This document shows, piece by piece, positions 1 through 35,893 of a stretch of 35,893 bases of DNA (within the stretch, counting starts at the first letter, position 1; each line of letters opens with the position of its first letter). Where the stretch lies: the IMG/VR virus record IMGVR_UViG_3300048919_000377, positions 1 through 35,893 of that record; one strand, written 5' to 3'. The notes under the pieces are model-generated. The model searched no databases and was not told the origin of the DNA. It was given only the letters and a program-made list of their open reading frames with translations. Source of the DNA: a virus. The position numbers and the translations under genes are program-made.

Positions 1-1
1 C

Positions 2-166
2 ATGCTGCTGATCTCGGAATCGGGCGGCCTGGTCGGCAACTATGCCGGCGAAGCGCGCCAGATGGAACAAGGCGAAGTGCTGGCCGGCAACCCGAAGGCA
101 TTTGCCCAGATGGTCCGCCTGCTGTCCCCGTACTCGCTGGACAACGCCAAGCCCGCGACGATCTGA
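2..166 (+). CDS. suhB: Inositol monophosphatase family protein SuhB, C-terminal end (partial)
   Basis: Only the last 54 codons are present, open from the window edge. The peptide contains GGLVGNYAGE, then a GEVLAGNPK segment and a QMVRLLSPYS tail, which resembles the C-terminus of SuhB-type inositol-1-monophosphatases, Mg-dependent phosphatases that in proteobacteria also act in rRNA antitermination. The catalytic metal-binding motifs lie upstream, outside the window, so activity cannot be judged. A strong intrinsic terminator follows the stop, so this gene ends its own transcription unit and belongs to the host flank. The family call is by recognition of the C-terminal pattern. Confidence 0.75.
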   Translation: MLLISESGGLVGNYAGEARQMEQGEVLAGNPKAFAQMVRLLSPYSLDNAKPATI

Positions 167-187
167 GCGTTTTCGTTTGCGCGCAAG

Positions 188-220
188 ACGCCCGCCAACC
201 CGGCGGGCGTTTTTGTTTTT
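188..220 (+). terminator. Rho-independent terminator after suhB
   Basis: A 9-bp perfect stem (ACGCCCGCC / GGCGGGCGT) with a 5-base loop is followed directly by TTTTGTTTTT. It starts about 20 bases after the suhB stop and separates suhB from the next gene. Confidence 0.9.
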
Positions 221-325
221 GCGCCCAGCCTCCGACGGCAGGGCCACGATGATCCAGGTCAAGACCACCGCACCCGGGGTTACTCAAAATAGGTAATTCG
301 ATGCACCTTTTTGAGGAGGCCCCAT

Positions 326-541
326 ATGTTCCCCGAGTACCGCGACCAGATTTCCTTGCTGAAGACGCAGGACGCCCATTTCGCACGGCTGTTCAACCTG
401 CACAATCAGCTGGACCACGAGATCAGCAACATGGAAGCCGGCATCGTGCGCGGCACGCCGCTGGAGATCGAGCGCCTCAAGAAGGAAAAGCTCCAGCTCA
501 AGGACCAGCTCTACGCCATCCTGCGCAAGGCGCACGCCTGA
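326..541 (+). CDS. YdcH family protein (DUF465)
   Basis: A 71-aa, strongly helical and charged protein starting MFPEYRDQIS, with a central LHNQLDHEI segment and a C-terminal EIERLKKEKLQLKDQL helix. This is the usual layout and length of the small DUF465/YdcH family, whose biochemical role is not established. The ATG at 326 is chosen because a GAGGAGG ribosome binding site ends 6 bases upstream; the frame is open to a TTG at 311, but that codon precedes the ribosome binding site. The stop lies one base before the polyphosphate kinase start, so the two are probably co-transcribed. Confidence 0.85.
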   Translation: MFPEYRDQISLLKTQDAHFARLFNLHNQLDHEISNMEAGIVRGTPLEIERLKKEKLQLKDQLYAILRKAHA

Positions 542-542
542 C

Positions 543-1637
543 ATGGCAGGAACCGTCCACGACGACACCCTGCCCGGAGCAGTCCGCGCCACGGCACGCG
601 GCGACGTGCTGCCCACCAACACCGCCCGCTCGGCCGAACGCAATGAAGTGAACGATGCCGTCGACGCGGCCGTGCAGCTCGCGGCCAGCAGCCTGCAAGA
701 CATCATGTCCCGGCAGGACAACGACGGCGTGCTCGACGCCATCCGCACGCTGATGGATGGCCTGTCGCCGGACGAGGCCGGGCAGTTGCGCAGCCTGATC
801 CTCGAAGGCGACCCGGGCGCCTGGCAAGCCGGCAGGAAGCGGCACCCCGACGAAGAACTGTCGGCCGGCTGGCGCGAAGGCGCCTATCCGTACCAGAATC
901 TGATGTCGCGCCGCAATTACGAGAAGCAGAAGTACCGCCTGCAGGTGGAACTTCTGAAGCTGCAGGCCTGGGTGCGCGAGACGGGCCAGCGCGTGGTGAT
1001 CGTATTCGAAGGCCGCGACGCGGCCGGCAAGGGCGGCACCATCAAACGCTTCATGGAACACATGAATCCGCGTGGCGCGCGCGTGGTGGCGCTCGAGAAG
1101 CCCACCGAGTCTGAGCGCGGCCAGTGGTACTTCCAGCGCTACGTCCAGCACCTGCCCTCGGCCGGCGAAATCGTCCTGTTCGACCGCTCCTGGTACAACC
1201 GCGCCGGCGTCGAGCATGTGATGGGCTTCTGCACGCCGCAGCAGTACCAGGACTTCCTGCAGCAGGCACCCGAATTCGAGCGCCACCTGGTCCGCAGCGG
1301 CATCCACCTGTTCAAGTTCTGGTTCTCCGTCAGCCGGCAAGAGCAGCGGCGACGCTTCAAGGAGCGCGAAGTCCATCCGCTCAAGCAATGGAAGCTCAGT
1401 CCGGTCGACATCGCCTCGCTCGACAAGTGGGAAGCCTACACCCGCGCCAAGGAAGCGATGTTCGCCCACACGGACACGGCCGACGCACCGTGGACCGTGA
1501 TCCGTTCCGATTGCAAGAAGCGCGCGCGGCTGAACGCGTTGCGATTCATCCTGTCGCGCTTTCCCTATGCCAACCGCGACACCACCGCGATCGGACAGGC
1601 CGACCCGCTGATCGTCGGACGCGCGATCGCAAACTGA
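543..1637 (+). CDS. ppk2: Polyphosphate kinase 2 (PPK2 family)
   Basis: This 364-aa protein transfers phosphate between inorganic polyphosphate and nucleotides in the cytoplasm. A Walker A motif (FEGRDAAGKGGT, about residues 155-166), a Walker B-like FDRSWYNR (about 213-220) and a lid region with RRFKERE (about 270-276) are all present and in family order, together with the KxxGTIKRF segment after the P-loop. The first 100 or so residues form a variable N-terminal extension, common in long betaproteobacterial PPK2 proteins. Whether the preferred acceptor is ADP, GDP or NMP cannot be read from the motifs. It directly follows the DUF465 gene with a one-base gap. Confidence 0.92.
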   Translation: MAGTVHDDTLPGAVRATARGDVLPTNTARSAERNEVNDAVDAAVQLAASSLQDIMSRQDNDGVLDAIRTLMDGLSPDEAGQLRSLILEGDPGAWQAGRKRHPDEELSAGWREGAYPYQNLMSRRNYEKQKYRLQVELLKLQAWVRETGQRVVIVFEGRDAAGKGGTIKRFMEHMNPRGARVVALEKPTESERGQWYFQRYVQHLPSAGEIVLFDRSWYNRAGVEHVMGFCTPQQYQDFLQQAPEFERHLVRSGIHLFKFWFSVSRQEQRRRFKEREVHPLKQWKLSPVDIASLDKWEAYTRAKEAMFAHTDTADAPWTVIRSDCKKRARLNALRFILSRFPYANRDTTAIGQADPLIVGRAIAN

Positions 1638-1681
1638 CCTCCATCCCTCTCACTCTTCCGTCATAGAAAAAAAGGCAATCC

Positions 1682-2116
1682 ATGTTCAAGCACGTCCTGC
1701 TCCCGGTTGATGGCTCTGATCTTTCGCACAAGGCTGTTTCCGCCGCCATCGAATTCGCACGCGCGACCGGCGCCCGGCTGACGCCCTATATGTGCGTGGA
1801 AGAATATCCCTACGTCCTGTCGACCGATTCCAGCCACGAAAAGCGGGACGTATTCAAGCAACGCGTGGAAGCGGCTGCCAGGCAGGAACTGTCGCGCATC
1901 GAGGCCGCGGCAGCACTGGCCGGCGTGCCGTGCACCGGACACGTCTCCACGGCGGCCGCACCATTCCGCGGGATCATCAACAGTGCAGAGGATCTCGGCT
2001 GCGACGTCATCTTCATGGCCTCGCATGGCCGCAGCGGCATCGCCGGCCTGCTGCTCGGCAGCGAGACACAGAAGGTACTGACGCACAGTGCGGTCCCCGT
2101 GCTGGTGTTCCGCTGA
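1682..2116 (+). CDS. Universal stress protein (UspA family)
   Basis: A 144-aa single-domain Usp protein. It begins with the typical first strand and loop MFKHVLLPVDGSD and ends with the ATP-binding signature GRSGIAGLLLGSET followed by AVPVLVF, so it belongs to the nucleotide-binding Usp subgroup. A start-proximal AAAGGCAATCC lies before the ATG. It follows the polyphosphate kinase by 44 bases in the same direction, which fits a stress-linked unit. The substrate or partner is unknown, as for most Usp proteins. This is the last intact host gene on the left side of the element. Confidence 0.9.
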   Translation: MFKHVLLPVDGSDLSHKAVSAAIEFARATGARLTPYMCVEEYPYVLSTDSSHEKRDVFKQRVEAAARQELSRIEAAAALAGVPCTGHVSTAAAPFRGIINSAEDLGCDVIFMASHGRSGIAGLLLGSETQKVLTHSAVPVLVFR

Positions 2117-2158
2117 TACGGTCACTGCGCCCTTGACAGCACCGGCCTCTATGGCCGC

Positions 2159-2186
2159 GCCCGGCATATCGGTTGCCATGCCGGGC
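2159..2186 (+). terminator. Inverted repeat after the Usp gene, possible terminator
   Basis: A perfect 9-bp inverted repeat (GCCCGGCAT / ATGCCGGGC) with a 10-base loop lies 42 bases after the universal stress protein stop. There is no T-run after it, so intrinsic termination is doubtful. The rest of the 2117-2383 stretch holds no gene; it is the leader of the mutS fragment. Confidence 0.4.
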
Positions 2187-2383
2187 CTCACCACGATTTC
2201 CCGACCTCGCCCAATGCGGCCACAAGCCCGCCTGCGGTAAACTCCCTGCTTTGGCCGCCCGAACACAATTCGGGCCGCATCCGCACGCCGCGGAACCCCA
2301 TGCCGACGAAGAGACGGCAACGACCCGCAACGCCGTACGCCACGCGTTGCCCGCGTTGCCGCGCGGCCATGCCAGACAAGGGA

Positions 2384-2470
2384 ATGCAGGAGAAAATAGA
2401 ATTGAATCAGGAAGTTGCAAAACCCCTTGCGGAGAAGCACACCCCCATGATGCAGCAGCACATGTACTAA
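2384..2470 (+). pseudogene. mutS: MutS N-terminal fragment, truncated at the element junction
   Basis: A 28-codon frame contains AEKHTPMMQQ near its end. HTPMMQQ followed by YLR is the highly conserved entry into domain I of the mismatch-repair protein MutS (E. coli has AHTPMMQQYLRLK). Here the match stops after MMQQ: the next codons read HMY and then TAA. The start is uncertain: ATG at 2384 or 2369, or TTG at 2402, which has the best-spaced AGGAG. The whole ATPase and mismatch-binding body is missing from the window. The simplest reading is that the element integrated in the 5' end of mutS. Alternatively it is a short attachment-site duplication with an intact mutS restored at the other end. 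Confidence 0.75.
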
Positions 2471-2475
2471 GCGCT
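2438..2475. other. Proposed left attachment junction (attL) in mutS
   Basis: Host-like mutS sequence encoding HTPMMQQ changes to unrelated sequence within a few bases of 2458. The crossover core should lie in or just before the ATGATGCAGCAG segment (2447-2458). No second copy of this 12-mer was noticed near the right end of the window, so the partner site must be outside. No integrase is visible from which to infer the recombinase type. Confidence 0.5.
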
Positions 2476-2555
2476 ACGAGGCCCTGGTAGCCAACCTACG
2501 CCAAAACCCACGCACTAGCATTGCTTGCAGCGCGACCCAAAAAGAGAAGAATCAA

Positions 2556-3737
2556 ATGAGCGAAAATACGACGCAAGATCGTTTCCGGTCAAAGGTCATG
2601 TTCGGTGGAGTGGAACAGTCCTTCCCTGACATCCAAGCCTTCTCGGACTGGACAGCTGGCTTAGTCAGCGAATGGCAATGGACAGGATCAGACGCCACTG
2701 GCTCGCCCTTTTGGCAACGCCTAGGGCCGCCGCTGCAAAGTGCGCAGTCGCTTCTAAGTCAGGCATTGCAAAACGTGCACGGAAACGCCGACCATACCGC
2801 CAACCTCATGCAGCAGGCGCGCATGCAAATTGAGAACACTTTTAGCGGGACTACGGTGCTCTCGGATCGGTCGGCGCATTCATTTGTTCAAGACATACGC
2901 GACCGCGTCCCTGAGTTGGCCGGCAGCATAGTTTGCTTGCTCGCCGGGGTCGAGCCAAACATTCACTCACACACAACGCTTGCGCGAGCTGTATTTGAAG
3001 TCGAGCTATACCGCAGGGGCTTCAATGCGCTGGATCCAGCGACTGATGCATTAAAGGCGCTCGAGACTGAACATAGAACGGCCATTTCGAACCTCGATGA
3101 GGCGCGCCAAAATGCATTAATTAGTCACCGTCTCTTCATGGAGTCGATGACTAACAACGATGCGGAAAATCAACGGGCTATTTCTGAGACGAATCACCAG
3201 CGCGCGGAGGCCTGGAGCAAGCTTCTGAGCAATGGTGAAGACCGTCTAAGTCGCCTTGAGACGACTTACGATGCGCACATGGCCCTTAGCAAGCCAGCTG
3301 CCTACTGGACCCGGAAGAGAATGCAACATCGAATTGCCTCCGGGGTGCTTGGGGTTTTGCTCGTGGCTGCGATGACCGGCCTCAGCACTTTGCTCTACTC
3401 GGAACTCAATCAGCTGGCCCCGGTCCTCCAAGCACAACTGGCCGGACAGAAAACGGCCACACCGCTGCAACTGGGCACGCTTGTCGCATTCTCGACCGTT
3501 GGCTTTTGGTTCGTTCGGATATTGGTGAAGCTATTTCTCAGCCAAATTCATCTTGAGAATGACGCTTCCGAGCGAATTACTATGATCCGAACCTACTTAG
3601 CCTTGGCCCGCGGAGGAAAACTCAAAGATGACGACTTGAAGGCTATTGTGACCGCGGTGTTCCGTCCCACTGGAGATGGCATCGTTAAGGATGAAGGACT
3701 TTCCTTACCCCTGACCGAGCTCTTGTTGAAGAAGTAG
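2556..3737 (+). CDS. DUF6161-like membrane protein
   Basis: A 393-aa protein with a long soluble, partly coiled N-terminal part (about residues 165-245 rich in Glu, Gln and Ala), two hydrophobic segments (about 260-281 and 305-328), and a conserved-looking C-terminal tail with IRTYLALARGGKLKDDD and FRPTGDGIVKDEG. That tail is what I associate with the DUF6161 family, of unknown function; the assignment is from memory. Start: ATG at 2556 after AGAGAAG. It is the first gene inside the element and stands alone, with a lower GC content than the host genes. A surface-exclusion or defence role is possible but unsupported. Confidence 0.7.
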   Translation: MSENTTQDRFRSKVMFGGVEQSFPDIQAFSDWTAGLVSEWQWTGSDATGSPFWQRLGPPLQSAQSLLSQALQNVHGNADHTANLMQQARMQIENTFSGTTVLSDRSAHSFVQDIRDRVPELAGSIVCLLAGVEPNIHSHTTLARAVFEVELYRRGFNALDPATDALKALETEHRTAISNLDEARQNALISHRLFMESMTNNDAENQRAISETNHQRAEAWSKLLSNGEDRLSRLETTYDAHMALSKPAAYWTRKRMQHRIASGVLGVLLVAAMTGLSTLLYSELNQLAPVLQAQLAGQKTATPLQLGTLVAFSTVGFWFVRILVKLFLSQIHLENDASERITMIRTYLALARGGKLKDDDLKAIVTAVFRPTGDGIVKDEGLSLPLTELLLKK

Positions 3738-3747
3738 CGTCCGACGG

Positions 3748-3770
3748 GCCACGTAGCCAGACGACGTGGC
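3748..3770 (+). terminator. Hairpin after the DUF6161-like gene
   Basis: GCCACGT and ACGTGGC form a 7-bp stem with a 9-base loop 11 bases after the stop. No T-run follows, so it is only a weak terminator candidate. From here to 3911 no gene is supported. Confidence 0.3.
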
Positions 3771-3911
3771 TGCAACGTAGGCCAGACCCGCACTATCCGG
3801 GGCAGGCTCACGGACTTCTATGGCGCGGCGCACAAGGCCCAGCGCCAAGCCACCTCTGCCGCAACGTTGGGCACTCTTGTCACGGCCACTCCTTCTTTGC
3901 TGGCCAACCAC

Positions 3912-3941
3912 GAGCGCACTGTATATCCATACAGTGCGCTC
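3912..3941. promoter_or_regulatory. LexA-type SOS box 1
   Basis: The core CTGTATATCCATACAG (3919-3934) fits the CTG-N10-CAG consensus with an AT-rich centre. It lies in a longer palindrome with 13-bp perfect arms (GAGCGCACTGTAT / ATACAGTGCGCTC) around a 4-base centre. A TTGCTG at 3897-3902 could serve as a -35 element, with TATATC inside the box as -10, so LexA binding would occlude the promoter. This is inference from sequence only. Confidence 0.8.
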
Positions 3942-3970
3942 AAGCATTCCCCGGATGCCCCGGCGAACGG

Positions 3971-3994
3971 TGTACTGTGTTTACATACAGTACA
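3971..3994. promoter_or_regulatory. LexA-type SOS box 2
   Basis: The core CTGTGTTTACATACAG (3975-3990) again fits CTGT-N8-ACAG, with 8-bp perfect arms TGTACTGT / ACAGTACA. Its centre is 56 bases from the first box, and it ends 13 bases before the start codon of the next gene. Two boxes in tandem suggest tight SOS control. Confidence 0.8.
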
Positions 3995-4007
3995 TCAGGA
4001 CAACGCC

Positions 4008-4253
4008 ATGCTTCCCGAACCGGCCAACTGCCCCCTTTGCTCGGCTGCCGCTGAGCGCACACGAGCCGCCACGCGCGGCTTCCGCTACACCTGCCCAGCT
4101 TGCGGCACCTTCCATATCAGCCGTGTAGCGCTGGGCTGTCGCCACGACATCCCAGCATCGGCCCGTGAGGACATTCGACGGCTGCGTGCCTTTGGCTATA
4201 CGGCCAGAATTGACATCGACCGACAGCGCTCGGTGCGGGTAACCCCAGGTTGA
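4008..4253 (+). CDS. Small zinc-ribbon protein, first gene of an SOS cassette
   Basis: An 81-aa protein with CPLC (Cys8, Cys11) and CPAC (Cys29, Cys32), a four-cysteine zinc ribbon of the rubredoxin-knuckle type, followed by a basic helix-rich tail. The ATG at 4008 is preceded by AGGA at 7 bases. Longer in-frame starts exist but would run through the LexA box, so they are rejected. It lies directly behind two LexA-type boxes and overlaps the next gene by 4 bases, so it should be the first SOS-induced product of a three-gene unit ending in an SRAP protein. Nucleic-acid binding is plausible for such a ribbon but is not shown. Confidence 0.7.
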   Translation: MLPEPANCPLCSAAAERTRAATRGFRYTCPACGTFHISRVALGCRHDIPASAREDIRRLRAFGYTARIDIDRQRSVRVTPG

Positions 4254-4648
4254 GCCGTACCGTGCTGGGAGATTTCATAAGCCAAAGCCACCCCGCGCTG
4301 GCTCGAGACGAATTCCGGGATATCTGGACGCGGAACAGGTCGCCAGACGTACACGACTTGCTGTGGGAGATTGCCCGGCTACGCAATGTCGTGCTTCACT
4401 GCCACCACCATGCGGAACGATTTCACGACAAGCTCGCCGGAAACATTGAGTACGATTCCTGGCTCCGCGCTCTGCTGGACGAGCCATGCGTCGTCGAGGC
4501 ATTAGAACAGGACTACGGCAGCTTGATACCAGGAAGTCGTGGCCAGCGAGGTGAAGTGCGGCCGCCGGAACATGAGGAAAGGCTGGCGGAAATGAGACGC
4601 GCCAGCAACGCGAGAATCGCCGAGCGCCAAGCTCGAGCAAGGAGATAG
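4250..4648 (+). CDS. Hypothetical protein, second gene of the SOS cassette
   Basis: A 132-aa protein that I do not recognise. It looks mostly helical, with a Trp/Arg/His-rich middle (LLWEIARLRNVVLHCHHH) and a strongly charged C-terminus full of Arg, Glu and Ala. The frame opens with TTG at 4250, overlapping the previous stop as TTGA, with CCAGG just upstream; this arrangement suggests translational coupling. A GTG at 4262 is an alternative start. No signal peptide or membrane segment is seen. Its position between a zinc ribbon and an SRAP gene under LexA boxes suggests a DNA-damage role, by context only. Confidence 0.6.
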   Translation: MSRTVLGDFISQSHPALARDEFRDIWTRNRSPDVHDLLWEIARLRNVVLHCHHHAERFHDKLAGNIEYDSWLRALLDEPCVVEALEQDYGSLIPGSRGQRGEVRPPEHEERLAEMRRASNARIAERQARARR

Positions 4649-4651
4649 GCC

Positions 4652-5320
4652 ATGTGCGTCAACTACGCCCCCATCCAGCAGAAGATCCTCCGCGACATAT
4701 TCCTCGTCGAACCGCCTCAGGATCTCTGGAAACCTGAGACATGGCCGGACTACCCTGCTCCAATCGTGCGCGCACCGGACGGCGCTAGGGAGTGCGTTAC
4801 GGGATCGTTCAGCATGGTGCCGAAGAACCGGATTCCGCCACACGTGAAGAAGTACGACACGGCCAATGCCAAAGCCGAGACGATCGGATCACTGCGGTCC
4901 TACGCGTCCCACTGGAAGGCTGGTCAGCTCTGCCTTATCCCGGCTAACGGCTTCTACGAGCCGAACTATGAATCCGGTACGCCCGTGCGCTGGCGCATCG
5001 GCATGGCCGACGGCGAGCCTTTCGCCATTGCCGGCCTGTGGCGGGCGTGGCCGGACGGCGCCGTCTCGTTCACCATGCCGACCGTCAATGCCGACAGCCA
5101 CCCGCTGCTGAAGCGCTTCCACGCTCCCAACAAGGAAAAACGCGGCATCGTCATCCTGCCGCGAGAGGACTGGGATGAGTGGCTGGCCTGCCGGGATCCC
5201 GAGCGTGCCCGAACGTTTCTGCGCCTCCTGCCGGCCGATCAAATGACGGCCGAGCCGGCACCGGTCGAACGCCGCGCGAAGGCCGAGCCGGCTGCCGAGG
5301 GCGCCCAACTCCTCCTCTGA
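4652..5320 (+). CDS. yedK: SOS response-associated peptidase (SRAP, YedK/HMCES family)
   Basis: A 222-aa SRAP-domain protein. The family forms a covalent thiazolidine link through Cys2 to abasic sites in single-stranded DNA and so shields them. Visible: Met1-Cys2 for Cys exposure, an ANAKAET segment (Asn72; family ANARxET), IPANGFYEP (Glu103) and a His near residue 157 in RFHAP, which replaces the usual HxRMP wording, so the His assignment is less certain. AAGGAG lies 7 bases before the ATG. It ends the SOS cassette and is convergent with the response regulator, with 15 bases between the stops. Confidence 0.88.
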   Translation: MCVNYAPIQQKILRDIFLVEPPQDLWKPETWPDYPAPIVRAPDGARECVTGSFSMVPKNRIPPHVKKYDTANAKAETIGSLRSYASHWKAGQLCLIPANGFYEPNYESGTPVRWRIGMADGEPFAIAGLWRAWPDGAVSFTMPTVNADSHPLLKRFHAPNKEKRGIVILPREDWDEWLACRDPERARTFLRLLPADQMTAEPAPVERRAKAEPAAEGAQLLL

Positions 5321-5335
5321 CATGGTAGCTTCGCG

Positions 5336-5944
5336 TCACTCGATTCCATGCGCGCGTGCCAGATCGACAAGTTCAACGAGCGAGCTGGCGCCAAGCTTGC
5401 GCATGATGCGGATCTTGTTGCCGCTGACGGTTTTTGCAGATATCGACAGCTTTTTTCCGATGATGCTAGGTGGCGTACATTCGACCAGCAGCCTGAGCAA
5501 CGCCATCTCCCGATCGCTCAAGCGATCGAACCATTGAGGGTCCCGACCTTGCCTCGCAATCGGTGATTCGTCCGGGGGAAACAACTGATAGCCTGCCAAC
5601 ACCATTCCAGCGCTGCGTGCAATGTCCGGCAGCTGTTCCGTCTTGCTGAGGCATCCCCATGCACCAGCGCGGCGAGCCCGCCAGCTGTAGATGCTAGTCC
5701 GCGAGTCAGACATCACGACAACCCGAGCTGGGACCGGCTCGCGCAAGAGCCTGCGCGTCAACTCGATGCCATCGGCGCCGCCCAGGTTCACGTCTACGAA
5801 CGCCAAATCCATCGCGATGGCACGGGCTAGCCGCATGGCATCTACAGCGGTTGTTGTGCCATGCACCCTCCCCAGACAGCTCAGTGAGCCCGACAGGGCC
5901 GCAATTACCAGGGGATGGTCATCGACGATCAGGATGTTTTTCAT
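5336..5944 (-). CDS. Orphan response regulator, REC plus LuxR-type HTH
   Basis: A 202-aa DNA-binding response regulator. The receiver domain has MKNILIVDDHP (Asp8, Asp9), the phospho-acceptor Asp51 in FVDVNL, Ser79 in VVMSDS and Lys101 in LSK. The C-terminal LuxR/FixJ HTH begins LSDREMALLRLL and ends KTVSGNKIRIMRKLG. The ATG at 5944 has AAGGAAGAG just upstream; longer frames to 6016 lack this. No sensor kinase is nearby, so it may answer to a host kinase or act unphosphorylated. It faces the SOS cassette. Layout resembles BvgA/EvgA-type regulators; target genes are unknown. Confidence 0.88.
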   Translation of the reverse strand: MKNILIVDDHPLVIAALSGSLSCLGRVHGTTTAVDAMRLARAIAMDLAFVDVNLGGADGIELTRRLLREPVPARVVVMSDSRTSIYSWRARRAGAWGCLSKTEQLPDIARSAGMVLAGYQLFPPDESPIARQGRDPQWFDRLSDREMALLRLLVECTPPSIIGKKLSISAKTVSGNKIRIMRKLGASSLVELVDLARAHGIE

Positions 5945-6141
5945 TGCTCTTCCTTCATTGAACTGAGATCCAATTCTGGGAAAGCTTGAGTGCGGTCGGA
6001 ATGCGACAACTCTCAATACGGCGCGCCAGGGCCGCGCCTACTACGGATGCGTCCTAGTTTCTCCCTTGAAGCACCCCAAAAGGGGGGGAAATTGCCTGCA
6101 CCTTGGCTGGAAAATTCCGATGTCGTGCCTGGATTCTTCCC

Positions 6142-6252
6142 GGCAAGCCGCGCCGCTCGCCTGGATCGATATACCGCTCCGGTGAACGGTCCCGCGACTG
6201 GTTGAAGATCAAGCGGCCGGGGGCGGTGCCGCCGGAGAGGTTCAAACGGTAA
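6142..6252 (+). pseudogene. Remnant of an ATP-dependent DNA ligase (C-terminal piece)
   Basis: Thirty-six codons read GKPRRSPGSIYRSGERSRDW and continue LKIKRPGAVPPERFKR before TAA. YRSG followed by SxDWLKIK is the motif V region at the end of the adenylation domain of ATP-dependent DNA ligases, including LigD-type enzymes. The glutamate-led strand that should precede it is absent, and the upstream frame has no ligase similarity that I can see, so only a scrap of the gene is left. Its nearness to an SRAP gene fits debris of a repair cluster. The rest of 5945-6376 shows no other supported gene. Confidence 0.55.
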
Positions 6253-6376
6253 GACGTGGAGGGAAGATCGTCGCTTGTCGACCCACTGCGTTCACTGGAC
6301 CATGCGTCTCGGGGGAGCGTTTTTCAATGATCTGTCCTATGGTAAGCACACCGGGGAAACGGCATGGAGGGCAAGA

Positions 6377-6567
6377 ATGGCTAGTACTGAACATAACCAA
6401 GGCCCGAGCGACGGCGGTGGCAAGACGGGCGGAGTTGACTCCCCTGATGGCGGAAAGCCGCCTAAGTCGGACGAAGAAAGTGGTCCGAAGGCGGTGAGGA
6501 CAACGGCGGTTCAGTGCCTGGCGGGGGTAAGGTGAATGAGGCGCCTACGAAGGCCGGGGCGCCATAG
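6377..6567 (+). pseudogene. Gly/Pro/Lys-rich small ORF with a probable frameshift
   Basis: From ATG 6377 the frame encodes a hydrophilic, Gly-rich peptide (GPSDGGGKTGG, SPDGGKPPKSDEESGPK). At about 6490 the same composition continues in the -1 frame (GGEDNGGSVPGGGK, then TAG at 6567), while the original frame turns into a different composition and stops at 6535. One lost G in the run at 6490-6491 would explain this. GAGG lies 7 bases before the ATG. No homology is recognised; it may be a decayed low-complexity protein or a chance ORF. Confidence 0.35.
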
Positions 6568-6979
6568 AGGGCAAAGCTGGCAGCTGATATCGCTTTGCGG
6601 ATAGCCATGGCGGACCGGCTGCCGTTCCGGATGAGTTCCATATTTTTACCTCCGCCTAGCAGCTAACGCGCTGAGGCACGGCCCAAGCGTTCATTGCCTT
6701 CGCGGCCAACTCCCTCCAATGGCGCTCGCCATATTCACCGCCGCCGTTATCTGAGGTGGCAAAAAGCCCCCCCTCGTTTCAAATCTGAAACAGATTTAAC
6801 GCGAACGCTTAAATTTGTATTTTCATAAAATTCTTGTTTTTCCGTAATTTTTTGAACTAAAGTTCTATGAGTCTTGCACTGCCTGACCTGTGAAAGGATT
6901 ACTCGCGCACGTCTCGAGTTTTTCGCTAATGATATTTAAACATGATTTGATGGTGAAATAATAAGGAGGGAAGATAAAA
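6568..6979. promoter_or_regulatory. AT-rich leader with overlapping inverted repeats
   Basis: No gene is supported here. Base composition drops sharply from about 6770. Two overlapping inverted repeats occur: GTTTCA-AATC-TGAAAC (6776-6791) and AAATCTG-AAA-CAGATTT (6781-6797, 7-bp arms). They could be an operator for the downstream peptidase cassette. Several AT-rich hexamers could be promoter elements, but none stands out. Confidence 0.35.
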
Positions 6980-7474
6980 ATGAAAATCGATACTTCAGTT
7001 TCAATCTTAAGCGCACTGCAAAGCAATGAGACAAAAGACGGCTTCACCGAAATACGCGAAGGCTTCATTACAAACCCCAACGTCGGCTCAATTACTCATG
7101 AGTTCACTTTCAAGAGCGATCCTTGGACAGTACCTAGTACAGCCGGTGCAACTCTAATTATTTTTCGAGATATTAAATTGTCGGTGACCAAGGTATTCAA
7201 CCCCCTTAATCACACCGATTTATTCTACGCCCTCACGTGGACACCTGAGTATCATTACAGCGCAGGGAAAGACGGACACAATGACTATCCGGAATGTCCG
7301 CTTAAATTTATGGATAACAACTATGCAAAATTGGAATCCGTAGAAAAACGACTGGAATTTCCTTGCAATGCCAGTGGACGTCAGTCATTAACATCAAAAG
7401 GCGATCCCGATTTCTTCGACCGAATAGCACACGTTTCTTTCACCTTACCGCCCTGGACGTGGATTGCTTGTTGA
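6980..7474 (+). CDS. Hypothetical 164-aa protein, partner gene of a papain-like peptidase
   Basis: I do not recognise this protein. It starts MKIDTSVSILSALQ, has no signal peptide or membrane helix, and seems rich in beta strands with aromatic residues (TWTPEYHY, TLPPWTW). It ends in Cys. A strong AAGGAGG lies 10 bases before the ATG. It is AT-rich compared with host and phage genes and is followed after 16 bases by the peptidase gene with its own ribosome binding site, so the two probably form one unit. It could be an inhibitor, substrate, carrier or immunity protein for the peptidase; none of these is shown by sequence. Confidence 0.7.
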   Translation: MKIDTSVSILSALQSNETKDGFTEIREGFITNPNVGSITHEFTFKSDPWTVPSTAGATLIIFRDIKLSVTKVFNPLNHTDLFYALTWTPEYHYSAGKDGHNDYPECPLKFMDNNYAKLESVEKRLEFPCNASGRQSLTSKGDPDFFDRIAHVSFTLPPWTWIAC

Positions 7475-7490
7475 GATTTTGGAGAAGAAA

Positions 7491-8405
7491 ATGATTTCTC
7501 CCGCCGCAAATTCGATCGTGAGACCGACAAGCGTGTCTGAGGTCAAAGAATTAAACCTGCCTTATTTACCACCGGACTTAAGCGTCGCATTGCAAGCGGC
7601 TCCCAAAATGAGCCTACGAAGCCAACAATCGAACGTGAAAAATCAAATGCGGGGAGATTTCTGTACAACTTTTGCGGCACTTGCGGGCTTCGAGTTCGTT
7701 ATCAAAAATGGTCGTGGCGGCACGGCTTCTATCCCTGACGTCGATCTCTCCGAGGCCCATGCAACTTATGCTGGGGAAAAGCGCCACGGCGACTGCCAGC
7801 CGGGTATTCCGATATGGGTCATCATGGAAGCCATTTCATACAATGGTGTGGTATTGGAGGATGTGTGGCAATTTGATCAACTACAAACGTGTGCACCCAA
7901 TCCACCAGACAGAAGCAATGCCGCCTGGTTTACTCTAAAGCAATATGCCCTCGTCTCTCTAGTAGAGCATGACGAGATAATGAAAAATATAAAAAAAGTT
8001 GCTAATGGAGAGTCAGCGACCATTTTTTATAGCTCTGACATCCTCCGGAATTCGCTAGCAACTCAAAATACTCCCTGCATAGTCGATATACCCCTTTTCC
8101 CCAATGCTGGATGGGAAAGCAGCAATGGTGATGTCCACCTCCCGACGTCAGCGAATGCGTCAGGATGGCTTGACGGAAACTCAGCCGGTGATGTCGACTG
8201 GCATTGTATTTGCGTAACGGGTTACGACGATACTACGCGCCGTTTTGAGTTCAAAAATAGTTGGGGGGCGATGTGGGGCGACATTGGATACGGAACAATT
8301 TCATATGAGTACATTAGTGCTTTTAACAGGACCGTTTTTGATTTTCGGGGATCATATGTCCGGTGGGTTGGTCCGCCTCCAACTCCTTGGGGAGGTGCCT
8401 TCTAG
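7491..8405 (+). CDS. Papain-family (C1) cysteine peptidase
   Basis: A 304-aa C1-type peptidase with canonical active-site wording: VKNQMRGDFCTTFA (oxyanion Gln52, nucleophile Cys58), DWHCICVTGYDD (His238) and KNSWGAMWGDIGYG (Asn256). The pattern LSEAH and then an ISYNGVVLEDVWQFD segment also fits bacterial C1A enzymes. Only about 57 residues precede Cys58, so there is no typical long inhibitory propeptide, and no signal peptide is visible; a cytoplasmic enzyme is likely. The ATG at 7491 has GGAG 6 bases upstream; the frame is open upstream to a TTG but without a ribosome binding site. AT-rich, and opposite in direction to the late operon, like a lysogenic-conversion gene. Confidence 0.88.
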   Translation: MISPAANSIVRPTSVSEVKELNLPYLPPDLSVALQAAPKMSLRSQQSNVKNQMRGDFCTTFAALAGFEFVIKNGRGGTASIPDVDLSEAHATYAGEKRHGDCQPGIPIWVIMEAISYNGVVLEDVWQFDQLQTCAPNPPDRSNAAWFTLKQYALVSLVEHDEIMKNIKKVANGESATIFYSSDILRNSLATQNTPCIVDIPLFPNAGWESSNGDVHLPTSANASGWLDGNSAGDVDWHCICVTGYDDTTRRFEFKNSWGAMWGDIGYGTISYEYISAFNRTVFDFRGSYVRWVGPPPTPWGGAF

Positions 8406-8813
8406 TTACCGCCGGCTCGAACGTTATTTGCGAGACGTGGGCCGTTTCGGTGGCGGCCGGTGACTTTCTAATCCAAAGGCCTGTCTCTGGACATGCAAGC
8501 TTTCATCGGCAGACACGACTTCGCTCGCCGTCCGCCTGGCTTTTGCGGCGTCGCGCCTACTCTGGGTAGCCACGCCCTCGGCCTGGTGTGCGTAGCTAGA
8601 GCTTCCTTTTCGCCCCGGCAAGAATCCGCTGGAAGGATTTCTTCCTGTTTTGTTTGCCCGCATGGGGGGCTGCCAAATTCGAAATCCAGCGACCTTCACG
8701 GTGCGGATGAGACGTTTGAGCGTCTGATTGACGGTATCTTCGGATGGCGCGCTTTCTGGCCGATCTCAGCCGTAGGATATCGGCCTTCGCGTAGCTCAAT
8801 ATTGAAGCCGTTC
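8406..8813. other. Non-coding stretch between peptidase cassette and late operon
   Basis: Frames of up to about 110 codons occur on both strands, but none has a credible ribosome binding site, recognisable family or phage-like composition. GC content returns to the high value of the phage. I see no clear terminator with a T-run. The two transcription units converge here. Confidence 0.5.
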
Positions 8814-9359
8814 TTACCGTGCCTTGGACATTAAGGCATCGTAGCTTCGTTCGCAGGCTTGGCCGGCAATGTGGGCTGCGTCAGCATACTCCGCCAGGAC
8901 TCCCGCTCTCTCGTCAATCCGGCTGAGCACGTCGGCAAGCATTCTGCTGGCGTCGAAGGCTGGCGCGCTGTCACCTGGAGCGGCGGCACAGACGGCGTCA
9001 CCACGGCCGGCAAGGGCTGAGGCTTGCTGGCGCAGGCCGACAGCAGCAGCATGGGCAGCACGAGCATCAGCGCGCGCATCTTCGGCTTCTTTCTTGGCAG
9101 CATTGGCAATTCCGGCTTGTGCCGCGGTGCGGCGTTGTTCCTCGGCGCGCCCTGCCTCGACGGCTTGCGCGAGTTGCTGAGCGCGTTCCGCGCGATCCTG
9201 CTGACGCGCGGCGTGTAGGTCGGCGATGTCTGCGCCCAGTCGCCAGCCGTTGACCAGCCAGCCAACGGCAAACAGGCAAACTGCACCGGCCACTGTCACA
9301 ATGGCACGCCACGGCAGCGCCTTTAGTGAAGCGCGAATGGTGGCGGCAATGGGAATCAT
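8814..9359 (-). CDS. Rz-like i-spanin (inner-membrane lysis protein)
   Basis: A 181-aa protein with an N-terminal membrane anchor (about residues 16-36, AIVTVAGAVCLFAVGWLVNG) followed by a long Ala/Arg/Gln-rich periplasmic coiled coil. This is the layout of phage Rz proteins, which fuse inner and outer membranes in the last step of lysis. The ATG overlaps the endolysin stop as ATGA, giving translational coupling. A second frame inside it encodes the matching lipoprotein. It is the last gene of the late operon. Confidence 0.8.
   Translation of the reverse strand: MIPIAATIRASLKALPWRAIVTVAGAVCLFAVGWLVNGWRLGADIADLHAARQQDRAERAQQLAQAVEAGRAEEQRRTAAQAGIANAAKKEAEDARADARAAHAAAVGLRQQASALAGRGDAVCAAAPGDSAPAFDASRMLADVLSRIDERAGVLAEYADAAHIAGQACERSYDALMSKAR
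8831..9079 (-). CDS. Rz1-like o-spanin lipoprotein nested in Rz
   Basis: An 82-aa frame lies entirely inside the Rz-like gene in another frame. It begins MRALMLVLPMLLLSACAS, a lipoprotein signal with lipobox LSAC, and is Pro-rich afterwards (PLPAVVTPSVPPL), as Rz1 proteins are. AAGAAG and GAAG precede the ATG. The mature lipoprotein would sit in the outer membrane and pair with Rz. Nested Rz1 genes are well known in phages; the lipobox and proline content make this call firm although the frame is short. Confidence 0.82.
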   Translation of the reverse strand: MRALMLVLPMLLLSACASKPQPLPAVVTPSVPPLQVTARQPSTPAECLPTCSAGLTRERESWRSMLTQPTLPAKPANEATMP

Positions 9360-9862
9360 GCGGCGGATCTCCCCAGCGCGATGGCGTCCGCGTCGGTAGC
9401 GCCTGCGAACAGCGCGCACTCCGCCGCCCGTCGACGCACAAGGCCCTTCAGCACCGCACCACCGGCCTTGTTCCAAAGAGAGAACTGCTCCATGGCGGCA
9501 TCGAAGTCGCCCGCGTTCACCCTACGCAGCAGCGATGATGGATTGCCATTCTTGAGCGTTACGAGGCCGTCCTTCTCGCCCTTCTTCCCTGGGCCAACGT
9601 TGAAGCAGAACGACACAAGGGCGTCGAACTGGCCCTGCGTCAAGGGCACCTTTACCGCAGCCCAGACGATCCGCTCGTGTTCGGCCACGTCGTGCACGAG
9701 CAGCTCGTCAGCGCGTGCTTGCGAAAGCATCATGCCCAGGCGCACATCTGACCCGGTGTGCCCCCAGCCGATGGTAGGGATGCCAGCGCTGTCGCGATAC
9801 GCCGACAGGCGGCAGCTCTCGAAATATTTGATGACCGCGAGGCCATTGCTGGAGATCTTCAT
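9356..9862 (-). CDS. Phage lysozyme (GH24 endolysin)
   Basis: A 168-aa T4-lysozyme-type muramidase that cuts peptidoglycan during host lysis. The catalytic spacing Glu15-8-Asp24-5-Thr30 is seen in YFESCRLSAYRDSAGIPTIGWGHT (quoted from two adjoining segments YFESCRLSAYRDS and AGIPTIGWGHT), and FNVGPGKKG plus the SLLRRVNAGDF segment fit the C-terminal lobe. There is no N-terminal signal-arrest sequence, so release should depend on a holin, which fits the two membrane proteins upstream. A stem-loop lies just before the gene and its stop overlaps the Rz start. Confidence 0.92.
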   Translation of the reverse strand: MKISSNGLAVIKYFESCRLSAYRDSAGIPTIGWGHTGSDVRLGMMLSQARADELLVHDVAEHERIVWAAVKVPLTQGQFDALVSFCFNVGPGKKGEKDGLVTLKNGNPSSLLRRVNAGDFDAAMEQFSLWNKAGGAVLKGLVRRRAAECALFAGATDADAIALGRSAA

Positions 9863-9884
9863 GTGGACTCCGCAGAAATGAAAA

Positions 9885-9904
9885 TGGCCACCCGAAGGTG
9901 GCCA
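9885..9904 (-). terminator. Stem-loop before the endolysin gene
   Basis: An 8-bp perfect stem TGGCCACC / GGTGGCCA with, on the - strand, a TTCG tetraloop, followed by TTTTCATTTC. It lies between the holin and the endolysin. It could be a leaky terminator or an RNA-stabilising 5' hairpin. Confidence 0.6.
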
Positions 9905-9928
9905 GCATGAAAACGCGTGCGTCAGCAG

Positions 9929-10273
9929 CTATGAGTGGGCACGCCGGTCCAGCACGACACGCACCGCATCCAGAATCACGGAGATATCGCCGCGGGTAAT
10001 CCACACGAGCCACATCACGATGACGTTCACGGCAACCTCTGTCGGCTCGACCGGCGTGTAATACAGCCCGCACCAGACCCGCGCGGCCAACACGCCGTAG
10101 ACGGCCACGAAGGCATAGCGCGAGAGCCGCGCATGCAAGTCCAGCGATCCGCCACCTTTCGGCTGAGAGAACACCAGGATCAGCGCGATCACTGTCGCGA
10201 GCAGCCCGTTTGATAGCAGCAGCACCAGGTCCACAACGCCTCGGGCGCCAAAGTACAAAGTCATTTCATTCAT
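9929..10273 (-). CDS. Holin-like membrane protein 1
   Basis: A 114-aa protein with three predicted membrane segments (about residues 12-35, 51-70 and 76-93) and a charged C-terminus (VVLDRRAHS). Size, topology and place directly before the endolysin fit a phage holin, which forms lesions that let the endolysin reach the wall. It overlaps the upstream membrane gene by 8 bases. An alternative is that one of the two membrane proteins is an antiholin; sequence alone does not settle which. Confidence 0.7.
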   Translation of the reverse strand: MNEMTLYFGARGVVDLVLLLSNGLLATVIALILVFSQPKGGGSLDLHARLSRYAFVAVYGVLAARVWCGLYYTPVEPTEVAVNVIVMWLVWITRGDISVILDAVRVVLDRRAHS

Positions 10274-10649
10274 GACGATCCCTTCCGATAATGCGCTCCA
10301 CCAGCCTGTTCAGGATCTGGGGTAGAGCCGTCTCCAGCCAGTCGAGCACAATGACGGCAACACCCACAACGGAAGCCGCCGAAATGAATGCAGCCAACCA
10401 CGCTGGCATCCAGGCCACAGCTGTGCTCACTGCAGGCGTGACTGCATATCCGCCAACGAGCGAGATGCAGAAATAGAGAATCTTCTTGAGCCACGACGGC
10501 TCTTTGCTGCGCAAGAGGAACAACATCGCGCCGCAGAACACCCCGCTCAGCACTCCAATCTCAGGCCGGACACCCAGTGCACTCAACGTCAGCCCGCTCG
10601 CAATACCCGTAACCACGGCAGCGCCGGCTGACGAAGTAGGTTCAAGCAT
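10266..10649 (-). CDS. Holin-like membrane protein 2
   Basis: A 127-aa protein with about four hydrophobic segments (8-28, 31-47, 53-72, 82-103) and a short charged tail (VERIIGRDRHE). The ATG at 10649 is preceded by GGAGGGG at 2-3 bases; an in-frame ATG 12 bases upstream overlaps that ribosome binding site and is less likely. It resembles putative phage holins (PF16931-like, by layout). With its partner it makes a two-gene membrane pair ahead of the endolysin, possibly holin and antiholin. Confidence 0.68.
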   Translation of the reverse strand: MLEPTSSAGAAVVTGIASGLTLSALGVRPEIGVLSGVFCGAMLFLLRSKEPSWLKKILYFCISLVGGYAVTPAVSTAVAWMPAWLAAFISAASVVGVAVIVLDWLETALPQILNRLVERIIGRDRHE

Positions 10650-10667
10650 TTCCCCCTCCAAATGCGA

Positions 10668-10687
10668 AGGCCGCCAGAAGGCGGCCT
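10668..10687 (-). terminator. Stem-loop before the first holin-like gene
   Basis: An 8-bp perfect stem AGGCCGCC / GGCGGCCT with a 4-base loop, followed on the - strand by TCGCATTTGG. It separates the tail-fiber genes from the lysis genes. It has the same form as three other intergenic hairpins of the operon. Confidence 0.6.
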
Positions 10688-10720
10688 GTTGTGATTCGCG
10701 CGCCGGGGCAAGCGCGTGGT

Positions 10721-10798
10721 CTAGTCTTCCAAGATCTTCGCCATCGCGGCCGACCAGGGCACCAATCGTTTGGGCTCAATATGGTCATCACTCGGCAT
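10721..10798 (-). CDS. Possible 25-aa small ORF
   Basis: ATG at 10798 opens a 25-codon frame (MPSDDHIEPKRLVPWSAAMA, then KILED) that overlaps the end of the tail-fiber assembly gene and stops before the stem-loop. GGAG is only 2 bases from the ATG. It fills an otherwise empty gap between two operon genes, but a chance ORF is quite possible. Confidence 0.3.
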   Translation of the reverse strand: MPSDDHIEPKRLVPWSAAMAKILED

Positions 10799-11339
10799 CA
10801 CTCCACGTAATTGACTGAATCTCGGAAGGGCTGTTGGCGCGATCGATCCGGGCCATCAGCGCTACACGCTTGCCTACCACCGCGCCACATGCCGAAAGAT
10901 ATTCAGCGGACCTGGTAGTTACTGTCGAAGCAAGCTCTGCCACGGATATCCCACATCCCGCGGAAATGGCACTGAGCATCGGAGTTGATACTTCCGGATC
11001 CGACATGAACGCTTGCGCCTCTGCGAGCTGCTGACTCCACGTCGCGATCTCCCGGTTTGGATACGCGGCTGTGAGCGCAGCCAGCTCGTCTTCTGCCGCA
11101 GCATTCACTAGTGCCGCCTGCCGCACCTTCGCGTCGGCAAGCGTTTCCGCGATGGCCGCATCGGTGAATTTCCACTGCACCCCATCGCTGATTACATGCC
11201 AGCCGGCATGAGGCCGGGGAAATATCTCGGTAACTTCGACCCAGACAAGATCCGGATGAAACATTTGGGTCATGTCGCCGTCGGTTGAAAGTAGTTCTGC
11301 GACCATGCCTCCGTCAACGCGCGCGTATGTTCTCGGCAT
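10788..11339 (-). CDS. Tail fiber assembly-like protein (DUF4376-like domain)
   Basis: A 183-aa protein starting MPRTYARVDGGMVAEL. The N-terminal half has the FHPDLVWVEVT and WHVISDGVQWKF wording of Mu/P2-type fiber-associated proteins, and the helical half (about 62-180, from AAIAETLADAKVR) is like DUF4376. Such proteins help fold or cap the tail fiber encoded just upstream. Its ATG overlaps the fiber stop as TAATG, which fixes the start; a longer open frame reaching upstream inside the fiber gene is a shadow. Confidence 0.75.
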   Translation of the reverse strand: MPRTYARVDGGMVAELLSTDGDMTQMFHPDLVWVEVTEIFPRPHAGWHVISDGVQWKFTDAAIAETLADAKVRQAALVNAAAEDELAALTAAYPNREIATWSQQLAEAQAFMSDPEVSTPMLSAISAGCGISVAELASTVTTRSAEYLSACGAVVGKRVALMARIDRANSPSEIQSITWSDAE

Positions 11340-13138
11340 TAGCTCCACTCCCTCACGATCACAATGCCCGGCGCCCCGCGACCGGCAGCGCCACCCCCGC
11401 TTTCCGTTGGCTTCGTCCGGCCATATCCCCCTGCACCGCCGGATCCTCTGCCGGACCCATCTGAAAAAGGCGTAGGGCCGGAGCCATAGAAGCAGCCCAT
11501 GCCGCCCGCGCCAAACTTCGAGCTCCCACCGCTCGTGTAGTTGCCTATGTTTGTCGCTACAACCGGAGCCGAACCCTGGCCCCTTAGATTGAGATCGCCA
11601 CCTACGGCAGTGCCTCCTGCCGTACCAAGCAAAGGGATCGATGACAGGGATGCCTGCCCTCCTACGCCGCCGCCAGCCGATGCGACATTTCCAAAGGAAG
11701 TCGTGCCCCCCGGTGAGCCGTTTGCGCCGTAAGCTGTCGGCCCTGGCCCGCCGGCGCCGACCGTGATGGGGACAATGTCCGGTAGTGCGCTGGCTATCCT
11801 TCTGAACCATACGTACCCCCCCGCCCCGCCGCCGACGGCTGAACCGGTAGTGCCCCAGTTGCCGCAACCGCCAGAGCCGCCTCCGCCAACCAACTCAGCT
11901 TCAACGAGCGCGGGGTTGTTGGTTGCCTTGCGCCAGGGCGGATTCGAGATGAAATGCTCACCGGTTCCCGCCTCGAGAAACTTGATCGAACTACCCCATG
12001 GCGTCGCCGAGACCTGAAACCTTACGGCCGGCGTTGGATATGGCAGCCCCGTCGGCTCTTGTACCGAAACGACAAAGTACGTTTCGCCGGAAATGAGTCT
12101 CGAAGGCAATTCCCCGGTGCTACTGAACACCACGGGCGAGCCTACGAGCGGCGCAACCAACGAACAGGTGATATCCGGCGAACCGGCCGTGAAATCTACG
12201 GATTGCGCCACGGTGGAGTACACCGTCTCTGCGAGCAAGACCGACGGCGGCTGGACCGGCGGAGGCGCAAATTGAAGGTTTAGATTGCCCTGCTCGTCTT
12301 CGATGGCCTTTAGGAACTTCCCATCTGCCGCTGTGGTGCCATCCACGGGATAGCCGGTGATCCTTGTCGCGTTCGCTTTCGACGCGGCGCCAAAAGGATC
12401 GTAGAGGACGTCCGAACGCTCCTTAGTCAAATATTGCTGGTGCGGATCGGTCTTTGCCTCATGGGCCTGCACGGCACTCGACGCCGCGCCACTCTCGTCA
12501 GCGCCAACTTGCTCCGCCGAAATGCCCGTAAGCCGGCTGCCATCAACAGCGGGCAATGCCCCATTGGTGTCAAGCTGAACGAGATCCCCGGGCCTTGCGC
12601 CAATACTTGGCTTGTTCAGGATCTCCGCGAGCCCGTCAGTCGCAGCCCAGTCCGCATTGACCTGAGCTGCCGGGATGGTGGGCTTATTGAGGATTCGGCC
12701 TGGGCCGCTCGTGGCGTTCCAGTCTGCGTTCAACGGTACCCAGTTCCTCGCAGAGCCATCCGTCGCATCCGGGTTGGTCTTGTTGCTGTCGGCCTGATTC
12801 GACCAGTAGCTCTTGCCGTCCGCCGCGAGCAGTACGGCACCCTTCGGATAGCCGTCGACCTCCGGGGCAGCTGCGAACCCCTGGTCAAACGAGAACATCC
12901 CCCCGGCCTGCACCCACCGTACGGTGAGCGAAACCAGGTAAAGCGCACCATTCACGTCCTTGCCATCGGCAGGTTTCCCACCGAATGCGGCAGGACGCAT
13001 AGTGACGTCAGGAAACCCCAGCCGGAGGGACGCGGCATTGGGAGAAGAACCTGCCGAAGGGCTATCCGGGATCTCGTTGCGCAGCCCGGCCGCCGCAAAC
13101 GGCGTGACCAGGAGTCTCGGTTGCTCATTCGATTTCAT
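11339..13138 (-). CDS. Tail fiber / receptor-binding protein with Gly-rich tip
   Basis: A 599-aa fiber. After an N-terminal attachment part (about 1-130) come imperfect repeats of the form ADWxAxxGxxxILNKPxI (about 139-177), common in phage tail fibers, then a linker and a C-terminal region (about residues 415-590) packed with Gly-rich runs such as VGGGGSGGCGNWG and GGSSKFGAGGMG, ending GIVIVREWS. Gly-rich tips of this kind resemble polyglycine-II adhesin domains that contact the host receptor. Immediately followed by its probable chaperone with overlapping stop and start. Confidence 0.85.
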   Translation of the reverse strand: MKSNEQPRLLVTPFAAAGLRNEIPDSPSAGSSPNAASLRLGFPDVTMRPAAFGGKPADGKDVNGALYLVSLTVRWVQAGGMFSFDQGFAAAPEVDGYPKGAVLLAADGKSYWSNQADSNKTNPDATDGSARNWVPLNADWNATSGPGRILNKPTIPAAQVNADWAATDGLAEILNKPSIGARPGDLVQLDTNGALPAVDGSRLTGISAEQVGADESGAASSAVQAHEAKTDPHQQYLTKERSDVLYDPFGAASKANATRITGYPVDGTTAADGKFLKAIEDEQGNLNLQFAPPPVQPPSVLLAETVYSTVAQSVDFTAGSPDITCSLVAPLVGSPVVFSSTGELPSRLISGETYFVVSVQEPTGLPYPTPAVRFQVSATPWGSSIKFLEAGTGEHFISNPPWRKATNNPALVEAELVGGGGSGGCGNWGTTGSAVGGGAGGYVWFRRIASALPDIVPITVGAGGPGPTAYGANGSPGGTTSFGNVASAGGGVGGQASLSSIPLLGTAGGTAVGGDLNLRGQGSAPVVATNIGNYTSGGSSKFGAGGMGCFYGSGPTPFSDGSGRGSGGAGGYGRTKPTESGGGAAGRGAPGIVIVREWS

Positions 13139-13153
13139 TTCTGCCCTGTATTG

Positions 13154-13801
13154 TTACTGGTCCGGCGCCACCGGCCAACGCACGTCCGTCGGCCAGCCAG
13201 CCTGCAACGGCGCGTCCCGCAGCGCCTGGCGATACGCCCGCCACGCTACCGGCACGTCCTCGCCGAGTTCCACCGCACGAAGAACCAACCAATCCGAGGC
13301 GGTAATGAGCGCGCCACGCACTTGCCGCGCGTGTGCGTCGGGATCCTTTGGCAGTGCCAGCAGAGGATCCGCCTGGACCGGTGGCGGCGCGTCCAGCGCG
13401 CCTGCCGGCACGACCTCGCCGATGGCATGTACCACATGCTTTGAACCGTCCGGCAGCCAGTATTCCTTGCCTCGGAAGTCCGGCACGACCTTCCACCCGC
13501 CGCCTATGATCACGGCGATCTCGTTTGGTCCGACACGCGGCCTGTTTGCTTCAGTAGGGGGGCCGTCGGATCGCTGCAGTGGCTGGGGCGCACCCGGGGC
13601 GGCCACCTCATCAATTTTCCAGCCCCCCCGCGTCAACCGCGCCCGCTGACGCGCCGGATCAAAACCGTCAGGCAGCGGCCGCAATGTGCAATACGGCGGC
13701 AGGAGGAATTTTCCGGGACTCTCGGGGTGTTCCTGCACCATGGTGGTCCCGAGAAAGAGCCCGCTCGCATCGCATTGGAACGCAGTGGTCGTGCGCGTCA
13801 T
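13154..13801 (-). CDS. Phage tail protein with tail-assembly-chaperone-like C-terminus
   Basis: A 215-aa protein. The middle has a GKEYWLPDGSKHVVH segment and the C-terminal 70 residues read VRGALITASDWLVLRAVEL, then AWRAYRQALRDAP and TDVRWPVAPD, a pattern seen at the end of many fiber-associated phage proteins (ASDWxxL ... WxxYRQxLRD ... WP). ATG at 13801 is preceded by AAGGAC at 5 bases; an upstream frame extension to 13969 lies in the collar gene and is rejected. It sits between the collar fiber and the long tail fiber, so a role in fiber assembly is likely. Confidence 0.7.
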   Translation of the reverse strand: MTRTTTAFQCDASGLFLGTTMVQEHPESPGKFLLPPYCTLRPLPDGFDPARQRARLTRGGWKIDEVAAPGAPQPLQRSDGPPTEANRPRVGPNEIAVIIGGGWKVVPDFRGKEYWLPDGSKHVVHAIGEVVPAGALDAPPPVQADPLLALPKDPDAHARQVRGALITASDWLVLRAVELGEDVPVAWRAYRQALRDAPLQAGWPTDVRWPVAPDQ

Positions 13802-13809
13802 GAGTGTCC

Positions 13810-14685
13810 TTACAGCTTGATGATGAAGTTGACAGCGATGTTCTTGCCTCGTGTTTCGGGGCCACCCGTCGCCTGAATCGAAATGCCAGTGGCGCTTCCG
13901 TAGATCCCTATCCCGGTTGCGGCAGCGCTGAGCCAGATTCCCGTGGCGCTCGGACTGGTCATGCCCCACATGTTGTCAAAGTCGGTTTTGCCGGAGCCCG
14001 GGAGGCCAGCCCCATAGGTGCCCCAAGGCGGTGGCCACCCCGATTCCCCCCAGGGCGCCACGTGCTGGTGCGGGGGATCGTTGACGCCATGGCTGTGCAA
14101 TGGGTCATAGACACCGTGGGCATGCAGGGGATCGTTGACGCCGTGTATGTGGCTGACAACGCTGTCCGCCTGGTATGAGCCGAGAGTACGGCCGGGATCA
14201 AGCCCCCTACCGTGGTCAAGGCCGCGCAGGAGCACCCCGCGGGTATCCGGCAAATAGAAGCTGTTGGCATCCGGCGCGCCATAGATTGTTCCGATCACCT
14301 CATACAGCGGGCCAAAGACTTGGGACACCCGAGGCACGGCTGCCCCGTTCACCAGGGCATAGTCGTCGGGGACCACCGAGCCAGGAAACGGGAGAATGAC
14401 CCCGGTGGGCACGCCGGGCGGCAGCCGCGAGAAGGCTTGCGTGAGCGCGTCGACGCTGTTGCCATCGATCGAATAGCCGAAGGCGCGCGCCAGCTCTTTC
14501 ATCTGCTTGAAGAGCCAGGCAGTACGCTGGTCCACGATCTGCTGCAGCCGGTTGAACTGCTCCACCTCCGGCGGCACATCGCCGATGAATGCCCACCCCT
14601 CCTGGTAGTCGGCCGAGTTCAACGGGACAATCTGCCCGTTCGTTGCCCATACGGTTTCAAAGTCGTCAAAAAAGTCGATGGCCAT
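13810..14685 (-). CDS. Short tail fiber / collar-domain protein with His repeats
   Basis: A 291-aa protein with a phage tail collar domain (about residues 92-160: GVPTGVILPFPGSVVPDDYA, then FYLPDTRGVLLRG). After it come three 9-residue tandem units (HGVNDPLHA, HGVYDPLHS, HGVNDPPHQ; about 181-208), rich in alternating His like the metal-binding needle of T4 gp12. The C-terminal part carries short ATGI repeats and ends NIAVNFIIKL, a usual trimeric fiber end. It lies two bases from the DUF2612 gene. Likely a host-contact or baseplate-linked fiber. Confidence 0.85.
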   Translation of the reverse strand: MAIDFFDDFETVWATNGQIVPLNSADYQEGWAFIGDVPPEVEQFNRLQQIVDQRTAWLFKQMKELARAFGYSIDGNSVDALTQAFSRLPPGVPTGVILPFPGSVVPDDYALVNGAAVPRVSQVFGPLYEVIGTIYGAPDANSFYLPDTRGVLLRGLDHGRGLDPGRTLGSYQADSVVSHIHGVNDPLHAHGVYDPLHSHGVNDPPHQHVAPWGESGWPPPWGTYGAGLPGSGKTDFDNMWGMTSPSATGIWLSAAATGIGIYGSATGISIQATGGPETRGKNIAVNFIIKL

Positions 14686-14687
14686 GC

Positions 14688-15347
14688 CTAAAACTCTCGT
14701 GCGAGTACACCTTCACCGAAGCCCCAGAAACCCTGGCTCTTGAATCCGAAGGGTTTTGGCCCGCTGCCTGACATGGAGAGGATTCCCACCCCCGCCGCCT
14801 TCGGTACGTATGAGCGCACGTCGATATCTCCGACACTGCCCGGCCGGACGTCCATCCAGATGCGCATCTTGGCGTTGCCGGCATCCGAGACCAGAACCCT
14901 TGATGCGCCGAAGATCGCCTTCAGCGACGCCTGAATTTCCGGGGTGGTGCCGTGCCCATTGTTGATGGCGATCTTCCACTTCAGGAGGCGCCGATAGAGC
15001 GGGTCCGGGATGCCACGAAGCGCCCTCTCGGAGCCTGCCCCACCCTCGTTCCAGAACGGCGCCTGGCTGAACGGCTTCGCGTCCGGGTCGCCTTCGAAGC
15101 CGATGTAGTCGTACTTGGGCGCATAGGCCGTAGTGCGGTCCAGTACCACGATCGTGCCAATGCCATCGAGCTGCGCCCCTTCCGCGGAATCGAGCGACCG
15201 TTTGTCGCGCAGATCCCTCAGGGCATCCTGCAAGCCATCTGCTGGCTTGAGCAGCGCGCGGACCAGGGCTTCGAGATTGCTGCGATCCTTGAATTGCGCC
15301 AGCCAGTGCGACCACGCAATCTCCCCGTGTGCCTGGTTCAGGTCCAT
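14688..15347 (-). CDS. DUF2612 baseplate/tail protein (gpI-like)
   Basis: A 219-aa protein with LDGIGTIVVLDR near residue 60-70, a YDYIGFEGDPDAKPF segment and a conserved LYRRLLKWKIAINNGHGT stretch (about 117-134) followed by an AIFG region, the pattern of DUF2612 proteins that occupy the slot of P2 gpI between baseplate J and the fibers. Its start overlaps the baseplate J stop by 10 bases. Presumed part of the baseplate wedge, giving the attachment surface for fibers. Confidence 0.82.
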   Translation of the reverse strand: MDLNQAHGEIAWSHWLAQFKDRSNLEALVRALLKPADGLQDALRDLRDKRSLDSAEGAQLDGIGTIVVLDRTTAYAPKYDYIGFEGDPDAKPFSQAPFWNEGGAGSERALRGIPDPLYRRLLKWKIAINNGHGTTPEIQASLKAIFGASRVLVSDAGNAKMRIWMDVRPGSVGDIDVRSYVPKAAGVGILSMSGSGPKPFGFKSQGFWGFGEGVLAREF

Positions 15348-16801
15348 GGCAGCACCTCCACGCGCGACACATCGAAGTCCGCACGCTCAAAGGGCTTCAC
15401 TGCGAAATTCCCAGCCACGTAATCCTCTTCAGTCGGCACGTACGCCGGGTCCGTGGAGCAAGCAAGGCGCAAATCCACCATAGCCACGCCTGGGGTCGTG
15501 TACACGCCTTTGTAGAGCTTCTGGAGAACGATGTCCTCGCCGATGTCGAGGGTCTTTCCCTCTGCGGCAATGCCGGCCTGAATCCGGTCGAAGCCATCGG
15601 TCGGGAAAACTTTTTCCTCCGGCGGCAGTTGCATCACACTGGCTTTTGCCCAGACGTAGACCTTGTGGGGCCTATCGAACAGGATCTCGTGCAGGTCGCC
15701 ATCATCGTCCTGCACCATCAGAACCGTATCGCCGACCGTGTCGATACCACCGCCCTTGAGCCGAAAGATGGCGTCGGCGATATCCTGGTCCAAGCCCCCG
15801 TCGACGACTACATGCACCGAGTGCGGCGGTCGCCCATACTCGTCCGGGTCGTCGCCATCGTTCTCGAAATCCTTGACCGCCAGCACACCCGGGACCATCT
15901 CCCAAATGTTTGCCGAGATGCTTGGCAGCGTTGCGGCACCCAGCCGATAAATGCCTCGCTTGTAGCGCCCACGCAGGCTGGCGTCGTTCTCGTCGGGCCG
16001 CCCCACGGAGCCCGGCTGCAGGTTGTTCACCGCGGTCCAGCCGGGGGTCTGCGTCACGATCTGGCAGAGATCTCCGACGAGCGCCACCTCGGAGACATTG
16101 TCGAACGTTTGTGCGAGCGCAGGCGTACCGATTGACGCCAGCCGGAGATTCGCCGATACGGCCACGGCGAAGGCGGCGCGCCCGTCGGTGAACAGCCGCA
16201 CGCCCGTTGCCAAGGTCTCGACGTTCTTCTGGCTGGGCAACAGCGCCGCTGCCAGGCCGTTGATGATGCTCTCCGGGTTCGGCGCGGCGCCGGTATGGTG
16301 TGTGTACAGAACACCGTCGATCAGCACGGTGTAATCGGTATCGGGCGCCACCGTCCGAACCTCCACCGTGGCATCCGCTGCGGTCGCCGCTGTGATGGTG
16401 GCACCATCGGGGATACCCCATAGCGTCTGCGTCGTACGGTGCCGGATCTGCGAATCGGGCTCGATCTCGGTACCTTCCACACCATACAGCACGACGTAGC
16501 AACGTGATGGCTCGGCCGCGAGGCGCTTCGCTCCGGAGAACGATACGGCGTTGTCCAGCGATACCTGTGATGCCGAAGGCGGGTACATCGCGTAGTAGAC
16601 GCCCTCCGCCAACTCCCACAGCGCGCTCTCTCGCTCTGAGAAAGAGTCAACCAGGAGGCCAATCAGCGAATCCGGTCGCGTCTCGACCGGGCCAGCGTAT
16701 CCTCGCGCGCGAAGACGCGCTTCGAGGTCGGTAACGATCTCCTGGCGGATTTCAGGCAGGCGCATGCGCACGAACCCATCCGGTGTTACACCGTATGCCA
16801 T
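15338..16801 (-). CDS. Baseplate J-like protein (gp47/gpJ family)
   Basis: A 487-aa protein beginning MAYGVTPDGFVRMRLPEIRQ and containing ESALWELAEGVYYAMYPPSA (about 50-70), GxxRLAAEPSRCYVVL and GRPDENDASLRGRYKRGIYR, the conserved REN/DASLR-type region of baseplate J proteins. These form the wedge of contractile tails. ATG 16801 is used with AAGGAT at 9 bases; a TTG three bases upstream is an alternative. It lies between the gp25-like gene and DUF2612, the usual order. Confidence 0.88.
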   Translation of the reverse strand: MAYGVTPDGFVRMRLPEIRQEIVTDLEARLRARGYAGPVETRPDSLIGLLVDSFSERESALWELAEGVYYAMYPPSASQVSLDNAVSFSGAKRLAAEPSRCYVVLYGVEGTEIEPDSQIRHRTTQTLWGIPDGATITAATAADATVEVRTVAPDTDYTVLIDGVLYTHHTGAAPNPESIINGLAAALLPSQKNVETLATGVRLFTDGRAAFAVAVSANLRLASIGTPALAQTFDNVSEVALVGDLCQIVTQTPGWTAVNNLQPGSVGRPDENDASLRGRYKRGIYRLGAATLPSISANIWEMVPGVLAVKDFENDGDDPDEYGRPPHSVHVVVDGGLDQDIADAIFRLKGGGIDTVGDTVLMVQDDDGDLHEILFDRPHKVYVWAKASVMQLPPEEKVFPTDGFDRIQAGIAAEGKTLDIGEDIVLQKLYKGVYTTPGVAMVDLRLACSTDPAYVPTEEDYVAGNFAVKPFERADFDVSRVEVLPWT

Positions 16802-16813
16802 CAACAGGAATCC

Positions 16814-17179
16814 TTATGCTTTGAGGAAGTAGCGACGGGCGATGAGGCCCGCGTCGGTGTCCGCTTCGAAATCGATCTGCATCGCTCGTCCAGCGTGATC
16901 GATGAGCAGCGCGATGCGGCGAACCGTTCGAACGCCGGGAACGTCGGCAATCTTTGCCCTGAAGATCGCCTCGAGCTGGGCGCGATCCGGGCCTTTGACG
17001 AGCACCGATTCCACGTAGGGGATGCCGAACGACACATCGAGGAACCACTCGCCGAGGAACGCCAGCAGCGTTACCTTGATCTGCTGCGCGATGCGCTCGG
17101 CGCCGTCGACAAGCGATGCATCACCGGCATCCGAAAGGTCGAGATCGTGCGATGGGGATAGCGCGAGATCGAAGCCCAT
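16814..17179 (-). CDS. gp25/gpW-like baseplate wedge protein
   Basis: A 121-aa protein with QIKVTLLAFLGEWFLDVSFG and a GIPYVESVLVKGPD segment, typical of the small lysozyme-like gp25/gpW fold that nucleates the sheath at the baseplate. The start overlaps the puncturing-spike stop by one base and the stop is 12 bases from baseplate J. Present in contractile-tail phages, it supports the myovirus assignment. Confidence 0.85.
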   Translation of the reverse strand: MGFDLALSPSHDLDLSDAGDASLVDGAERIAQQIKVTLLAFLGEWFLDVSFGIPYVESVLVKGPDRAQLEAIFRAKIADVPGVRTVRRIALLIDHAGRAMQIDFEADTDAGLIARRYFLKA

Positions 17180-17841
17180 TACTCTGGTCCTGAAGTCGTC
17201 TTGCCATCGACCGTGTGATGGTGGCCATCCTCGATCACGTTGTCAGACGTGATCGTCCCGTCCTTGTGGTTGATGTCTCCGCTGATCGTCGTGCCCGCGC
17301 CGCCGCCAGATCCGGCCAGTCCCTCTTCATATGTCAGCAGCTTTTCGAAGATGGCTGGCATCTGGACACGGAACACACCGGGCCCGCGCAGGATGGCGTC
17401 GCCGGACGGCGTCAGCTTCAGCGCACACTCGCCGAACTGCACGCTGACGTTCTCGGTGTCTGCCGCGCCGGTGCCAGGCCGCATGACCGGGGTGGCAAAG
17501 GCGTCGGACAGATCGAACTGCCGCGGATCATCTGGCGCGCTATCGGCGCCAGAAAGCCAGTTCTCCAGAGCGCGCTCGGAGAACGAGAGCTTCACCGCGT
17601 CCCCTGGCTTCAGCGGCACCGTGACGAGAGCCCTATGGCCCTCGATATCGCCAGCCGGCCAGCAGATCGGCACCTGCACGATCTGTGGGGCCTGCAGCAC
17701 GTCACCGTTCGCCAGTTGCTTTGGCAGCGCTGGTCTCACCACGGCTGAACTGCCATCGTAAGAGACGATCACACCGGGCAGGCACGTGTGTACCTCGGCC
17801 AGCTCGGTTGCGATGAGCTGGCGCAGTTCGGTCACGTCCAT
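17179..17841 (-). CDS. Gp138-family membrane-puncturing spike protein
   Basis: A 220-aa spike. The N-terminal part has the OB-like wording VHTCLPGVIVSYDG and a VPICWPAGD plus LKPGDAVKLSFSERALENWL region; the C-terminus is a Gly/Thr-rich beta segment that ends with GHHHTVDG, the type of His cluster that binds iron at the tip of such spikes. It should sit at the end of the tail tube and pierce the outer membrane. Length and order (hub before, gp25 after) fit the family. Confidence 0.86.
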   Translation of the reverse strand: MDVTELRQLIATELAEVHTCLPGVIVSYDGSSAVVRPALPKQLANGDVLQAPQIVQVPICWPAGDIEGHRALVTVPLKPGDAVKLSFSERALENWLSGADSAPDDPRQFDLSDAFATPVMRPGTGAADTENVSVQFGECALKLTPSGDAILRGPGVFRVQMPAIFEKLLTYEEGLAGSGGGAGTTISGDINHKDGTITSDNVIEDGHHHTVDGKTTSGPE

Positions 17842-17843
17842 GG

Positions 17844-18761
17844 CTACTTCCCTTTCTTCGGCTTCGGCGGTGCATTGCGGTCGACCAGCTCAAGCTCGGT
17901 CTGCCAGTCGCCGCCCTCGGAATCCCCGGTGTGCTTCACCGACTCGGCCCGATAGAAGCCCTCGGTTGAGCGGCTTTCCAGCTTGACGAGGTCGCCCGGA
18001 TTGATCTGCGGCAACAGGAGCGACTTCACCCGCCAGCCATCGCGTTGCTGTGCCGCGCTGACCAGATTGGCGCGTTTGCCGGTCCGCTCGTCCTTGACGC
18101 GCGCCTTCTCGCGCGCGCCCTCGCGCATGCGCTCCGGATACCCGATCAGGCCAGAATCGGCGGCCAGCACGATGGCCTGCCGCTTCGTCGTCCCCCGCTT
18201 CGCGATCACCTGAAGCGTCTGGTTCTGGATGGACCACTCCAGCCCAGTGCCCTGAACCACCTTGTGGAGCGCCTGGCGGGCCGGGCCATAGAATGAGAAC
18301 CCGTTCTGCCATGTGCGCTCTGGCACGTCGTCGGCCATGACCAGCGGCAGCCCCATCTGCTTTGCGATATCCCGCACGATGTGCTTCGCCGACGCGCCCG
18401 CGCCATACCCGAGCGACACCGCGGTATCGCGTACCTCGATATAGCCGTCTCGCACCTCCAGCTCGGTAACCACGTCGGGCCCGTCGAAGTACGTGTAACC
18501 GAAGGTCACCGCGCCGGCTGCCATCAGCACCGGGCCGTCCTCCTCCGCATAGCCGGCGTAGAGAACGCAATGGGTATCCGGGGTCTCAATGGTGCGCCGC
18601 GTCTCGGGCTTCAGGTTGTAGACGCGGATCTTGTGCGGGTTCGGCTGCTCGCTGGCGTCCTTGTCGATCTCGAAGGTGATGCGAATCGGTGGGGCGATTT
18701 CCAGTCCAGGCTTGCCTGCCCTGCCCAGCAGCAGCCGGTATGTCCTGTCAAATCGCGCCAT
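17844..18761 (-). CDS. Baseplate hub protein (gpD/gp44-like)
   Basis: A 305-aa protein opening MARFDRTYRLLLGRAGKPGL and IRITFEIDKDA, with NPHKIRVYNL near residue 41-50 and a GWRVKSLLLPQINPGDLVKL segment near the end. These are typical of baseplate hub proteins of the gp27/gp44/gpD type, forming the ring that carries the spike. It overlaps the plug gene by 14 bases and is followed by the spike after two bases. Confidence 0.82.
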   Translation of the reverse strand: MARFDRTYRLLLGRAGKPGLEIAPPIRITFEIDKDASEQPNPHKIRVYNLKPETRRTIETPDTHCVLYAGYAEEDGPVLMAAGAVTFGYTYFDGPDVVTELEVRDGYIEVRDTAVSLGYGAGASAKHIVRDIAKQMGLPLVMADDVPERTWQNGFSFYGPARQALHKVVQGTGLEWSIQNQTLQVIAKRGTTKRQAIVLAADSGLIGYPERMREGAREKARVKDERTGKRANLVSAAQQRDGWRVKSLLLPQINPGDLVKLESRSTEGFYRAESVKHTGDSEGGDWQTELELVDRNAPPKPKKGK

Positions 18762-19080
18762 TCTTCAACTCAGCAGCTTCGATGTAGACCAGGGCCACAT
18801 CGCCGGACGGCAAAGCAGGCCGACTGATCGTGTCACGGCCGTCGGGCGTGATAGCCATCAGCTCGCCGGCGGGTACCGGCAGGTGCCGGAATCGGTCCAC
18901 CAGTGCTGAGTCCGGCACGACGGCGATGCCGGCGATGATCAGCTCGTTGTAGGCGTTCTCGATAGACAGTGCCCACAGTTCCGCCTCGCTATTCCATGCC
19001 AGGTGCAAGAAGAACGTCCGCTCGTCCAGCACGACCTCTGTCAGGCTGTCATTCGCATCAAGAACCGGGATTGTCAGCAT
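18748..19080 (-). CDS. Baseplate plug-like protein (DUF6983-like)
   Basis: A 110-aa protein with RTFFLHLAWNSEAELWALSI near residue 21-40 and LPVPAGELMAI, wording that I associate with the phage baseplate plug family (DUF6983). It lies between the N-terminal-Dit-like gene and the hub, where this family usually occurs. The exact place in the baseplate is inferred from synteny. Confidence 0.72.
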   Translation of the reverse strand: MLTIPVLDANDSLTEVVLDERTFFLHLAWNSEAELWALSIENAYNELIIAGIAVVPDSALVDRFRHLPVPAGELMAITPDGRDTISRPALPSGDVALVYIEAAELKNGAI

Positions 19081-19662
19081 CTATTTCTTCCCGAAGATTC
19101 CGCCCAGGATTCGCTTGAGGTCGCTCTTTTGCTTGTCGGTGGGCGGCTTTCCATCGACCTTCCCGGCGTTGGCCTTCGTCGCCCCGGCTTTCCCCTTGGC
19201 CTTGCCTTTGCCAGACACCTTCTCCGGCGGGATATCCGCGGTGCGAAGCGTGACCTTCCGGATCCGGCGGAACTCGCACGACACCTCGAAGAACTCGCCC
19301 TTGCTGTCCCGGCTGATCTTGCAGGTCTCCATCACCATGTCGGTGTAGGTATCCAGCCCGGTCACGACGATGACCGGCAGGCGCTCGCGATGGATCGCGC
19401 GCATCGCCTCCTTCGCCGTGATCAGCTTGCTTCGGCCGCCGGCACCGAACAGCACCGTGTCCGCGGCAGTGATCCAGCCGGCCAGTGACAGCCGCTCCGA
19501 CTCCTGCACCACGTGGTCAGAGATGGGCGCTCCATCTTCCACCGCGTAAGCGGTTGCCTGGCTGGCGAGCGCCGTCTCCTCGTTCAGGAGCGCATCCAGC
19601 AGGATCGCGCCGATGCTGGACTTTGCCGTCCCGCTATCGAACACCAGGGAAACGAAGCTCAT
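19081..19662 (-). CDS. Baseplate/tail protein, Dit-like N-terminal type
   Basis: A 193-aa protein. The first 140 residues (FVSLVFDSGTAKSSIGAILL, ITAKEAMRAIH, VSCEFRRIRKVTL) look like the Dit-like N-terminal domain found after the tape measure in this group of myoviruses. The last 50 residues are a Lys/Gly/Ala-rich linker (GKGKAKGKAGATKA) with a basic end, unusual and perhaps flexible or DNA/capsid-facing. Its start overlaps the tape measure stop by 4 bases. Confidence 0.65.
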   Translation of the reverse strand: MSFVSLVFDSGTAKSSIGAILLDALLNEETALASQATAYAVEDGAPISDHVVQESERLSLAGWITAADTVLFGAGGRSKLITAKEAMRAIHRERLPVIVVTGLDTYTDMVMETCKISRDSKGEFFEVSCEFRRIRKVTLRTADIPPEKVSGKGKAKGKAGATKANAGKVDGKPPTDKQKSDLKRILGGIFGKK

Positions 19663-21569
19663 GCACCCGCCTCCACCATCGGCAACGCCGCAGCAGCCCT
19701 CGACATGCGGCCGGGGCTCACGGCCGTCCGGATGCCGCGTTCAGTCGCCGCGGCAATGGCCGCAGGGCTCGAGTTCGGCGCCGTCACCTGAACACCGCCG
19801 ATGTTGTTCTGAATGGTGACGCCGCCCGCCGGCGCGACGCGCTGCACGTCGGCTGCGCCAGCTCCGAATACCTTGTTACCTACCCACGCACCAGCGTCCT
19901 TGACCCAGTCAGGAATGGGGATACTGGCCAGCTTGTCCGAAATCCACGTCGTGATGGCCTGGCCGATTCCCTTGATCCAGGCGATGGCCTGATCGTAGAA
20001 CTCCCCCATCGACTTCTTGGCAGAAGCCCATGCCTCTTCGGCCCACTTCTTGATGTCCTGCCAGTGCTTGTAGACGTAGACCCCCAACGCGATCAACGCC
20101 GCAATGGCTGCCGCGATCAGCACAGCGGGCCAGCCGACGATGGCAGCGAGCCCAGACACCAACATCGCCACGCCGCGGACTACCCAAAAGATCGCCTTTC
20201 CGAAGCTGAACGCGAGCTTCACGATGGAGAGCAAAGGCGTCGACAGGCCCAACAGCAGAATGCCGATGGTTCCCCACTTCGCCAGCCATGGCCCCATTTC
20301 CTGGCCAATACCGCCGAGCTTGTTCTTGATCCACTCGATCTTGCCCTTGATGCTGTCCAGCGTGTCTCGCCATTTTTCCGCCGGCCCGATCAGGTCGCCC
20401 ATGACGGAATCTCCGCCCTGCAGCCATACCCAGATGTCCTGGCCGATCAGGTAGATGGTGGCCAGCAGCGCAGCCATGCGCAGGAAGGGCCAGAGTGCGC
20501 GCAGCGAAAGCGCCCTCAGCTTGACCATTGCGGCCTGCAGCAGCGTGGTTGCCTTTGTGGCTTGCAGCAGCTGCATACGCATCTGCGTAAGCGCCGTCGA
20601 CGCGGCAATGAGGCCCAGCACCTTCAGGACGTCGGTCAGGTTCTCTGCTACCCACGCAGCAGCCGCGGCGAACGCGTTGGCCGCACCGGTGGCCTTGTTG
20701 AGCGCGTTGATCTGCCGGCCGAGCACGTTCTTCAGGATCACCATGGAACCGCCGAACGTCTTCGGCATGCGCTCGAACTCCACCCCGATCTTGTCTGCTT
20801 GCTTCAGCAGCCCCTGCGCCAGCTCCTTGCTGGTCAGCTTGCCGGCCTTGCCCAAATCCTTCAGTTGGCCCACCGAGACACCAAAGGCTTCGGCAATGGC
20901 CTGTGCCAGCCGCGGCGCCTGCTCGATGATGGAGTTCAATTCGTCGCCACGCAATGCGCCGGCTCCGAGAGCCTGGCCGAGCTGCATCAGCGCCGCCTGC
21001 TGGGCGCCGGTGGAGCCCCCGCCGATGGTCATTGTCTTACCGATGATCTCGGTCAGATTCAGCGAGTCGGACAGGCCGAGGCCAAGATCTGAGGCATTGC
21101 GTTGCACCTTCTGGAATAGATCGCCGGTGGCGGTGTACTCCTGGCGCGTCCGTTGGGCGATGCCGTAGATCTCCTGAAGCGCATACTTCTGCTCATCGAC
21201 GCTCTTGGTGGCCAGACTGACGCGCCCTTCCACGCTTGCCCACTCGTCCGCGACCCGGGCAGCCTGCACAACGGAGAAGCCGGCGACAAGGGAGCGGACC
21301 ACGCCGGCGATGCCGCGGTACCCACGTCCCATCCTCTCGACCGACTCGGCCCCCTTCTCCTGAGCACCGGTCAAGCCCTGCTGTTCACGCAGCACGTCGC
21401 GCACGCCCTCGCGCGCGCCCTCCATGAACCCGGCGCCAAACTCGCGGACGGTTCGCGCCCCAGTACGCAGCTTTGCCATACCGTTGCGGAATGCGGCTTG
21501 ATAGCGACGCAGGCCCGAGTTGTCCACCTCGTACTTGAGGACGGTGACGAGTTCACGGATTGCGTTCAT
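19659..21569 (-). CDS. Tail tape measure protein
   Basis: A 636-aa protein with the tape-measure domain signature (VADEWASVEGRVSLATKSVD, then YTATGDLFQKVQRNA, GGSTGAQQAALMQLGQALG and LRGDELNSIIEQAPRLAQAI at about residues 105-230), hydrophobic segments around 325-345, 385-400 and 425-480, and a Gly/Val-rich end. It sets tail length and plugs the tube. At 636 residues it predicts a fairly short tail. Its ATG overlaps the upstream small gene as ATGA. Confidence 0.9.
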   Translation of the reverse strand: MNAIRELVTVLKYEVDNSGLRRYQAAFRNGMAKLRTGARTVREFGAGFMEGAREGVRDVLREQQGLTGAQEKGAESVERMGRGYRGIAGVVRSLVAGFSVVQAARVADEWASVEGRVSLATKSVDEQKYALQEIYGIAQRTRQEYTATGDLFQKVQRNASDLGLGLSDSLNLTEIIGKTMTIGGGSTGAQQAALMQLGQALGAGALRGDELNSIIEQAPRLAQAIAEAFGVSVGQLKDLGKAGKLTSKELAQGLLKQADKIGVEFERMPKTFGGSMVILKNVLGRQINALNKATGAANAFAAAAAWVAENLTDVLKVLGLIAASTALTQMRMQLLQATKATTLLQAAMVKLRALSLRALWPFLRMAALLATIYLIGQDIWVWLQGGDSVMGDLIGPAEKWRDTLDSIKGKIEWIKNKLGGIGQEMGPWLAKWGTIGILLLGLSTPLLSIVKLAFSFGKAIFWVVRGVAMLVSGLAAIVGWPAVLIAAAIAALIALGVYVYKHWQDIKKWAEEAWASAKKSMGEFYDQAIAWIKGIGQAITTWISDKLASIPIPDWVKDAGAWVGNKVFGAGAADVQRVAPAGGVTIQNNIGGVQVTAPNSSPAAIAAATERGIRTAVSPGRMSRAAAALPMVEAGA

Positions 21570-21721
21570 TTCTTGGCCTCCGCCTCTTTGATGGCTGCTG
21601 CCTCGGCAGCTTCCATGGCGTCAAGGACCGCGTTGGCTTTGAGAAGGTGGACCAGGTCGACACGACCTTCCTCGACCGCGTCGATGTGGACCCAGCCTGC
21701 CTTGATCACGCGCCAGATCAT
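21566..21721 (-). CDS. Small protein before the tape measure (DUF6889-like)
   Basis: A 51-aa protein (MIWRVIKAGWVHIDAVEEGR, then a helical tail rich in Ala and Glu). The ATG overlaps the chaperone stop as TGATG, which suggests coupling. The frame is open further upstream to a TTG at 21802, giving an 82-base overlap with the chaperone gene in the -1 frame, so production as a frameshift extension of the chaperone is also possible. This is the usual place of the second tail assembly chaperone. Confidence 0.6.
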   Translation of the reverse strand: MIWRVIKAGWVHIDAVEEGRVDLVHLLKANAVLDAMEAAEAAAIKEAEAKK

Positions 21722-22218
21722 CAGCTCATGTTCGAAATCTTCCCGGAACCGTCCGACAGCTTTGCGAGCAGCTTTTGGGCCAGTCCAGAACGGCCGGCCC
21801 AACGCTCCAAAAAATCTGCAAAATTGAAGCGGATGACGTGATAGAGCAATTCGAGGATGTCGCCGAGGTCGCTAAATGCCAGGTTGCGCACTGTGGCGCT
21901 CAGTCGTTCATCTCGGCCGTTGATCGTGACGGCGATGTATTTCTCCGTCAGGAGCAAGTCCACCCACTTCTGGACAGTTCGGCCGTCCAACCGCTCGGAC
22001 AGTTCGCGGAACGCCTTGACCAGGCCATCGTCCTCGGCTGCGGCGTTGATGGCAGCTGAGCCCTTGTCATCGAATGCCGAGAGCAGATTGCCCAGCGCCG
22101 GAAGTACCTCGCGCTGCAGATCAAAGAACATCGGGAGTGCCTCAAACGGGGGAATCTTCGTGATGTAGAAGTCCACGTCACTGATGGTTACCTTCTTCAC
22201 ATTCGACTTCGGTTCCAT
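21721..22218 (-). CDS. Tail assembly chaperone
   Basis: A 165-aa protein (VDFYITKIPPFEALPMFFDL at about 15-34; DLGDILELLYHVIRFNFADF near 136-155) located between tube and tape measure, the standard place for the chaperone that coats the tape measure before tube polymerisation. Its start overlaps the tube stop as TGATG. The call rests on position and on general likeness to the tail assembly chaperones of DUF3383-type myoviruses. Confidence 0.75.
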   Translation of the reverse strand: MEPKSNVKKVTISDVDFYITKIPPFEALPMFFDLQREVLPALGNLLSAFDDKGSAAINAAAEDDGLVKAFRELSERLDGRTVQKWVDLLLTEKYIAVTINGRDERLSATVRNLAFSDLGDILELLYHVIRFNFADFLERWAGRSGLAQKLLAKLSDGSGKISNMS

Positions 22219-22646
22219 CAGCTGTTACCCCCCACAAAATAGATGCTATTGCCGGTCTGGATCTCCCACTCCCGCTCACCCACTTCCTTGCCAAATTCAG
22301 ACGTGGGGAGCTTGACAACCCACGCTTCGGACGACGTGAAAAGCGTGCGGCCGCGCAAATCGGTGACTGCGATGGGGAAGATGCCGCCACCGCCGCTCAG
22401 CCGGTCAGCTTGCAGCAGCGACGACAGAACGTCGTTGCCCGCGCTCGTCTGCTGCAGCTTGATGGTGACCTTGCAGCGGCGGTCGCTGGACATCGCACGC
22501 GCGACCTCGCCATCAGCGCCGCTGGTGGACGTCACGCCGTCGCCGATCTCCTCGATGCTGATAAAGCTGTCTTCGGCAAAGCCCGACAGGGTCGCGGCGG
22601 CGACGGTGACATTGACCCGCGACGGGTCGTAGGTGTGTGTCGTCAT
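22218..22646 (-). CDS. Tail tube protein (DUF3277-like)
   Basis: A 142-aa protein beginning MTTHTYDPSRVNVTVAAATL, with GFAEDSFISIEEIGDGVTST, a VARAMSSDRRCKVTIKLQQT stretch (about 48-67) and a C-terminal EREWEIQTGNSIYFVGGN. This is the DUF3277 pattern, the tube partner of DUF3383 sheath proteins. It follows the sheath gene by 12 bases. One copy per ring of the tail tube is expected. Confidence 0.85.
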   Translation of the reverse strand: MTTHTYDPSRVNVTVAAATLSGFAEDSFISIEEIGDGVTSTSGADGEVARAMSSDRRCKVTIKLQQTSAGNDVLSSLLQADRLSGGGGIFPIAVTDLRGRTLFTSSEAWVVKLPTSEFGKEVGEREWEIQTGNSIYFVGGNS

Positions 22647-22658
22647 GCGAGACTCCGA

Positions 22659-24023
22659 TTACAGGGCGTAGGTAAGGTTGCCTTTGATGTTCACTGCGTG
22701 GATCGCGCCGGCCAGCCGCGCGGTAAAGCCCACGTCGTTCAGCACGCGGTTCGCCTTGTCGTTGAACGGGACGCTCGCGGCGCGCGGCGCGGTGATCGTG
22801 TAAGACGGGATCGTGCGCATGTCGTCGTCCACTTCCGGCGGCGCGATACCGCCACGCGTGACGCCAAGGTCCAGCGCCTGGCGCATTGCCGTGGTCACGA
22901 TCGCGATGCCGCCATCGGTGTATGGCACCTTGCCCTTGTTGTTCTTCAGGTTCACCAGGGCGGACACGACATTCACTTTGATCTGCTCGGCCAACCAGTC
23001 GCGGAACCGGATTACATCGATCCACTCGCCTGCAGCGACCTTTCCGCTTTGCGTGATGGCGAAGTTGCGGAACGGTTCGAACGTGTTGGCGTTCTTGTTC
23101 CGCGCCGCGATGGATTCCCCCTCTGCCAGGTTGTCGTAGGTGATACCAGCAAGGCGCACGTTTGCCCACGTCTCGGCGCCCGGGTAGAAGGTGAAGCGAT
23201 TCGCCGCCACCGCGGCTTCCAGCCACTCTTCGGCGGCTACCGCGTGATACCAGACGTGCGTCCGGAAATACTGCTTCTCCTGCAGCCTGGACGCGATGTC
23301 GGTGTCGATGCCGCTGTCCAGAACACCCGGATCCGCAACGCCGACGCCAAACAACTTGGCACTGGCCTCGACCCATTCGGCCGCGGCGAGGACGTCGGCC
23401 TCCGCCCGGCTGCTCAGGGTCACGCCGTACCAGCCATCGTCCTCGCGCCGGCACGCCGCCAGTGCGTCGGTCACAGACTCGGTGCTCTGCGGCGTGGCCA
23501 GCACCAAATTGCCCTTGACCCTCACGGCCAAGGCGGCGCCGTCCACGTCGCTTGTCACTGTCACCTGGTCCGCGGCGGCGACGGCGGTCACCGGGGCAGG
23601 TGTCACCGCAATGGCGGCAGCCAGCCCCTGCGCGATCTGCGCGGCCGCGTCAGTGTCCTTGCCAGAGTAGATCGCCGTCGCCATCTGCGCGGCGCCAGCG
23701 GCATCGCGCCACTGCAGCGTGGCAATGTAGTCGGACGCCGACGCCTTCGTCACCGTGATATCCAAGACATCGACCTGCTGGCGGCCGACGTAGCACTGGG
23801 TGAGTGTCGGGATCTGCTTGAACACATCCCGCACCGCCTTGTACAGGGGATCGGTGTCGGCCACGCCCATGTCGAGCAGCTGGTCAGCGCCGGTCACGAC
23901 AAGCAGTCTGGAAAGCGAAGCGACATGCGGGCCGAGGACCAGAAGATCGGAGAAGGATTGCTCGCGGATCGCCGTGGTGTTCAGGCTGATCTGAACGTTG
24001 ACGATACGGTCGATGTTTGCCAT
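22659..24023 (-). CDS. Tail sheath protein (DUF3383)
   Basis: A 454-aa sheath protein: MANIDRIVNVQISLNTTAIR at the N-terminus, DGWYGVTLSSR and ADVLAAAEWVEA in the middle, and a C-terminal part with NRVLNDVGFTARLAGAIHAV. This is the DUF3383 family and proves a contractile tail. The ATG at 24023 with GGAG 6 bases upstream is preferred over a longer upstream frame. A GC-rich stem-loop precedes the gene. Confidence 0.9.
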   Translation of the reverse strand: MANIDRIVNVQISLNTTAIREQSFSDLLVLGPHVASLSRLLVVTGADQLLDMGVADTDPLYKAVRDVFKQIPTLTQCYVGRQQVDVLDITVTKASASDYIATLQWRDAAGAAQMATAIYSGKDTDAAAQIAQGLAAAIAVTPAPVTAVAAADQVTVTSDVDGAALAVRVKGNLVLATPQSTESVTDALAACRREDDGWYGVTLSSRAEADVLAAAEWVEASAKLFGVGVADPGVLDSGIDTDIASRLQEKQYFRTHVWYHAVAAEEWLEAAVAANRFTFYPGAETWANVRLAGITYDNLAEGESIAARNKNANTFEPFRNFAITQSGKVAAGEWIDVIRFRDWLAEQIKVNVVSALVNLKNNKGKVPYTDGGIAIVTTAMRQALDLGVTRGGIAPPEVDDDMRTIPSYTITAPRAASVPFNDKANRVLNDVGFTARLAGAIHAVNIKGNLTYAL

Positions 24024-24045
24024 ATGAGGCTCCAGAAATGACGAA

Positions 24046-24063
24046 AGCCGCCCGTGGGCGGCT
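24046..24063 (-). terminator. Stem-loop before the sheath gene
   Basis: A 7-bp stem AGCCGCC / GGCGGCT with loop CACG on the - strand, followed by TTCGTCATTTC. It lies in the 61-base gap between the neck gene and the sheath. It lacks a long T-run, so a stability element is as likely as a terminator. Confidence 0.5.
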
Positions 24064-24084
24064 CTCCGCAAGATGAATGTGGCC

Positions 24085-24594
24085 CTACGGTGTCGCCACC
24101 TCGACCGGCACCGGGCCGGTGGCTCCGCCAATCACCGTGCCATGGAACACGACCTGCTCCACAGCGCCAACGGCGTCCGTCAGGGTCACGGCGTAGCGAA
24201 TCCCCAGTTCCAGCAAAGCACGCGGCTCGTAGGAGGCTTGGTCCCGCAGCACCGGCATTTGGCTGATCTTGCCGACATCGAAGACGGCGAGATCCAGGCG
24301 CTCGGCGTCCGCCAATGCGGCCTCCATGCCCAGGCGCTGCGCAAGGCTGTCCAGTGCGTCGTAGCTGCCGCGACCGAAACACTGCAGCTCGACGGCGGCA
24401 TCCCGGTGCCCGGTGACGAGCTGCTGGCCCGCGTCATCCACGGCACCGCGGTGCAGCGGAAAGCGGTGTGCCGTCTGCACGCGCAGCTGGATATATGGCT
24501 TCTGGGGACGGGGTCCGTTCTCGTCGGCAAAGATCACCGGCACGCCGCCGGCCACTGCCGTGATCAGCCCCAAGATGGCCTCCTCTGGCGTCAT
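24085..24594 (-). CDS. Neck terminator-like protein (LIC_12616 type)
   Basis: A 169-aa protein (MTPEEAILGLITAVAGGVPV, then PRPQKPYIQLRVQTA, ELQCFGRGSYDALDSLAQRL). The combination of a PYIQLRV strand and a DALDSLAQRL helix is typical of neck or tail-terminator proteins next to DUF3383 sheaths. Its ATG overlaps the previous stop as ATGA; a longer upstream frame is rejected. It probably joins the head-tail connector to the tail. Confidence 0.72.
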   Translation of the reverse strand: MTPEEAILGLITAVAGGVPVIFADENGPRPQKPYIQLRVQTAHRFPLHRGAVDDAGQQLVTGHRDAAVELQCFGRGSYDALDSLAQRLGMEAALADAERLDLAVFDVGKISQMPVLRDQASYEPRALLELGIRYAVTLTDAVGAVEQVVFHGTVIGGATGPVPVEVATP

Positions 24595-24953
24595 GGCTCG
24601 GTCTCCAGCACAGCGTGATAGCGGTAGTGGGAGATCACCCCGGACTGCCAAGGGCTGACGGCCACCACCAGGTACTCGCCCGGCCGCGGGCCAAACGGCC
24701 AGATGAGCTTGTCGCCGTTCCGATCGTTCGCGCCAGCCACGTTCAGGACGTCCGTCGTGTAAATGCGGACAGCGGCCTCGATGCGCCGGCCCTCCATGAG
24801 CGCCTGCATCTGGTCAAAGTCGATCAACCGAATCGGCTGCACCGAGGCCTGGATCGTCACAATGCCCTCGTCGGCCCCGTCGACCCAGCGGCCTTCTACC
24901 CACTGCCCGGCCGCGCGGCGGCGGATCTGGGTTGGCTTTCGAAAGCTGCTCAT
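24591..24953 (-). CDS. Head-tail joining protein, unassigned family
   Basis: A 120-aa protein: MSSFRKPTQIRRRAAGQWVE, then IVTIQASVQPIRLIDFDQMQ and a C-terminal GEYLVVAVSPWQSGVISHYRY segment. The all-beta appearance and place between the gp10-like and terminator-like genes suggest a head-closure or neck ring protein. ATG 24953 overlaps the previous stop (ATGA). I cannot name the family with certainty. Confidence 0.65.
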   Translation of the reverse strand: MSSFRKPTQIRRRAAGQWVEGRWVDGADEGIVTIQASVQPIRLIDFDQMQALMEGRRIEAAVRIYTTDVLNVAGANDRNGDKLIWPFGPRPGEYLVVAVSPWQSGVISHYRYHAVLETEP

Positions 24954-25408
24954 TTCAGCTTCTCGTAACGGATGGCGCCCAGCATGACGGCGTGGTCGAT
25001 CAGCGGCGTGCTGCTGCCCTTCTTCTTCACAGTCGACGGCGCATTTGCTACTGCCCAGCCCGGAGACTGCTGCACGTGGGCCTTCTGATGCTTCTCGACC
25101 CACAGCCCAAGCGTGTCCATGGCCGCGCCGGGATCGGCGCCGCCAGCGACGGCATTGGCCTGCCGGTCCATCGCCATGCCGAGCACCTTGCGGTTCTTGT
25201 CGAAAAAGTCGCGCACGAATGGCCGGGCCGGGATGTCCTCCGTCCCGAACTCGTTGAAGATGGCGACATCGAGGACGTCCATGCCGCTGCCGGGCTCCTT
25301 GCCGGCGTCGGCCTGGATGCCAACCTTCACGCCCCGCCCTGCCATCTGGGACTGATCCTTGACGAACTTGGCCAGGCCCCGGTCAATGACCTTGACACTC
25401 ACACCCAT
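24950..25408 (-). CDS. HK97 gp10-like / neck completion protein
   Basis: A 152-aa protein beginning MGVSVKVIDRGLAKFV, with VKVGIQADAGKEPGSGMDVL, VAIFNEFGTEDIPARPFVRD and DFFDKNRKVL, wording typical of phage tail completion proteins (the NEFGT ... IPARPF motif). GGGAGG lies 7 bases before the ATG at 25408. It overlaps the upstream connector gene by 26 bases. Confidence 0.8.
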   Translation of the reverse strand: MGVSVKVIDRGLAKFVKDQSQMAGRGVKVGIQADAGKEPGSGMDVLDVAIFNEFGTEDIPARPFVRDFFDKNRKVLGMAMDRQANAVAGGADPGAAMDTLGLWVEKHQKAHVQQSPGWAVANAPSTVKKKGSSTPLIDHAVMLGAIRYEKLK

Positions 25409-25787
25409 GGCGCGGCCTCCCGACGGTGATAGCGCCATAGCCACACAAATCAGCAAGGCGCTGGTACTTCGCGTGGAACCCCATCGGATCGTTCACATCG
25501 CCGTCGCCACTGGCCGTGCCGGCCCGGTAGGTCCGCGCAAGGTCGCCCTCCTTCTCGCTGGCGATACCGGCGGGGATGACTCCCATGGACGCTGCGGCGG
25601 CCTGTTGCTGCATGCGGTCGTATAGCAGCCATGCAGCGTACCAAGCCTGGGCCTCGTCCTGCTTGTCCTCCGGCAGACACCACGGGCGGTATCCTTCCGC
25701 CTGCTGGAGAGCGAACGCCTTGTCAGCCTGCGGCTCGCCGGCCACCGCCGGCGCCAGGAAGTCCAGCAGTTCGACAGTCGCCGCCAT
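25383..25787 (-). CDS. Head-tail connector protein (DUF4054-like)
   Basis: A 134-aa helical protein with DKAFALQQAEGYRPWCLPED and AQAWYAAWLLYDRMQQQAAA, then DPMGFHAKYQRLADLCGYG. Such gp6/DUF4054-like adaptors bind under the portal. Its place after the capsid genes agrees. The C-terminal 20 residues overlap the following gene and may be extra. Confidence 0.7.
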   Translation of the reverse strand: MAATVELLDFLAPAVAGEPQADKAFALQQAEGYRPWCLPEDKQDEAQAWYAAWLLYDRMQQQAAAASMGVIPAGIASEKEGDLARTYRAGTASGDGDVNDPMGFHAKYQRLADLCGYGAITVGRPRHGCECQGH

Positions 25788-25789
25788 GC

Positions 25790-26086
25790 CTATTGGCCCC
25801 GAACCTGATCATAGAGAGCCTGCAGGTCGGCCTTGCTGGCGTTCTTCGGGTACTCCACACCAGCGGCGTCGAGCGCCTGCTTCAACGCCGCCACGGTCTG
25901 CGGATCGGCTTGGCCGTCAGCGCCATCTCCCGTGTCGTCGGCGTCGGCCGCCGGCACCAGGACGCCCCGCTTGAGGAGGGTCTGGATGCCACGGTTCTCG
26001 CCGTCGACCTCGGCCGTCGCCAGCGGCGCAATCACCAGCGTGCCGCCGACGGTCACAACGAACGCTGCAGTGTTCTTCACTCTCAT
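25790..26086 (-). CDS. Small phage protein with HeH/LEM-like C-terminus
   Basis: A 98-aa protein. The N-terminal 45 residues look like a beta segment (MRVKNTAAFVVTVGGTLVIA), then an Asp/Gly/Ala-rich linker, and a helix-extended-loop-helix end (LKQALDAAGVEYPKNASKAD, then LQALYDQVRG) like HeH/LEM motifs. The role in the virion is unknown. It directly follows the capsid gene with a one-base gap. Confidence 0.65.
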   Translation of the reverse strand: MRVKNTAAFVVTVGGTLVIAPLATAEVDGENRGIQTLLKRGVLVPAADADDTGDGADGQADPQTVAALKQALDAAGVEYPKNASKADLQALYDQVRGQ

Positions 26087-26087
26087 G

Positions 26088-27047
26088 TCAGATCTCCGCC
26101 TTGGTGAGTGCCAGCGGGTAGTACACGGTCACGCCCGCAGTGCGGGCCAGGCACGGCACCACCAGCTCGAGGTTGCGGGCTTGCGCCGGTAGCTGGTTGA
26201 ACGGCATGGGGTTCTCCATGCTGACGTTGTCGGAGCTGAACTCGTACATCAGCGTGAGCGGCGTGCCGCCTTCACCGGCGTCCTGGAACTCGGGCACCTC
26301 TTCGATGGTCAGGCCGGGGTGTTTGCCCTTGAAGAACTCGCCGACGGTCTTGCCGACGGAGTCCGGCAAGCGCCGCGAGAAGAGCAGCGAGTACTCAATG
26401 CTCGGCAGCGCCCACATGGTCGGGGTGTGGACACCTTTCGACTGGATGCGGACCGCGTTCCACAGCGCATCGGCATCCTCCAGCATCTCGTCCGCCGTGC
26501 GAGCAGGGTTGGCCCAGTCGCCATGCGGAAGAACGGTCACTCCGATGTTCGGATGCGTCGTCAGGCCGAAGAGGCCATATTGCGGATCGCCCACCATCGC
26601 GACCTGGTTCAGCTTCACATCGACCGCGCGGCGCGCGGCGCTGGCCTTGCGGGTCGGAAGATTGGCCTGCAGCGCCATGCTGGCGCGCAGCTCGGCGATG
26701 TTGTAGCCATAGCTGTCGCCGATGTCCTTGATGCGGACGGTCTTCTCCTCGCCCTTCACATCTGCACGCGGCAGGTCGTCGGCGTAGTTCGCAACGATCT
26801 TGGCCATGCCGACCTGGTCGAAGTAGCGATAGGTGAACGTCTCGGCCCATTCAGGCACCTCGGAACTCTGGGGCACCAGCTGCATACCCTTCATCGGCGG
26901 CAGCTTGCGGTCGTAGGTGCGCGCCTTGACGTAGTCGAGCTCGCGCGCGGCGAAGATCGATTCGTCCTGGCGCAGGCCCCCCATCTGGGGCGCAAAGGCC
27001 TGCACGGCGGCCAGATCGGCTTCGTCGTAGTGTGTGTGTCGGTTCAT
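26088..27047 (-). CDS. Major capsid protein (DUF2184 family)
   Basis: A 319-aa protein. The N-terminus has FAARELDYVKARTYDRKLPP, followed by PEWAETFTYRYFDQVGMAKI (about 65-84), DIGDSYGYNIAELRASMALQ and FGLTTHPNIGVT, typical of DUF2184 HK97-fold capsid proteins; it ends TAGVTVYYPLALTKAEI. No large N-terminal delta domain is visible, which fits separate scaffold production upstream. A stem-loop lies 22 bases before the start. Confidence 0.88.
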   Translation of the reverse strand: MNRHTHYDEADLAAVQAFAPQMGGLRQDESIFAARELDYVKARTYDRKLPPMKGMQLVPQSSEVPEWAETFTYRYFDQVGMAKIVANYADDLPRADVKGEEKTVRIKDIGDSYGYNIAELRASMALQANLPTRKASAARRAVDVKLNQVAMVGDPQYGLFGLTTHPNIGVTVLPHGDWANPARTADEMLEDADALWNAVRIQSKGVHTPTMWALPSIEYSLLFSRRLPDSVGKTVGEFFKGKHPGLTIEEVPEFQDAGEGGTPLTLMYEFSSDNVSMENPMPFNQLPAQARNLELVVPCLARTAGVTVYYPLALTKAEI

Positions 27048-27068
27048 ATCTCACTCACGGAAATGAAA

Positions 27069-27092
27069 ACGGCCCGCGCTGGGGCGGGCCGT
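27069..27092 (-). terminator. Stem-loop before the major capsid gene
   Basis: A 9-bp perfect stem ACGGCCCGC / GCGGGCCGT with a 6-base loop, followed on the - strand by TTTCATTTCC. It lies between the cement and capsid genes. It could be a partial terminator or protect the capsid mRNA. Confidence 0.65.
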
Positions 27093-27118
27093 GGTCACGT
27101 TTGGCGCTCGCGCGTCGC

Positions 27119-27541
27119 TCAGGCGAACGGGTTGTGGAGTTCCACGACAGCGATTTCGATGCCGCTCATCAGCACAACCTTGGGGCTGCGGAATACCGCA
27201 TTCAGGAGCGACGTCGCACCGGCATCGGAAACCGTGCCATCGGCCGCGTACTTGACCGGACCTTCGTCGGTCACCGCCGCGCCGGGAGTCACACGTGTCC
27301 AGGCGCACCCACGCCGCAGCACCGACGCGCAGTCCGTCTTGATGTACTTGTCGACGTTGTATGGGACCGTATGCGTCTGCAGCGCAATGCCGCGGACCTT
27401 GCTACCCGTGCCAGGCACCAGCACGCCTTCGGCATCGGTACCGCAGACATCCGCGCCGACGGGATACGATTCGACGAGGTCGTCGCGCGAGTCCACCTTC
27501 ATGCCCGGGAAGGCCGGGTCCATCTGGTCCGAATACATCAT
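27119..27541 (-). CDS. Structural cement / head decoration protein
   Basis: A 140-aa protein (MMYSDQMDPAFPGMKVDSRD, then GTGSKVRGIALQTHTV, GCAWTRVTPGAAVTDEGPVK and a C-terminal IEIAVVELHNPFA). The Gly-rich beta pattern with a HNPF-like end is typical of cement proteins found between scaffold and capsid genes. GGAGG precedes the ATG. It would stabilise the expanded capsid. Confidence 0.78.
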   Translation of the reverse strand: MMYSDQMDPAFPGMKVDSRDDLVESYPVGADVCGTDAEGVLVPGTGSKVRGIALQTHTVPYNVDKYIKTDCASVLRRGCAWTRVTPGAAVTDEGPVKYAADGTVSDAGATSLLNAVFRSPKVVLMSGIEIAVVELHNPFA

Positions 27542-27543
27542 GG

Positions 27544-28080
27544 TTACTGGCCTCCGTTCATGCCACTGATCATCTTGGCGCGCGCGGCTGCCGCAGACAC
27601 GCTGCCACCGCCCTTACCGTCATTGCCGTCCTGATTCACCTTTGGCTGCATCTCGCGGCGCTGGTTGCCGAGGGCGTCCGCCCGGCTGGCCTTCTCCGCC
27701 ACCGCCAGGTCGTATGCCACTTCAAGATACGAGTCCGACTTACCAGCCACGTCGAAACCGTCGCCGCGCACGGCCTTGATCACCGCCATGCGGATGTCTT
27801 TATCGGCCATGTCCTGCTTGACCTCGACGCCCAGCGCCTTGGCATCGCTCTCCAGCTTCAGGCGGGCATGTGCCGCACTTTGGCCATCCTTGCGCGCCTG
27901 TTCGATCTTGCCTGCGGCATCGTCGGCACGGGCCTTCTCCGAATCGGCGCGCGCTTGTTGTTCATCCGCGCGCTTCGTTTCGGCGGTCAGCTTGCCGCGC
28001 AGCGCCTCCAGTTCTTGGGCTACCTCGGGCGCGGCGTCGTAGGACAGTCCCGAGTCAAGCCGGACTTTGACAGTCGTCAT
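27544..28080 (-). CDS. Internal scaffold product of the protease gene (in-frame start)
   Basis: An in-frame ATG (MTTVKVRLDSGLSYDAAPEV) is preceded by GAGGA at 7 bases. It begins exactly where the protease domain ends and the coiled coil starts, giving a 178-aa scaffold. This mirrors the lambda C/Nu3 arrangement. It is inferred from the ribosome binding site and the domain border only. Confidence 0.5.
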   Translation of the reverse strand: MTTVKVRLDSGLSYDAAPEVAQELEALRGKLTAETKRADEQQARADSEKARADDAAGKIEQARKDGQSAAHARLKLESDAKALGVEVKQDMADKDIRMAVIKAVRGDGFDVAGKSDSYLEVAYDLAVAEKASRADALGNQRREMQPKVNQDGNDGKGGGSVSAAAARAKMISGMNGGQ

Positions 28081-28611
28081 GTTGCTTTCCTCATCGTTGC
28101 TCAAATCGGCGTCAGCCGCATCCAGGTTCAGGCGGGCATTCCCTGCCCGTCCCACGCGTACCAGGGCCAGGTGGTTGTACCTGATCGCCCGTTGCACAGC
28201 GTCGTAGCGCTGGCCGTTCCACTCGCCCGGCGTTTCATCCAAGGTGAGCGTGTAGCCGCAGGACAGGTCCTTCTTGCCCGCGGCGATTGGCGACGTGTCG
28301 TAGACGACCACGTCGCCCCGCGTATCGTTGCCGTCCTGCCGTCCCTCCGACAGCACCGCGCCGACGGTGTGCTCCTTGGCGTTGCGGGAGTTCACAAGAC
28401 CAGGGTGGCCGTCGGTGATCGGGATCCCTTTCGCGCTGGCCAGCGTATCCGCGTGGAACACTTCTTCCGGTGGCCGGAATTCGTAGCGAATACTGCCGTC
28501 CTGACGCTTGTAGGGAAACACGCCGACCCGAGTCAGGATCGGGCTGTCGCGCAGGAACCCCTCCGCCGTGCTGGTTGCCCGCAGCGGCGTGGTGTCAAAT
28601 CGCATTTCCAT
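27544..28611 (-). CDS. Prohead protease-scaffold fusion (DUF2213)
   Basis: A 355-aa protein. The N-terminal part (about 1-170) is DUF2213, with ITDGHPGLVN, a KDLSCGYTL segment that may hold the catalytic Ser (about residue 117), and NHLALVRVGRAG. The C-terminal part is a coiled coil rich in Lys, Glu, Arg and Ala, suited to scaffolding. GAGGAT precedes the ATG. A second ATG inside the frame has its own ribosome binding site, so the scaffold may also be made alone. Confidence 0.85.
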   Translation of the reverse strand: MEMRFDTTPLRATSTAEGFLRDSPILTRVGVFPYKRQDGSIRYEFRPPEEVFHADTLASAKGIPITDGHPGLVNSRNAKEHTVGAVLSEGRQDGNDTRGDVVVYDTSPIAAGKKDLSCGYTLTLDETPGEWNGQRYDAVQRAIRYNHLALVRVGRAGNARLNLDAADADLSNDEESNMTTVKVRLDSGLSYDAAPEVAQELEALRGKLTAETKRADEQQARADSEKARADDAAGKIEQARKDGQSAAHARLKLESDAKALGVEVKQDMADKDIRMAVIKAVRGDGFDVAGKSDSYLEVAYDLAVAEKASRADALGNQRREMQPKVNQDGNDGKGGGSVSAAAARAKMISGMNGGQ

Positions 28612-28621
28612 GGTGGGATCC

Positions 28622-29458
28622 TCAGTGGACGATCAGGCCGTCCAAGTCGTCGAAGTCCGGCAGCACCGGCTCTGGCCAGCAGCGGCAGCGGATCGGCTGG
28701 CCCGGATGGCCGTCTGATGGCGGCCGGCTCCAGTCGAACGTGTCGCCCTCACGTTCAAGGTGCAAGTCACGCTCGCGCTCGTCGCGCGTGCCGCGCCACT
28801 TGTACTGTTTGATTCCGACGTTCCGCTGTCTGTAACCGGTGAGCTGGCCGTTGAGCTTGCCAATCTGGTCGCGTGCGATCAGCTCGGCGCGGTTCCTCGG
28901 CAGATCGTAGGTAGCGCGGATCGTCTTCGTCAGGTCACGCAACGTCTCGCCACGTTGCACGGCGGCCACGATCCTTCCCTGCAGTGAATCCAGGTATTGC
29001 ACCGGGATGGACTTGATAAGGCGCAGGTTCTCCGCTTCCCACACGAGAAGCATCTGCTCGAGCTGGGGCTCCGCACGGAAGATGTCGACGCCGTATGCCG
29101 CCCGTAGCAGCGCATGGAACTGCGCCGCATTGAACAGGTTGATCCGCTGCCCGAAGAGATCAATGACTGCACGCAAGGCCTCGTCTGAAACCAGCGCAGC
29201 GGCCAGCGCATCGGCAAACGCCTGCTCCAGTGCGGTGTACCAGCGGTCATCCTCGGGGGGCTGGGCACGATCATCGACTCGCACGGCGCTGAGCGCCGGC
29301 ACCACATATCGCTCTATGGCATCCGTGGTTCGTTTGGCATACGCCTGAACGAAGCGGACATACTCGCGCTCGATTGCTGCCGGGTAGATCCATTTTCTAG
29401 GCTTGCGCGGCGTACTGCGCGACCGCCCTGGCGTCGCCTGCTTCATCGTTGAGGCCAT
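28622..29458 (-). CDS. Minor head protein (SPP1 gp7 / Mu gpF-like)
   Basis: A 278-aa protein with QYLDSLQGRIVAAVQRGETL and DLTKTIRATYDLPRNRAELI, then ARDQIGKLNGQLTGYRQRNV and IKQYKWRGTRDERERDLH, ending in PIRCRCWPEPVLPD. The ARDQxxKLN ... YxWRGTRDxRxR ... RCxC chain is the signature of phage minor head proteins. AAGG lies 7 bases before the ATG, so the 62-base overlap with the portal gene seems real. Confidence 0.88.
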   Translation of the reverse strand: MASTMKQATPGRSRSTPRKPRKWIYPAAIEREYVRFVQAYAKRTTDAIERYVVPALSAVRVDDRAQPPEDDRWYTALEQAFADALAAALVSDEALRAVIDLFGQRINLFNAAQFHALLRAAYGVDIFRAEPQLEQMLLVWEAENLRLIKSIPVQYLDSLQGRIVAAVQRGETLRDLTKTIRATYDLPRNRAELIARDQIGKLNGQLTGYRQRNVGIKQYKWRGTRDERERDLHLEREGDTFDWSRPPSDGHPGQPIRCRCWPEPVLPDFDDLDGLIVH

Positions 29459-30671
29459 ACTTGCCTTCGGCTACCAGATAGTCCTTGCCCTCCTCCTCGC
29501 TGATAATTGCCGCAGATACCAGCGTGTTGAGCGCATTCGCCTCCGCTGCCGCGGCATCGGCGTTGGTCTTCCGCACGTCGGCAGCCTCCTTCTCGGTAGG
29601 GCTTTCGAGGGGCGGCCAAACGATCGACCATTTCTCCAGCTTCGCGCTAACGCTCTTTTGGGCAAGGATCAGCGCAACCAGGCGTTCAAGCGCCGGGCCG
29701 GCCTTGTTTCGCTGCAGCCCCTCCACAAGGTCGTGTAACGTTGCGAAGTCGGCCTCCCCGGTTGCGTTCTGCCCTGCAGGAGAGCGGCCGAACAAGACCG
29801 TGACCGGAATGCCTGTTTCGGCAGAGAGCGCAATCTGGAACTCGTTGATGATCTCGCGTACACCGGCAACGTTGGTGTCCTCGATTCGATACTCGTCCTC
29901 GCTGTCGATGGCAACGGTGTTCAGGATGTTCCGCGCCGAATCAACGAGCGCGATGCGCTTCTGGACGATGTCCTCAAGCTGCGCCTGGATCAGCTCAGCC
30001 AACCCCTTCATGCCATAGACGGCCTGCTGCTTTCGCTCGAGGATCCCGAGCGCCCAGCGCAGCGACTGGCTGTAATCGCCGATCGTCTGGTAGGCCCGCG
30101 CGACCGCGCTGCGGCCGGCCCACGGTACGCCCTTGATGGCAGCGATCCGCCGAGGCAGCGGGTCACCCGGTACCGGTATCAGTCGCGTTTCGTGCACATA
30201 GAACTCGGCGTTGACCGTGCCGGATGCCTGAGTGCGTACCTGGTAGACCTCCGGCATGCCGAAGTTCGCCTTGGTGGGATCGCTGTATCGCTCCTCCGTT
30301 GGGCTGATATCGTCAAGATCGAACACCTTCAGTTCTTCGATCTTGTCCAGCCTGCCGATGTCCAGCGGCGTGCGGAGCAATCCGCCGTCATTTGCGACGA
30401 CCACGATGGCGGCGCCGCCCGTGAGCCGTGACCAGCGCAGCGAATCGGCCAACGCGGGAAGCACCTGCAGACGGTCAAGCTCGTTCGCCACGACGCTATC
30501 CTGGTCGCCCTCGATCTTGACGCCCCGGGACACGGCTTTGTCGGCCGGCAGGTCCACGACTCGGCCATACAGTCCGCCAAGCGCATACAGCTCGACCGCG
30601 GAGCGTGTCAGCGTGGGCGAGACGCCTGCGCGCCGTCCAAGCAGCGCCGATTCGTAACCATCAAGTCTCAT
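29397..30671 (-). CDS. Portal protein (DUF1073 / Phage_portal_3)
   Basis: A 424-aa portal. Typical stretches: LYALGGLYGRVVDLPADKAV (about 28-47), SLRWSRLTGGAAIVVV, SVAR-like GRSAVARAYQTIGDY, and PVTVLFGRSPAGQNATGEAD (about 294-313). It forms the dodecameric ring through which DNA enters. The family is sometimes labelled Acb1-like in databases, but here size and place next to terminase and minor head genes support the portal role. It starts 9 bases after the terminase stop. Confidence 0.9.
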   Translation of the reverse strand: MRLDGYESALLGRRAGVSPTLTRSAVELYALGGLYGRVVDLPADKAVSRGVKIEGDQDSVVANELDRLQVLPALADSLRWSRLTGGAAIVVVANDGGLLRTPLDIGRLDKIEELKVFDLDDISPTEERYSDPTKANFGMPEVYQVRTQASGTVNAEFYVHETRLIPVPGDPLPRRIAAIKGVPWAGRSAVARAYQTIGDYSQSLRWALGILERKQQAVYGMKGLAELIQAQLEDIVQKRIALVDSARNILNTVAIDSEDEYRIEDTNVAGVREIINEFQIALSAETGIPVTVLFGRSPAGQNATGEADFATLHDLVEGLQRNKAGPALERLVALILAQKSVSAKLEKWSIVWPPLESPTEKEAADVRKTNADAAAAEANALNTLVSAAIISEEEGKDYLVAEGKYGLNDEAGDARAVAQYAAQA

Positions 30672-30680
30672 GAGCTTCCA

Positions 30681-32072
30681 TCAGCTGGCCAGCGCTAGCG
30701 CTCGTGCAATGTTGTCGCCCAGCCCGTTGAAGGCGCGCGACAATGCATCGATCTGATCGTCGAACGCGCCGTTCGGGAACATGCGCATCTCGCCGATCAA
30801 GGCGTCGTTCCATGGCGCCCTGAGCATCTTGACGTTGCCCACGTTCACCTGCGCTGCGAACGGTGCCGCGCGGGTCGCCTTGTCGCCGGTCTCCGTTGAG
30901 AACGAGAACGGCACGCCGATCAGCTTCTTTCCCAGGTATGCCGCCTGTGCCTTGCCTGCCTGACCGGGATCCTGCGGGACGGACTGCATGACGCGGGGGC
31001 CATCCCGTTTGGCGGTACTGACAAGCAGCCGCTCCACATCGTCTGGGCCACCGCGCTCCCGCTCGACGTCGGCGATCCACAGCGTGCCATCCGGAGTGCG
31101 CCCGAGCTTCCCGCCGACGGTCCAGTCGCCGGCATTCTTCGTCGCGGCCAAGTCCCAGCCTCGGATCAGTTCCAACCCGGCGGGCAGCGCGTCGACGATA
31201 TCGATGCGACTTGGCTTGAACACACCGCCGTCGCGTGGTGCTGGCGCCTGCATGTACTGGCCGGCGAACACATACGGGTTCGCCTCTTCCATCCGCGCCA
31301 GGTCCGCCGCGGTGTGCTTCTCCGGCCAGAGCGGCGTCCCGTCCTCGTTGCGGGCCGGGATGCAGACGTGCTCCCACGTCTCGCCGTTCCCTCCATTCAG
31401 CAGCCAGCCTGCGAGATCCCGCTCGTGCAGGCGCTGCATGATCAGGATGATCGGCGTGTCAGGCGTATTCGTGCGCGATTCCAGCGTGTTCTGGAACCAC
31501 TCGATCACGCCCTCGCGTACCGTCTCGCTTTCCGCCTCGTCGGGCTTGTGCGGGTCATCGATGATGATCGCGCCGCCGAAGCCGTCCCGTTGCTTGCCCG
31601 CGCCAAAGCCGGTAATCGGGCCGCTGGAGCCCGTCGCGTAGAGGACGCCGCCGGCAGTGGTCTTCCAGTCGTCGCGCGCCGACGAAGACGGATCCAGCAT
31701 GGCTGCCGGGAAGATCTCCTGGTAAGCCGGGTGAGACAGCATTTCACGGGTCGCCAGCGCGTTCTTTGCCGCAAGCTTGGCGCCGTAAGAGGTGTGAATG
31801 AACTCCGCGTCCGGGTACTGCCCCATCGTCCACGACACGAAGTTCGATACCGCCAGCTCCGTCTTGGAATATCGAGGCGCCACGTTAATGATCAAACGCC
31901 GGCATTCCCCGCGGAACACACGCGTGAGGGCATCACAGATCGTCTTGTGGTGCGGGCCACGCTTCCAGAAGAAGCGGCGCCGCTGGTAGAACATCCAGCG
32001 GGTGTAGAAATACAGGTCCTCCCGAGCCAACTCGGCTGCGGCCAGGCGCTCCGCTGCCGAGAACACGCGCAT
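30681..32072 (-). CDS. Terminase large subunit
   Basis: A 463-aa packaging motor. Walker A-like NVAPRYSKTELAVSNF (about 63-78), Walker B IIIDDPHK (about 169-176), then a coupling region and an RNase H-like nuclease part with GWDLAATKNAGDWTVGGKLG (about 288-307). ATG 32072 is chosen because GAGG is 7 bases upstream; a GTG at 32078 overlapping the small-subunit stop is an alternative. It cuts concatemers and pumps DNA into the prohead. Confidence 0.92.
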   Translation of the reverse strand: MRVFSAAERLAAAELAREDLYFYTRWMFYQRRRFFWKRGPHHKTICDALTRVFRGECRRLIINVAPRYSKTELAVSNFVSWTMGQYPDAEFIHTSYGAKLAAKNALATREMLSHPAYQEIFPAAMLDPSSSARDDWKTTAGGVLYATGSSGPITGFGAGKQRDGFGGAIIIDDPHKPDEAESETVREGVIEWFQNTLESRTNTPDTPIILIMQRLHERDLAGWLLNGGNGETWEHVCIPARNEDGTPLWPEKHTAADLARMEEANPYVFAGQYMQAPAPRDGGVFKPSRIDIVDALPAGLELIRGWDLAATKNAGDWTVGGKLGRTPDGTLWIADVERERGGPDDVERLLVSTAKRDGPRVMQSVPQDPGQAGKAQAAYLGKKLIGVPFSFSTETGDKATRAAPFAAQVNVGNVKMLRAPWNDALIGEMRMFPNGAFDDQIDALSRAFNGLGDNIARALALAS

Positions 32073-32074
32073 GG

Positions 32075-32476
32075 TCACACCTCGTCAAGCAGGTTGCGCG
32101 CGATTTCGCGGAATTCTTCCTTCGTCATGCTGACGTTCTGGATCGGTCCGCCGTTGGCACCGGTTACTTCAACCTTCTGCGCCTCCTTCCAGTGCGCTTG
32201 GCACTTCATCCAGAAGATGCCCGCAGTCACGGCTTCTCGGCCCTTGCCCATGGCATGCTGGAACAGGTTCTGCGCCACCATGGCATTTGCCAGCGCCTTG
32301 GCATCCTTCAGTTCGGCGCGGAACGCCGCGCGGAGCGTCTTGATATCCACCGGCTTGCCAGTCTGCGGGTTCTTGATCTTGGAACAGATCATGTCCTGCG
32401 GCATGCCACAGGCGGCCATGGCTGCAACGGTGATGCGCTGCTTTTCCGTGGGCTCGAAGGGTTTTCTGCCTGCCAT
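32075..32476 (-). CDS. Terminase small subunit-like protein
   Basis: A 133-aa protein starting MAGRKPFEPTEKQRITVAAM, with a predicted HTH (MAACGMPQDMICSKI) and a helical oligomerisation part. Such proteins recognise the packaging site. It directly precedes the large subunit. No homology could be tested, but order and HTH agree. Confidence 0.78.
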   Translation of the reverse strand: MAGRKPFEPTEKQRITVAAMAACGMPQDMICSKIKNPQTGKPVDIKTLRAAFRAELKDAKALANAMVAQNLFQHAMGKGREAVTAGIFWMKCQAHWKEAQKVEVTGANGGPIQNVSMTKEEFREIARNLLDEV

Positions 32477-32485
32477 GTGAACAGC

Positions 32486-33859
32486 CTACTTTCGTCGTAG
32501 CCGCCTGCTGAGCCAGTTTTTTACGGCTGCCAGCGCGCCGCGCGCTCGCGGCGGCGGCACGTCGGCCGTAGGCTCTGGCTCACCGGCAGGCCGGTTCTCG
32601 GCGACCTCGTCGAAGGTACGGCCATCATCCGCCAGGGTCGCATCGAGGCCGGTTGCAGCCATCCAGCGCCGCAGGATCACGTCGCAGAAGCGCATATCCA
32701 GTTCAATCACCCTCGCCTGTCGTCCGGTGGCTTCGCACGCCATCAGCGTAGAGCCGGAACCGGCGAATGGGTCTAGCACCACGTCGCCGGCCCGGCTGCT
32801 GTTCCCGATCAGATAGGCGAGTAGCGCCACCGGCTTCATGGTGGGATGTTCCTCGCTCCGGCTCGGTCGGTCGAATGCCCACACGGTCGACTGTGAGCGG
32901 TCACCGTGCCACACATGGGCAGCGCCTGGCTTCCAGCCGTAGAGCACCGGCTCGTGCTGCCAGTGGTAATCGCTGCGCCCGAGCACGAACGACTGCTTCA
33001 CCCAGACGCAGCATTGCGCCAGCTTCAGGCCAGCGGCCTCGAACGCGCGCCGGAACGCCATGCCCTCAGTGTCCGCATGGAAAACGTAGATGCTCGCACC
33101 GGGCTTGCTGCCAGCCGCAATGTTGCGATACGCGGACAGGAGAAACTGGCCGAAGGCACCCTCCGACATGTCATCGTTGGCGATGTGCATGCGTTTGGCG
33201 GTCTTGCCTTCGTAGGCGACGTTGTACGGTGGGTCGGTAATGACCAGGTCCGCGACTCCGCCCGCTAGCAGCCTCCGCATGGCGCCTGCGTCCAGCGCAT
33301 CGCCACAGAGCAATCGATGCTCCCCCAGCTGCCACAGATCGCCGGGCCGCGTCACCGGCATGGCCGGCGGCTCCGGCGCCTCGTCGGCATCCAGCAGGTC
33401 GGCTATGACCTCATCGGGTCGAAGCGCTTCGAGGTCATCGGCCTCAAACCCCAGCAGCTCAACGTCGAAGCCCATGTCCAGCAGGTTGGACAGTTCCTCG
33501 GCAAGGATCTCCGCATCCCACGTCGCCGATTCCGCAAGGCGGTTGTCCGCGAGCACGTACGCGCGGCGCTGTGCAGTTGTCCAGCCGGTGCAGTCCAGCA
33601 CCGGCACAGTGCCATCCGGCACCAGCTCGCCATTTGGCAATCGGATCCGTTCGCCAGCTTCGTACAGCAGTTGTGCGGCCGCCACGCGCGCGTGGCCGGC
33701 GACAATGCCATTGGCATCGGCCAGCACAGGCAGCGTCCATCCGAACTCTCGGATGCTCACCGCTATCTGCTCGATCTGCTGTGGGCTGTGCTGCCGCGCA
33801 TTGCGGCCGTAGGCGGCCAGCTCGGCCACCGGCCGAAACGATACGCTGGGAAACTGCAT
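32486..33859 (-). CDS. ParB-domain DNA methyltransferase (N4/N6 beta class)
   Basis: A 457-aa fusion. N-terminal ParB/Srx-like nuclease or binding domain (about 1-160; IVAGHARVAAAQLLYEAG at 52-69, YVLADNRLAE) joined to an amino-methyltransferase with motif IV DPPY (209-212) before motif I DPFAGSGST (363-371) and HPTMKP, so beta-class order. It probably methylates adenine or cytosine-N4 in phage or host DNA. AGGGGG is 8-9 bases before the ATG; an upstream in-frame ATG at 33883 is less likely. Divergent from the toxin-antitoxin pair. Confidence 0.9.
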   Translation of the reverse strand: MQFPSVSFRPVAELAAYGRNARQHSPQQIEQIAVSIREFGWTLPVLADANGIVAGHARVAAAQLLYEAGERIRLPNGELVPDGTVPVLDCTGWTTAQRRAYVLADNRLAESATWDAEILAEELSNLLDMGFDVELLGFEADDLEALRPDEVIADLLDADEAPEPPAMPVTRPGDLWQLGEHRLLCGDALDAGAMRRLLAGGVADLVITDPPYNVAYEGKTAKRMHIANDDMSEGAFGQFLLSAYRNIAAGSKPGASIYVFHADTEGMAFRRAFEAAGLKLAQCCVWVKQSFVLGRSDYHWQHEPVLYGWKPGAAHVWHGDRSQSTVWAFDRPSRSEEHPTMKPVALLAYLIGNSSRAGDVVLDPFAGSGSTLMACEATGRQARVIELDMRFCDVILRRWMAATGLDATLADDGRTFDEVAENRPAGEPEPTADVPPPRARGALAAVKNWLSRRLRRK

Positions 33860-33879
33860 GCTGCACCCCCTTGCCCATA

Positions 33880-33917
33880 GCAAACTTTGTTTGCATATGT
33901 GTTAGCTTTTTGCTAAC
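33880..33917. promoter_or_regulatory. Two inverted repeats in the MTase/toxin divergent region
   Basis: GCAAAC-TTT-GTTTGC (33880-33894) and GTTAGC-TTTTT-GCTAAC (33901-33917) lie side by side between the methyltransferase and the toxin start. They fit operators for the XRE antitoxin and perhaps for control of the late operon head. Base composition is AT-rich, suitable for promoters. Confidence 0.65.
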
Positions 33918-33925
33918 ATAACGTC

Positions 33926-34183
33926 ATGCACGCAATCGAGTTCACCAAGCAAGCCGCCCAAGCTCTGAAAGCCATGCCGAGGAACGTGGCGATCACGATC
34001 CGAGCGAAGATCGATGCTCTCGCGGTAGATCCCTATGCTGCGAACCCGAATGCCAAGAAGCTCGCCGGCCGTGACGGATACCGGCTGCGGGTGGGCGACT
34101 GGCGCGTGCTGTACCAGATTGAAGACGGCCGGCTGGTGATTGTGGTGCTGGCGATCAAACCGCGCGGAGGCGCATACAAATGA
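33926..34183 (+). CDS. RelE/ParE-superfamily toxin
   Basis: An 85-aa toxin: MHAIEFTKQAAQALKAMPRN, NAKKLAGRDGYRLRVGDWRV and LYQIEDGRLVIVVLAIKPRG, the standard RelE order of helix pair, LxGxxxxRxRVGDxR and final strand. RelE-type toxins cleave mRNA on the ribosome; the basic residues of the motif are kept. No good ribosome binding site precedes the ATG. It overlaps the antitoxin as ATGA. Confidence 0.88.
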   Translation: MHAIEFTKQAAQALKAMPRNVAITIRAKIDALAVDPYAANPNAKKLAGRDGYRLRVGDWRVLYQIEDGRLVIVVLAIKPRGGAYK

Positions 34184-34557
34184 CCGAGATCCAATTCATC
34201 GAACGCGAAGGCCACCGCGAGTTTGCGGTGGTGCCCATCGAAGTGTGGGACCGCGTCAAACACCTGATCGAAGACCTCGACGATGCAGCCCTGTTTGATG
34301 CTGCCAAGGGCGAGGACGATGGTTTCCGCGTGCCGGCTGCGGTGCTCGACGCCGAGCTGGCCGGCGATCATCCGATCAAGGCCTGGCGCGACTATCGCCG
34401 CTTGACACAAGATGCTCTGGCGAGCGCAGCTGGCCTCAGCAAGCCATACCTCAGCCAGATCGAGAACCGCAAGCGCACCGGCACAGCCGATGTGCTGACG
34501 AAGCTCGCAGCCGAGCTTTCGGTACCCGTGGATCAGCTCATCGAACGCGAAAGCTGA
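34180..34557 (+). CDS. XRE-family antitoxin
   Basis: A 125-aa protein. N-terminal 58 residues contact the toxin presumably; about 65-120 is an XRE HTH (WRDYRRLTQDALASAAGLSK, then PYLSQIENRKRTGTADVLTK). The toxin-first order is as in HigBA. It should repress its own promoter through the inverted repeats upstream and neutralise the toxin. No recognition of a PemI-like region. Confidence 0.85.
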   Translation: MTEIQFIEREGHREFAVVPIEVWDRVKHLIEDLDDAALFDAAKGEDDGFRVPAAVLDAELAGDHPIKAWRDYRRLTQDALASAAGLSKPYLSQIENRKRTGTADVLTKLAAELSVPVDQLIERES

Positions 34558-34666
34558 AACAGGCGCAGTGAGGCAGCGCCACGGAGTCGCGTCCATTGTT
34601 TCGCCTGGGCGTCCCCGCATGCCTGACGGTCTGTGAGCTGTCCGCTCATCCGACGTAGCCAATGAA

Positions 34667-34698
34667 AAAGCCCGCGCGACGCGAGCCGGGCGGGCTTT
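34667..34698 (-). terminator. Rho-independent terminator of the tRNA gene
   Basis: A 9-bp stem AAAGCCCGC / GCGGGCTTT with a GC-rich inner loop, followed on the - strand by TTCATT after the arm. It lies 5 bases after the tRNA CCA end and may also stop the antitoxin transcript from the other side. Confidence 0.75.
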
Positions 34699-34703
34699 GA
34701 ATC

Positions 34704-34779
<76 letters not shown>

Positions 34780-34821
34780 GGCCGGACTATACGCGGGTTG
34801 GCAGAACATTGATAGAACCAA

Positions 34822-34847
34822 ATGCAAAAGCCCGCTTGCGCGGGCTT
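34822..34847 (-). terminator. Terminator of the two-TM protein gene
   Basis: An 8-bp stem AAGCCCGC / GCGGGCTT with loop GCAA, followed on the - strand by TTGCATTT. It lies about 55 bases after the stop of the gene upstream and before the tRNA promoter. Confidence 0.7.
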
Positions 34848-34900
34848 CAGATGCAACTTCTGCGATTCTGGCGAAAATTTAGATCGTTTGTCACACGCTG

Positions 34901-35608
34901 TCAAGGCGTCTGAAAATTCGTCTTGCTGGTAGCCAGACGGTGGATGCTACGCTCCACGCGGATCAGGACAATCAACAAGACCAACATACCAAAGGCAGCG
35001 AAGCAGGATGCGGACCAATACAAAGCTTGTATCGCGTCCAGCTTCTTTGCCTCAACATCAGCAGCAGCCGCGTGCTTTTCAGATTCAATGCGCGCACGCT
35101 CGGCCTTGTACTGCGTCTCGTAGTGCTTAAATATCTTATCCACGTCGTCGAAGAAACTATCCGAGGACTTAGTTCCGGCAGCGCTTTCATCCAAGGAAAG
35201 CGAATCGTCCAGGTACTTGGTCAGACCCTCGACAAAAGACGGGCCCAATTCCTTGTTATTGACGTATGACACCACGACTTCCTCGATGGCAGCTCCATTG
35301 AGACTCCCCGCCGGCTTTACGAGACGAGAGTAGTGCTTCGACAGAACGCTACCAAGCGCCTGCGCAAGCTTCTTCACTTCGTCGGATTGGGCCTTGGATT
35401 CAGCAGTCTTCGGCGCGTCCGCGATTTTCCCGGTCTTGAAGGACTTCGGAGCGATCTTGATCTCTTCAGAAACCTTGATGGGCTTGACGAACAGTCCCTC
35501 GCTTGCGCGCATGCCAAGCAGCACAACGCAGATCAGTGCAACGGTCGCGGCGATGAGGATGACGACGCGGAGGAGCTGCAAATATCCCCCTTCAATTCGG
35601 TTCAACAT
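34901..35608 (-). CDS. Hypothetical membrane protein with two TM segments
   Basis: A 235-aa protein of no family known to me. A hydrophobic segment (about 12-33, LLRVVILIAATVALICVVLL) is followed by a charged region of about 165 residues with a coiled-coil-like stretch (ETQYKAERARIESEKHAAAA), a second membrane segment (about 195-217), and a basic end. Both ends likely lie in the cytoplasm with the middle in the periplasm. ATG 35608 is chosen; an in-frame start at 35656 is possible. Neither site has a strong ribosome binding site. Confidence 0.65.
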   Translation of the reverse strand: MLNRIEGGYLQLLRVVILIAATVALICVVLLGMRASEGLFVKPIKVSEEIKIAPKSFKTGKIADAPKTAESKAQSDEVKKLAQALGSVLSKHYSRLVKPAGSLNGAAIEEVVVSYVNNKELGPSFVEGLTKYLDDSLSLDESAAGTKSSDSFFDDVDKIFKHYETQYKAERARIESEKHAAAADVEAKKLDAIQALYWSASCFAAFGMLVLLIVLIRVERSIHRLATSKTNFQTP

Positions 35609-35701
35609 AATTTCCACTCTTGAGTTTTGGGTGGTTGACCTTAGCGTAAACACCATCGTGCACCAATAGAACTCATCCGGCCCCCCACCGATTGGGGGAA
35701 T

Positions 35702-35893
35702 CTACGATGCCAGTCCACGCACTCCATTGAACGAAAGCGTGACTGCTCTTGCAGCCGCATGCTGGGCCCGCACAGCAGCCCACTGCTGATCATCCGTATC
35801 GGCAACGACAGAGTGCACACGAAATACTGCACCAAGCCGCTCGACCGCACGCAACTCCAGCGCGGCGAAATGGGTAGCCATCCATTTCGCCGC
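35702..35893 (-). CDS. Hypothetical protein, C-terminal end (partial)
   Basis: An open frame of 63 codons enters from the window edge and stops at TAG. It is rich in Ala, Val and Arg (ATHFAALELRAVERLGAVFR) with the codon use of the other phage genes. No family is recognised and its start lies outside. A 6-bp hairpin CCCCCA/TGGGGG (35682-35698) follows the stop, without a T-run. The 93 bases to the next gene hold nothing else. Confidence 0.45.
   Translation of the reverse strand, partial: AAKWMATHFAALELRAVERLGAVFRVHSVVADTDDQQWAAVRAQHAAARAVTLSFNGVRGLAS

What the first reader, a model, noticed from the sequence alone, without database searches (positions are those of the whole stretch)
6776..8405. 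AT-rich two-gene cassette: unknown 164-aa protein plus intact papain-like peptidase
The peptidase keeps Gln, Cys, His and Asn active-site motifs of C1 enzymes but has no long propeptide or signal, so an active cytoplasmic protease would need control. The unknown partner just upstream is a natural candidate inhibitor, substrate or sensor. Low GC, solitary position and opposite strand to the late operon mark it as a separately acquired unit, possibly a defence or toxin-immunity system.
Basis: partly seen in the sequence, partly recalled or inferred. Interest (0 to 1): 0.78.

Follow-up and report, generated by a model that had tools for sequence, protein, structure and literature searches.

The report
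Prophage papain-like peptidase with orphan partner
A prophage in a Cupriavidus-like soil bacterium carries, in a spot where its relatives keep other or no extra genes, an acquired two-gene unit: an intact intracellular papain-like protein-cutting enzyme and a partner gene unlike anything known, which may be its inhibitor.

Summary
At 6980-7474 (+) there is a 164-aa ORF and, 16 nt downstream at 7491-8405 (+), a 304-aa papain-like peptidase. The unit is AT-rich (45% vs 62% GC) and on the strand opposite to the late operon. The peptidase is a xylellain-type C1A enzyme (best PDB match by sequence and fold 3ois) with Gln52, Cys58, His238 and Asn256 intact and no signal peptide. Such enzymes are already known in tailed phages. 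The host is a Cupriavidus relative. Related Cupriavidus prophages carry different genes, or none, between their ligase gene and Rz, so the unit is accessory cargo. Independent support came from elsewhere: in six related loci (one plasmid, two viral contigs, three Burkholderiaceae genomes) the peptidase is next to a chagasin-type (I42) inhibitor gene, and both I42 genes found in 2.9 million viral contigs sit directly behind a C1 peptidase. The partner here is not I42. Best reading: lysogen-expressed cargo, peptidase plus a non-homologous upstream regulator or inhibitor; a defence role is plausible but unproven.

The parts
6774..6804 (.). 14-nt inverted repeat with 3-nt spacer (79% complementary) where GC content drops; operator-like dyad, inferred
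6776..6979 (+). AT-rich leader (33% GC) with promoter-like match TTTAAA-16-AATAAT at 6935-6962; the scan does not exceed chance
6980..7474 (+). P0002, 164-aa orphan protein, predicted all-beta at low confidence; ribosome-binding site AGGAGG at 6964-6969
7491..8405 (+). P0001, 304-aa xylellain-type C1A papain-like peptidase; Q52 (7644-7646), C58 (7662-7664), H238 (8202-8204), N256 (8256-8258); GGAG at 7481-7484
6179..6252 (+). 3' remnant of the phage ATP-dependent DNA ligase gene that in related prophages marks the left edge of the cargo slot
8814..9386 (-). spanin/Rz-like gene (DUF2514; ORF called 8814-9476), last late gene, convergent with the cassette; right edge of the slot
2556..3737 (+). 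DUF6161 protein with AbiZ match; neighbouring accessory gene near the prophage left end

Best explanation
The unit is accessory (moron-type) cargo of a Cupriavidus prophage. It was acquired as an AT-rich block into the variable slot between the phage DNA-ligase gene and the Rz end of the late operon, and is read from its own leader on the opposite strand. It makes (i) an active, cytoplasmic, short xylellain-type C1A cysteine endopeptidase and (ii), first in the operon, a small beta-rich protein that controls it, most likely as a tight-binding inhibitor or sensor-inhibitor. Inhibitor-first order would let the regulator be present before the enzyme. In the lysogen the complex would be quiet; loss or displacement of the regulator, for instance on superinfection or stress, would free the peptidase to cut host or phage proteins. 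Shown: peptidase family, intact catalytic residues, gene order, cargo position, and inhibitor pairing in relatives. Inferred: that P0002 binds the peptidase, that the enzyme is toxic when free, and that the trigger is phage or stress.
For: Intact Q-C-H-N set and C1A fold: AF2 pLDDT 79.9, pTM 0.83; Foldseek top hit 3ois, E about 1e-16. No signal peptide. Tandem genes 16 nt apart with Shine-Dalgarno sites. Cargo slot: related Cupriavidus prophages have ligase-[variable]-Rz with a 218-aa, a 272-aa (weak HepT/DUF4145) or a 212-aa gene, or none (gap about 22 nt in L145). AbiZ-like gene in the same prophage end, PADLOC E 2e-13. Stand-alone C1A peptidases with an adjacent I42 inhibitor gene in 6 loci: downstream in L083, L100, L107, L152, L283; upstream, as here, in L108. 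No I42 in 1.68 Mb of control loci. Both viral-contig I42 genes found lie directly after a C1 peptidase. P0001 groups with mostly viral and plasmid peptidases, including two I42-paired ones. Published precedent: C10 proteases with contiguous, co-transcribed staphostatin-like inhibitors on mobile elements (PMC2873492).
Against: P0002 is not conserved next to any other C1 peptidase, is not I42 and has no solved or curated relative. Its model is weak (pLDDT 50) and finds no fold match. Most C1A loci (about 110 of 116) have no recognisable inhibitor beside them. The nearest relative, in C. taiwanensis, has different neighbours. PADLOC-DB does not recognise the pair. Promoter- and terminator-like sites do not exceed chance.
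Confidence: 0.42

Rival explanations
1. The peptidase is ordinary horizontally moved cargo and the 164-aa ORF is an unrelated or non-functional orphan; there is no functional pair.
For: P0002 occurs nowhere else searched; an ORF of this length arises in 3.4% of shuffles of this AT-rich DNA; relatives of the peptidase have many different neighbours.
Against: Strong AGGAGG site, 16-nt spacing into the peptidase's own ribosome-binding site, and one AT-rich block confined to the two genes and leader.
Confidence: 0.27
2. The enzyme is a niche or lysogenic-conversion factor acting on plant or other environmental proteins, like xylellain-like peptidases of plant-vascular bacteria; P0002 is an accessory.
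For: Xylellain-like peptidases are proposed to act in plant colonisation, with a sister clade in endophytes and rhizobia (PMC12090721). The nearest relative of P0001 is on a plasmid of C. taiwanensis, which I recall as a legume symbiont.
Against: No signal peptide; nearest relatives after C. taiwanensis are phage and Bacillota-plasmid enzymes; no linked secretion genes in the window were noticed.
Confidence: 0.17
3. The peptidase assists lysis or release, as some phage C1 peptidases may.
For: Several viral relatives sit beside amidase, lysozyme, M23 or holin genes; one BFVD structural match is named peptidoglycan-binding-like; the cassette adjoins Rz.
Against: It is convergent with the late operon, AT-rich, absent from sister prophages that keep the lysis genes, and lacks an export signal.
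Confidence: 0.1

Closest known systems
Xylellain-type short C1A peptidases (PDB 3ois; phage-borne examples noted in PMC10380794)
   Same: Papain fold, Q-C-H-N catalytic set, short form without a long propeptide, found in tailed phages
   Different: Only about 21% identical over the structural alignment; GG before the catalytic His is replaced by DW; a tandem orphan gene upstream
C1A peptidase + I42 (chagasin) gene pairs (Priestia plasmid L083, viral contigs L152 and L283, Burkholderiaceae L100, L107, L108)
   Same: Related peptidase with a small neighbouring gene on the same strand, on mobile DNA in several cases
   Different: The neighbour in the window is longer (164 vs about 105 aa), upstream, and shows no I42 similarity
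Staphopain/staphostatin, SpeB/Spi and B. fragilis Bfp/Bfi protease-inhibitor operons (PMC2873492)
   Same: Papain-clan protease next to a small dedicated regulator, partly on mobile elements including a prophage
   Different: Those proteases are C47/C10, which I recall as exported with long propeptides; inhibitors are contiguous and of other families
Type II toxin-antitoxin operons
   Same: Two short tandem genes with the putative regulator first, on a mobile element
   Different: No toxicity or neutralisation shown; not in PADLOC-DB; partner not conserved
Prophage morons / lysis-proximal accessory genes
   Same: Extra, compositionally odd, oppositely transcribed genes absent from sister phages
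   Different: Nothing tested departs; cargo content is new

Membership tests
Peptidase family C1A, xylellain type | Catalytic Gln, Cys, His, Asn in papain order | tested here: met
   Q52, C58, H238, N256 aligned with relatives
Peptidase family C1A, xylellain type | Significant family profile match and papain fold closest to xylellain | tested here: met
   PF00112 E 1.9e-9; 3ois best by sequence and by fold
Peptidase family C1A, xylellain type | Short form: no signal peptide, no long propeptide | tested here: met
   About 40 residues precede the domain, 1-23 low confidence; no hydrophobic N-terminus
Peptidase family C1A, xylellain type | Peptidase activity | not testable with these tools
   needs enzyme assay, C58A control
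C1A peptidase + I42 inhibitor pair | Partner belongs to Inhibitor_I42 (PF09394) | tested here: not met
   No Pfam hit for P0002; hhalign prob 0.7 over one column; own HMM bits -1.8
Staphostatin or Spi type inhibitor pair | Partner recognisable as staphostatin or Spi | tested here: not met
   No Pfam, NCBIfam or PDB sequence match for P0002 of significance; fold comparison uninformative
Toxin-antitoxin system | Two adjacent co-directional genes with coupled spacing | tested here: met
   16 nt between stop and start, ribosome-binding site in the gap
Toxin-antitoxin system | Toxicity of one product neutralised by the other | not testable with these tools
   needs expression assays
Toxin-antitoxin system | Pair conserved across genomes | tested here: not met
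   P0002 beside none of 116 C1 loci
Known anti-phage defence system | Match to PADLOC-DB models | tested here: not met
   P0001 none; P0002 only E 0.019 and 0.061 short partial hits
Prophage moron / accessory cargo | Absent from sister prophages at the same position | tested here: met
   Ligase-Rz gap 22 nt to 0.98 kb with other or no genes vs 2.58 kb here
Prophage moron / accessory cargo | Own promoter and expression in the lysogen | tested here: inconclusive
   One promoter-like match, scan not above chance

The most novel reading that the evidence does not exclude
P0002 is the founder of a new family of proteinaceous cysteine-peptidase inhibitors, and the pair is a proteolytic toxin-antitoxin or abortive-infection unit whose chagasin-paired cousins on phages and plasmids use the same logic with a different inhibitor.
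Probability: 0.27. Interest if true: 0.68.

Novelty: new variant of a known kind. Interest (0 to 1): 0.45.

Why it matters
Short papain-like peptidases are recorded in tailed phages without, as far as the papers read here say, an assigned function or control mechanism. The recurrent C1A + I42 pairs on phages and plasmids, and a pair here with an unrelated partner in a prophage cargo slot, make it directly testable whether these enzymes are dosage-controlled intracellular toxins, defence effectors or niche factors. If P0002 inhibits the enzyme, it is a new inhibitor family.

Tried and rejected
Single-protein scans of genome contigs and viral contigs for either protein found nothing; phages and plasmids gave no P0002 match and only five distant P0001 matches. 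A weak P0002 hit in a Burkholderiaceae genome (L098/L101, E 0.003) proved to be an ORF antisense to a phage regulator region and was dropped. P0002 as I42: rejected. P0002 fold search: no match with E below 0.001; the model is too weak to use. A conserved partner among viral relatives: neighbour clusters were endonuclease-like, lysis or other phage genes, none like P0002. C. taiwanensis 130-aa neighbour vs P0002: no alignment. Rfam on 1-12000: nothing. A read-through fusion of both proteins for complex prediction was considered but not run: an orphan without an alignment would not give a usable interface.

Full report
Setting. The record is a virus contig. Its left 2.46 kb is host DNA: PPK2 at 543-1637 is 92% identical in protein to Cupriavidus pinatubonensis and 1-2457 aligns at 85% DNA identity with that chromosome, after which synteny stops. 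Terminase, portal, tape-measure, holin, endolysin and Rz-like genes follow on the minus strand, so this is one end of a prophage of a Cupriavidus relative.

Observation. Two plus-strand genes lie between a DNA-ligase remnant (6179-6252) and Rz: a 164-aa ORF (6980-7474) with AGGAGG upstream, and a 304-aa peptidase (7491-8405) with GGAG upstream, 16 nt apart. GC is 45.2% against 61.9% for the window; the leader is 33%. A 14-nt inverted repeat starts at 6774 where GC drops. The peptidase length is far beyond chance; the 164-aa ORF alone is not (17 of 500 shuffles).

Peptidase. Pfam C1 E 1.9e-9. The best solved relative is xylellain 3ois by sequence and by Foldseek on an AF2 model with pLDDT 79.9 and pTM 0.83. 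Q52, C58, H238 and N256 are intact. It has no export signal. A departure from most relatives is DW instead of GG before the catalytic His. The nearest relative is an unannotated ORF on a C. taiwanensis plasmid, 31% identical; only one of 60 Cupriavidus genomes has a relative, and its flanking ORFs match those of that plasmid. A tree joins P0001 and the plasmid ORF (99/86) inside a mostly viral and plasmid group (P0001 has a long branch, so placement is rough). Xylellain-type enzymes acquired by tailed phages are already reported (PMC10380794).

Partner. P0002 has no significant match in Pfam, NCBIfam, PADLOC, PHROGs or PDB sequences, nor in viral contigs, phages, plasmids, 300 family genomes or 369 class genomes; its single genome hit was spurious. 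A single-sequence model is all-beta but poor and matches nothing. It is not beside any of the C1 loci collected.

What relatives show. Neighbours of C1A relatives include Inhibitor_I42 genes: three of 45 neighbours scanned by Pfam, identified as L083, L100 and L152 by alignment and HMM, and L107 and L108 by a derived HMM. All are adjacent and on the same strand as the peptidase; four are downstream and one upstream. The same kind of HMM found none in 1.68 Mb of control loci (the HMM was built from these five sequences, so recall elsewhere may be limited). Turning the search round, an I42 profile scan of viral contigs found two loci, both directly behind a C1 peptidase, one of them new (L283, whose peptidase reading frame is interrupted). 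The pattern is real but patchy: about 5 of 116 loci, some of them near-duplicates.

Slot. Matching Cupriavidus prophages show SRAP, a phage ATP-dependent ligase, then a variable gap before Rz: a 218-aa gene (L132), a 272-aa gene with weak DUF4145/HepT similarity (L133), a 212-aa gene (L149), or nothing (L145). The window keeps only the ligase 3' end. An AbiZ-like DUF6161 gene lies at 2556-3737. Defence-like company is suggestive, not proof.

Mechanism. Shown: gene order, family, intact active site, cargo position, inhibitor pairing in cousins. Inferred: P0002 binds and restrains the peptidase; the free enzyme is harmful; the trigger is superinfection or stress.

Novelty. The peptidase is a new member of a known kind. 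The arrangement is a new variant. Whether P0002 is a new inhibitor family is open.

Noticed in passing
window 2556-3737 (+): DUF6161 protein matching the abortive-infection protein AbiZ (PADLOC E 2e-13), near the left end of the prophage.
   Followed up: partly
L083, L100, L107, L108, L152, L283: Short C1A peptidase genes directly beside chagasin-type I42 inhibitor genes on plasmid, viral and bacterial DNA; both viral-contig I42 genes found follow a C1 peptidase.
   Followed up: yes
L283 3115-3984 and 4004-4324: C1 peptidase in a viral contig split over two frames with an intact I42 gene behind it; decayed gene or sequencing error, not told apart.
   Followed up: no
L132, L133, L141, L145, L149 between ligase and Rz: Variable cargo slot in Cupriavidus prophages with different unknown small genes, one weakly HepT/DUF4145-like.
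   Followed up: partly
window 5336-6016 (-): LuxR-type response regulator sits where sister prophages have the body of a DNA ligase gene; only the ligase 3' end remains.
   Followed up: no
window 8458-8541: Stretch shared at 77-81% with a Cupriavidus sp. EM10 plasmid and another Cupriavidus genome; nature unknown.
   Followed up: partly
window 32486-33883 (-) and 34704-34779 (-): ParB-like plus DNA methyltransferase protein and a tRNA-Met gene beside the packaging genes.
   Followed up: no
L082 4668-8693: C. taiwanensis plasmid island with lipoprotein, unannotated C1 peptidase, 130-aa unknown and transglutaminase-like genes, flanked by transposase, group II intron and integrase genes.
   Followed up: partly
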